A program made the position numbers and the translations under genes. DNA of 64,000 nt, from positions 7,488,054 to 7,552,053 of the forward strand of contig OX422196.1 in the NCBI GenBank assembly GCA_949130485.1, written 5' to 3'. Position 1 is the stretch's first letter, and the number at the start of each line of letters is the position of its first letter. The DNA is from Agelas oroides (Eukaryota; Porifera; Demospongiae; Agelasida; Agelasidae). Under the pieces are notes generated by a model. It was not told the origin of the DNA. It ran no database searches and saw nothing but the letters and a program-made list of their open reading frames with translations. Shown here piece after piece: positions 1-64,000 of the stretch.

Positions 1-798
1 CTTAGCCTAATAAATCAATATTTCTAGTGAGGATTTGGTGTTTCTTTCACATGTAGCCCTGGAGGAGTTCCTTGGTTGCATGGTTATGGTAGAAATGCCA
101 GAAATGTAGCCAAATAGGTCTTCTGAAAAAAGAGACTGATTTAACTAAAGAAGAAGCTTCTCAATGGGCTTTCAAGAAAACCTATTTGGTAGCATTCTTT
201 GGATAATATTCACACTAATGCAACTGAGACAACCTAGAAATGTGGTTGAAGCAACCTAAGTGTTTTTGCTTTCATCTTGCACACCTGGCCCTGGATGGTT
301 GTCTTGGTTGCATGGTTATAGCTACTAGAGATCTGTATCTATAGTACATTCACTGAGTATTATATGTAACTACACTGCTAATTATGTATAGAGCTGCAGG
401 TGAAATACGTACCTGTGACTCCACTGAAAGAGTTTAGTGCTGTACCTTTTATATCTATACCTGTTTAATGCCAATTTGATGCATCTACACAGAGTTCAAA
501 TCTATGCTATCATAGTTGGTTAGAAACTGTCCTGGCGTGGTGCTGAAGTGCCTAGGCATGATCTTCAGGCCATATTTTGACAATACATTTCTATTTACGA
601 AGATGATGCCATAATTTATCTCATGCCACGCACAGCATATAGGAGACTGTGAAGTGAACTGTCAAGAATCTGAGGAAACTGCATAAGACCATTCTGATAC
701 CTAGTAAAACAACAAACTGAACCCTCGGGTCACTGGCATATGGATTTGTATTCGTCTGGAATATTTACTGATTATATCACATTCTTTCTTTTTGTTAG
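1..798. other. Presumed intron of gene A, upstream of the first visible exon
   Basis: No convincing exon was found here. The stretch ends in a pyrimidine-rich acceptor (TTTTTGTTAG) at 798, so at least its right part is intron of gene A. Two diverged direct repeats lie near 50-97 and 278-325; both read roughly 'CCTGGA..GTTCCTTGGTTGCATGGTTAT'-like text and share GGTTGCATGGTTAT. By comparison with gene B, the preceding exon of gene A should encode a somatomedin B domain, but I do not see one in these 798 bases, so it probably lies outside the window. Confidence 0.6.
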
Positions 799-1077
799 AT
801 ATCACCATTGGTTTTGCAATGCCAAACTACACAGTCAATGAGACAATAGGACTTGTCATGCTGGCTGTCACTGCTGAGGGCAACTTCCCCTCTCTGGATC
901 TACAGTCACGACTCACTGTACCAGTGGAGGCAACTGTGCTTGTAAACACTGATGACATCACTGCCGAAGGTAGGCATTGGTACACTACTCTTCAACTAAT
1001 ACTGCTAATAATTAATGATGTGACAGTATGTTTTACATAAGCTTTGTAGCTCAGCTACATTTGTACTTCCCACCCTT

Positions 1078-1141
<64 letters not shown>

Positions 1142-4100
1142 TAAAACATTCATAACACATACAAACACACAGCTGCTTTGGATTATCAGAACACAACACA
1201 AGTCCTTACATTCAGGAATGCAGGCAGCCAATCAGTTTCTGTTCCCATTATCAACAATACAGCAGTGGAGTATACTGAATCCTTCCAAGTACTACTCTCC
1301 TCTTCTGATGACTTTGTACAGTTTGAACCACAGTTTACACTTGTGCTAATTCAGGACGATGATGGTATGTAGTGAGAGGTGTTAACAAAGGGAAGCCTGA
1401 ATTTCTTGCTTACACACCCACATTTTCATTATTGTGTTTCGCCCTAAGACGTATGAGGGTAGAGGATTGTTTCAAGTTGTTTGAATGGAAACTGAGCACA
1501 GTAGCAATAAACCAACCCCCTCATCTATTTTAAAATTTTAATGCTGGTGTGCTGTTGCCAGAGATGCTTGTTGATATGTGGTGCTATGGCTGCATGCACT
1601 GATGAGGCCCAGCTACACTGAAACCCCTCTATCACTCACATTCATGAAATGTGGTCAACAAACTTGATTTTTAGACTGACATGTTATACAAGACATGTAT
1701 TACCAGTACATGTATCATGAGTGTTATAGAAATAACTGGAAACATAGAGTGATTGATTGATACCTGGTTCGTCTACTCTTTTTTCGTCTACTATTAGTTT
1801 CGTCTACTCTTTTTTCATCTACTATTAGTTTCGTCTACTCCTGTTTTATCTACTATTAGTTTCGTCTACTCCTGTTTTATCTACTATTAGTTTCGTCTAC
1901 TCCTGTTTTGTCTACTATTAGTTTCGTCTACTCCTGTTTTGTCTACTGTTAGTTTCGTCTACTCCTGTTTTGTCTACTATTAGTTTCGTCTACTCCTGTT
2001 TTGTCTACTGTTAGTTTCGTCTACTGCTGTTTCATCTACTATTAGTTTCATCTACTCCTGTTTTGTCTACTATTAGTTTCATCTACTCCTGTTTTGTCTA
2101 CTATTAGTTTCATCTACTCCTGTTTTGTCTACTGTTAGTTTCGTCTACTGCTGTTTCATCTACTATTAGTTTCGTCTACTCCTGTTTTGTCTACTATTAG
2201 TTTCGTCTACTCCTGTTTTGTCTACTATTAGTTTCATCTACTCCTGTTTTGTCTATTACCCTAAACTGTGTTTTTCATGAGATTCTAGTGTTGTAAAGTA
2301 TGTTCAAAAGATCAGATTTGGCCCTAGCTACCTTTATTCAATTAAGTTGTCCCATGATTGTTAGCGATTGACAGGTTTTGATTGGAATAGCTCTGTATAT
2401 TAGCAATGGGAGCAACACAGCACAGCATTTCACATACTCAACTCCATTACCTACGTAACTCAACTATGGAGCAACACATGGAATTCATCACCACCAAACG
2501 AGGAGCAAGATCCCTGGTTATCAATGGATACCGGTACACCCTCAACCGAAGAGGCAGAGAGGGGCAGTCTTACTGGAGATGTACCAACAGACTGTGCAAG
2601 GGAAGAGCTGGTTTTTTTTGGACAACTGATCATAAAAGTACTGACATACAATAGCAGGAGTAGACAAAACAGGAGTGGACGAAACTAGTAGTAGACACAA
2701 AAAGAGTAGACAAACCAGGTACACATCGAGTGATTGAACAGTTAGAGCATACCAGATTATCACTTTAAATAAATATATTGCCACAGTGGTCACAGTTGGA
2801 CTCACCCAGCCTGAGTATGTAGTGACTGAGGGTGAGACTGTCACTGTTTGTGCACAGCTGCAAAGTGGGCAGCTGGAACGAGATGCAACCGTTTTCTTCA
2901 CCACTTCTCCACATCTTGGTATGTGTGTGCATGTAATGTATGATGAACATAAACCAGCTCATTCTCATTTTCAGGACGCCCGTTTCTCTGATTTCTAAGT
3001 ATGTGGAAAAGGATTGTATACTGTTGGCCTTTACATCTAATGGAAATTACAGAATGCCACAGTATATTCATCTTTGCTGTTTAGACACTTATATGCTCAT
3101 TGATCGTCATGAACAGCTAAGAACAAGTAAAAAAATATAGGGTATAACTAGATGACCATCTGATTGGCCGAGTGGTGCAGTTTCTGCTCCACCAAATTGC
3201 ATATTGCTCCTTTGATGGTTGCTTAGATGATTACATTCTTACTCTCCCTCAGAAATATCCGATGGATCAGGCAGTGAATTAGTCAGAGAATTTGGCAGTA
3301 CGATTTTACCTGAAGGTATGTCCCGCATTCATCTATGGTAGCAGCAGTTTTATAAATAGCTCAGAGCTATAAGGAGAGGGAGAGGCACAACCTAGGAAAT
3401 TGCATGTTGAAGTCTGGACTTTATTTTCACCTGGCTGCCTTGTGCATATAGAGTATAATGTAGCCTTTCATCCAGGCTCCTACCCTGCTTTTTGTTGCTT
3501 GGAGTGCAGGGAGATCCTAGCATACATTTACGTATGAATGACATAAAGGGGGTGGTGACTGTCATACACACCAAGCACAGAAGGTGTAGTTGGTTGAACA
3601 ACATGTGAAACTGAAACGCCATTTCAACATTTTTGAAAATATTTGCCCACTATAGACAGCACAGATCTGTTCAAGATGTGACAGCTTCAACTAGCTACAC
3701 TGTGGCATTCTTAATTCTGCAGAGAGCAACTTTGTTCTAGAGCAGCGCACAATAGACTCATCTCTCCCCAACCAACCTGTGTGTGTCAACATCTCTTCAG
3801 TGGGAGTTGAATCATTCCTGGTGTTCCTTGATACTTCTGATCCTGGTGTTATGGTGAACTCTTCAGCAGCAAATGCACATGTTACGATTGACCGTGAGTA
3901 CTGTTACTAGTTGTATGTTATTGTTGTCAGTGATATAATGAAAATTGGAATCTGAAACTAAGCAACAATTCTCACAAGAATGCATGGATAACTTGTCTAA
4001 GCGGTAGTGAGTCCTTATATACTAGTGATTTCTTGCCAGCAAAAAGTTCACAGCAGTGTGTGATGAGTGCCTTTTATAATTAAATAAATGGTGTACAGAC

Positions 4101-7100
4101 ATCCTTGTGTTTTTAATTTACAGAGGTTATGATTAGAATGCAGCTGGCAACTGTCTCTGTGAATGAAGATGTTGATAGTGGGAGAGTAAGTGTCTGTGCT
4201 GAAATTGCTGTTGGGGTACTCCAAACTGACCTGACAGTGACCTTGTCCACTACCAATGGCACAAAAGCAGGTTTGCAGCGATGGAAGGAACGTTTTTTGA
4301 CACTTTGTGTAGTATTTAAGTCATGTTATATGTTATTTGCAGTGTTGGGGGAAGATTTTACCGAGCCATCACCTCTACAAGTGACCTTCTCCAACGGTGA
4401 TATGGTTGGTGATACTTCCTGTGCTACATTTGGGATAATAAATGACAACAATCTCGAGTTTAATCATGAGTTCACTGTTAATCTTGAAAGTGTCACACCT
4501 CCTGGACCTGTGATATCAAACTCTTCTTCAACTGCTACTGTTTCCATCATGGATGATGAAGGTATATACATTGCATTGTGTTATGTACAGAGATTATAAT
4601 AAATGTCTATATGTTCAGTTTTAGCTGGATTCACATGTCCGATTAGTGCCTTCCAGTTTCTCAACAATATCATTACTTGCATTTTAGTGGCAAGTGCTGC
4701 AATCCAGATGGTGACCAATGCAAGCAGTGTAGCTGAGACAGCAGGATCAGTGGAGATGTGTGCAGAAATCACTGGAGTGACTGGCTTGCTGGAGTGTGCT
4801 GTGGCTAATACAGCAACACTGACTGGAAGTACCAAAGCAGGTAGCCGTATGATTAAAAGCTGTTCCCTTTTGTCTCAATTTATTTTGGATGACTTACCTT
4901 GAAGCATGGACATACTGCAAACAAGGCTAACTCTTTTTTGGTATCACAAATTTAGCCAGTATACAAAATGTCAGATTAAGGAGCTTTCTACCTGTGCCAT
5001 ACAGGGAAGTCAGAATTAAGTCTGACAAGATTTAATCACAATCAAATTTTCAACTCAGTATGACTATAGTCAAGACGCTTTTATTATAGTCAGCAACCTC
5101 ACTTGCAACTGACTAATGGCCTTAGCCCTACTGTATAGGACTATAGGTACAGGTGGTGTGAGTAAAAATTTTTGTTCCTCCTCTTGACATGTTTAATTGG
5201 GGTCTATCATGCTTTCTTGTACAAGTTAATAATGTGTTTCATACATCGTCCTTCTTACCAGTAGATGGAGTAGATGTTATGTCATCTGGCTCTCTGACAT
5301 TCAACTTTCAAGTGGGGACAGTCTCTTCATCCTGTATTAATATCATTATCAATGATGATGATGACCTGGAGGGGGATCACACTTTTGATGTTACTTTGGG
5401 TGACACAAGTACTCCAGTGTTGTTAGGAGGATTAGGCTCCCCTTCATTCACAACTATCACCATTGAAGACCCTGAAGGTATACATATGTGCCATCCTCGG
5501 AGCTTTACACCATCCTCTTTTTGATCACTTTTATATAGTATGTATAGTGTAATTAATTAAAAAATAGAAGGCTAGGGAACAATTTAACTATGCAAGGGGG
5601 ATGATATCCTAAATTTTGTGTTTGGGATAACGTGTCCCATCTACTATGGCCACTGTGGTTCTTGCATCACTGCTATACCCCTGCATGGCTTCACCATCTA
5701 CCCTCCACTCAGTAACTTCCAAAGGCACATACGTACAGCCATCAATCACATTCCAGATATAACATTCATCTATGCATGCATGCATAGATGAATGTTATAT
5801 CTGGAATGTGATCTCTAAAGTGAAACAAGATGTTGGAAGCTTGCTTTGAGTGACAAAAGTGACTGTGCATATGCAAATAAATGTGCTCACGTATAGTTAT
5901 AACTAGCATATTTGACTCTCCACAGATGCTGTAGTTTCTCTCCAGACAATGACCAGTGTGACTGAAGGTGGTATGTTCAATGTGAGTGTTGAACTGGCAA
6001 CATCTGGAACTCTAGCGTGTGAGCTGGTAGTGGCCTTGCTTGCTACCCCTGGCACTGCAACAGGTAAGAAGTAGAGCATTCACTGGTGTCAAAAAATAGC
6101 CTTATGGACAACTAAGCCAATCCCCATTTTACACTTTCTCAACAGTTGAGGATTATGCCCTTCAGATGAATGACTCCAATATATTTACTGTGACATTTGG
6201 TGTGGGATCTGGTGACGGCACTGTTGAGACTGCCATGATATCTGCAGTTGAGGACACTGCAGTGGAAGGAGATCATGAGTTCACAGTGTCCATTCAATCA
6301 ACCAGTCCACCAGCCATGCTTGGAGCATCTTCCTCTGTGACAGCAACAATTATGGATGATGACCGTAAGTCTACATTTGATCTGAAGTGTGAATATTACA
6401 TTTGAATGAATTGTGAATGTGACATTAATACTGTAACGTTACAATTGTCATAAGATTATGCAATTGCTCTCAACATGTTTACCGGTATGTAATTACTGGT
6501 ATCAGGGGCTTATGATTGATGCAGTACTGACACTCTACTTATAAAACCGTGCTAGCTGTTTGCATACACATGTCTGTACGTTATGTACACAGATACTGAC
6601 TCACATAATACATTTAAATAGGATTAATGCAGTGTCTACCTCTTGTGATATTCCCATGCAGTGGTGAACATTTCATTAGAGCAGGACACTTACACCATAA
6701 ATGAGAACAATGGTTCAGAAACTGTATGTATCAGATTAGAGGGTGACCTTGAGAGATCTGCCACGGTTAACCTCACCACTCTGTCAGATACAGCACAAGG
6801 TTAGTATAGTGTGCACTGTATACTTGATGTGCATGCATGTACATAATTTTCATCTTCTAATAAATCTGTTTTGTTCTATGCCTCTCTCCCAATGTACAGA
6901 TGGACTTGACTTCACTTTAGTACAAATACCTTTGATGTTTGTGCAAGACACCATCATACAATGTGTGGAGATACCTATCATGGATGACGTTACACTTGAA
7001 AATGATGAATCTTTCATAGTTTCACTTGGCACAACTGATGGAGCTGTTAACATTTTGCAGGATCAGACAGTTGTTACCATCACAGATAATGACAGTATGT

Positions 7101-10100
7101 GTAATTTTACACTATTCTCAGTAAAAACAAGCTGCTATCATAATAAAGTATTAATTAACATACTACAGTCGTGACATACTTCATCTTGTCACTTTCTCCA
7201 CCACGATGCAGTTGTTACAGTTGGTTTCCAGATGAATGCCTACACTGCAGCTGAGGCCTTTGGAGTAGTGGCTATATGTGCAGCACTAACTGGCCAAACA
7301 CAGAGAGATGTCCCTGTCAATATCAGCACATCAAACAACACAGGCACAGCAGAAGGTCAACAGGTGTAGCAGATGACCACTGGCATCAACTGACGTGTTT
7401 GTTTCTCTCTGGCCCACAGACATAGTAGACTTCACACCTATTTCACCTGGCACACAACTGGTGTTTACTTCAGCAGAGTCATTGTGTGTCAACATCTCCA
7501 TAGAGAATGATGCAGTTTTGGAAGAAAATGAAGTCTTCTTTGTTGAACTGATCACAGATGACCCACAAGTCAATCTTTCCTCCCCTTCAACTAGTGTGAC
7601 CATCTTGGACAATGATGGTAATTTGATGTAGCTCTGGTTCTTTTGCATATTTGTATCATAATATACTTTACATGTTTATAGTTGTTGCAGTTCAGTTGAA
7701 GCAAGTGTCATACACTGTAAGTGAGGGGAATGGCACTGTGACTGTGTGTAGTGTTGTGTCAAATGTCACGGAGCAGGCTGTTCAAGTGGTCATTTCAACC
7801 CAGCCAGATTCAGCAGGTCAGTTAGCATGTTACATGCATGTACATGTGAGTGTACCTAATGGTGAATGTTCATTTCTTTTTTCCATAGACTTTGCAGATT
7901 TCAACCGTAGTCTGTTTACACTGACATTTGAAGCTGGTGAATCGCAGTGCCAATGTGTGCAGATACCCATTGAAGATGATTCAATTTATGAAAATTCAGA
8001 AATGTTTCATGTGTTACTGGAAAACATCACCTCAGATGTCACTGTAGCGATGGGGATGTCAAGTGTGATGATTTTGGACAATGATCGTAAGTGACGTTGT
8101 CCATCTAACTTTTCTTCTTCTTAGAGTAAATGAATGATTATTCCCTTCATGCAACCATCCAGCCATCACAGTGGGAATGGAGGCAGCAAGCTACTCTGTA
8201 TCAGAAGCAGAAGGAGTGCTGTCAGTGTGTGCTGTCATCATCAATGGACAGACGGAGAGAGATGTGTCTGTAAATCTCTCTATTTCACAAATGCCAGACA
8301 CAACAGCTCAAGGTAGAGTGTAACAGAGTATAACACTACATGCACAATAATGTCAATGCAGGGTGCAGTACTAGCATTTCTGCTGCACATCATATAGGAT
8401 GGATTTATGTGCAAACGGAAACCAGTTGGAATTAGTATGTCCTACCATTCATCTCTTTACAGCTCAAATAGATTTTGAGCTGAATCCTACAACAGTTCAG
8501 CGCACATTCCAGCCCGAAACTGCTAATCAATCACAGTGCATAAATATCACCATAAGGAGTGATGTGGTTCTAGAAGATGATGAGAGTTTCTTTGTTGTGC
8601 TGGACTCCAGTGAGCCACGAATCATCTTGAACCCCAACACTTCTGTTGTGACAATCCTGGATAGTAACAGTAAGTTGGTCTTACATGAAGAGTCCCTGTG
8701 CCTCTCACTAATTTGGTCTCACTTGCATGATGCGTGTTTGATTTCAGCTGTGACAGTAGGATTCACCGTAGAGGAATACACTGTAAGTGAAGCTGAAACT
8801 CGGGTGACAGTCTGTGCCAATCTCAGTGGAGAAATAGCAAGAGAGGTTTCTGTAACTGTTGATGTGCAACCAGTAACAGCTCAAGGTTAGCTACATAGAT
8901 GTACATAATTACCATTCCTTTGTCTCAATAGTAAAATTAAATGTTCAACTATACTTAAATTTGGTGGAAGTAGTAAATTTGAAGGTTTGAGACTACAATT
9001 TCAAATTCAAATTTTGTTCTTCCTGCAGAGAACAGTGACTTTGCTTCTGAATCATTTCTGTTTGAATTTCATCCCTCCACTTCCACCATGGCTTGTGGAA
9101 GTATCAATATTACCGACAATGATACACCAGAAAATGAAGAAGAGTTCTTTGCATTCTTGACCACTGGTGATTCAGCTGTAATTCTGAGTCCGAACATGAC
9201 CACCATAACCATCTTGGATGATGATGGTAAATGTTAGCATCTCATATGATTCACCTTCAGTTTGCACAGCTGATAGAGAGGTGTTCAACATCTCACTGAT
9301 AAGTCTTCTCTATCTCTAAGCATTAATCTTGGAAGAGACATCCTTGAAATATGTTTTACTTTCATTCCAACAGGCAGTGGAATATGTATCTTCGTCATAA
9401 TATGATATGTCCTGTTTGCTTGTTTGTTTTAGTTGTCTCAGTGGAACTGGCACAGTCAGAGTACAGTGCAGTGGAGGGAGACGGCTTTGTGATGGTTTGT
9501 GCTGTCATTACACAGCCAATTGAAAAGACTGTAGTGGTAGGCATTACTACAGATGCAATCTCGGCACAAGGTTAGAGATTTCAACATCAGGCCACTTATT
9601 TGAGACTTCAAGTCATGTGTATCTGCCACTTCATTTCTTCAGCTAGTACAGATTTCAACACAACTAACCAAGAATTGGAGTTTGGACCACAATCCTCTGA
9701 GCAGCAGCAATGTGTTAACATCACCATCTTCAGTGATGCACTAGTGGAGTTTGATGAAGTCTTCTCTGTAGTACTGACCTCCTCAGCAGATAACATTCGA
9801 ATTTCTCGTAATTCATCAACCATCACAATACTGGATGATGACAGTACGTCTGCATGAGATTACACATCATTCACCTCTAGTTGCATAACATAAGCTTGAA
9901 TGGTGTGTTCCCATAGATATTACAATTGGGCTGCAAGCTGATAGTTACACAGTGAGTGAAGAAGATGAGGTGGTGACAGTGTGTGTTGAAGTCATGCGTG
10001 GAGACCATGAGAGAGATGTGCTTGTTTCCCTGTCCACATTAGAAAACGAGTTTGCTGCAGGTCAGTCAAGTGTTAGGCATGACACTACATATGCATGATG

Positions 10101-10805
10101 ACAGTGTACTCCTAAATTGCATTATGCAGCTGACAGTGACTATGGAATGTTACGGGATGATCTCCTATTTGAGCAGGCAACCCCACGACAGTGCAGAAAC
10201 ATTTCCATAGTGGACGACACAGTTTTGGAAAGGGATGAAGTTTTCTCTGTTATTCTTACCACTGTCGATTTATCTGTAGTCCTCAGCCCAAATATATCCA
10301 CAGCTCTCATCATAGACAATGATGGTATGTGTGTATATGATTACTTAGTGTCACTCGAGTAGTGTGATCATAACTGACCTTAATCTTCTGTAGGAGTGAA
10401 TGTTACATTTGAGCAGCAGACCTATACTATTGGAGAAGATGATGGGTCAGTGACCGTGTGTGTTCGTATAACAGGGGAGTTCGAGAGGCCAGTGGAAGTT
10501 AACCTATCTACAGAACCAGACTCAGCACAAAGTTAGTGTACTATTTATACCTTCTTGTAACAAATTGATCAATGCATTTGCATAATGTGGTCTTCTAAAT
10601 ACAGGTGGAAGTGATTTTACTATTGTATCAGAAGTACTGATATTCGAACCTTCAGTGAATGTCAGCCTCCTGTGTGTAATGGTGGACATTGTTAATGACT
10701 CTGTTCTTGAGGAGGAGCAAACTTTCTTCTTGGTTCTCTCTACTGCTGATCCTGACATTACAGTTCAGGAAGATCCAGCTGTGGTCCTCATCATGGACAA
10801 TGATG
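799..10805 (+). CDS. Gene A, proximal block: 27 exons, 13 diverged Calx-beta domains
   Basis: Exon pairs, each pair one Calx-beta domain: 799-969/1173-1364; 2787-2918/3253-3315/3723-3893 (three exons); 4124-4270/4343-4561; 4688-4840/5262-5477; 5926-6063/6146-6364; 6662-6799/6900-7094; 7212-7355/7420-7617; 7682-7816/7889-8086; 8163-8312/8463-8669; 8748-8885/9029-9226; 9433-9570/9643-9843; 9917-10060/10130-10324; 10394-10531/10605-10805. First exons carry the 'YTVSEG..TVTVCA' strand and end near T(A/K)AQG; second exons carry 'DF....FTF..G', a central 'C(V/I)NI.I.DD..LE..E.F.V.L' and end in 'TILDDD/DNDG', the acidic end that in Calx-beta domains helps bind calcium. All introns are phase 1. Domains 6-13 resemble one another more (EDD..LE(E/N)DE.FFV) than they resemble the array domains. 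About 1,513 residues. Identification as Calx-beta is firm; binding partners are unknown. Confidence 0.88.
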
Positions 10806-13800
10806 GTATATATTGCTCCTCATGTTATCTAACCTAGTCAGTATTTGTTTTACATATCAGTATTGCCTACTCCCTAAAATTGAAGTGTCAAACCATACAC
10901 ACCGTACCCAGGGCTTGATATACGCTAACATGTCAGTACATTCATATTAAATATGACTAATGCATGAGAGAGATTTTTGCAACAGTTTGATGTTTCCTAA
11001 AAAACATTATTATTGTGTGGTTTGGTATCCTTACTGAATTATGGTGCTACAGTTCGTTATCAGTTGTTTGTACAAGCACAGTGTGCAGGATTATTTATTT
11101 CTTAACAGGTGCTACTGTGACTATTATGTCCTCTGACTATACGGTAAGTGAGAGCCAGAGTTCTGTGGAAGTGTGTGCCAGTCTGACTGACATTCCTGCT
11201 GGTGGTTTGGAGTGTGAAATTGTGGCAACCATGAACACCACAGCCAGCACTAAAGCAAGTATGTCACCTAATGTATGCTCTAATTGAGGAAGACTATTAG
11301 AATGCATGTTTGAATTCAAGAAAGCTCTGTTCTGGTTGAGGTTGGAGCCATTGCTAAAGCAGCAGATATGAGAGAGGGAGATTTATGAAATTTGAAGTGA
11401 ATAGGTATTTAGTTGATTTTGTGCAGTCAAATTGGAGCCAAGGTATGAAGGGCATAGTGTCTAACTCAAAATTTGTCCATCGACAAAAGAGTAATTCTAG
11501 TGTTGAGTGATATGCATTTCTACTCATTCCCTTTCAGTTGCAGGCAGTGACTATGTGGCAGGACCACTGCAGGCCACATTCTCCACAAGCAGTGTGGAAG
11601 GTTCTACCTCATGTGTAGACATAGACATCCTGCAGGACCTAGCTCTTGAAAGTAACCACAGTTTTGGCGTTGAGGTGATCTCGGCCACTCCTTCAGTTGT
11701 GGTGGTGGGCACACCTCGTGAAGAGACAGTCACCATCCTGGATGATGAAAGTATGTAGAATAAAAGGTGTCACTAAGCCAATCTGCCAGGTTGAATGAAT
11801 GAATGTATGTATTCTATCACAGTTGAAACTGTCACTGTTGGATTTGAGCAGACTTCCTACTCAGCAAGTGAGGATGGACCACTGAATGTGCGGGTGTGTG
11901 CAATGATAAGCAACCTGCTGGGAGATCTTGAATGCAACCTTGTGGTGACTTTTAATGCTGTATCCAACAACAAATCAGGTAAGGTTGTACGTTTTGTTAT
12001 CCAGCAGTGTGAAGTGGCAACCTGAAAGTAAAATTTTATGATCCACAGTTGATGGTGAAGACTTCACAGTTGCACCTCCGGATGTATTTGAGGCAACATT
12101 TTTAGCAATGTCCACATCGAATGGAAATACATCATGTGACAATATCACTATCATTGATGATGGTGTTCTGGAAGGAGAGCACTCCTTTGAGATTCAGATT
12201 GCTAGCACTGACCCAATGTTAAGCACCATCAACCCAGCTTCCACTGTGGTGACTATTCAAGATAACAATGGTACCTAATGTCTTATTTGTTGAATGTACA
12301 AATTTTCATACTTGTTGAATTACTAACAGGTGCGACTGTGACTATTGTGTCCTCTGACTATGTGGTGGATGAGAGCCAGAGTTCTGTGGAAGTGTGTGCC
12401 AGTCTGACTGATATTCCTTCTGGTGGTTTGGAGTGTGAAGTTGTGGCAACCATGAACACCACAACCAGCACTAAAGCAAGTATGTCACCTAATGTATGCT
12501 CTAATTGAGGATGACTATTAGAATGCATGTTTGAATTCAAGAAAGCTCTGTTCTTGTTGAGGTTGGAGCCATTGCTAAAGCAGCAGATATGAGAGAGGGA
12601 GATTTATGAAATTTGAAGTGAATAGGTATTTAGTTGATTTTGTGCAGTCAAATTGGAGCCAAGGTATGAAGGGCATAGTGTCTAACTCAAAATTTGTCCA
12701 TCGACAAAAGAGTAATTCTAGTGTTGAGTGATATGCATTTCTACTCATTCCCTTTCAGTTGCAGGCAGTGACTATGTGGCAGGACCACTGCAGGCCACAT
12801 TCTCCACAAGCAGTGTGGAAGGTTCTACCTCATGTGTAGACATAGACATCCTGCAGGACCTAGCTCTTGAAAGTAACCACAGTTTTGGCGTTGAGGTGAT
12901 CTCGGCCACTCCTTCAGTTGTGGTGGTGGGCACACCTCGTGAAGAGACAGTCACCATCCTGGATGATGAAAGTATGTAGAATAAAAGGTGTCACTAAGCC
13001 AATCTGCCAGGTTGAATGAATGAATGTATGTATTCTATCACAGTTGAAACTGTCACTGTTGGATTTGAGCAGACTTCCTACTCAGCAAGTGAGGATGGAC
13101 CACTGAATGTGCGGGTGTGTGCAATGATAAGCAACCTGCTGGGAGATCTTGAATGCAACCTTGTGGTGACTTTTAATGCTGTATCCAACAACAAATCAGG
13201 TAAGGTTGTACGTTTTGTTATCCAGCAGTGTGAAGTGGCAACCTGAAAGTAAAATTTTATGATCCACAGTTGATGGTGAAGACTTCACAGTTGCACCTCC
13301 GGATGTATTTGAGGCAACATTTTTAGCAATGTCCACATCGAATGGAAATACATCATGTGACAATATCACTATCATTGATGATGGTGTTCTGGAAGGAGAG
13401 CACTCCTTTGAGATTCAGATTGTTAGCACTGACCCAATGTTAAGCACCATCAACCCAGCTTCCACTGTGGTGACTATTCAAGATAACGATGGTACCTAAT
13501 GACTTATTTGTTGAATGTACAAATTTTCATACTTGTTGAATTACTAACAGGTGCGACTGTGACTATTGTGTCCTCTGACTATGTGGTGGATGAGAGCCAG
13601 AGTTCTGTGGAAGTGTGTGCCAGTCTGACTGATATTCCTGCTGGTGGTTTGGAGTGTGAAGTTGTGGCAACCATGAACACCACAGCCAGCACTAAAGCAA
13701 GTATGTCACCTAATGTATGCTCTAATTGAGGATGACTATTAGAATGCATGTTTGAATTCAAGAAAGCTCTGTTCTGGTTGAGGTTTGAGCCATTGCTAAA

Positions 13801-16800
13801 GCAGCAGATATGAGAGAGGGAGATTTATGAAATTTGAAGTGAATAGGTATTTAGTTGATTTTGTGCAGTCAAATTGGAGCCAAGGTATGAAGGGCATAGT
13901 GTCTAACTCAAAATTTGTCCATCGACAAAAGAGTAATTCTAGTGTTGAGTGATATGCATTTCTACTCATTCCCTTTCAGTTGCAGGCAGTGACTATGTGG
14001 CAGGACCACTGCAGGCCACATTCTCCACAAGCAGTGTGGAAGGTTCTACCTCATGTGTAGACATAGACATCCTGCAGGACCTAGCTCTTGAAAGTAACCA
14101 CAGTTTTGGCGTTGAGGTGATCTCGGCCACTCCTTCAGTTGTGGTGGTGGGCACACCTCGTGAAGAGACAGTCACCATCCTGGATGATGAAAGTATGTAG
14201 AATAAAAGGTGTCACTAAGCCAATCTGCCAGGTTGAATGAATGAATGTATGTATTCTATCACAGTTGAAACTGTCACTGTTGGATTTGAGCAGACTTCCT
14301 ACTCAGCAAGTGAGGATGGACCACTGAATGTGCGGGTGTGTGCAGTGATAAGCAACCTGCTGGGAGATCTTGAATGCAACCTTGTGGTGACTTTTAATGC
14401 TGTATCCAACAACAAATCAGGTAAGGTGGTACGTTTTGTTATCCAGCAGTGTGAAGTGGCAACCTGAAAGTAAAATTTTATGATCCACAGTTGATGGTGA
14501 AGACTTCACAGTTGCACCTCCGGATGTATTTGAGGCGACATTTTTAGCAATGTCCACATCGAATGGAAATACATCATGTGACAATATCACTATCATTGAT
14601 GATGGTGTTCTGGAAGGAGAGCACTCCTTTGAGATTCAGATTGCTAGCACTGACCCAATGTTAAGCACCATCAACCCAGCTTCCACTGTGGTGACTATTC
14701 AAGATAACGATGGTACCTAATGACTTATTTGTTGAATGTACAAATTTTCATACTTGTTGAATTACTAACAGGTGCGACTGTGACTATTGTGTCCTCTGAC
14801 TATGTGGTGGATGAGAGCCAGAGTTCTGTGGAAGTGTGTGCCAGTCTGACTGATATTCCTGCTGGTGGTTTGGAGTGTGAAGTTGTGGCAACCATGAACA
14901 CCACAACCAGCACTAAAGCAAGTATGTCACCTAATGTATGCTCTAATTGAGGATGACTATTAGAATGCATGTTTGAATTCAAGAAAGCTCTGTTCTGGTT
15001 GAGGTTGGAGCCATTGCTAAAGCAGCAGATATGAGAGAGGGAGATTTATGAAATTTGAAGTGAATAGGTATTTAGTTGATTTTGTGCAGTCAAATTGGAG
15101 CCAAGGTATGAAGGGCATAGTGTCTAACTCAAGATTTGTCCATCGACAAAAGAGTAATTCTAGTGTTGAGTGATATGCATTTCTACTCATTCCCTTTCAG
15201 TTGCAGGCAGTGACTATGTGGCAGGACCACTGCAGGCCACATTCTCCACAAGCAGTGTGGAAGGTTCTACCTCATGTGTAGACATAGACATCCTGCAGGA
15301 CCTAGCTCTTGAAAGTAACCACAGTTTTGGCGTTGAGGTGATCTCGGCCACTCCTTCAGTTGTGGTGGTGGGCACACCTCGTGAAGAGACAGTCACCATC
15401 CTGGATGATGAAAGTATGTAGAATAAAAGGTGTCACTAAGCCAATCTGCCAGGTTGAATGAATGAATGTATGTATTCTATCACAGTTGAAACTGTCACTG
15501 TTGGATTTGAGCAGACTTCCTACTCAGCAAGTGAGGATGGACCACTGAATGTGCGGGTGTGTGCAATGATAAGCAACCTGCTGGGAGATCTTGAATGCAA
15601 CCTTGTGGTGACTTTTAATGCTGTATCCAACAACAAATCAGGTAAGGTTGTACGTTTTGTTATCCAGCAGTGTGAAGTGGCAACCTGAAAGTAAAATTTT
15701 ATGATCCACAGTTGATGGTGAAGACTTCACAGTTGCACCTCCGGATGTATTTGAGGCAACATTTTTAGCAATGTCCACATCGAATGGAAATACATCATGT
15801 GACAATATCACTATCATTGATGATGGTGTTCTGGAAGGAGAGCACTCCTTTGAGATTCAGATTGCTAGCACTGACCCAATGTTAAGCACCATCAACCCAG
15901 CTTCCACTGTGGTGACTATTCAAGATAACGATGGTACCTAATGACTTATTTGTTGAATGTACAAATTTTCATACTTGTTGAATTACTAACAGGTGCGACT
16001 GTGACTATTGTGTCCTCTGACTATGTGGTGGATGAGAGCCAGAGTTCTGTGGAAGTGTGTGCCAGTCTGACTGATATTCCTGCTGGTGGTTTGGAGTGTG
16101 AAGTTGTGGCAACCATGAACACCACAGCCAGCACTAAAGCAAGTATGTCACCTAATGTATGCTCTAATTGAGGATGACTATTAGAATGCATGTTTGAATT
16201 CAAGAAAGCTCTGTTCTGGTTGAGGTTGGAGCCAGTGCTAAAGCAGCAGATATGAGAGAGGGAGATTTATGAAATTTGAAGTGAATAGGTATTTAGTTGA
16301 TTTTGTGCAGTCAAATTGGAGCCAAGGTATGAAGGGCATAGTGTCTAACTCAAAATTTGTCCATCGACAAAAGAGTAATTCTAGTGTTGAGTGATATGCA
16401 TTTCTACTCATTCCCTTTCAGTTGCAGGCAGTGACTATGTGGCAGGACCACTGCAGGCCACATTCTCCACAAGCAGTGTGGAAGGTTCTACCTCATGTGT
16501 AGACATAGACATCCTGCAGGACCTAGCTCTTGAAAGTAACCACAGTTTTGGCGTTGAGGTGATCTTGGCCACTCCTTCAGTTGTGGTGGTGGGCACACCT
16601 CGTGAAGAGACAGTCACCATCCTGGATGATGAAAGTATGTAGAATAAAAGGTGTCACTAAGCCAATCTGCCAGGTTGAATGAATGAATGTATGTATTCTA
16701 TCACAGTTGAAACTGTCACTGTTGGATTTGAGCAGACTTCCTACTCAGCAAGTGAGGATGGACCACTGAATGTGCGGGTGTGTGCAGTGATAAGCAACCT

Positions 16801-19800
16801 GCTGGGAGATCTTGAATGCAACCTTGTGGTGACTTTTAATGCTGTATCCAACAACAAATCAGGTAAGGTGGTACGTTTTGTTATCCAGCAGTGTGAAGTG
16901 GCAACCTGAAAGTAAAATTTTATGATCCACAGTTGATGGTGAAGACTTCACAGTTGCACCTCCGGATGTATTTGAGGCGACATTTTTAGCAATGTCCACA
17001 TCGAATGGAAATACATCATGTGACAATATCACTATCATTGATGATGGTGTTCTGGAAGGAGAGCACTCCTTTGAGATTCAGATTGCTAGCACTGACCCAA
17101 TGTTAAGCACCATCAACCCAGCTTCCACTGTGGTGACTATTCAAGATAACGATGGTACCTAATGACTTATTTGTTGAATGTACAAATTTTCATACTTGTT
17201 GAATCACTAACAGGTGCGACTGTGACTATTGTGTCCTCTGACTATGTGGTGGATGAGAGCCAGAGTTCTGTGGAAGTGTGTGCCAGTCTGACTGATATTC
17301 CTGCTGGTGGTTTGGAGTGTGAAGTTGTGGCAACCATGAACACCACAGCCAGCACTAAAGCAAGTATGTCACCTAATGTATGCTCTAATTGAGGATGACT
17401 ATTAGAATGCATGTTTGAATTCAAGAAAGCTCTGTTCTGGTTGAGGTTGGAGCCATTGCTAAAGCAGCAGATATGAGAGAGGGAGATTTATGAAATTTGA
17501 AGTGAATAGGTATTTAGTTTATTTTGTGCAGTCAAATTGGAGCCAAGGTATGAAGGGCATAGTGTCTAACTCAAAATTTGTCCATCGACAAAAGAGTAAT
17601 TCTAGTGTTGAGTGATATGCATTTCTACTCATTCCCTTTCAGTTGCAGGCAGTGACTATGTGGCAGGACCACTGCAGGCCACATTCTCCACAAGCAGTGT
17701 GGAAGGTTCTACCTCATGTGTAGACATAGACATCCTGCAGGACCTAGCTCTTGAAAGTAACCACAGTTTTGGCGTTGAGGTGATCTCGGCCACTCCTTCA
17801 GTTGTGGTGGTGGGCACACCTCGTGAAGAGACAGTCACCATCCTGGATGATGAAAGTATGTAGAATAAAAGGTGTCACTAAGCCAATCTGCCAGGTTGAA
17901 TGAATGAATGTATGTATTCTATCACAGTTGAAACTGTCACTGTTGGATTTGAGCAGACTTCCTACTCAGCAAGTGAGGATGGACCACTGAATGTGCGGGT
18001 GTGTGCAATGATAAGCAACCTGCTGGGAGATCTTGAATGCAACCTTGTGGTGACTTTTAATGCTGTATCCAACAACAAATCAGGTAAGGTTGTACGTTTT
18101 GTTATCCAGCAGTGTGAAGTGGCAACCTGAAAGTAAAATTTTATGATCCACAGTTGATGGTGAAGACTTCACAGTTGCACCTCCGGATGTATTTGAGGCA
18201 ACATTTTTAGCAATGTCCACATCGAATGGAAATACATCATGTGACAATATCACTATCATTGATGATGGTGTTCTGGAAGGAGAGCACTCCTTTGAGATTC
18301 AGATTGCTAGCACTGACCCAATGTTAAGCACCATCAACCCAGCTTCCACTGTGGTGACTATTCAAGATAACGATGGTACCTAATGACTTATTTGTTGAAT
18401 GTACAAATTTTCATACTTGTTGAATTACTAACAGGTGCGACTGTGACTATTGTGTCCTCTGACTATGTGGTGGATGAGAGCCAGAGTTCTGTGGAAGTGT
18501 GTGCCAGTCTGACTGATATTCCTGCTGGTGGTTTGGAGTGTGAAGTTGTGGCAACCATGAACACCACAGCCAGCACTAAAGCAAGTATGTCACCTAATGT
18601 ATGCTCTAATTGAGGATGACTATTAGAATGCATGTTTGAATTCAAGAAAGCTCTGTTCTGGTTGAGGTTGGAGCCAGTGCTAAAGCAGCAGATATGAGAG
18701 AGGGAGATTTATGAAATTTGAAGTGAATAGGTATTTAGTTGATTTTGTGCAGTCAAATTGGAGCCAAGGTATGAAGGGCATAGTGTCTAACTCAAAATTT
18801 GTCCATCGACAAAAGAGTAATTCTAGTGTTGAGTGATATGCATTTCTACTCATTCCCTTTCAGTTGCAGGCAGTGACTATGTGGCAGGACCACTGCAGGC
18901 CACATTCTCCACAAGCAGTGTGGAAGGTTCTACCTCATGTGTAGACATAGACATCCTGCAGGACCTAGCTCTTGAAAGTAACCACAGTTTTGGCGTTGAG
19001 GTGATCTTGGCCACTCCTTCAGTTGTGGTGGTGGGCACACCTCGTGAAGAGACAGTCACCATCCTGGATGATGAAAGTATGTAGAATAAAAGGTGTCACT
19101 AAGCCAATCTGCCAGGTTGAATGAATGAATGTATGTATTCTATCACAGTTGAAACTGTCACTGTTGGATTTGAGCAGACTTCCTACTCAGCAAGTGAGGA
19201 TGGACCACTGAATGTGCGGGTGTGTGCAGTGATAAGCAACCTGCTGGGAGATCTTGAATGCAACCTTGTGGTGACTTTTAATGCTGTATCCAACAACAAA
19301 TCAGGTAAGGTGGTACGTTTTGTTATCCAGCAGTGTGAAGTGGCAACCTGAAAGTAAAATTTTATGATCCACAGTTGATGGTGAAGACTTCACAGTTGCA
19401 CCTCCGGATGTATTTGAGGCGACATTTTTAGCAATGTCCACATCGAATGGAAATACATCATGTGACAATATCACTATCATTGATGATGGTGTTCTGGAAG
19501 GAGAGCACTCCTTTGAGATTCAGATTGCTAGCACTGACCCAATGTTAAGCACCATCAACCCAGCTTCCACTGTGGTGACTATTCAAGACAACGATGGTAC
19601 CTAATGACTTATTTGTTGAATGTACAAATTTTCATACTTGTTGAATTACTAACAGGTGCGACTGTGACTATTGTGTCCTCTGACTATGTGGTGGATGAGA
19701 GCCAGAGTTCTGTGGAAGTGTGTGCCAGTCTGACTGATATTCCTGCTGGTGGTTTGGAGTGTGAAGTTGTGGCAACCATGAACACCACAGCCAGCACTAA

Positions 19801-22800
19801 AGCAAGTATGTCACCTAATGTATGCTCTAATTGAGGATGACTATTAGAATGCATGTTTGAATTCAAGAAAGCTCTGTTCTGGTTGAGGTTGGAGCCATTG
19901 CTAAAGCAGCAGATATGAGAGAGGGAGATTTATGAAATTTGAAGTGAATAGGTATTTAGTTGATTTTGTGCAGTCAAATTGGAGCCAAGGTATGAAGGGG
20001 ATAGTGTCTAACTCAAAATTTGTCCATCGACAAAAGAGTAATTCTAGTGTTGAGTGATATGCATTTCTACTCATTCCCTTTCAGTTGCAGGCAGTGACTA
20101 TGTGGCAGGACCACTGCAGGCCACATTCTCCACAAGCAGTGTGGAAGGTTCTACCTCATGTGTAGACATAGACATCCTGCAGGACCTAGCTCTTGAAAGT
20201 AACCACAGTTTTGGCGTTGAGGTGATCTCGGCCACTCCTTCAGTTGTGGTGGTGGGCACACCTCGTGAAGAGACAGTCACCATCCTGGATGATGAAAGTA
20301 TGTAGAATAAAAGGTGTCACTAAGCCAATCTGCCAGGTTGAATGAATGAATGTATGTATCCTATCACAGTTGAAACTGTCACTGTTGGATTTGAGCAGAC
20401 TTCCTACTCAGCAAGTGAGGATGGACCACTGAATGTGCGGGTGTGTGCAGTGATAAGCAACCTGCTGGGAGATCTTGAATGCAACCTTGTGGTGACTTTT
20501 AATGCTGTATCCAACAACAAATCAGGTAAGGTTGTACGTTTTGTTATCCAGCAGTGTGAAGTGGCAACCTGAAAGTAAAATTTTGTGATTCACAGTTGAT
20601 GGTGAAGATTTCACAGTTGCACCTCCGGATGTATTTGAGGCGACATTTTTAGCAATGTCCACATCGAATGGAAATTCATCATGTGACAATATCACTATCA
20701 TTGATGATGGTGTTCTGGAAGGAGAGCACTCCTTTGAGATTCAGATTGCTAGCACTGACCCAATGTTAAGCACCATCAACCCAACTTCCACTGTGGTGAC
20801 TATTCAAGATAACGATGGTACCTAATGACTTATTTGTTGAATGTACAAATTTTCATACTTGTTGAATTACTAACAGGTGCGACTGTGACTATTGTGTCCT
20901 CTGACTATGTGGTGAATGAGAGCCAGAGTTCTGTGGAAGTGTGTGCCAGTCTGACTGATATTCCTGCTGGTGGTTTGGAGTGTGAAGTTGTGGCAACCAT
21001 GAACACCACAGCCAGCACTAAAGCAAGTATGTCACCTAATGTATGCTCTAATTGAGGAAGACTATTAGATTGCATGTTTGAATTCAAGAAAGCTCTGTTC
21101 TGGTTGAGGTTGGAGCCATTGCTAAAGCAGCAGATATGAGAGAGGGAGATTTATGAAATTTGAAGTGAATAGGTATTTAGTTGATTTTGTGCAGTCAAAT
21201 TGGAGCCAAGGTATGAAGGGCATAGTGTCTAACTCAAAATTTGTCCATCGACAAAAGAGTAATTCTAGTGTTGAGTGATATGCATTTCTACTCATTCCCT
21301 TTCAGTTGCAGGCAGTGACTATGTGGCAGGACCACTGCAGGCCACATTCTCCACAAACAGTGTGGAAGGTTCTACCTCATGTGTAGACATAGACATCCTG
21401 CAGGACCTAGCTCTTGAAAGTAACCACAGTTTTGGCGTTGAGGTGATCTCGGCCACTCCTTCAGTTGTGGTGGTGGGCACACCTCGTGAAGAGACAGTCA
21501 CCATCCTGGATAATGAAAGTATGTAGAATAAAAGGTGTCACTAAGCCAATCTGCCAGGTTGAATGAATGAATGTATGTATTCTATCACAGTTGAAACTGT
21601 CACTGTTGGATTTGAGCAGACTTCCTACTCAACAAGTGAGGATGGACCACTGAATGTGCGGGTGTGTGCAGTGATAAGCAACCTGCTGGGAGATCTTGAA
21701 TGCAACCTTGTGGTGACTTTTAATGCTGTATCCAACAACAAATCAGGTAAGGTGGTACGTTTTGTTATCCAGCAGTGTGAAGTGGCAACCTGAAAGTAAA
21801 ATTTTATGATCCACAGTTGATGGTGAAGACTTCACAGTTGCACCTCCGGATGTATTTGAGGCGACATTTTTAGCAATGTCCACATCGAATGGAAATACAT
21901 CATGTGACAATATCACTATCATTGATGATGGTGTTCTGGAAGGAGAGCACTCCTTTGAGATTCAGATTGCTAGCACTGACCCAATGTTAAGCACCATCAA
22001 CCCAGCTTCCACTGTGGTGACTATTCAAGATAACGATGGTACCTAATGACTTATTTGTTGAATGTACAAATTTTCATACTTGTTGAATTACTAACAGGTG
22101 CGACTGTGACTATTGTGTCCTCTGACTATGTGGTGGATGAGAGCCAGAGTTCTGTGGAAGTGTGTGCCAGTCTGACTGATATTCCTTCTGGTGGTTTGGA
22201 GTGTGAAGTTGTGGTAACCATGAACACCACAGCCAGTACTAAAGCAAGTATGTCACCTAATGTATGCTCTAATTGAGGATGACTATTAGAATGCATGTTT
22301 GAATTCAAGAAAGCTCTGTTCTGGTTGAGGTTGGAGCCAGTGCTAAAGCAGCAGATATGAGAGAGGGAGATTTATGAAATTTGAAGTGAATAGGTATTTA
22401 GTTGATTTTGTGCAGTCAAATTGGAGCCAAGGTATGAAGGGCATAGTGTCTAACTCAAAATTTGTCCATCGACAAAAGAGTAATTCTAGTGTTGAGTGAT
22501 ATGCATTTCTACTCATTCCCTTTCAGTTGCAGGCAGTGACTATGTGGCAGGACCACTGCAGGCCACATTCTCCACAAGCAGTGTGGAAGGTTCTACCTCA
22601 TGTGTAGACATAGACATCCTGCAGGACCTAGCTCTTGAAAGTAACCACAGTTTTGGCGTTGAAGTGATCTCGGTCACTCCTTCAGTTGTGGTGGTGGGCA
22701 CACCTCGTGAAGAGACAGTCACCATCCTGGATGATGAAAGTATGTAAAATAAAAGGTGTCACTAAGCGAATCTGCCAGGTTGAATGAATGAATGTATGTA

Positions 22801-25800
22801 TTCTATCACAGTTGAAACTGTCACTGTTGGATTTGAGCAGACTTCCTACTCAGCAAGTGAGGATGGACCACTGAATGTGCGGGTGTGTGCAGTGATAAGC
22901 AACCTGCTGGGAGATCTTGAATGCAACCTTGTGGTGACTTTTAATGCTGTATCCAACAACAAATCAGGTAAGGTGGTACGTTTTGTTATCCAGCAGTGTG
23001 AAGTGGCAACCTTAAAGTAAAATTTTATGATCCACAGTTGATGGTGAAGACTTCACAGTTGCACCTCCGGATGTATTTGAGGCGACATTTTTAGCAATGT
23101 CCACATCGAATGGAAATACATCATGTGACAATATCACTATCATTGATGATGGTGTTCTGGAAGGAGAGCACTCCTTTGAGATTCAGATTGCTAGCACTGA
23201 CCCAATGTTAAGCACCATCAACCCAGCTTCCACTGTGGTGACTATTCAAGATAACGATGGTACCTAATGACTTATTTGTTGAATGTACAAATTTTCATAC
23301 TTGTTGAATCACTAACAGGTGCGACTGTGACTATTGTGTCCTCTGACTATGTGGTGGATGAGAGCCAGAGTTCTGTGGAAGTGTGTGCCAGTCTGACTGA
23401 TATTCCTGCTGGTGGTTTGGAGTGTGAAGTTGTGGCAACCATGAACACCACAGCCAGCACTAAAGCAAGTATGTCACCTAATGTATGCTCTAATTGAGGA
23501 TGACTATTAGAATGCATGTTTGAATTCAAGAAAGCTCTGTTCTGGTTGAGGTTGGAGCCATTGCTAAAGCAGCAGATATGAGAGAGGGAGATTTATGAAA
23601 TTTGAAGTGAATAGGTATTTAGTTGATTTTGTGCAGTCAAATTGGAGCCAAGGTATGAAGGGCATAGTGTCTAACTCAAAATTTGTCCATCGACAAAAGA
23701 GTAATTCTAGTGTTGAGTGATATGCATTTCTACTCATTCCCTTTCAGTTGCAGGCAGTGACTATGTGGCAGGACCACTGCAGGCCACATTCTCCACAAGC
23801 AGTGTGGAAGGTTCTACCTCATGTGTAGACATAGACATCCTGCAGGACCTAGCTCTTGAAAGTAACCACAGTTTTGGCGTTGAGGTGATCTCGGCCACTC
23901 CTTCAGTTGTGGTGGTGGGCACACCTCGTGAAGAGACAGTCACCATCCTGGATGATGAAAGTATGTAGAATAAAAGGTGTCACTAAGCCAATCTGCCAGG
24001 TTGAATGAATGAATGTATGTATTCTATCACAGTTGAAACTGTCACTGTTGGATTTGAGCAGACTTCCTACTCAGCAAGTGAGGATGGACCACTGAATGTG
24101 CGGGTGTGTGCAGTGATAAGCAACCTGCTGGGAGATCTTGAATGCAACCTTGTGGTGACTTTTAATGCTGTATCCAACAACAAATCAGGTAAGGTGGTAC
24201 GTTTTGTTATCCAGCAGTGTGAAGTGGCAACCTGAAAGTAAAATTTTATGATCCACAGTTGATGGTGAAGACTTCACAGTTGCACCTCCGGATGTATTTG
24301 AGGCGACATTTTTAGCAATGTCCACATCGAATGGAAATACATCATGTGACAATATCACTATCATTGATGATGGTGTTCTGGAAGGAGAGCACTCCTTTGA
24401 GATTCAGATTGCTAGCACTGACCCAATGTTAAGCACCATCAACCCAGCTTCCACTGTGGTGACTATTCAAGATAACGATGGTACCTAATGACTTATTTGT
24501 TGAATGTACAAATTTTCATACTTGTTGAATTACTAACAGGTGCGACTGTGACTATTGTGTCCTCTGACTATGTGGTGGATGAGAGCCAGAGTTCTGTGGA
24601 AGTGTGTGCCAGTCTGACTGATATTCCTGCTGGTGGTTTGGAGTGTGAAGTTGTGGCAACCATGAACACCACAGCCAGCACTAAAGCAAGTATGTCACCT
24701 AATGTATGCTCTATTTGAGGATGACTATTAGAATGCATGTTTGAATTCAAGAAAGCTCTGTTCTGGTTGAGGTTGGAGCCATTGCTAAAGCAGCAGATAT
24801 GAGAGAGGGAGATTTATGAAATTTGAAGTGAATAGGTATTTAGTTGATTTTGTGCAGTCAAATTGGAGCCAAGGTATGAAGGGCATAGTGTCTAACTCAA
24901 AATTTGTCCATCGTCAAAAGAGTAATTCTAGTGTTGAGTGATATGCATTTCTACTCATTCCCTTTCAGTTGCAGGCAGTGACTATGTGGCAGGACCACTG
25001 CAGGCCACATTCTCCACAAGCAGTGTGGAAGGTTCTACCTCATGTGTAGACATAGACATCCTGCAGGACCTAGCTCTTGAAAGTAACCACAGTTTTGGCG
25101 TTGAAGTGATCTCGGTCACTCCTTCAGTTGTGGTGGTGGGCACACCTCGTGAAGAGACAGTCACCATCCTGGATGATGAAAGTATGTAAAATAAAAGGTG
25201 TCACTAAGCGAATCTGCCAGGTTGAATGAATGAATGTATGTATTCTATCACAGTTGAAACTGTCACTGTTGGATTTGAGCAGACTTCCTACTCAGCAAGT
25301 GAGGATGGACCACTGAATGTGCGGGTGTGTGCAGTGATAAGCAACCTGCTGGGAGATCTTGAATGCAACCTTGTGGTGACTTTTAATGCTGTATCCAACA
25401 ACAAATCAGGTAAGGTGGTACGTTTTGTTATCCAGCAGTGTGAAGTGGCAACCTTAAAGTAAAATTTTATGATCCACAGTTGATGGTGAAGACTTCACAG
25501 TTGCACCTCCGGATGTATTTGAGGCGACATTTTTAGCAATGTCCACATCGAATGGAAATACATCATGTGACAATATCACTATCATTGATGATGGTGTTCT
25601 GGAAGGAGAGCACTCCTTTGAGATTCAGATTGCTAGCACTGACCCAATGTTAAGCACCATCAACCCAGCTTCCACTGTGGTGACTATTCAAGATAACGAT
25701 GGTACCTAATGACTTATTTGTTGAATGTACAAATTTTCATACTTGTTGAATCACTAACAGGTGCGACTGTGACTATTGTGTCCTCTGACTATGTGGTGGA

Positions 25801-28800
25801 TGAGAGCCAGAGTTCTGTGGAAGTGTGTGCCAGTCTGACTGATATTCCTGCTGGTGGTTTGGAGTGTGAAGTTGTGGCAACCATGAACACCACAGCCAGC
25901 ACTAAAGCAAGTATGTCACCTAATGTATGCTCTAATTGAGGATGACTATTAGAATGCATGTTTGAATTCAAGAAAGCTCTGTTCTGGTTGAGGTTGGAGC
26001 CATTGCTAAAGCAGCAGATATGAGAGAGGGAGATTTATGAAATTTGAAGTGAATAGGTATTTAGTTGATTTTGTGCAGTCAAATTGGAGCCAAGGTATGA
26101 AGGGCATAGTGTCTAACTCAAAATTTGTCCATCGACAAAAGAGTAATTCTAGTGTTGAGTGATATGCATTTCTACTCATTCCCTTTCAGTTGCAGGCAGT
26201 GACTATGTGGCAGGACCACTGCAGGCCACATTCTCCACAAGCAGTGTGGAAGGTTCTACCTCATGTGTAGACATAGACATCCTGCAGGACCTAGCTCTTG
26301 AAAGTAACCACAGTTTTGGCGTTGAGGTGATCTCGGCCACTCCTTCAGTTGTGGTGGTGGGCACACCTCGTGAAGAGACAGTCACCATCCTGGATGATGA
26401 AAGTATGTAGAATAAAAGGTGTCACTAAGCCAATCTGCCAGGTTGAATGAATGAATGTATGTATTCTATCACAGTTGAAACTGTCACTGTTGGATTTGAG
26501 CAGACTTCCTACTCAGCAAGTGAGGATGGACCACTGAATGTGCGGGTGTGTGCAGTGATAAGCAACCTGCTGGGAGATCTTGAATGCAACCTTGTGGTGA
26601 CTTTTAATGCTGTATCCAACAACAAATCAGGTAAGGTGGTACGTTTTGTTATCCAGCAGTGTGAAGTGGCAACCTGAAAGTAAAATTTTATGATCCACAG
26701 TTGATGGTGAAGACTTCACAGTTGCACCTCCGGATGTATTTGAGGCGACATTTTTAGCAATGTCCACATCGAATGGAAATACATCATGTGACAATATCAC
26801 TATCATTGATGATGGTGTTCTGGAAGGAGAGCACTCCTTTGAGATTCAGATTGCTAGCACTGACCCAATGTTAAGCACCATCAACCCAACTTCCACTGTG
26901 GTGACTATTCAAGATAACGATGGTACCTTATGACTTATTTGTTGAATGTACAAATTTTCATACTTGTTGAATTACTAACAGGTGCGACTGTGACTATTGT
27001 GTCCTCTGACTATGTGGTGGATGAGAGCCAGAGTTCTGTGGAAGTGTGTGCCAGTCTGACTGATATTCCTGCTGGTGGTTTGGAGTGTGAAGTTGTGGCA
27101 ACCATGAACACCACAGCCAGCACTAAAGCAAGTATGTCACCTAATGTATGCTCTATTTGAGGATGACTATTAGAATGCATGTTTGAATTCAAGAAAGCTC
27201 TGTTCTGGTTGAGGTTGGAGCCATTGCTAAAGCAGCAGATATGAGAGAGGGAGATTTATGAAATTTGAAGTGAATAGGTATTTAGTTGATTTTGTGCAGT
27301 CAAATTGGAGCCAAGGTATGAAGGGCATAGTGTCTAACTCAAAATTTGTCCATCGTCAAAAGAGTAATTCTAGTGTTGAGTGATATGCATTTCTACTCAT
27401 TCCCTTTCAGTTGCAGGCAGTGACTATGTGGCAGGACCACTGCAGGCCACATTCTCCACAAGCAGTGTGGAAGGTTCTACCTCATGTGTAGACATAGACA
27501 TCCTGCAGGACCTAGCTCTTGAAAGTAACCACAGTTTTGGCGTTGAAGAGATCTCGGTCACTCCTTCAGTTGTGGTGGTGGGCACACCTCGTGAAGAGAC
27601 AGTCACCATCCTGGATGATGAAAGTATGTAAAATAAAAGGTGTCACTAAGCGAATCTGCCAGGTTGAATGAATGAATGTATGTATTCTATCACAGTTGAA
27701 ACTGTCACTGTTGGATTTGAGCAGACTTCCTACTCAGCAAGTGAGGATGGACCACTGAATGTGCGGGTGTGTGCAGTGATAAGCAACCTGCTGGGAGATC
27801 TTGAATGCAACCTTGTGGTGACTTTTAATGCTGTATCCAACAACAAATCAGGTAAGGTGGTACGTTTTGTTATCCAGCAGTGTGAAGTGGCAACCTGAAA
27901 GTAAAATTTTATGATCCACAGTTGATGGTGAAGACTTCACAGTTGCACCTCCGGATGTATTTGAGGCGACATTTTTAGCAATGTCCACATCGAATGGAAA
28001 TACATCATGTGACAATATCACTATCATTGATGATGGTGTTCTGGAAGGAGAGCACTCCTTTGAGATTCAGATTGCTAGCACTGACCCAATGTTAAGCACC
28101 ATCAACCCAGCTTCCACTGTGGTGACTATTCAAGATAACGATGGTACCTAATGACTTATTTGTTGAATGTACAAATTTTCATACTTGTTGAATTACTAAC
28201 AGGTGCGACTGTGACTATTGTGTCCTCTGACTATGTGGTGGATGAGAGCCAGAGTTCTGTGGAAGTGTGTGCCAGTCTGACTGATATTCCTGCTGGTGGT
28301 TTGGAGTGTGAAGTTGTGGCAACCATGAACACCACAGCCAGCACTAAAGCAAGTATGTCACCTAATGTATGCTCTATTTGAGGATGACTATTAGAATGCA
28401 TGTTTGAATTCAAGAAAGCTCTGTTCTGGTTGAGGTTGGAGCCATTGCTAAAGCAGCAGATATGAGAGAGGGAGATTTATGAAATTTGAAGTGAATAGGT
28501 ATTTAGTTGATTTTGTGCAGTCAAATTGGAGCCAAGGTATGAAGGGCATAGTGTCTAACTCAAAATTTGTCCATCGTCAAAAGAGTAATTCTAGTGTTGA
28601 GTGATATGCATTTCTACTCATTCCCTTTCAGTTGCAGGCAGTGACTATGTGGCAGGACCACTGCAGGCCACATTCTCCACAAGCAGTGTGGAAGGTTCTA
28701 CCTCATGTGTAGACATAGACATCCTGCAGGACCTAGCTCTTGAAAGTAACCACAGTTTTGGCGTTGAAGTGATCTCGGTCACTCCTTCAGTTGTGGTGGT

Positions 28801-31800
28801 GGGCACACCTCGTGAAGAGACAGTCACCATCCTGGATGATGAAAGTATGTAAAATAAAAGGTGTCACTAAGCGAATCTGCCAGGTTGAATGAATGAATGT
28901 ATGTATTCTATCACAGTTGAAACTGTCACTGTTGGATTTGAGCAGACTTCCTACTCAGCAAGTGAGGATGGACCACTGAATGTGCGGGTGTGTGCAGTGA
29001 TAAGCAACCTGCTGGGAGATCTTGAATGCAACCTTGTGGTGACTTTTAATGCTGTATCCAACAACAAATCAGGTAAGGTGGTACGTTTTGTTATCCAGCA
29101 GTGTGAAGTGGCAACCTGAAAGTAAAATTTTATGATCCACAGTTGATGGTGAAGACTTCACAGTTGCACCTCCGGATGTATTTGAGGCGACATTTTTAGC
29201 AATGTCCACATCGAATGGAAATACATCATGTGACAATATCACTATCATTGATGATGGTGTTCTGGAAGGAGAGCACTCCTTTGAGATTCAGATTGTTAGC
29301 ACTGACCCAATGTTAAGCACCATCAACCCAGCTTCCACTGTGGTGACTATTCAAGATAACGATGGTACCTAATGTCTTATTTGTTGAATGTACAAATTTT
29401 CATACTTGTTGAATTACTAACAGGTGCGACTGTGACTATTGTGTCCTCTGACTATGTGGTGGATGAGAGCCAGAGTTCTGTGGAAGTGTGTGCCAGTCTG
29501 ACTGATATTCCTGCTGGTGGTTTGGAGTGTGAAGTTGTGGCAACCATGAACACCACAGCCAGCACTAAAGCAAGTATGTCACCTAATGTATGCTCTAATT
29601 GAGGATGACTATTAGAATGCATGTTTGAATTCAAGAAAGCTCTGTTCTGGTTGAGGTTGGAGCCATTGCTAAAGCAGCAGATATGAGAGAGGGAGATTTA
29701 TGAAATTTGAAGTGAATAGGTATTTAGTTGATTTTGTGCAGTCAAATTGGAGCCAAGGTATGAAGGGCATAGTGTCTAACTCAAAATTTGTCCATCGACA
29801 AAAGAGTAATTCTAGTGTTGAGTGATATGCATTTCTACTCATTCCCTTTCAGTTGCAGGCAGTGACTATGTGGCAGGACCACTGCAGGCCACATTCTCCA
29901 CAAGCAGTGTGGAAGGTTCTACCTCATGTGTAGACATAGACATCCTGCAGGACCTAGCTCTTGAAAGTAACCACAGTTTTGGCGTTGAGGTGATCTCGGC
30001 CACTCCTTCAGTTGTGGTGGTGGGCACACCTCGTGAAGAGACAGTCACCATCCTGGATGATGAAAGTATGTAGAATAAAAGGTGTCACTAAGCCAATCTG
30101 CCAGGTTGAATGAATGAATGTATGTATTCTATCACAGTTGAAACTGTCACTGTTGGATTTGAGCAGACTTCCTACTCAGCAAGTGAGGATGGACCACTGA
30201 ATGTGCGGGTGTGTGCAGTGATAAGCAACCTGCTGGGAGATCTTGAATGCAACCTTGTGGTGACTTTTAATGCTGTATCCAACAACAAATCAGGTAAGGT
30301 GGTACGTTTTGTTATCCAGCAGTGTGAAGTGGCAACCTGAAAGTAAAATTTTATGATCCACAGTTGATGGTGAAGACTTCACAGTTGCACCTCCGGATGT
30401 ATTTGAGGCGACATTTTTAGCAATGTCCACATCGAATGGAAATACATCATGTGACAATATCACTATCATTGATGATGGTGTTCTGGAAGGAGAGCACTCC
30501 TTTGAGATTCAGATTGCTAGCACTGACCCAATGTTAAGCACCATCAACCCAGCTTCCACTGTGGTGACTATTCAAGATAACGATGGTACCTAATGACTTA
30601 TTTGTTGAATGTACAAATTTTCATACTTGTTGAATTACTAACAGGTGCGACTGTGACTATTGTGTCCTCTGACTATGTGGTGGATGAGAGCCAGAGTTCT
30701 GTGGAAGTGTGTGCCAGTCTGACTGATATTCCTGCTGGTGGTTTGGAGTGTGAAGTTGTGGCAACCATGAACACCACAGCCAGCACTAAAGCAAGTATGT
30801 CACCTAATGTATGCTCTAATTGAGGATGACTATTAGAATGCATGTTTGAATTCAAGAAAGCTCTGTTCTGGTTGAGGTTGGAGCCATTGCTAAAGCAGCA
30901 GATATGAGAGAGGGAGATTTATGAAATTTGAAGTGAATAGGTATTTAGTTGATTTTGTGCAGTCAAATTGGAGCCAAGGTATGAATGGCATAGTGTCTAA
31001 CTCAAAATTTGTCCATCGACAAAAGAGTAATTCTAGTGTTGAGTGATATGCATTTCTACTCATTCCCTTTCAGTTGCAGGCAGTGACTATGTGGCAGGAC
31101 CACTGCAGGCCACATTCTCCACAAGCAGTGTGGAAGGTTCTACCTCATGTGTAGACATAGACATCCTGCAGGACCTAGCTCTTGAAAGTAACCACAGTTT
31201 TGGCGTTGAGGTGATCTCGGCCACTCCTTCAGTTGTGGTGGTGGGCACACCTCGTGAAGAGACAGTCACCATCCTGGATGATGAAAGTATGTAGAATAAA
31301 AGGTGTCACTAAGCCAATCTGCCAGGTTGAATGAATGAATGTATGTATTCTATCACAGTTGAAACTGTCACTGTTGGATTTGAGCAGACTTCCTACTCAG
31401 CAAGTGAGGATGGACCACTGAATGTGCGGGTGTGTGCAGTGATAAGCAACCTGCTGGGAGATCTTGAATGCAACCTTGTGGTGACTTTTAATGCTGTATC
31501 CAACAACAAATCAGGTAAGGTGGTACGTTTTGTTGTCCAGCAGTGTGAAGTGGCAACCTGAAAGTAAAATTTTATGATCCACAGTTGATGGTGAAGACTT
31601 CACAGTTGCACCTCCGGATGTATTTGAGGCGACATTTTTAGCAATGTCCACATCGAATGGAAATACATCATGTGACAATATCACTATCATTGATGATGGT
31701 GTTCTGGAAGGAGAGCACTCCTTTGAGATTCAGATTGCTAGCACTGACCCAATGTTAAGCACCATCAACCCAGCTTCCACTGTGGTGACTATTCAAGATA

Positions 31801-34800
31801 ACGATGGTACCTAATGACTTATTTGTTGAATGTACAAATTTTCATACTTGTTGAATTACTAACAGGTGCGACTGTGACTATTGTGTCCTCTGACTATGTG
31901 GTGGATGAGAGCCAGAGTTCTGTGGAAGTGTGTGCCAGTCTGACTGATATTCCTGCTGGTGGTTTGGAGTGTGAAGTTGTGGCAACCATGAACACCACAG
32001 CCAGCACTAAAGCAAGTATGTCACCTAATGTATGCTCTAATTGAGGATGACTATTAGAATGCATGTTTGAATTCAAGAAAGCTCTGTTCTGGTTGAGGTT
32101 TGAGCCATTGCTAAAGCAGCAGATATGAGAGAGGGAGATTTATGAAATTTGAAGTGAATAGGTATTTAATTGATTTTGTGCAGTCAAATTGGAGCCAAGG
32201 TATGAAGGGCATAGTGTCTAACTCAAAATTTGTCCATCGACAAAAGAGTAATTCTAGTGTTGAGTGATATGCATTTCTACTCATTCCCTTTCAGTTGCAG
32301 GCAGTGACTATGTGGCAGGACCACTGCAGGCCACATTCTCCACAAGAAGTGTGGAAGGTTCTACCTCATGTGTAGACATAGACATCCTGCAGGACCTAGC
32401 TCTTGAAAGTAACCACAGTTTTGGCATTGAGGTGATCTCGGCCACTCCTTCAGTTGTGGTGGTGGGCACACCTCGTGAAGAGACAGTCACCATCCTGGAT
32501 GATGAAAGTATGTAAAATAAAAGGAGTCACTTAGCCAATCTGCCAGGTTGAATGAATGAATGTATGTGTTCTATCACAGTTGAAACTGTCACTGTTGGAT
32601 TTGAGCAGACTTCCTACTCAGCAAGTGAGGATGGACCACTGAATGTGCGGGTGTGTGCAGTGATAAGCAACCTGCTGGGAGATCTTGAATGCAACCTTGT
32701 GGTGACTTTTAATGCTGTATCCAACAACAAATCAGGTAAGGTTGTACGTTTTGTTATCCAGCAGTGTGAAGTGGCAACCTGAAAGTAAAATTTTATGATC
32801 CACAGTTGATGGTGAAGACTTCACAGTTGCACCTCCGGATGTATTTGAGGCGACATTTTTAGCAATGTCCACATCGAATGGAAATACATCATGTGACAAT
32901 ATCACTATCATTGATGATGGTGTTCTGGAAGGAGAGCACTCCTTTGAGATTCACATTGTTAGCACTGACCCAATGTTAAGCACCATCAACCCAGCTTCCA
33001 CTGTGGTGACTATTCAAGATAACGATGGTACCTAATGACTTATTTGTTGAATGTACAAATTTTCATACTTGTTGAATTACTAACAGGTGCGACTGTGACT
33101 ATTGTGTCCTCTGACTATGTGGTGGATGAGAGCCAGAGTTCTGTGGAAGTGTGTGCCAGTCTGACTGATATTCCTGCTGGTGGTTTGGAGTGTGAAGTTG
33201 TGGCAACCATGAACACCACAGCCAGCACTAAAGCAAGTATGTCACCTAATGTATGCTCTAATTGAGGATGACTATTAGAATGCATGTTTGAATTCAAGAA
33301 AGCTCTGTTCTGGTTGAGGTTGGAGCCATTGCTAAAGCAGCAGATATGAGAGAGGGAGATTTATGAAATTTGAAGTGAATAGGTATTTAGTTGATTTTGT
33401 GCAGTCAAATTGGAGCCAAGGTATGAAGGGCATAGTGTCTAACTCAAAATTTGTCCATCGACAAAAGAGTAATTCTAGTGTTGAGTGATATGCATTTCTA
33501 CTCATTCCCTTTCAGTTGCAGGCAGTGACTATGTGGCAGGACCACTGCAGGCCACATTCTCCACAAGCAGTGTGGAAGGTTCTACCTCATGTGTAGACAT
33601 AGACATCCTGCAGGACCTAGCTCTTGAAAGTAACCACAGTTTTGGCGTTGAGGTGATCTCGGCCACTCCTTCAGTTGTGGTGGTGGGCACACCTCGTGAA
33701 GAGACAGTCACCATCCTGGATGATGAAAGTATGTAGAATAAAAGGTGTCACTAAGCCAATCTGCCAGGTTGAATGAATGAATGTATGTATTCTATCACAG
33801 TTGAAACTGTCACTGTTGGATTTGAGCAGACTTCCTACTCAGCAAGTGAGGATGGACCACTGAATGTGCGGGTGTGTGCAGTGATAAGCAACCTGCTGGG
33901 AGATCTTGAATGCAACCTTGTGGTGACTTTTAATGCTGTATCCAACAACAAATCAGGTAAGGTGGTACGTTTTGTTATCCAGCAGTGTGAAGTGGCAACC
34001 TGAAAGTAAAATTTTATGATCCACAGTTGATGGTGAAGATTTCACAGTTGCACCTCCGGATGTATTTGAGGCAACATTTTTAGCAATGTCCACATCGAAT
34101 GGAAATACAGTGTGTGACAATATCACTATCATTGATGATGATGTTCTGGAAGGAGAGCACTCCTTTGAGATTCAGATTGTTAGCACTCACCCAATGTTAA
34201 GCACCATCAACCCAGCTTCCACTGTGGTGACTATTCAGGACAATGAAGGTAGTGTTTTATACTATTGAGATATCTCAAGTGATAAACATTATGTTACATT
34301 GTTCCTTACAGATGCAACAATCTCGCTGGTAGCTCCAGCTGTTCCTGTGAATGAAGATATTGGTGCAGCACAAATTTGTTGTGCTCAGATTACTAATCTA
34401 CCTGCAGGTGGATTGGGCTGTCCCCTCATTGCTAGTCTCACTCTTGTTAATGGTGCTAAGGCAGGTATGTAAGTTTGTATGCGTACACACAGGAGTCTTC
34501 CATAGTTGACAAAGGGCTGGTGTCACATTGTCAAATCTTCTACATTTCTCTTCCTAGCATATGTAAACAGGTCGACTTCTTATATTTCTCTTCCTTGTAT
34601 AAATTATTATAGTGATGGGTGAAGACTTCTCTGCAGCTGACCCACTAGAGATAACATTTACACCAGGAGTAAATGAAGACATGGCATGTGCTATGGTATC
34701 TATCATTGATGATGCTGCTCTTGAGGGTGACCATTCATTCAGTGCTACACTAGCCTCTACTGTACCACCAATTACAATCAACAGCTCACCAGTTGAAGTC

Positions 34801-37800
34801 ACCATTATGGACAATGAAGGTACTTTTAATAAAATTATATTAAATGTAAAATGATATTTTTTGGGCTAACAGGTGCTACTGTGACTATTATGACCTCGGA
34901 CTATATGGTGAGTGAGAGTCAGAGTTCTGTGGAAGTGTGTGCCAGTCTGACTGATATTCCTGCTGGTGGTTTGGAGTGTGAAGTTGTGGCAACCATAAAC
35001 ACCACAGACAGAACTAAAGCAAGTATGTCACCTTATTGTAGTAGGAAAAAGTGTGCATGTCAGGATATATGTTTCATCTAATGTAAGTGTATTTAGCCTG
35101 TTGGAATTTGAGAAGTTGCTAAAACATGGAATGTTTGCCGAGTTTGGATGGAATGTTCACCGAGCTGAGTTTAATGATAGTGTGACTCATATGTCTGCAA
35201 TCCATTGCAGTCAAGTAACAGTTGCAAGGTTTTCATGGTGGGTAGGTATTTAAGCTTAGATTGTGAGTGAAATTTGGATTCAGAATTCTGAAATAAGCTA
35301 GCCATATCAGTGTTTTGTGATACATCTACCATTTTTTAAAATTATTGTTTTCAGTTGCAGGCAGTGACTATGTGGCAGGACCACTGCAGGCCACATTCTC
35401 CACAAGCAGTGTGGAAGGTTCTACCTCATGTGTAGACATAGACATCTTGCAAGACTTAGCTCTTGAAAGTAACCACAGTTTTGGCGTTGAGGTGATCTCG
35501 AGCACTCCTTCAGTTGTGGTGGTGGGCACACCTAGTGAAGAGACAGTCACCATTCTGGATGATGAAAGTATGTATACCTTCATCCCATTTAAATGTTTAT
35601 AGATGGTGTCTGTAACTGAATTTGGGAGTTACTGTACATGTGGCTTGCTACTAGCCTCGTTCCCAGGCTCTCCCCTCGCCTCGACGAAAAAAATCAGTTA
35701 ACTATCAGTGTGTCAAGTTGTAATCTTCCAGAGATCATGAACACCACTAAAATGCTTTGCGAGTTTGATGATAATGTGACTCTTATGTCTCCACTCCATC
35801 ACAGTTGAGACTGTGACAGTTGGATTTGAGCAGACTTCCTACTCAGCAAGTGAGGATGGACCACTGAATGTGCGGGTGTGTGCAGTGATAAGCAACCTGC
35901 TGGGAGATCTTGAATGCAACCTTGTGGTGACTTTTAATGCTGTATCCAACAACAAATCAGGTAAGGTGGTACATTTTCGGACCAATGTGAAGTTGTTACC
36001 TCAAAATAATTATGTATGTATGACCCACAGTGGACGGTGAAGACTTTACAGTTGCACCTCCTGACATGTTTGAGACAACATTTCTAGCATTGTCCACATC
36101 AGATGGAAATACATCATGTGACACTATCACTATCATTGATGATGATGTTCTGGAAGGAGAGCACTCCTTTGAGATTCAGATTGGTAGCACTGACCCAATG
36201 TTAAGCAACATCAATTCACCTGCTATCATGATTATTCAGGACAATGAAGGTAGTGTTTTGTGATATTGAACCCTAAGTGATACACTTAATATTATGCAAT
36301 TACTGTTCCTTACAGATGCAACAATCTCACTGATAGCTCCAGCTGCTCCAGTGAATGAAGATGTTGGTGTGACACAAATGTGTTGTGCCCAGGTTACTGA
36401 TCTACCTTCAGGTGGATTGGGCTGTCCCCTCATTGCTACTCTCACTCTTGTTGACGGTCTTAAAGCAGGTATGTAAGTTGTATGCATACACACAGGAGTC
36501 CTGCATAGTTGACAAAGGGCTGACATCACATTGTCCAATCTTCTACGTCTTTCTAGCATGATTGTGTAAACAGGTATACTTCTTATATTTCCTTGTATGA
36601 ATTCTTGTAGTGATGGGTGAGGACTTCTCTGCAGCTTCCCCACTAGAGATAACATTTACACCAGGAGTAAATGAGGACATGGCATGTGCAATGGTATCTA
36701 TCATTGATGATGCTGCTCTTGAGGGTGACCATTCATTCAGTGTCACACTAGTCTCTACTATACCACCAATTACAATTAACAACACACCAGTTGAAGTCAC
36801 CATTATGGACGATGAAGGTACCTATTAAGTTTGTTTGAATAAAAAGACCAACAATGCACTCGTACATTTTTTGGGCTAACAGATGCGACTGTGACTATTG
36901 TGTCCTCTGACTATATGGTGGATGAGAGGCAGAGTTCTGTGGAAGTGTGTGCCAGTCTGACTGATATTCCTGCTGGTGGTTTGGAGTGTGAAGTTGTGGC
37001 AACCATGAACATCATGGACGGAACTAAAACAAGTATGTCACATATGTAGCTAATGTATTTCCCCAATTTTGGTCAGAACTGTGTCTACTTACCACTTAAA
37101 ACACCCCCCAAAACTTCCTAGTTTGGTCTCTGAGTGTGAGCCCTGACTCAAGTACAAGTAGTATACTTTTAAAGATTCCACGAGCATTTAGTAATGCTGA
37201 ATTGACATAGACTGCTGGACACTCTGTACAAGGACATCTGTTTATAGCACTGTATGCCTGATGAAATTCCACGTCTCACATGCCTGCACAGTTTTTGGCT
37301 TGAGATAGTTGTTCAAGGTCCAAACTACCATATACTTTACAACTACTAAAACTAAAACTAGAAGCTAACAATTAGATATCCAAACAATCAATGAAGATCT
37401 TGTTTTTATTTTAGTTGCAGGGACTGACTATGTGGCAGGACCACTGCAGGCCACATTCTCCACAAGCAGTGTGGAAGGTTCTACCTCATGTGTAGACATA
37501 GTCATCCTGCAAGACTTGGCTCTTGAAAGTAACCACAGTTTTGGCGTTGAGGTGATCTCGGCCACACCTTCAGTTGTGATGGTGGGAATGCCTAGTGAAG
37601 AGACAGTCACCATCCTGGATGATGAAAGTATGTGAACTATTTTATGCTTATTGTAAATTCCAAGAGACATAAGAGACCATTATGTGACTTATATATTTCA
37701 CTCCATCACAGTTGAGACTGTGACCGTTGGGTTTAATCAGACTTCCTACTCAGCAAGTGAGGATGGACCACTGAATGTGCAGGTGTGTGTAGAGATAAGG

Positions 37801-40800
37801 AACCTGCTAGGAGATCTTGAATGCAACCTTGTGGTGACTTTTAATGCTGTATCCAACAACAAATCAGGTAAGGTGGTACATTTTGTTATCCAGCAGTGTG
37901 AAGTGGCAACCTGAAAGTAAAGTTTTATGATCCACAGTTGATGGTGAAGACTTTACAGTTGTGCCTCCAGATGTATTTGAAGCAACATTTGTAGCAATGT
38001 CCACATCAAATGGAGATACAACATGCGATACTATCACTATCATTGACGATAATGTTCTGGAAGGAGAACACTCCTTTGAGATTCAAATCTGTAGCACTAA
38101 CCCACAGCTAAGCAACATCAATTCAGCTTCAACTATGATGACTATTCAGGATAATGAAGGTAGTGTTGTAATAATAAACATGTTATGAGACATACTTAAT
38201 GTCCTTTAACTTCCTTGCAGATGCAACAATCTCACTGGTAGTTCCAACTGCTCCAGTGAATGAAGATGTTGGTGTAACACAAATGTGTTGTGCCCAGGTT
38301 ACTGATCTACCTCCAGGGGGATTGGGCTGTCCCCTCGTTGCTACTCTCACTCTTGTTGACGGTCTTAAAGCAGGTATTTAAGTTGTGTGCATACACACAG
38401 GAGTCCTGCATAGTTGATGAAGGGCTGATGTCACATTGTAATCTCCTACATTTCTCTTCCTATACCATGTGTAAACAGGTATACTTCTTATATTTTCTTT
38501 CCTTGTATGAATTCTTATAGTGATGGGTGAAGACTTCTCTGCAGCTGACCCACTAGAAATAACATTTACACCAGGAGTAAATGAGGACATGGCATGTGCA
38601 ATGGTATCCATTATAGATGATGCTGCTCTTGAGGGCAATCATTCATTCAGTGTTACACTAACCTCTACTGCACCACCAATTACAATTAACAACACACCAG
38701 TTGAAATAACCATTATGGACAATGAAGGTACCTATTAAGTTTGTTTGAATAGAAGAGCAACAATGCACTCATACATTTCCTTGGCTTTCATACTTCTTGA
38801 ATTACTACCAGGTGCGACTGTGACTATTGTGTCCTCTGACTATATGGTGAATGAGAACCAGAGTTCTGTGGAAGTGTGTGCCGGTCTGACTGATATTCCT
38901 GCTGGTGGTTTGGAGTGTGAAGTTGTGACAACTATAAACACCACAGATGGAATTAAAGCAAGTATGTCACCTGGATATATCCCCCAAAGTTTGGAAATGT
39001 GACTACTTGTTACGTAAAACACCAAAAATGTACTTGTTGAGTCAGAATGTGAACCCTCACTCAAATATATACATCAAGATATCCTAGGGGTATTTAGCAC
39101 TGCTCTGAGTAGCAGTATGTTTTAGGCTAGAGATTGACAGTTTAAATGTAGGTATATTTAGAATTAGACTATGGTATGCATAGTATGCTTTGATCTTTTG
39201 TAGATAATTAGGTATCTAAAACCATGTAGAAACCTGTGGTTGAGTCATTAATTTCATTTTAGAAAACATGTACATAGAGCAATGCATCAATACAAAACAG
39301 CAATACAATACCAAAGAAGGAAAAAAGATTAAAAAAATTTAGTCCTAGCTGAGGTTGAAAATTGATTGTGAACTGGTTTTCACCCACACTGCTGCATTTG
39401 GGCTCACAATCGCTCGAATCTGTGTTGGGAGCTTTCTCAGTTTTGACCTTTTTTGCACCACCCGGTTGGCTGATTTTAGAGCCCTGCTCAGCCCACAGCA
39501 GATTTGATACACACTGTTCGGCGGATAGAGACTCCCATTGCTCTTCCTCATTTCCGCAACAAATTTCGGAAGCCAGAACAATAAAGCTTCTTCAGTCATG
39601 GCTGTAAATTCTTGTTTGAGCTTGTGCACACATTCATCAGCCTCGACAAGATTCTCGGAGCGATAGCACAACCACTGAGACCACACAGAGAGAGACCAGT
39701 CTGTTTGCTTCTGAGTGCTCTTTGGGATGCCGTCTTTATGAAGCAGATCAAGCCCCCACCGATCTGATGGCTGTGGTTTTGACTGGGTAAGTTCCTTTTC
39801 GGCCATTTGAGACGCCATCAAGAAATACTTTTCATCGTCCTCACTGTCACTGATGTCCCACGGGTTGGGTTCGAATGGTTCGCCCAATCCCAACAGAAAT
39901 CGACGCTTAGGCTTGCGATTAGTAGCATCGATCTGAGCCAAAAGTGATGGCGAAACAACTACACGAGAGAAGGAGCCACCTTGTGCCTTGGATTTTGCCA
40001 TCAGATACTAGACTTTCAATATAGCTGCTCGAGCGAATGGTCGGGGTGATTTTAGCTTATATACGTGACGGAGCAATGACATATTTGTTCTATAATTCCT
40101 GCTCTGCAACAAGAATCTGATTGGTCACTTTCCAATGCAGCACAGGTTACTAAGCAACTGCCACAAAACCACAGTCACATAGCCCATAGTCTAAGCCGGT
40201 TATTGCCTACAGCCTCAGCTCAATGGGGTTTAGAAACCACTCAGGATGTTGCATAATCGCCTCGGGCTCCGCCCTCGGCAATTATGCAACATCCCTCGGG
40301 TTTCTAAAACACCGTAGAGCCTCAGCTTAGGGCAATAACCTATACGTAATGTTAGTCCAGACCATTAACAAACAAACTTTCAAGTTAAAAATTGTGCAGG
40401 TATGTTAATCAGAAGTGTTTTGTTGCTGGCAAGTCAAATGGATGTTTCATATTGCCAAGACAGCCAAACTGCTTCAAACTAGAACTAGGAACTACGTAAC
40501 AAGTAAGTATCAAAACTTCTACAAATAAAATTTTGCGGAACCTAACTGTGTTATAGTTGTAAATTACATACTCTTCCTAATTTTGTAATTTCTGCCATAG
40601 TGGTGTGATGTGCTACATGATGCACCCATTCCCTTACAGTTGCAGGCAGTGACTATGTGGCAGGACCACTGCAGGCCACATTCTCCACAAGCAGTGTGGA
40701 AGGTTCTACCTCATGTGTAGACATAGACATTCTGCAGGACCTAGCTCTTGAAGGTGACCACCGTTTTGGCGTTGAGGTGATCTCGGCCACTCCTTCAGTT

Positions 40801-43800
40801 GTGGTGGTGGGCACACCTAGTGAAGAGACAGTCACCATCCTGGATGATGAAAGTATGTAAATTATCATACACAAACAATTATAGGTCTCTGTAACCAAAT
40901 TTTGTACATATAGCATGCTACAAATGCCATCAAGTTGCAATCACCCAAGAATTATGTTAATTGGATCTTGTATGTGTGCATTCTACCACAGCTGAGATGG
41001 TGATTGTTGGATTTGAGCAGGCTTCATACTCAGCAAGTGAGGATGGACCACTGAATGTGCAGGTCTGTGCAGAGATAAGCAACCTGATGGGAGATCTTGA
41101 ATGCAACATTGTGGTCAACTTTAATGCTATATCCAACAACAAATCTGGTAAAGTGGTACATATTTTCATCCAGCAATGTGAAGTAGTTACCACAAAGTAC
41201 ATTTTTATGATCCACAGTTTATGATGAAGACTTCACAGTTGCACCTCCGGATGTATTTGAGGCAACATTTTTAGCAATGTCCACATCGAATGGAGCTATA
41301 GCATGTGACAATATCACTATCATTGATGATAATGTTCTGGAAGGAGAGCACTCCTTTGAAATTCTAATTGTCAGTATTGATCCATCGTTAAGCAACATCA
41401 ATCCAGCTTCTACTGTTGTGACTATTCAGGATAATGAAGGTATCTATTAACTAGTTTGTTTATCTTCCAAATATCCAGTAATACTGTACTTCTTTATTTA
41501 CTAACAGGTGCTAATGTGACTATTGTGTCCTCTGATTATACGGTGAGTGAAAGTCAAAGTTCTGTGGAAGTGTGTGCCAGTCTGACTGATATTCCTGATG
41601 GTGGTTTGGAGTGTGAAGTCGTGGCAACCATAAACACCACGGATGGACCCAAAGCAAGTATGTCACCTAACTACATAATCAAATTGAGGAAGTACATTTA
41701 CTTATTAGAAACACCTGTTGCAAATCCAGAAGTACTACTTGGGTCAAGGGTGGACCCCTCGCTCATGTAGCACTTGTGAGATCTTGTAGGACATTTATGG
41801 TTTGAAGGAAATAGGTATCTAAACCAATGCATGCAGATGCAAGCAGTGTGAAGGCTAGTTCAGAAATCTGAAGCAACTGTAGATATGATACACATACACT
41901 TTATGTTTCAGTTGCAGGCAGTGACTATGTGGCAGGACCACTGCAGGCCACATTCTCCACAAGCAGTGTGGAAGGTTCTACCTCATGTGTAGACATAGAC
42001 ATCCTGCAGGACCTAGCTCTTGAAAGTAACCACAGTTTTGGCGTTGAAGTGATCTCAGCCACTCCTTCAGTTGTGGTGGTGGGCACACCTAGTGAAGAGA
42101 CAGTCACCATCCTCGATGATGAAAGTATGTGCAGACAGGGTATAATGAGGGTACTACACTTTCGGGTTCAAGTGAGGAGCCAGACATGAGTTTTGGTTTC
42201 ACATAACACTTCGTCACCCTCCAAACTCAAGGATGGAGCAAGACATGAGTTTATACTTATATCATGAAGGGAAAGACATGCACTTATACCCCATGTGTGC
42301 ATGTTTTGTCCTGTACTTACATGTAACAGTGTAACGTTCAATATACATAACATAGTGCTCAGTAAACACAGCATTTATGTAAGCATGCAGAACACACAGT
42401 ACTTATGGGGAAATCCCTAATGGAGTTACTAAAAGATGAGAATGCCTCTAACAAATATACACCAAATGTCCACTGCTTTAACTACTCTTCTTGCTATTCA
42501 TTTACTTTTTACATGAATTTTTTAGTTCTCATCTTGGGGTGTAACAAAAATTTTATGTTTGAAATTAAGATGTGTTACAAACACAACTTAATTGTAAGAA
42601 CTTGTTAGAACCATTGTAGGCATTCACAAAGTATGCAAATGCAGCTTTTAGTTGTACGAATAATAGTGTAGCAAATAACTGGCATGGCCAAATTAATCTC
42701 TCAGAGACATCCATTTGGCTGGCAGATGCCATCCTTATATAGTGTAATAAAGTTGCAGATTGAGGGCTAGGTTGATCTATATACTGAACTGATAGCCAAT
42801 ATCTTGCTATGTACTTTGTAAAAATCTGACAACTAGATTAAAGGTAAAAAAAACACACGGTAAAAAAAGACAGTAATGACATAGCCAAGTTTACTCTCTA
42901 CAGATGCTACAGTGTCTCTCCAGACAATTACCAGTGTGACTGAAGGTAGTATGTTAAATGTGACTGTCGAACTGGCAACCTCTGGAGCTCTGGCATGTGA
43001 GCTGGTAGTGGCCTTGCTTGCTACCCCTGGCACTGCAACAGGTGAGAAGTAGAGCATTCACTGGTGTCAGATAATTATACTAGCATGCACATACCTACTT
43101 ACACATTCTGCTTTTTCTTAACAGATGATGACTATAGTCTCCCAGTGAATGACTCCAATCCATTTGATGTGACATTTAGTGTGGGATCTGGTGACGGCAC
43201 CGTTGCAACTGTCATGATATTTGCAGTGGAGGACACTGCAGTGGAAGGAGATCATGAGTTCACTGTGTCCATTCAGTCAACCAGCCTACCAGCCATGCTT
43301 GGGATGTCTTCAATTGTAGCAACAATTATGGATGATGACTGTAAGTCTACATTGAGTTGTGAATTGATCATTGTTGTGCTATTTACAGGTATTCCTGTTG
43401 TTTTAATGTGCAGTGGGTGATGTTGCAATTAGAATGAAGGACTCAGCCGTCTCTGCGAATGAAAGTGTTTTAAATGGAACAGTAGATGTCTGTGTTGAAA
43501 CTGCAGCCTTGCCAGGAGAACTCCAAACCAACCTAACAGTGACCTTGTTCACAACCAATAGCACAAAAGCAGGTTAGCAGCACTGAAAGTAAAAGTAGGC
43601 TTTTCAAGTGAACAGTTTCAAAAACTTCTCTACCTTGCCTACATAACTAAGCAAACTTCTGAACTTGTTCTGTTAATTTCAAAAAAGTATTATGCTGTTG
43701 CTTGTTACCCAATTTCTGGTGCTTTGTAGAGCAGTGCTTAATTAAGTCACATTCAACCATTGCGTTGCAGTGTTGGGGGAGGACTTCACTGAGCCGTCAC

Positions 43801-46800
43801 TGCTACAAGTGACCTTTTCCAGTGGTGATGTGGTCGGTGATACTGCCTGTGCTACTTTTGGGATAATAAATGACAACAACCTTGAGAGTGATCATGAGTT
43901 CACTGTTAATCTCAGACGTGTGGAACCCCCTGGACCTAATTTATCAAGGTCTTCTTCAACTACTGTGTCCATCATGGATGACGAAGGTATAGCTACATTG
44001 TACTGTGTTGATGGGAATGGTTCTTGGTGATGCACAGGTGGTTGCTACATTACTCAACTCTGCTGATACTGCACTAAAAATTGACACAAAGGGCAATGTG
44101 TGTTTAAAGGCTGTGTGTGCATAACTATGCTAAGTTTGTTAACTGTGGTAAACTATGCTAAACAGAAGGCAAGACAATGCATTCACTAATGATGTTCTTC
44201 AAACACCTCCTATAATTTTGCAAAGTCCAAGGATAATAATGCACAAAAACTCTTGTAGGTACTACATTGTTTTGATTCTTCCCTTCATGTGACTTGCATT
44301 CCATCACATGCAGTTGAGACTGTGAGTGTTGGATTCAATCAGACTTCCTACTCAGCAAGTGAGAATGGACCACTGAATGTGCGGGTGTGTGCAGTGATAA
44401 GCAACCTGCTGGGAGATCTTGAATGCAATCTTGTGGTCACCTTTAATGCTATATCCAACAGCATATCAGGTAAGATGGTACATATTTCTTGTAGCAATGT
44501 GAAAGTGGTACTAAACTTGTGTTTGCATCTGCACTGTGAAGCTGTTATCTCTGTATGTATTCATATGCACAGGTGTTGGTACAGACTTCACACCAGATGT
44601 CTTTGAGGCAACATTTGTAGCAATGTCCACATCAAATGGGGATATAGCATGCAATACCATCACTATCGTTGATGATAATGTTGTGGAAGGAGATCACTCT
44701 TTTGAAATTCAAATTGCTACTGACCCTCAGCTAAACATCATCAACCCAGTTTCTGCTACGGTCAATATTCAGGATAATGAAGGTAATGTTGTTGTACTAC
44801 ACTTTGCATAATCACTACTAAATAATTGGGTATGTGTTATTTAAATGTGTGAAAGTTTGCAAAGTTCACAGTCCCATCTACTTTGTCTTGCCTTCATCGT
44901 ACCTCTTCATCTTGCCTTTAGAACACTCACATTAACCACCTAGTCCAGTGGCAGATGAAAATAACACTTGACACAATTCCCCGCCATGGATATGTACATG
45001 AGCACTGCAATTTACACGCTCAATATTTGCATTAACAGGACTACCATGTCAATATCTTGTAAACTATTAATTCCTCATAAATAATACCTGCTATAGTAAT
45101 AGTTGATTGTTGAACCTACCCTTGATAATTCTGAAGAAATAATCTTTCCCGAAGTTGTTGCCAACACAAAAACGTATAATATCTCCGGAGTAATAGTGCA
45201 TTCAGATGCCTGATTATTTCCCATTGTAGGAGTGGGGTTTTCCCAAGATGCATACACTGTCGTAGAGGGACAAGGACTGGTGGATATTTGTGCCAATTTG
45301 AGTCGAGATATTGAGCGAATTGTGACAGCCACACTCACCACATTTAGTATCACAGCACAAAGAGTCCTCAATGGTGAAAATGGAGACTTTATATTTGCTA
45401 CCGAAGTATTCACATTTCAGCCTGGAATTGCACAGAATTGCATTTCTGTGACCATCAGAGATGATTCTATCCTAGAAACGAACGAAGTGTTTGGTGTAAA
45501 TTTGAGCACCGATGATCTGGGTACAAATTCTGGACAACAGTCAGCCAACGTAACTATAACTATAACAGATGACGACAGTAAGTTTGTTCCTTCAGTGCAG
45601 TTAAAAGCTATGCTCTGCTTCTTATTATATACCCTCCACTGTGCCTCTATTAGGTGTGGTAATTAGCCTGGAGCTAGCAGAATATACTATTGCTGAAGGC
45701 GAGGCACAACAAGTATGTGCAAACCTGTCAGGGCAGATGGAAAGGAATGTAACAGTCACACTATTTACTATGGATGATACAGCACAAGGTTAGTACCCCA
45801 ATAGCAGTATAATAGTGTTTGCTTTCACTTTGTACAAAACCGTTTAATGCAGCTGGCATGGACTTGGACTTTAATGACACTTCAGTCCAACTGACGTTCA
45901 CCCCCCCAAATCTTACAATGGAAGACACAGTGCAATGTGTCAATATTTCAGTCCTTGATGATGCTGAAATAGAGGTGGTAGAGTACTTCCGAGTGTTGTT
46001 GAGCACTTTTGATTCTGGTGTCTTCTTCAACATAAGAACAGCTAGGGTAGTTATCAGAGACACGGTCAGTTTTCAATTAAAAACTTGACCTGTCTTGAAT
46101 TTAACATTGTTACTTTACATTCTGCAGAGCGTTGTGACGCCATCTCGTATTGCAGAGAGTGTGGATCAAACTTTGAGTATTGCAGAACAGAATGAGAGCA
46201 GAACTGAAGAAAATCTTGACACTATTTCTAACACTCTTGACCAGACTGCTGAGTTAGCTTCTACTGGAAGAGCCAACATAAGTGATGAGGTAAATTTAGA
46301 CTATCTTTCTAAATACCTGAATGTACAGCCACAACATAATGTATGTTTGTGTCCCACAGGTATTCACTAGGGTCACCACAATATTTGATGTACTCACAGA
46401 ATGGCCATCTGAAGTAATACAGCAGCAACAGTCAGCTAGGTGAAAAGTTAACTATTGGAGTACTGATCACCTCTTTGACACAATTGTTATATAGAGGCAT
46501 AAAACTTACAATGATAAAAATGTGGGTTATTATGCTGGTATACAGGAGTCCTCAGAGTGAGTAGTTACTGTTTCTCCTAAACAGTGTTGTTGGAGTTTTT
46601 GAAGAAATTGCCGAGTCTTTGGTGCAGCAAACCAACTTTAACCTGACTGTGGAGACCGATAATGTGACATTCATGGGCATAAATGTATGTTTCTATATAA
46701 GGAAGTAGGAATGATGTTTTGATCATGCAATTTTTTCTTGGTGGTGGATTTACTGCAGGTGCCTCGAACAAGTCTACTGTCTGGTGGCACTACCTTTACT

Positions 46801-49800
46801 GCCCCTCAACAAAACACCACAGAGGATCAGGCTCCCAGCATTGCCCTTCCTCCCTCACTGTTTATCAACCTTACACGTCCTATGATTGGCATATTCTTTA
46901 CACATTATGCCACAGCAGTGTTTTTTCCTTTGGCTGAAGGTACTCGGGAGGACATTGTAATTGGCACTTCAGTCATTGGAGCAAGTGTGGCAAACGTCAC
47001 AGTGAGAAACCTGGAGAACAATATAACTGTTGTGTTCCAACTACAAAATACTGTGAGTACTTCTCTGTGTATGTGTATTGTAATCTCTTGAAAATAAGCC
47101 ACCCTTTGTTTGGAATGAGAGTCTTTTTTTTTTCTCTCGAAAATGTACTCATCTATTTATTTTATAGTACATGTAGTTACGTCAATTGTGAAAGCATTAA
47201 TTTGAGTAGCAGAACTGTGAAAGAGGTGGGACTAACAACTGCAGCAGGCACCACTTGCTGCTATTGTATGTGCAGACGTATGACAAGAGAGACTGAACAC
47301 AATGTTAAGTCATTGCATGTGTACAGCTGCATCGGATTGAATATTTGCACATGCAGTGGATGGGTGGGTGTATGAAAACTCTCAATAAATACACCCACAC
47401 TCCTCTTTAGGAGAACCAAAGTTCATTACTCATGAACACATTTTCAGGAGATTACTGTATAAAGGCAAACCAAGCTGCAATGGTAATTCAGGGGTATATG
47501 CAGCATATATACTCATCATGATTGTCAAGCCAACCTTCAGGGTATTCCATTATCCTCCATAGCAGGTGGTATATCTATCTACTTATACAATATTATACAC
47601 ACTGTATACACTACACCAAATATAAATCTTTTGATTTATAATGTCCTGTTTGTATAGACCACAGAGGCAAGGTGTGTTTCATGGGATGAAAATATTGCTG
47701 GTGAGATTTGAATTCTCGTATAAATGGAAGTAAACCATAACAAATGGAAGATGAACATTGTATTGTACTTTTGTTATGCACAGATGGTCAGGGTAACTGG
47801 ACCACTGGGGGGTGTGTGATCTCTGGTGGAGGGCCCGATCCTACTGGCACTGTTACTTGCTCTTGTAACCACCTGACTAACTTTGCTGTCCAAGTGGTGA
47901 GTGATTATACTGTAATGTGATATTCATGTCATATTATGTCGCATAAAATATAATATATAACACCTTTTAAATTTCAGAGTACTGAACTACTAGTCTGTGA
48001 ACAGATCCAAGATGACTTTGTGTGTCGCTGTGATCCTGGTTTTAATCTGAATGAAACTACTAGATCAACTTGTGATGGTAATAAAGTTTATCACTTTGAG
48101 TTTGTAATAATAGTGTATGCTTACAACACTCTGTCTGAATTCTCTCCAAAGACATAAATGAGTGTGAAGTGGAACGGCCATGTGACGTCAATGCTAAATG
48201 CACCAACACTATTGGTAGTTTCATCTGTGTGTGTAACACTGGCTACACTGGGAATGGAACAGTATGCACAGGTATGGGCCTTGCTCCAATGTTATTGCAA
48301 CCTTCAGTTTCAGTAACTGAACTGGCTCAGAATAATTTAACTCCTAACCATGCAGTATTGTAAATATACAAATCTACTTAGAAAACTCCCCAAATTTCCT
48401 CCAATATAGACATAAATGAATGTGAAGTGGAACGGCCATGTGATGTCAATGCTAATTGTACCAACACTATTGGAAGCTTCACCTGTGAGTGTAACTATGG
48501 CTACACTGGAGACGGAATGCTGTGTACAGGTATGGGTTAAATATGTAGCCTTGCCCCAATATTATTTTCACCGCCAGTTTTGATTGCTGTTTAAAGCAAT
48601 CAGGAAGCAGCTAACTAATATTAAATAGTCAGATTTCCAATTAGCTATGTTATGAATTAGTCTGGTATAATTCCTATACATGACCTGTTCCCGCTGCAAA
48701 AATATTGTGGCTCTAATCAGATTGCAGAACGTACAGTGTAATTAGAACATCCGGTTGATTACATGATAGCTTTGAATGGAAGCGCAAAGGCTGCAACTAG
48801 CAACTTTAGGCTACCATAGTTTTAAAGAAGAACAGCTCAAGTTAGTAAACTACCTTCTTGCGAGAGTGTGACGGAATCACTGTTCTTCCCATGGGCTAAA
48901 AGGAGTATCTCTGGCTGGCTCTTTTTCCTTTGGCCTTGCATTTGGTAAGCTCAGCCCTGGGAGTTTGCCGCCTGTATTCACACTGTACAGCCGATTCACA
49001 TGCACACAGAAAGGCTGTACATTGATTTGCACATTATAACAACATTCAAATCATGAATAAGCTTGTAAGACCCTGTTATTACACATTCCAGGATGTACAG
49101 GTGTAGCATAGGCATTATACCAGACTAGTAATGAATGCAGTATTTGTAGTGGTATTATTGTATGTGTATGTGTTCCTAGGAATACCCCCAATTGTGGAAC
49201 TAATTCCAGCAAATGGGAATGGTGTGTACACCGTGAATCCTGGTCGAGAGTTCAATGTGACCTGTCAGTCAACTGGCGAGTTTAGTGGTGAAGTACAGTG
49301 GCTGCAAGCTAATGGAAGTCCAGTACCAGACATAGGTACCTAGTAACAGTGAAGCTGTACAATTTACCACATGACCTAGCTACTTGTATTGTGTCATTCA
49401 CTGTTGCAGGAACAGTAGTTAGAGGGCGTGAGATTACTAAGGAAGCAGATGGAATGCTCTTCTCCACCAATCAGTCAAGTAATGTGTCAGTATTGACAAC
49501 AGTGAATGGCTTTGGAATCTCCTCACTGGCAGCAGGAGGATACTCCTGCTTTGCAAACAACAGCTTCAACACAACAATAAGAAATGTCACAATTGGTTTT
49601 ACAGGTAGGTACTGCATTTAGGCTGCATGGGAATACATTCTAATGCAAAATGTAATAGCAGGCTATTCTACTACATTGCAGATTTACGTCCAATAAGTTT
49701 TACATTTCTTCGGTTTTCAACTACACCTCTGGATGAACTACAACAGATGCTTGGGCTACCTTCCTTGCAACTTCTTTTTTCCTTTATTCACACTGCAGTA

Positions 49801-52800
49801 TGTTACATATACCATTATCAGTCAGTACTAAACAGTCTGTGAAAAAAAAAATGTATTGCTTTTTAGTTTCTGAGGATATTTGATGAGCATCTACCCACTA
49901 ATCAACAAGCACAAACTGTTGTCTGCTATGTAACTCAAAGGTTAGCAAGCATTTCTATTGAGAGCACACTCTATGTGTGTGCATGTTCTAAATTAGCACT
50001 ATGTCTCATGCAGACGACTGCCGGAAGACCTTAACCTTGACAGAATGGAGTGCAACATCTCCTTCAACTTACGCTCTACACCTTTTATCAACCCAACTGT
50101 CATTGAAGTTGGTCTTGAAGAGTCACAAGTACCTGTAAACAGGACACCCATTATATCAGGTTTGTGCATATGACTATATCTTTAACTATTCATACATTTT
50201 GTGTGTAGAAGGGACAAAGTGAGCTTAGAATTATAATGTTTGCAGGTAGTGGATTCTGTAACTTTGACATAACCAATGACAATGACCTTGGAGAGTACAG
50301 CTGGAATGAAACGCGCATTGGTGACTTTGCACCACCCATCTCTTGCACTTTTGGTGGCTTTAATGGCATGGAATCAACTGCAACAAGGTTATGCAGTGAA
50401 TCCCTGCAAGATTGGGAAGAGCCAAATCTTGACATGTGTTTCACTGAAGTCACTAGTAATATTCAACTAATTGGCGAGGTAAGCTTTATATACTCTTGAA
50501 GTTTTCAGCTGTCAAGTGACAATCCTGTTACTTCTTACTTCATTCAGGTGGAAATTGTCATGGAAAATGCACAGGAAGTTATTAATAATCTGACCATGAA
50601 CATAGGACAAGGAAATCAAAGGGACCAGATAATCGAGAACTTTGATGTGATCACTAATGTGATAGTTGGCACAAGAGATATAATAGTGGAGGCCACAAAC
50701 ATCTCTCTTCCATCACTGTTCAATGTAGGTATATACATTGCATAGTACAACAGCTTTGATTTAGGCAAAATCTAAACCAGTAACTCTGACAGCATTCAGG
50801 TTTAGCTAAATCCCCGACCTGCATTTCGTATTTCACCTTTTTTAAAAATATTTACCATAACAATTGATATTGTGGATTTTCATTGAAATTCAAGTAGAAT
50901 TTGTGTACATATGTGAGTCGATATTACGATGGAAGGAATGTTTATCTTTTCTTCTGAATGCAGATTACCGTGGATGTGGTGCAGATTATTGACAATGTTA
51001 CACGGTGGCCAGTTGATGTAACAAATGCAAATGCTTCCACGTATGTATCAATTTTAAGTGCATCGTTTTAAGTTGCCACACATGATTTTAGCGTGTCAGT
51101 ATAGAGATACTTGACTCACTTAATTCTTCTTGCAGAATAATAGATGCGTTTGAAGATACTGTGAATGTGATTCTACAAGACACAGGATTTAATTTATTGC
51201 AGGTTGAGGAAGAGGACGTAGCACTTAGAGCAGAACGGGTAAGACTGCAATGAGTCTTTGACACAAACATTAATAATCACTCCAATCACTGAACAGATTG
51301 CTCAAGATGAACTAGAACAGACTGGAAGAACATTTGGAGTTAGTACAAGTGATGATGGTCCAGGTATATATTAAGCAAGTAACCAGCCATATTAGTCACA
51401 CTCCCTTGATAGTCAAATTTCTTGTCTCCACTCAGTGATGGTGAGCGCAAACACCACAACCACAATGAATACCCTTGCAGAGGATCAGGATGCCTCCATT
51501 ACCCTACGAGCCTCACTCTTTGGAAGGCTAAACACCACAGATGCGGTTGGAATTGCCATTACATTCTATAGTAGTTCAAGTCTTTTCCCTCTCCCTGAGG
51601 ATTCTAATCTCACCGTGATTGGATCTCCTGTGATTGGAGCCTTAGTTGGTGGTCAGACCTTCTCTAATCTGAGTGAATCTATTACCATCTCCTTTCGCCT
51701 AACGCAACCAGTATGTATGCCAAGTTGTCATATTATGTATAATGCAAGCAACATAGTTCATTTCTTGAGTCTGCATCTACTCCTTTTATTTAGAACTCAA
51801 CAAATTTACGGTGTGTAAGTTGGAACTTTACTGCTGCAGGTAAATCACATTTTGATTATAGCATCAAGAGCTTGTAGATCTAAATTTATACTCCTTCTGT
51901 AGGTGGTCGCGGAAATTGGACCACTGATGGATGTGAACTTGGTGGTCGAAATAATAGTATGGCAACTTGTCACTGCAACCACCTTACCAACTTTGCCATT
52001 TTGGTGGTACGTCACTAAAACATCCCCTGAGTAGTACCAGGGTATTTGGTTAAGGCCAGGAACTGATTTCTGGATATTGTACATACTGTACAGATTTCTC
52101 CACATGAGAAAAAGCATTTGTTGTTGTTGCTGTGTCGAGTGAGGGATCTCCAACACCAACTGGCACATCACTGTTGCCATAATTGAGTTTTCTGCACACA
52201 AATTGTGTAGCTGAAAGAGTGGGGTTATTAAAGGCATAGAGCATAAATTGGTGGGGCAGTTGTGGCTTAAAAAAAAAAAACTTTTTTCAGAGGGGTACCC
52301 TTTCCAATCATCAAATGACTATCTGTTTATTCTTTACTCACATTTACAGGACATCTGTACGAGGACTGGTGGCTGTGAACCATCTCCTATCGATCAAGAT
52401 GTTCTTGAAGCACTCTCTATTATTGGGACATCCCTCTCTCTGTTTGGTCTCACTGTGACTATCATCACATTATTAGTCTTCAAGTGAGCACAATTATATC
52501 CACATGATATTGTGATGGTGGCCTGTCTCATGTACTGATTACGATGATGATTATCTGCCTAGGTAGTGATGATGTGTATACACTGTACATTCTATAGGAC
52601 GCTTCGCCAGCGAGATGCCTCTAAATTTCACATCCAGCTCTGCATAGCACTATTCTGTATGCTGGTTGTCTTTGTGGCTGGTATTAACCGAACAACTGTG
52701 TACGGAGGCTGTGTGACTGTATCAGTTTTGATCCACTACTTTGCATTGGTGTCTGTGATGTGGATGGGGGCAGAGGCTGTGCTCATGTTCCAGAAGCTGG

Positions 52801-54512
52801 TCATTGTGTTCGGTCAAACCACCACCAGATTCATTGTTGCTGTGTCACTTGTCTGTTGGTGTAAGTGTTTAACCACTTTACAACAGTAGCCATGTGAACA
52901 AGATTTGACTTTGGGACGGGAGGTGGGAGGTATGAATGTGCAAATGCTTGGTCACTCAAGTCATAACTTGTAATCCTTTAGTGTTTTCTTAGTTGGCTAC
53001 CATTCATGATTGTGCTTATTTCAACTTGATCACAATGTTGCATTCCCCTTTAATTCTCCTTAGTTGTACCAATTATTCCTGTGGTGATCCCACTGGCTGT
53101 AGACCTCTCAAATGTTGTCAGTGATGACCTTGTTGTACAGAGGCCCACAGGAGAAAACAACCGTCGAGGATTGTAAGTTACCAAATGCACAACACAGTAG
53201 ATAAACAACATTCATACTCAGTAGTACATGTGGAGCAGAGGCTGTTAACAGTAGTATATAGTACATACAACAATAGTGGATGACTTTTGTTCACATTCCT
53301 TCCTCCAGCTGCTTCCTTTCCAACACAGCAACATTTTTTAGTGCCTTCCTGGCACCCATCTTTGTCATCATACTCTTCAATCTTGTCATATTTGTCATAG
53401 TGATAAGTGTACTCATCAAGCATGCCCGAAGAAAGTTGGCCAGTAAGGACCCAGCAAATCGAGAAACAGTCATTAGAACATTAATCAGTATCACAGGAGT
53501 GACGGCCCTGTATGGACTAACATGGTTGTTTGGAGCTTTCACTATCCGAGATGCATCTGTGGCCTTCCAGATCCTCTTCACCATATTCACATCACTTCAA
53601 GGCTTCTTCATCTTCCTGTTCTTCTGTGTGTTTGGAAGAGAAGCCCGTGAGCTTTGGCTACAGGTGCTATGCTGTGGAAAGAAGATACCTGGCATCACTC
53701 CAACACATCCAATTGCCAAGCGACAAATACAAACTACCCTCCGAAGACCATCACAACCAAGCACTATGACCTCTGGCCTGAGGTCTGGCCCTCCCACAAG
53801 CAATCTTAACACAGCCTCTCTGTCCTCCAGTACTTGTCTCCGATCAAGTGTGTTCAGTGAAAGTGAAACTACCCAAGAGGTGTCAACAGTGGAAGCAAAC
53901 CCTACAGCTCTCCGGCTAGAGGCATTGGAAGAAGAGAGTCAGCTCGACGAGTCACAGTCTATACCTCGATCAAACATGCGCAGTGAGAGTGAAAATATGG
54001 CCACAGTGCAAGCAAATCCTATGGCTTTCCATCAAGAGGAATTGGAAAAAGAAAACTTACCACAGGTTGTTGAAAGTTCAGTTAAAAAACCAAACTTAAA
54101 AGAAGAGAGCACGATTGATGAGTCACGATTTGCTATCCAATCAACCACATTCAGTGAGAGTGAAGAGATGTCAACAGTGGAAGCGAATCCTATGGCTCTT
54201 CAGCTTGAGGCATTGGAAGAAGGGAGTCGGATTGATGAGTCACAGTTTGTCAAAAGTAAAAAGAGAGGATCAAGCTTTTCACACTCTTCTGCTGAAGACT
54301 CGGGTACGATCATTGATGAGCAGCACCAACACAACAACAGAAGTTTCCAACCAACAGCAGAAGTGTCCGATCATAATGGATTGCACCTACCAGTACTGGT
54401 GAGGCGAAGCTCAACAACACGTCACCATGTTGAAACAGCTCAATTGAGGTTTAGTGGCGATGAAGATGACAGTGATTCCGAAGTTGTTGCTAACCCAAAT
54501 GCGGAAGTGTAA
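799..54512 (+). CDS. Gene A: giant Calx-beta adhesion-type G protein-coupled receptor (ADGRV1/VLGR1-like), 158 visible exons, 5' incomplete
   Basis: A cell-surface receptor with a very long calcium-binding ectodomain and a seven-helix membrane domain. Visible exons total 28,682 nt; adding the one codon base from the missing upstream exon gives exactly 9,561 codons including the TAA at 54510-54512. Order: 13 Calx-beta, 38 Calx-beta in a tandem array, 15 Calx-beta, GAIN/GPS 1, EGF x3, Ig, spacer, HRM-like, GAIN/GPS 2, 7TM, cytoplasmic tail. All Calx-beta exons except the last begin and end in phase 1; phase switches to 0 at 46064 where GAIN 1 begins. In ADGRV1 the Calx-beta array forms long extracellular links and the GPS is a self-cleavage site; the same role here is inference. 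Start, signal peptide and promoter lie left of the window. Exon borders were set by eye from GT-AG sites and frame, so a few could move by 3 nt. It could also be expressed as several isoforms. Confidence 0.88.
1079..1140. repeat. (CA)n microsatellite in intron 1
   Basis: About 30 uninterrupted CA dinucleotides ending about 30 bp before the acceptor of exon 1173-1364. The region where a polypyrimidine tract normally lies is therefore CA/A-rich. Gene B has no such CA run at the matching place (63840-63927). Confidence 0.97.
1770..2255. repeat. 31-bp minisatellite, about 15-16 copies
   Basis: Head-to-tail repeats of a 31-bp unit of the form TTTCGTCTACTCCTGTTTTG followed by TCTACTATTAG. Copies differ mostly at C/T and G/A sites (CGTCTAC against CATCTAC, CTCC against CTGC). 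The unit overlaps the terminal inverted repeat of the Mutator-like element, and a short inverted piece of the same unit lies at its other end (2655-2720). The array therefore looks like an expanded terminal repeat rather than independent satellite DNA. Confidence 0.93.
2406..2654 (+). pseudogene. FLYWCH-type zinc-finger fragment of a Mutator-like element
   Basis: Reading frame of 82 residues. It contains the FLYWCH signature: EFITTKRGARSLVINGYRYT, then YWRC, CKGRA and a downstream His (TTDH), giving the two Cys and a candidate His of the zinc site. FLYWCH fingers occur in DNA-binding host proteins and at the N-terminus of animal Mutator-like transposases. Because the frame lies between the element's inverted repeats and no DDE transposase follows, I read it as a left-over piece of transposase or accessory protein. 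It ends at a stop in the right terminal region. No promoter was recognised and expression is not expected. Confidence 0.7.
3316..3722. other. 407-bp intron inside Calx-beta domain 2 of gene A
   Basis: Intron between the unusual short exon 3253-3315 and exon 3723-3893. No repeats or reading frame of note were seen. Confidence 0.7.
4841..5261. other. 421-bp intron inside Calx-beta domain 4 of gene A
   Basis: Intron between exons 4688-4840 and 5262-5477. AT-rich with several GACTATAG/CTATAGTC-like short inverted words. Nothing functional was recognised. Confidence 0.65.
5745..5812. repeat. Perfect 68-bp palindrome
   Basis: The left 34 bases (5745-5778, starting ATCACATTCCAGATATAACA) are the exact reverse complement of the right 34 bases (5779-5812), with no spacer; the centre is TGCATGCATGCA. 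It lies in the 448-bp intron 5478-5925. The strand could fold into a long hairpin. No target duplication was seen around it, so its origin (foldback insertion or palindromic duplication) is open. Confidence 0.97.
10806..11108. other. Intron joining the diverged block to the tandem array
   Basis: 303-bp phase-1 intron that is not similar to the 59-bp intron occupying the same position between array units. It marks the left edge of the homogenised repeat. Confidence 0.75.
11109..34248 (+). CDS. Gene A, array block: 76 exons, 38 near-identical Calx-beta domains
   Basis: Each unit has four exons: a (150 nt), b (213), c (156) and d (222), together 741 nt or 247 residues. With n = 0 to 18, exons start at 11109, 11538, 11823 and 12049 plus 1221n; the first set is 11109-11258, 11538-11750, 11823-11978 and 12049-12270, and the last ends at 34248. 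a+b make one Calx-beta domain (TVTI.SSDY.V.ESQSSVEV then VAGSDYVAGPLQATFST...TVTILDDES); c+d make the second (VTVGFEQTSYSASEDGPLNV then DGEDFTVAPP...VVTIQDNDG). Introns are 279, 72, 70 and 59 bp, all phase 1. No frame break was seen in any copy. The block adds 4,693 residues. Because every exon is a whole number of codons in phase 1, any number of units can be gained, lost or skipped without shifting frame. Confidence 0.9.
11109..34248. repeat. Tandem array of 19 units, 1,221 bp each, exons and introns both conserved
   Basis: Landmarks recur at exactly 1,221-bp steps from one end to the other (for example the sequence preceding exon b at 11507, 12728, 13949 and so on to 33485); no copy has an insertion or deletion. 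Copies differ by only scattered substitutions, and introns are about as conserved as exons, which shows recent copying rather than selection on protein alone. The outer copies are less pure: exon a of the first copy (11109-11258) and exon d of the last (34027-34248) carry several private differences and mark the array edges. Assembly could have collapsed or expanded such an array, so 19 is the number in this sequence, not necessarily in the animal. Confidence 0.97.
34312..42124 (+). CDS. Gene A, diverged superunits: 20 exons, 10 Calx-beta domains
   Basis: Exons: e 34312-34464, f 34613-34819; a 34873-35022, b 35355-35567, c 35805-35960, d 36031-36249, e 36316-36468, f 36611-36817; a 36883-37032, b 37415-37627, c 37712-37867, d 37938-38159, e 38221-38373, f 38521-38727; a 38812-38961, b 40640-40852, c 40992-41147, d 41218-41439; a 41508-41657, b 41912-42124. 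Here the order is a-b-c-d-e-f, three Calx-beta domains per roughly 2-kb unit, the third (e/f: ATISL..P..PVNEDVG, then VMGEDFSAA.PLEITFTPG) being absent inside the 1,221-bp array. Exon sequences remain close to the array copies, above all exon b, but a-b introns differ completely in length (332, 382, 1,678 and 254 bp). The third a-b intron has been enlarged by the inserted elements described below. Confidence 0.88.
37033..37414. other. 382-bp a-b intron of gene A
   Basis: Not similar to the 279-bp a-b intron of the array. It contains only weak AT-rich text. Shown because it illustrates that homogenisation outside the array stops at exon borders. Confidence 0.6.
39345..40001 (-). pseudogene. 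KIAA1958/ZMYM-like (Crypton-type tyrosine recombinase) N-terminal fragment
   Basis: 218-residue frame on the opposite strand to gene A. Residues from about 95 on fit the conserved block found ahead of the DUF3504 / tyrosine-recombinase region in KIAA1958, QRICH1 and ZMYM proteins, which derive from Crypton transposons: W...VW..WL.YR, then EALLFWLPKFVAEMRK, NGSLYPPNSVYQICCGL and SRALKSANR. This block corresponds to the core-binding part of the recombinase. After ...KSANR the sequence loses similarity, at a CCGG|GTGGTG that could be a splice donor on the minus strand or a truncation. No catalytic R..HxxR..Y part follows in the window, so it is either an incomplete element or one exon of a split gene. 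An acidic stretch (DISDSEDDEK) precedes the block. It is probably a mobile-element relic in the intron; a nested host gene cannot be excluded. Confidence 0.68.
40056..40063 (-). promoter_or_regulatory. Possible TATA box upstream of the minus-strand recombinase-like frame
   Basis: Reading the minus strand, TATATAAG lies about 55-60 bp before the ATG at 40001, with CGTCACG just upstream. A TATA match alone is weak evidence, but the spacing would suit a short 5' leader for that frame. Confidence 0.35.
40198..40340. repeat. Foldback hairpin of about 143 bp with imperfect ~70-bp arms
   Basis: Left arm begins GGTTATTGCCTACAGCCTCA; the right arm read in reverse complement begins GGTTATTGCCCTAAGCTGAG. 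The inner parts pair as GATGTTGCATAAT(C/T)GCC and GGGC at the centre near 40269. Arms differ at several places, so it is an old inverted repeat, probably a MITE-like foldback. It stands 5' to the recombinase-like frame on the minus strand and may belong to the same insertion. Confidence 0.9.
42125..42903. other. 779-bp intron of gene A
   Basis: Separates the last a-b pair from the next Calx-beta pair. Contains weak AT-rich sequence and short chance reading frames; no domain was recognised. Confidence 0.65.
42904..46064 (+). CDS. Gene A, distal Calx-beta block: 9 exons, 5 domains
   Basis: Exons: 42904-43041/43125-43340; 43414-43572/43771-43986; 44314-44469/44573-44782; 45230-45577 (one exon holding a whole domain); 45654-45788/45853-46064. 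The first pair matches the proximal pair at 5926-6364 (SLQT.TSVTEG.M.NV.VELAT) and the second matches 4124-4561 (VLGEDFTEPS..LQVTF), so this block mirrors part of the proximal block. The single-exon domain starts GVGFSQDAYTVVEGQG and ends TITDDD. The last exon leaves in phase 0 after RDT, breaking the phase-1 rule and marking the end of the Calx-beta region. Introns 43987-44313 (327 bp) and 44783-45229 (447 bp) show nothing special. Confidence 0.86.
46128..47896 (+). CDS. Gene A, first GAIN/GPS module (6 exons)
   Basis: Exons 46128-46289, 46360-46439, 46585-46684, 46759-47052, 47658-47700, 47784-47896. The first exons give a helical, acidic region (SIAEQNESRTEENLDTISNT) as in GAIN subdomain A. 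Exon 46759-47052 gives the beta-rich part (SIALPPSLF, GTSVIGASV, NITVVFQLQN). The last two form the GPS: RCVSWDEN, GQGNWTTGGC, then VTCSCNHLTNFAVQ with its four Cys and two Trp. GPS motifs self-cleave between Leu and Thr in HLT; all residues of that site are present. What follows is not a transmembrane helix but EGF-like domains, so this GPS is internal to the ectodomain. The 605-bp intron 47053-47657 holds nothing recognisable. Confidence 0.85.
47978..48529 (+). CDS. Gene A, three EGF-like domains, two of them calcium-binding
   Basis: Exon 47978-48077 carries a short Cys-poor EGF-like piece (VCEQIQDDFVCRCDPGFNLN). Exons 48152-48271 and 48410-48529 each encode a full calcium-binding EGF beginning DINECEVERPCDVNA and containing CTNTIGSF, the D-I-N-E-C start and the aromatic hydroxylation-type context being typical. 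The two are 120 nt each, phase 1, and almost identical at DNA level, as are parts of the introns that follow them, so they come from a recent 258-bp duplication. In other proteins such domains stiffen stalks when calcium is bound. Confidence 0.9.
48530..49179. other. 650-bp intron of gene A
   Basis: Its first 80 bases resemble the intron after the preceding EGF exon, as expected from the local duplication. The remainder shows no domain or repeat that I recognise. Confidence 0.65.
49180..49604 (+). CDS. Gene A, Ig-like domain split over two exons
   Basis: Exons 49180-49335 and 49410-49604, phase 1. The first gives the B- and C-strand pattern FNVTCQS....VQWLQANG and the second the F-strand pattern AAGGYSCFANNS, i.e. 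the Cys-Trp-Cys core of an Ig fold, with N-glycosylation sequons (NVT, NGS, NNS, NTT). The split between strands C and F by a phase-1 intron is common in I-set or Ig-like domains. Likely a protein-binding module above the second GAIN. Confidence 0.8.
49682..50159 (+). CDS. Gene A, spacer between Ig and HRM, possibly SEA-like
   Basis: Exons 49682-49797, 49867-49940, 50014-50159. Predicted text has alternating strands and helices (FTFLRFSTTPLDELQQML ... RRLPEDLNLDRMECNISFNL), the sort of pattern seen in SEA-type ferredoxin-like folds that neighbour Ig domains in some adhesion receptors. No diagnostic motif is present, so the domain name is only a suggestion. The exons are secure by frame and splice sites. 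Confidence 0.55.
50246..50478 (+). CDS. Gene A, hormone-receptor-like (HRM) domain
   Basis: One exon, phase 1 in and phase 0 out. The pattern G.YSWNETRIGDFAPPISC, then FNGMESTATRLC, DWEEPNLDMC follows the HRM layout: W..T..G, a Cys, A.R.C, a Trp, then P....C. HRM domains sit N-terminal to GAIN in many adhesion receptors, and this one is directly before the second GAIN. The family's full set of disulphides is not clearly complete, so ligand binding is uncertain. Confidence 0.7.
50548..52006 (+). CDS. Gene A, second GAIN/GPS module (7 exons), juxtamembrane
   Basis: Exons 50548-50724, 50964-51040, 51136-51238, 51297-51363, 51436-51710, 51794-51839, 51903-52006. Helical part (NAQEVINNLTMNIG, VVQIIDNVTRWPVD), then the beta part (ITLRASLFG, GSPVIGALVGG, SITISFRLTQP), then the GPS: LRCVSWNF, GRGNWTTDGC, TCHCNHLTNFAILV. 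Exon phases 0, 2, 0 and the split of the GPS over two exons match the first GAIN/GPS almost intron for intron, so one is a duplicate of the other. Here the HLT site is followed by the first membrane helix, as in ordinary adhesion receptors, so the tethered agonist would begin TNFAILV. Confidence 0.88.
52007..52349. other. 343-bp intron between GPS 2 and helix 1
   Basis: Contains a run of about 13 A near 52268. No other structure noted. Confidence 0.6.
52350..54512 (+). CDS. Gene A, seven-transmembrane domain (adhesion/secretin class) and cytoplasmic tail
   Basis: Exons 52350-52483 (helix 1, VLEALSIIGTSLSLFGLTVT), 52598-52860 (helices 2 and 3 and the start of helix 4; HIQLCIALFCMLVVF, and WMGAEAVLMFQKLV as the class B helix-3 signature), 53064-53172 (rest of helix 4 and loop), 53309-54512 (helices 5-7 and tail). 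Helix 6 holds ALYGLTWLFGAF and helix 7 SLQGFFIFLFFCVFGRE, both characteristic of family B2. The first extracellular-loop Cys (GGC) is present; the partner in loop 2 is probably C of CFL at the start of the last exon. The tail is about 290 residues, rich in Ser and Glu, with three internal repeats, and ends ANPNAEV with stop TAA at 54510. The end could be a class II PDZ ligand (A-x-V), which is a weak prediction. Confidence 0.92.
53850..54270 (+). repeat. Three imperfect repeats in the cytoplasmic tail
   Basis: Protein-level repeats of 40-57 residues starting near 53850, 53975 and 54147. Core words are (F/R)SESE....STVEANP, A(L/F)..E.LE(E/K)(E/G) and (Q/T/R)(L/I)DES(Q/R). Each holds acidic Ser-Glu clusters that resemble casein-kinase-2 or phosphodegron-like sites. 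The final residues of the tail (VVANPNAEV) echo the ANP word. Confidence 0.85.
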
Positions 54513-54878
54513 CTTACTAATCATAACAGTAATATATTATGTAAACATTGTGTATCCCTCCTTTTTATATAAGGCTGTTAATTTTCAATACTGAAGACAA
54601 AATCAAACTAAGTAAGTAGTTAGCTAGTGATTGTTGTCGTATCTACAGAGTATCCATTGTGCATTTTTTCCCAATACATGCAGCACATTTAAGTACACCC
54701 ACCCTCTCATCCCTTTCAGTGCAAACCTTTTGCTGAATGAATGGTAGTATTTCTTTAGGCTCTTCAAGTGTCAAATTGCAAGTTTACATCCTGCCCACCT
54801 ACTGATGTGGCCTCTCTCCCACATTAGCTACATATTTGGGATACTAAATTACTACTGCAAGTGCTCTAATTGCTCTCA

Positions 54879-54884
54879 AATAAA
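54879..54884 (+). terminator. Candidate poly(A) signal of gene A
   Basis: AATAAA, 367 bp after the stop codon and just before the MITE-like element. It is the first exact match I noticed in the 3' region; no cDNA is available to confirm use. Confidence 0.5.
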
Positions 54885-54905
54885 GTTGCCCCCCTCCTCC
54901 CCCTA

Positions 54906-55122
54906 CAGTGGAGTAGGAACCGGGGGGGGGGGGGGGGGGGGGGGGCGGGGGGGCCACTGGCCCCCCCAATAATCCAACAGGGGGGGCCTGGCCCCCCCAA
55001 TAATCAGGCTCCATGTTATAGTATATAATATACTATATCATGCTGATTATAATATAACCCTAACCCCACCCCTCCCAATACACCTTGGCTCCCCCAATCC
55101 AAAATTGGTTCCTACTCCACTG
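54906..55122. mobile_element. 217-bp MITE-like element with perfect 16-bp inverted ends and an internal G run
   Basis: CAGTGGAGTAGGAACC at 54906-54921 is repeated exactly in reverse complement at 55107-55122. The CAGTG start is compatible with hAT-type ends, but I could not find the 8-bp target duplication, so family assignment is tentative. The interior has 24 consecutive G (54922-54945) and several CCCCCCCAATAATC words. It encodes nothing. The G run may be inaccurate in length because such tracts sequence poorly. Confidence 0.8.
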
Positions 55123-55253
55123 CCCCAAATTGTATATTGGTAGCTACCAGTATATAGTACCCACAAATTAGCTAGCATGGTGATCAACCCATTAGGATTT
55201 CTTGTTAGGAGGCCTAGGCTGGCACAGGCCAGGTTAATTGACTGTGATATTTT

Positions 55254-55283
55254 TTGCATGCACATGTATACATGTGCATGCAA
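55254..55283. repeat. Perfect 30-bp palindrome
   Basis: TTGCATGCACATGTA joined directly to its reverse complement, centred between 55268 and 55269. It sits about 14 bp outside the left arm of the large inverted repeat 55297-56005. Confidence 0.95.
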
Positions 55284-55296
55284 CACAGGTAATATT

Positions 55297-56005
55297 ACAA
55301 CAGAAGGGCTTTGTTAGCACTCTGGAATAGCAGCACTGCCAGGCACTAAATCCCCTACTTCAGTTCTAATTGATGCCTTACTACATTGACTTCACCAACT
55401 TCACTGCGGCATCACTGGTAGCTACGTACAATATTACATTCCATTTCAGTTATCTAGGCAGCTGGATCTATCTACTTGGGTAGTACACAGTGTACACAAA
55501 GCAAATCACATAATCCCCATCTTCTGGTCACCCCAGTGCCCGCTTGGTTCAAGTTAACTGAAATGTAGCTATGGCTCCATCCCATACTTTCAGGGCCACA
55601 GAAGAACATGTCCTGCACAGTGGGTGACTTTGCATAACATCAGGGCCTGCTTTTTCAGGGAGATGTGGTTCATTGGTCGTTCATGTATGGAAAGCTGAGG
55701 AGGTGGGAACAAGAACTCATCTGCATTCATCTGCATTTCTGAGCTGCCCGTATAGCTACTGCTTTCCTATAAGATTGCTGGCCAAGTAGTACTTCTTGAT
55801 ATCTCGATGTGACTCTGTATTAATTGCCTAGATAACAATGGAATGTAATATGTACGTAGCTACCATGGCAGCACTGGTGTCACTGGTGATGCCGCAGTGA
55901 AGTCGGTGAAGTCAATGTAGTAAGGCATCAATTAGAACTGAAGTAGGGGATTTAGTGCCTGGCAGTGCTGCTATTCCAGAGTGCTAACAAAGCGCTTCTG
56001 TTGTA
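55297..56005. mobile_element. Foldback-type inverted repeat, arms about 160-180 bp, about 365-bp spacer
   Basis: Left arm 55297-55460 and right arm about 55825-56005 are reverse complements with few mismatches (TTTGTTAGCACTCTGGAATA and TTACTACATTGACTTCACC appear in both orientations), but the right arm has roughly 15-20 extra bases around CACTGGTGTCACTGG. The spacer (55461-55824) has no reading frame of note. No terminal duplication was found. The right arm ends about 107 bp before the ATG of gene B, so it overlaps the probable promoter or 5' leader. Confidence 0.85.
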
Positions 56006-56061
56006 GTGTTGTGCACTTCTACTTGCATTTGAAACTTGTTATACCAGAACTTGAGGCTTGG

Positions 56062-56103
56062 ATGTATGGGAGCGCAGCTGCTCCATGTTCTGCACGTCAA
56101 TAA
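56062..56103 (+). promoter_or_regulatory. Short upstream reading frame before gene B
   Basis: ATG TAT GGG AGC ... CAA TAA, 14 codons including the stop, out of frame with gene B. Its last base overlaps the ATG at 56103, one of three in-frame candidate starts of gene B. If present in the mRNA it would lower initiation at gene B. Transcript start is unknown, so this is only a candidate. Confidence 0.35.
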
Positions 56104-56111
56104 TGTCACCT

Positions 56112-59100
56112 ATGAAGGCTGTGATCGCTTTCGTGTGCCTTATTGCCGCTAAGGTGCAGATCTCTGCAGCCATTAATGGAACAGAAGGTGAGAGGAGTAG
56201 CTACAATTCCTAGCGTTGACACATAGGTACACTAACTAGTTTCTGCAAAGTACGAGAGAATGTTGCCCGAGTGAAAAATACTCGCTGTATGTCGTGATGA
56301 GTGCAATATCCCGCATTGTAAGGAAACTAGTAGAGGTAGCTAATGAAGAGACTTGATGCTGAAACGATACATGTTTCTTAAATTGGTAGAATCAAAATAG
56401 AAGCGTTTACAGTACAAGAAAATTTAGTACAACACACTAGCTAGTACTACGCAGCACCAGTGCAGTATGGTAGAACGTAGAAGTATAAACACTATGCCTC
56501 GAGTCATGATAATTTACTGTATCTCACTACATAGCTACTGTGGTCAATAATTCGTCTTGATTATTAAACTGTGATTAAATTGAGCAGGGAGTGGGGATAG
56601 GGTAGGTGAAGAAGCTTTCTGCCACCAACCTCTTGCAGTGAACCACTTTCTCTGCTCAGATGGCACAAAAATAGGATGTTATGCAACATGCCCCCACTTC
56701 CGTTAACCTTGTTTAATTGGTTCATTTAGCAATAGACTTAATTGTGTGTGTTGCTGGAAGAAATAAATTGCTTATTGTTTATGCATGTTGCTTGTATTAT
56801 ATGCATGTTCTCCAGCAGAGATACATTTTCAAAGTGCCACTACTGTTGGTACAGAAGGACAGCAACTGATGCTATGCATTACCTTGGAAACAGGTCTGGA
56901 GGCGGGTATTGTTAATCCTCTCACCGTCACCCTCAATATCAGTCTAGAACAAGGTACTGAGTTCATGAGTATAGCTAGTGTTGTGTATTCATATGCTGCA
57001 TGTTCAGTTGGCATTGATTTTTGATGATCAAGAACCCATCTACAACTTTTGCAGGTACTGCTTCAGCAAGTGACATCTCAGTGACATCTCCTGTGCAGAT
57101 TGTGTTTGCCCCTGGTGATGCTCCTATAGAACGGCCCCGGACACGGTGCACAACAAACATTGAGATAGTGGATGATACAGAACAAGAAACGAATGAGACA
57201 TTTTTTGTGTTCATATCGAGTCCTACTGATTGCCTTGGTTCACCTTCAGTTACAACAGTTACTATACAGGACAATGATGGTACGTATGTATGTGTGGATT
57301 TTGTTTTGTGGGGGAGGGGGGTTGAAGGTTGAACCCACTCATACTTGTGTGATAATAATAATACTGTTTGCTTTCACAAGTAGCTGTCCTCTGAAGCATA
57401 TTAAGTACACGTTTAGATGACAGTGTGGTGACAGTGTTCTCAAATCTAACAATGTAAGTGGGTGAAATTTTGATGCCCTCATCTCCAATACTACACTCCA
57501 TGCAGCAATTCAGTTTAGTTTTGGACAAATCATTACTGGCGATGAGGCTACAGCTGGTTCATCTACACTGGATGCAGCGGTACCTGTTGTGCTCAGCATC
57601 AATCCTTCTACTGCCCTTCTGCCAGCTGATACTGTTATCATCGTCTCAGTAACTGGTGGTAGTGCTACATGTAGGTCTATGATTGATAATAAGTGTTGGT
57701 TATTTTGCTGCAACTACAAAACATTGTTACTTTGTCCTGTAATTTTATTTGAACCAGCTATACTGTTGTTTCTTTTCACTTGCAGTGGGTCAAGACTTTA
57801 CTCTGTCTCGAAATGAAGTGACATTTGGATTAGGTTCCATTTTTGGCGATACCATATCTGTTTCTGTTGATGTTCTGGATGATCTTCTTGTGGAGGGAAC
57901 AGAGAACATTGTTCTTTCTGGTAGTGTTGCTCCACCTGCCTCATTTGTAGGTGGTCCAGCCACTGTTAGCATTCTGGATGATGACAGTAAGTGTGTATGC
58001 TGGCTCCTTGATGAAGTTTAGTACCAGCACATGTGTGTGTACTCAGGATGATAGCTTGTGGTTAGATGTCATAGTAACTGACATTATTTGAAGCAATTAA
58101 GGTTTTGCCTTCCTAGTCTCTAACTCCTTCAGCAACACAACTTCCAAATAGCAATAATCAATGTGAATTATGACAGTGGGTGTCACAAGTTGTTCTAGCA
58201 ATGAATAAAGTTATGATGTGATACCTATACTGCCAATCCAAATTTGTTTGTTTGTATTAAACATGCACTTGTGGGAAGAAAAACAGAACTCTTACCAAAC
58301 TGTTAGTTCTAGGACTTTATCTCTTACAGGCTTCCCAATTGGAGGAAGCAACACATAGCTAGGGCTACCTGGGAGATAGCTACAGATACCCATTGGAATG
58401 TAGTTTAGATGTGTCACACGGATCAGATCCAACAGAAGTTTGGAGATCTGCTTTCACTTTGTGTGAGGTTTTTGATGACATCTGGTACAAGAAACAAGCC
58501 ATAGCTTTTTCCAGGGAGAGGGACATGGTTTTATTGATCATGGCTGCTGACCTATGTAGCTACAGGTATGAAGGTTAAGTGGTACCGATTTAATTTTTTT
58601 TCACTTTAAAGTGGTACATTTGTTCTCACTGATTTGTGATCATCTTTAAGTAGCCCAACAACTTCTCTAATCATGATCTACTGCACTCTTGGTACTACCA
58701 ATCAATGCATCCATACTTGGAATCGATATATGTAAACAAAGCCATATTAAAAGGTGTTAGCATGCTGATAGTCAACTCTTAGATGTTTAGAAGTAATGCC
58801 TAAAAAGGTGCACAGAAAACCTTCATTGAGAATGCTGTGTGTGATGAACCATTAAGCAAAGCAACAATAACAACAACAAAAATTATAGTGATGATTTGTT
58901 CCATACAGTTGCAATCATGAGGTTCTCACAGTCAGCATACTCACAATCTGAAAACATCTCCCCACTTGTGGTCAGTCTTGTGTTGGATACAACCAGTGGG
59001 ACTACAACACAGGAAATTGTTGCACAAATTGCAGCTAGTGCTCAAGCAGGTGACACAGCTACAGGTAAAAACATCATTGGTAGTCATATAGAAGTGTTAC

Positions 59101-62100
59101 GATCGTAAGTGTGCTGCTGTAATGTGTAACAACATCTCTCACAAAACAGAGGATCCTGGAGCTGGTGAAGACTTTATTGGTACTACATGTCTGGTTACAT
59201 TTATTGCTGCAAGTGGACCTGGTGCCGTGTCGACGTCTTGTGACATCACCATTATCAATGACCTCATGGTTGAGCTGGATGAGACCTTCTCCCTCAATGC
59301 TAACATCATAAACAACAATGGACAACCTGCTCAATTCACTGCTGGTGGAGAGTCTGCCTCAACTACCATCATTGATGACGATGGTAAGGTAGTTTGTACA
59401 TCCCACAAGGCTAAATCAGGCTGTCTCCACCCAGTAATGCTGATATTGTGTGATCCCTTTCTATCCCAAACTGGCTGCTGTAGTTTGTACATGTTTGATG
59501 GTATGGTTGAGCAAGTTAAAAATTGAATTTCTACTCTCTTACTTGTAAACGATGGCAAGCAGTAGGTTTCACGTGATCTGTAATTTACCTCAAGCAATTT
59601 CATGTTTGCATGTATGCAGCTGATTTACAACTCTATTCTAATAAAATGGTATCTTACAAACCAGAATATTGTGAAAGCTGACCATGCTAAACTTTTTCCT
59701 ACAGTTGCTACTGTTGCACTTCAAATGCCTGCAAGTGTTACTGAGGGAAGTGACGTTGTTGTCACTGTTGACTTATCTGGTGTTTCAGAGGTTGATCTCA
59801 TTGTTACTCTCTCTACAACACCCGGAACAGCAAGTGAGTTTATTTTGCTTCTGTGAGTGACTATTCTTTTCACTATGGCAAAAAGGGTGGTCACATTAAC
59901 CAGATTGACAGTTAACTATGTGTGTTACCCTGCTTTTATCACCATACTTTATCCAAACCATTAAAAGAGCATGGGAGATTGTATACTGAAGCAGCAAGGC
60001 TGTTATAAAGTGCTGTCTGCTACTCAAATTTGGAATGCATGGGGACCAGTGTAATGTCAAATTGCAGCCAAGTAATGTAGGCGCACCGCAATGGGTTTAC
60101 TTTAAGAGAGGGAAGTAAACAACCTTCTTTTTTGGAACAAACAACTTTGTACACATATTTCAAATTGCATAGAAAGGTGCATTGTAATTGCTTGCTTGAA
60201 CTATTTAGTCACCAATTAATTGAGTGTGAAATGCAGCTATGTTGTCAAACTTATGTACACTGCAGTGTATTCTACATTGCATTCATGCATTCCAGTATAC
60301 CCTCATTTCTGTGAAGTAGAGTTACCAATGGTAACCCTAATATGTTGAACCATTGTGTTTTACATGGTTTGTAATAATATAATATATTATTATTACGTCA
60401 CTGAAGCAGTTCCCCACTCTGAACCATGAAATTTGCTGCATGAGACATGATTACCAGTAACTGTATAATGAAACTTTGTATATGCATGCTGAGCTTTTCA
60501 ATTCCCTTTGAACGGAAACGTAGTACTGTAGTCTTCGCTGCAAATGCAATTATAAAGCCATATCTAGTCAAGTGCCAACGATGAACCAGTGAATCCTTAC
60601 ACAGTCAATTAGTGATTTTGAGTACTACTGCTTCCGTTCAAAGGGAATTGGTACACTCTTTGTAACGTTATTTCACAGCTGCTGAGGACTACACTGAACC
60701 ATCTCCGTTCACTGTAACATTTCCTTCTGGAACTTCAACTGGAAGCAGTATAACTACCAGGATAAACACCACTGATGATAGTGCAGCAGAGGGCACTCAT
60801 AGCTTCACCGTGTCCATCATAAGTTCATCCATTCCATCAGTCACAATTGGAACTCCTTCCTCTGTGACTGTAACACTTATGGATAACGACCGTACGTCTG
60901 CAGTATAGTGATGACGATATGAGCATTGTGAGGCTATTTATAGGCATTTCTGTTCTTTCAATTTACTGTATGTAGTTGATGGTGTTATGATTCGAATGGG
61001 GGAGACAACTGTCTCTGTGAACGAAGATATTGCAAGTGGGAGAGTGAGTGTCTGTGTTGAAATTGCAGCCTTGCCAGGAGAACTGCAGACTGACCTAACA
61101 GTGACCTTGTTCACAACCAATGGCACAAAAGCAGGTTAGCACCAGTGACAGTGGCAGTACTTTGCAGAGTATTTAGATGATCACAATCATTTGTTGCTGC
61201 AGTGTTGGGGGAGGACTTCACTGAGCCATCACTGCTACAAGTGACCTTCTTCAGTGGTGATGTGGTCGGTGATACTGCCTGTGCTACACTGGGGATAATA
61301 AATGATGACAGTCTTGAGTCTGATCATGAGTTCACTGTTAATCTCGGAAGCATCACACCCCCTGGACCTGTTACATCGGCCCCTTCTTCAACTACTGTGT
61401 CTATCAATGATGATGAAAGTAGGAAAATGTTTTTGATAGAGAATGGAACACCTGTAGCAATAATTACGGTGATAATACACTCAGAATATACTGTTTTACT
61501 AACAGGTGCGACTGTGACTATTGTGTCCTCTGACTATGTGGTGGATGAGAACCAGAGTTCTGTAGAAGTGTGTGCCAGTCTGACCGATATTCCTGCTGGT
61601 GGTTTGGAGTGTGAAGTCGTGGCAACCATAAACACCACAGATGGACCCAAAGCAAGTATGTCATTTTCCCCAAACTCAGAAAGTGTATCTAGCTACTTTC
61701 TACTAAAGCAAGTATGTCACCTGTATATACTCTTGTACATGTAATGGTTACTGTTTACTGTTTACTGTTTACTGTTCACTGTTTACTGTTTATACTTTAA
61801 GTTCCAATCAGGTTAAGGCTGTAGCCCTCACTAGCCTAATATTATTTAACTAATTAAGGCCGTTATGCAGAGAAGTTAAATAGATAACATTATTAGTAAG
61901 GGCTACACCCTTAACCTGATTAGTACTTCCTGGAATTTGAATAGGCAAAAGTAAACATTACATGCTGGGTTGCATGAAATCTAATTAAACATAGGTGGGG
62001 ATTTGTATGGTAAAGCTACCAGCTCATTGCTTATAATAATTATTATCTTGTGCATTTTGAATCTAACAATGTGATTAATATCAGTTGCAGGCAGTGACTA

Positions 62101-64000
62101 TGTGGCAGGACCACTGCAGGCCACATTCCCCACAAGCAGTATGGAAGGTTCTACCTCATGTGTAGACATAGTCATCCTGCAAGACTTGGCTCTTGAAGGT
62201 GACCACAGTTTTGGTGTTGAGGTGATCTCGGCCACTCCTTCAGTTGTGGTGGTGGGCATGCCTAGTGAAGAGACAGTCACCATCCTGGATGATGAAAGTA
62301 TGTAAACCCTCCTCCCATATAAAAGTACAGGATGATGTATTGCTGCCTTGAAACTAAACAGTACTTCCTCCAATCCTACTACAAACTTGTAACTGACACA
62401 AGCAATTGATTCGGGATATTTCTTTTCTTTTTTTACAGCGGTACAGGTTGGATTTGCACAAACCATGTATACAGCGAATGAACCTGAACCAATTTCTGTG
62501 TGCATCGATGTATCAGGAGCTGTCTTAGACAGAAATGTCTCCATCTCTGTGTCAACAACGTCAATAAATGACACAGCATCCTGTGAGTTGATCACCCTTT
62601 GTGTTTAAGATGACTTACAAAGACTAGAGAAGAATGCTTTGCATGTTTTAGTACATGAATGTACGTATGAGACAGTGTTACCTTACATGAGGTTCCTACT
62701 CCATGTAGCTTCTGATGACTATACACCTGTTGACTCCCAACCTGTGACCTTCAACAGTGCTCCCTCCCAGATGTGTATCTCCATCACCATCCTCAGTGAT
62801 TTTATAATAGAACCAAATGAGTTATTTACTGTGATGTTAGAGTCTACAGACCCTGCTGTGCAACTGACATTGCCAACTGCCAGTATTACTATACTTGATT
62901 CATGTAAGTATATCCTTGCTGGTGTCATAGTATAGTTACCTGCATGTAGCTACTGTTTATCACCCAACACTGCTGTACATATGTACAAGCTAATCACCGT
63001 AGTATGCAAGACACGTCTTTAGCTAAGGCCTATAGATTCAGTTATTTGTGGCCTGTTTGCTACTCCTCTGCTGAACGCAGAAATTCTTCCTTTCCTTCTG
63101 TTAGTACATGTAAAATCATAACCACGCATATACCTAATGTGATCCATGACCTTTCATGTCACTTTCTCTAGCATCCTGTGTTTCTGTTGGCCTCACTTCA
63201 TGCTGTCCGCCTGGTAATGAAGAATGTGGGCCAGGGACCTGCTTCTGTGACCAGACATGCTTTGAGTTTGGTGACTGCTGCAGTGACATTACTGAAGTGC
63301 CATGCTTCCCAGGTATGAGCTGTAAGGTCAAGAGCTGCCTTATAATTACTGAAATATAAACCTCGCCCCAAGATGCTCACAAGACTATTAATGCACATCT
63401 TGCATTACTTAATGTCTGGTGTAACAAACTGAAGCAGACAGTATTGTTCTGAATAGAATGGCGTGTAGTGCCAGTGACAGACTTGTTACCACCACCCAGC
63501 AGTTGTCCTTATAGTAGAAGCATAGAATTTGGACTACATATACAGATGTGGTACTTGTAATAATGAGAAGTACGTATATTATACATGTCACACGTTCTTT
63601 CTTTGGCAGATATTACAATTGGATTTTCGATGTCAATGTTGATAATCAATGAGTCAGTAGGAGACGCTATGCTGAATGTCACAACTCAGGGTGGATTCCC
63701 CTCTCTGGATCTACAGTCACGACTCACTGTACCAGTGGAGGCAACTGTGCTTGTAAACACTGATGATATCACTGCCGAAGGTAGGATAGTCATGCTATTA
63801 CATTGCACAATACACTAGTAATAGCAAATTATATGATGACATCATATACATAGAACTTTTACATTTGTACCTTCCCCTCCCTTCCACCCACACATCCAAA
63901 ACATGCATAACACATGCAAACATACAGCTGTTTTGGACTATCGGAACACAGTACAAATCCTTACATTTAGGAATGCAAGCAGCCAATCAGTTTTCATTCC
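56112..64000 (+). CDS. Gene B: secreted or membrane Calx-beta protein, tandem paralogue of gene A, 3' incomplete
   Basis: First exon 56112-56187 encodes a signal peptide (MKAVIAFVCLIAAKVQIS then AAINGTEG) with a basic n-region and hydrophobic core; it ends in phase 1. In-frame ATGs also lie at 56085 and 56103; I chose 56112 because it gives the most typical signal peptide. Seventeen further exons follow, the last cut by the window end: eight Calx-beta pairs, a somatomedin B exon, then exons equal in order and length to the first exons of gene A. The gene is therefore probably a full-length relative of gene A, ending in the same receptor or in a secreted form; this cannot be decided here. All introns are phase 1, so the signal exon is frame-compatible with any Calx-beta exon. 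Confidence 0.85.
56188..56815. other. 628-bp first intron of gene B
   Basis: Phase 1, donor GTGAGA, acceptor near 56815 (TCTCCAG) or 56818 (CAG repeated). No repeats or frames of note. Confidence 0.65.
56816..60891 (+). CDS. Gene B, proximal Calx-beta block: 8 exons, 4 diverged domains
   Basis: Pairs: 56816-56953/57055-57279; 57506-57670/57786-57986; 58909-59064/59150-59383; 59705-59833/60679-60891. Text includes IHFQSATTVGTEGQQLMLCI with ETNETFFVFIS..VTIQDNDG; LGQDFTLSRNEVTFGLGS..VSILDDD; GAGEDFIGTTCLVTF..TTIIDDDG; and VALQMPASVTEGSDVVVTV with AEDYTEPSPFTVTF..VTLMDND. The first two are the most distant from the rest of the window, and the second lacks the usual Cys and YTVSEG motif, so its Calx-beta assignment is the least certain. 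Exon 56816 could instead start at 56819 because the acceptor is CAGCAG. Confidence 0.8.
57987..58908. other. 922-bp intron of gene B
   Basis: Contains a chance open frame at 58393-58578 with no recognised domain. No clear inverted repeat was seen. Confidence 0.6.
59834..60678. other. 845-bp intron of gene B carrying a MITE-like insertion
   Basis: Besides the 152-bp element at 60499-60650 it contains a palindromic TA-rich stretch near 60375-60395 (AATATAATATATTATTATTA). No exon-like sequence was seen. Confidence 0.65.
60499..60650. mobile_element. 152-bp MITE-like element with perfect 19-bp inverted ends
   Basis: CAATTCCCTTTGAACGGAA at 60499-60517 and its exact reverse complement at 60632-60650. 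Pairing continues imperfectly inward (CGTAGTACT with AGTACTACTG). No target duplication is visible. It lies 28 bp before an acceptor (exon 60679), close enough to touch the branch-point region. Confidence 0.87.
60976..62297 (+). CDS. Gene B, two Calx-beta domains almost identical to gene A copies
   Basis: Pairs 60976-61134/61203-61418 and 61506-61655/62085-62297. The first matches gene A exons 43414/43771 and 4124/4343 (RMGETTVSVNED, then VLGEDFTEPSLLQVTF). The second is an a-b pair of array type (TVTIVSSDYVVDENQSSVEV, then GSDYVAGPLQATFPTSSMEG); its nucleotides are close to gene A array and 37415/41912 copies. Exon b here shares VDIVILQDLALE and GMPSEE with the gene A copy at 37415. The a-b intron (429 bp) is unrelated to the gene A introns. 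Confidence 0.88.
61748..61792. repeat. Heptanucleotide tandem repeat (TTTACTG)n
   Basis: About six copies of TTTACTG with one TTCACTG variant in the a-b intron of gene B. Confidence 0.9.
61806..61921. repeat. 116-bp imperfect hairpin, MITE-like
   Basis: AATCAGGTTAAGGCTGTAGC at the left pairs with the reverse complement of the right end (AATCAGGTTAAGGGTGTAGC); pairing continues through CCCT(C/T)ACTA and ATTTAACT. Lies in the a-b intron 61656-62084 of gene B. Confidence 0.87.
62439..62903 (+). CDS. Gene B, Calx-beta domain preceding the somatomedin B exon
   Basis: Exons 62439-62582 and 62709-62903. VQVGFAQTMYTANEPEPISV then DDYTPVDSQPVTF, CISITILSDFIIEPNELFTV and ASITILDS. The usual acidic end (DDD or DND) is replaced by ILDS, so one calcium site may be weakened. 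Confidence 0.82.
63172..63312 (+). CDS. Gene B, somatomedin B domain (single exon)
   Basis: 47 residues, phase 1 on both sides. It contains the eight-Cys pattern of somatomedin B: SCVSVGLTSCCPPGNEECG, then CFCDQTCFEFGDCCSD and a final C. The C-x-C-D..C....DCC.D core is exact. In vitronectin and ENPP proteins this small knot binds partner proteins; the partner here is unknown. It is flanked by Calx-beta domains, an arrangement I do not recall from a described family. The flanking introns (62904-63171, 63313-63609) show nothing else. Confidence 0.93.
63610..64000 (+). CDS. Gene B, Calx-beta pair matching the first visible exons of gene A; cut by the window end
   Basis: Exons 63610-63780 (171 nt, the same as gene A 799-969) and 63928 to beyond 64000 (matching gene A 1173-1364: LDY.NT.Q.LTFRNA.SQSV). 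The second half of the first exon is nearly identical in nucleotides to gene A while the first half has diverged strongly. This pair is the main evidence that the two genes are duplicates in the same register. Confidence 0.92.

Follow-up and report, generated by a model that had tools for sequence, protein, structure and literature searches.

An intragenic array of 1,221-bp Calx-beta units in a predicted giant adhesion GPCR gene of the demosponge Agelas oroides

The window, a stretch of 64,000 bp from the genome of A. oroides, contains a tandem array of Calx-beta units that is likely to be a real and recently expanded part of a gene encoding a giant adhesion G protein-coupled receptor (GPCR), in which it would extend a rod-like stalk and for which a variable number of units between alleles is predicted. 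The array forms the middle of a predicted gene of approximately 77 kb, with 197 exons and 11,764 deduced residues, whose predicted start is located 22.8 kb before the window (C14:7465285). The features of this gene and of its neighbour are compiled in Table 1.

Table 1. Predicted features of the receptor gene and of the adjacent paralogue in the window.
Feature	Position	Strand	Remarks
Upstream gene part: 27 exons, 25 classed as Calx-beta halves	1..10805	+	
Tandem array: 19 units of 1,221 bp, 76 phase-1 exons, 38 Calx-beta domains	11109..34248	+	model residues ~3,724-8,417
Unit 1 (older edge): exons 11109-11258, 11538-11750, 11823-11978, 12049-12270	11109..12329	+	
Unit 19: exon 4 at 34027-34248	33087..34248	+	
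Three older blocks of three domains each: diverged unit copy plus one extra domain; intron lengths differ	34312..41439	+	
Last stalk Calx-beta domains, one in a single exon (45230-45577)	41508..46064	+	
First GPS motif (...CNHLTNFAV...) and preceding presumed GAIN region	46128..47896	+	
Two Ca-binding EGF domains	48152..48529	+	EGF_CA, Pfam E 2.4e-15
Ig-like domain	49180..49604	+	Pfam Ig_3, E 0.0078, under its cut-off
Cys-rich exon, second presumed GAIN region and second GPS motif	50246..52006	+	
7tm_2 core (exons 52350-52483, 52598-52860, 53064-53172, 53309-) and cytoplasmic tail, stop ends 54512	52350..54512	+	
Gene B (next-door paralogue), first predicted exons	56816..64000	+	C-terminal homology ends near 100.4 kb, extended window coordinates

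A self-comparison at a lag of 1,221 bp yielded an identity of 97-100% in every full 500-base bin within the array, compared with 22-29% in the 500-base bins shown outside it, and the control lags of 1,220 and 1,222 gave only 21-25% inside the array. The periodic stretch extends from position 11,143 to 34,246 (23,104 bp, 18.9 units) with zero indels, as the first-pass annotation had described. Each unit consists of four exons of 150, 213, 156 and 222 nt, all present in 19 copies and invariant in length over the 76 exons, and of introns of 279, 72 and 70 bp (19 copies each) and 59 bp (18 copies) that likewise show no change in length. A unit encodes 247 residues with two stretches that match Calx-beta (Pfam E 1.4e-18); a single unit scored 67.4 bits against PF03160, the cut-off being 27. 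At the margins of the array, exon 1 of unit 1 shares 94% identity with the consensus unit, exon 4 of unit 19 is changed at 12 of 222 sites, and the intron following unit 19 fails to align with the array introns (z 0.6).

The gene model was predicted ab initio with a finder that imposes an open frame and GT-AG ends, and the C-terminal exons were placed manually, guided by the paralogous gene B. Early gene-finder runs gave excess predictions and merged adjacent genes. The gene limits from these runs were discarded; their models for splicing and codon use were kept, together with one list of exons. In this ab initio model the frame is open over all 11,764 residues, and 180 of the 196 introns are in phase 1. 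Predictions also include the N-terminal start, the two tiny exons at -5043..-4999 and 3253..3315, and the link between the rest of the gene and its portion upstream of the window. The number of 38 Calx-beta domains previously assigned to the receptor holds for the array, whereas the whole predicted gene is far larger and contains approximately 84, counted as 83 N-half and 83 C-half exons with our own profiles, the seeds of which were taken from the same locus. The Pfam search, at E values up to 0.01, covered the predicted ectodomain minus one residue, with one unit standing for the array, and detected 7, 7, 3, 11, 3 and 12 Calx-beta stretches in the six ectodomain pieces outside the array besides the two of each unit. 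A Cys-rich, somatomedin-B-like exon (-1232..-1098) had no Pfam match.

The assignment to a single receptor, also proposed earlier, agrees with the predicted gene model, which contains a 7tm_2 core (PF00002, E 2.1e-35 on the spliced model; genomic match above the cut-off at window positions 53,289-53,612) and two GPS stretches (PF01825, E 2.6e-23). The better of these occupies residues 991-1034 of the searched sequence, just before the 7TM match that begins at 1054, and both GPS motifs contain the sequence HLT, which we take to be the autoproteolysis site. The GAIN regions are presumed from their position, as no Pfam GAIN family was detected at E values up to 0.01; at the same threshold, neither LamG/pentraxin nor EPTP/EAR domains were found in the predicted ectodomain, in which an exon may have been missed. 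A phmmer search of the 7TM region against solved structures in the PDB gave the best matches in the ADGRG subfamily (G2, G6 and G4), with E 1e-42 for ADGRG2 and 5.8e-8 for ADGRV1 (9fte). On these matches the predicted gene is an adhesion GPCR gene built like ADGRV1, with a 7TM region nearest to ADGRG2. An orthology with ADGRV1 was considered, but the gene was not assigned to ADGRV1, because among the solved chains the 7TM region is nearest to ADGRG2 and because Pfam yielded no LamG or EPTP domain. The 7TM region of a second Calx-beta adhesion GPCR of this genome (C18), queried without its TM5 exon, was also nearest to ADGRG2, and ADGRV1 was absent from its 21 matches. A comparison of the C-terminal region with gene B resulted in a pooled dN of 0.19 and a dS of 0.40 (1,511 codons in 26 segments, the EGF region and a portion of the tail being counted twice), which indicates that this region is under coding constraint.

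A profile of 13 Calx-beta domains of the stalk matched the Na/Ca exchange protein Calx (E 2.4e-19) and NCX1 (E 1e-18) with aligned acidic residues, while one unit used as a single sequence found no match among the solved structures. The first calcium-binding domain of NCX1 and Calx belongs to the same Calx-beta family, and its acidic positions, which bind calcium, align with those of the sponge domains. The exchanger domains are regulatory, whereas those of the predicted sponge protein would form a receptor stalk, and the aligned Calx and NCX1 rows lack Cys at the two columns where it is invariant in all 13 hand-picked sponge domains. Cys-containing exons outside the array number 43 of the 45 N-halves and 38 of the 45 C-halves. 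Since the sponge domains retain the acidic residues found in Calx and NCX1, a rod stiffened by calcium is expected for the stalk, by analogy with the known members of the family. Such a rod could reach a distant partner, and binding or pulling would be passed to the 7TM region by the tethered agonist of the GPS, as has been discussed for ADGRV1. Calx-beta domains also occur in the sponge aggregation factors; to our knowledge these have no 7TM region, unlike the gene described here.

The sequence differences among the units provide a view of how the array may have grown. Compared with their consensus, units 2-18 show 0-11 changes in 1,221 sites, and they diverge from one another by 0.74% on average, in agreement with the suggestion that the array is young or homogenised. 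Unit 1 shows 15 differences from the consensus and unit 19 shows 50, all of them in exon 4 (12) and the last intron (38). The accompanying statement that the introns are as conserved as the exons was not confirmed, since 26 of 480 intron sites are variable in units 2-18 compared with 22 of 741 exon sites (Fisher P 0.035), a difference of approximately 1.8-fold. Variants were preferentially shared at a distance of two units (22 of 65 sharing pairs, 7.1 expected, P 0.0014 with 5,000 permutations and four lags tested), and the mean difference at this lag was 7.0 as against approximately 9 when eight lags were tested (P 0.0016), with P 0.023 for the contrast of lag 1 with lag 2. An even-odd alternation across the whole array was rejected (9.10 for odd and 8.98 for even lags, P 0.33), so that the two-unit pattern is local. 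At 42 of 153 informative site pairs all four combinations occur, which points to exchange within the array.

The sharing of variants at lag 2 suggests that past growth of the array probably often proceeded by two units, corresponding to 2,442 bp, 494 residues and four domains. The length step of 247 residues and two domains postulated in the first-pass annotation therefore appears less likely than one of 494 residues, although variants common to units 14 and 15 are as expected after a single-unit step. As the exons of a unit lie between phase-1 introns, a misalignment by whole units would keep the reading frame, and unequal exchange could add or remove domains freely; to judge from the alternating variants, recent rounds would often have moved two units together. 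The length of the rod would then be set by the number of units, and alleles are predicted to differ in this number, in many cases by 2,442 bp. In the assembly, searches found one full-length copy of the left flank (29 of 29 candidates scored) and one identical full-length copy of the 7TM end (40 of 66 candidates scored).

It appears unlikely that the assembler inflated a shorter array or chained haplotypes, even though the 23-kb array may exceed many reads and units 11 and 16 are identical. A pasted block of read length would be exact, whereas the longest exact self-repeat at any unit lag measures 2,013 bp and no stretch of two complete units is found twice in exact form, which makes such a block unlikely. 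Moreover, 12 of the 17 units from 2 to 18 carry private variants, the contig of 8.7 Mb is part of a 259-Mb assembly of 141 contigs, and other Calx-beta arrays of the genome have unit lengths of their own. An error in the opposite direction, with fewer units assembled than are real, may have occurred.

If the array is real, its length may nevertheless have no function. A neutral coding macrosatellite, the exons of which grow and shrink by unequal exchange while the receptor functions whatever their number, is a plausible though tentative alternative. The densities of nonsynonymous (17 of 561, 0.030) and synonymous (5 of 180, 0.028) variable sites in the exons of units 2-18 are equal (Fisher P 1.0); no purifying selection is thus seen among the units, and added ones may be functionally neutral. 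In addition, exon length is a multiple of three in 165 of the 166 Calx-beta exons, so that changes would be tolerated in frame. On the other side, the 22 coding variants of units 2-18 include zero stops and zero frameshifts, and dN was lower than dS in 12 of 15 ungapped exon comparisons of the older downstream copies (one gapped row was dropped), both being weak arguments in view of the few events. The same symmetry of the exons would allow skipping in frame and hence many receptor lengths per allele by alternative splicing, but the skipping of one exon removes half a domain, and we regard this as unlikely. An allorecognition receptor, with individual identity encoded in the length and sequence polymorphism of the stalk, would accord with the surface location, the expandable array and the clustered paralogues, all of which are circumstantial; it is improbable, as near-identical units offer poor sequence variety and variation is highest in the introns.

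With the preferred reading of a recently expanded stalk array, the predicted receptor can be compared with known systems. We know of no Calx-beta stalk in the ADGRG subfamily, to which its 7TM region is most similar. Human ADGRV1 comprises 6,306 residues; if the model holds, the sponge protein would be nearly twice as long and perhaps the longest GPCR described, and the combination of an ADGRV1-like stalk with a different 7TM region would imply a repeated origin or a swapping of such stalks. Ectodomain length would then be a natural variable of an adhesion GPCR, and this in an animal that has neither nerves nor hair cells. ADGRV1 (VLGR1) shares the long Calx-beta run, the GPS and the 7tm_2 region and is called the largest adhesion GPCR in PMC13197933; the human protein has 35 Calx-beta domains according to PMC10323441 and PMC8421042, whereas the predicted sponge receptor has approximately 84, lacks LamG/PTX and EPTP domains by Pfam and contains two GPS motifs, EGF domains, a weak Ig-like domain and the 19-unit array. 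PMC3251606 reports a VLGR1 orthologue in Nematostella and a Capsaspora receptor with five Calx-beta domains. For the sponge Halichondria panicea, PMC8242945 counts 57 GPCRs with a GPS, and a figure legend on GPCR, SRCR, CTLD, NLR and TIR receptors lists Calx-beta, GPS, GAIN and 7TM, so that a sponge adhesion GPCR with Calx-beta domains may already be drawn there; section 13 of that paper mentions no array, giant length or domain count. Repeated coding units whose number may vary are also known from filaggrin (PMC5225520), but the sponge unit differs from arrays of that type in consisting of four exons with introns within a multi-exon receptor gene. Among the matches listed in the literature search, judged by title and start of the abstract, no paper dealt with tandem Calx-beta arrays.

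Gene B contains an array of its own with units of 1,155 and 1,171 bp, which gave no blastn match to the 1,221-bp unit. Together with three further loci (C1, C6 and C13), four Calx-beta arrays were found in addition to the one described here, and these five arrays of differing unit length indicate that array birth recurs in Calx-beta genes of this genome, which would offer a view of how repeat proteins lengthen. A search with the C-terminal part in C1 (120 kb) and in 10-kb pieces of C6 and C13 detected nothing beyond a Calx-beta piece. A genome-wide generator of receptor length without dedicated machinery, in which Calx-beta stalk genes repeatedly give birth to frame-safe arrays with units of 1, 2 or 5 domains and the length alleles of giant adhesion GPCRs vary sufficiently among individuals to act as identity or reach variants in cell contact, is a doubtful extension of these data.

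In the older copies downstream of the array, exons with a dS of 0.02-0.48 stand beside seemingly unrelated 40-bp intron flanks. Gene conversion restricted to exons was not cleanly borne out by a control alignment of whole introns, in which the z values ranged from 2.0 to 12.4 for intron 1, from 2.1 to 4.5 for intron 2 and from 6.2 to 26.2 for intron 3 (16 comparisons, one of them with the unit-1 edge), and for intron 4 three of the five alignments failed. The weaker statement was kept that the older copies are, as far as these alignments indicate, a mosaic; at positions 37,712-38,159, for instance, intron 3 is identical at 68 of 70 sites, yet exon 4 has a dS of 0.48.

A comparison of the array with itself at a lag of 1,221 bp yielded an identity of 97-100% in all full 500-base bins within the array and of 22-29% in the outside bins shown, whereas the identity within the array was only 21-25% at lags of 1,220 and 1,222 bp. 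The exons of each unit measure 150, 213, 156 and 222 nt, with no exception in 76 exons, and the introns of 279, 72, 70 and 59 bp are constant throughout the array; one unit encodes 247 residues with two Calx-beta stretches detected by Pfam. Both the periodicity without length change and the unit of four exons and two domains proposed in the first-pass annotation were thereby confirmed, and this anatomy is near certain. The array was not reported by Tandem Repeats Finder, since the period limit was 500. Had the assembler pasted a block twice, an exact duplicate as long as a read would be expected; the array contains no such duplicate, and its exact repeats at unit lags reach 2,013 bp at most, which argues against a pasted assembly block. 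The genome search detected the left flank once at full length and the identical 7TM end once, the latter among 40 of 66 candidates scored.

Units 2-18 contain 48 variable sites, divided into 17 nonsynonymous (561 sites), five synonymous (180) and 26 intronic ones (480), and the mean pairwise divergence among units is 0.74%. The densities of nonsynonymous and synonymous variable sites are equal (Fisher P 1.0), whereas the density in introns is approximately 1.8 times that in exons (P 0.035), so that the initial impression of introns as conserved as exons did not quite hold. Thirty of the 48 sites are private to one unit and are spread over 12 of the 17 units. Among the four unit distances covered, minor alleles are shared in excess by units two apart (22 pairs versus 7.1 expected, P 0.0014), but not by adjacent units (6 versus 7.7), examples being sites 795 and 987 (units 2, 4 and 6), 574 (5 and 7) and 566 (10, 12, 14 and 15). 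Since odd lags taken together show no difference from even lags taken together (P 0.33), the alternation is local and not array-wide. The two-apart sharing suggests that the array often grew by two units at a time, and unequal exchange with frequent two-unit steps is the probable mode; the one-tree incompatibility of 42 of 153 informative site pairs fits exchange or conversion. Older unit copies with an inserted third domain lie downstream, and tandem growth has therefore happened earlier at this locus. Because the array is young, its length is rather likely to differ between individuals.

Additional Calx-beta arrays were found by a k-mer scan and half-domain maps on selected genomic stretches (see table), and at least 172 Pfam Calx-beta matches were counted genome-wide (150 of 1,086 candidate places scored). 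The two unit types of gene B, the downstream paralogue, differ by indels; accordingly, the indel-free state is no general rule for such arrays. The array on C1 is older in view of its divergence. Two-unit alternation is absent from the gene B and C13 arrays and recurs on C6 (5.0 differences at lag 2 versus 27.3 at lag 1, four units only).

Coordinates of the features (plain numbers, window; C, contigs; G000, genome; L034-L036, stretches from the genome)
Feature	Position	Unit	Units	Divergence	Remarks
Main gene, predicted	-22,768 (C14:7,465,285) to 54,512				77.3 kb, 197 exons, 11,764 residues
Periodic stretch	11,143-34,246	1,221 bp	18.9
Older unit copies	34.3-41.4 kb
GPS modules	46,128-47,896; 50,246-52,006
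QRICH1-domain ORF	39,348-40,007				minus strand, Pfam E 9.7e-12
FLYWCH zinc-finger fragment	2,478-2,651				E 5e-10
Tandem repeat	1,768-2,255	31 bp	15.7
Gene B array (position covers both types), first type	75,618-84,369 extended (C14)	1,155 bp	2.7	2.0%	two domains
Gene B array, second type, after first	75,618-84,369 extended (C14)	1,171 bp	5.8	0.7%	two domains
C1 array	C1:26,603,106-26,605,339	668 bp	3.3	4.3%	one domain
C6 array	C6:363,001-373,001	2,448 bp	4.1	0.8%	five domains, 10-kb part covered
C13 array	C13:8,368,180-8,375,066	1,032 bp	6.7	1.0%	two domains, contig partly covered
7TM-relative cluster	C14:7,392,679-7,446,082				minus strand
Calx-beta halves before 7TM	L034 (C18); L035 (C14:5.28 Mb)				same strand
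cox1	C141:13,976-16,550 of G000				part in L036
cox1-like match	C107:16,176-16,808 of G000

The surrounding gene was predicted by a phase-aware finder trained on Calx-beta exons, with the C-terminal exons placed by hand using gene B as guide; since the finder itself enforces GT-AG ends and an open frame, neither counts as evidence for the model. Phase 1 applies to 180 of 196 introns, and the first exon is signal-peptide-like. Upstream of the first presumed GAIN region, half-domain profiles seeded from the locus itself classified 83 exons as N-half, 83 as C-half and five as neither; as one N-half-class exon holds a whole domain, the total is about 84 Calx-beta domains, 38 of them within the array. 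Pfam, independent of these profiles, detected 7, 7, 3, 11, 3 and 12 stretches in six ectodomain pieces outside the array. The C-terminus contains two GPS motifs (E 2.6e-23), two EGF_CA domains and a weak Ig_3 match (E 0.0078, under the Pfam cut-off), but yielded no Pfam match to a GAIN domain; 7tm_2 was detected in the predicted protein with E 2.1e-35. The C-terminal exons differ from gene B by dN 0.19 and dS 0.40 (1,511 codons, two stretches counted twice), a contrast as would be expected for a working gene. In this model, the array is very probably part of one adhesion GPCR within the window, and the upstream portion is predicted with good confidence to belong to the same receptor. Each GPS module carries an HLT motif, with EGF and Ig-like domains between the modules; human adhesion GPCRs are not known to have more than one such module. 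A long intron harbors the QRICH1-domain ORF, perhaps a mobile or captured element, and the 31-bp repeat lies near the intronic FLYWCH fragment.

A 13-domain Calx-beta profile matched a Na/Ca exchange protein that we take to be Calx of Drosophila (E 2.4e-19) and NCX1 (E 1e-18), with acidic positions aligned in both cases. In NCX1, these positions bind calcium. By analogy with ADGRV1, the stalk may form a rod that is stiffened by calcium and has a part in adhesion or force sensing; a self-recognition role is unlikely. Among solved structures, the 7TM matched ADGRG2 (1e-42), ADGRL3 (3e-27) and, much more weakly, ADGRV1 (5.8e-8); the receptor may work like ADGRV1, but is not assigned to ADGRV1. 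ADGRV orthologues are reported in choanoflagellates and filastereans (PMC12716839), and 40 adhesion GPCRs in Amphimedon, in a paper whose main text lacks the word Calx (PMC4302439). The set of domains drawn for receptors of Halichondria panicea includes Calx-beta, GPS and 7TM (PMC8242945), and a sponge Calx-beta adhesion GPCR may therefore already be known. Dozens of relatives of the main-gene 7TM exist in the genome (at least 167 exon matches). The close ones form a large family with clusters on several contigs, including one directly upstream of the main gene, and Calx-beta halves just before a 7TM of the same type occur at two more places.

The genome comprises 259 Mb in 141 contigs, with 8.7 Mb on C14, where the window occupies positions 7,488,054-7,552,053. 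On C141, cox1 with TGA read as Trp is split into two parts by an intron-like stretch of about 1.2 kb with a 378-residue ORF, and its presence together with atp9 marks C141 as a mitochondrial contig. Among animals, a mitochondrial atp9 is known as a sponge feature, which makes a demosponge the very probable host. A further cox1-like match on C107 lacks TGA codons and may derive from a cobiont.
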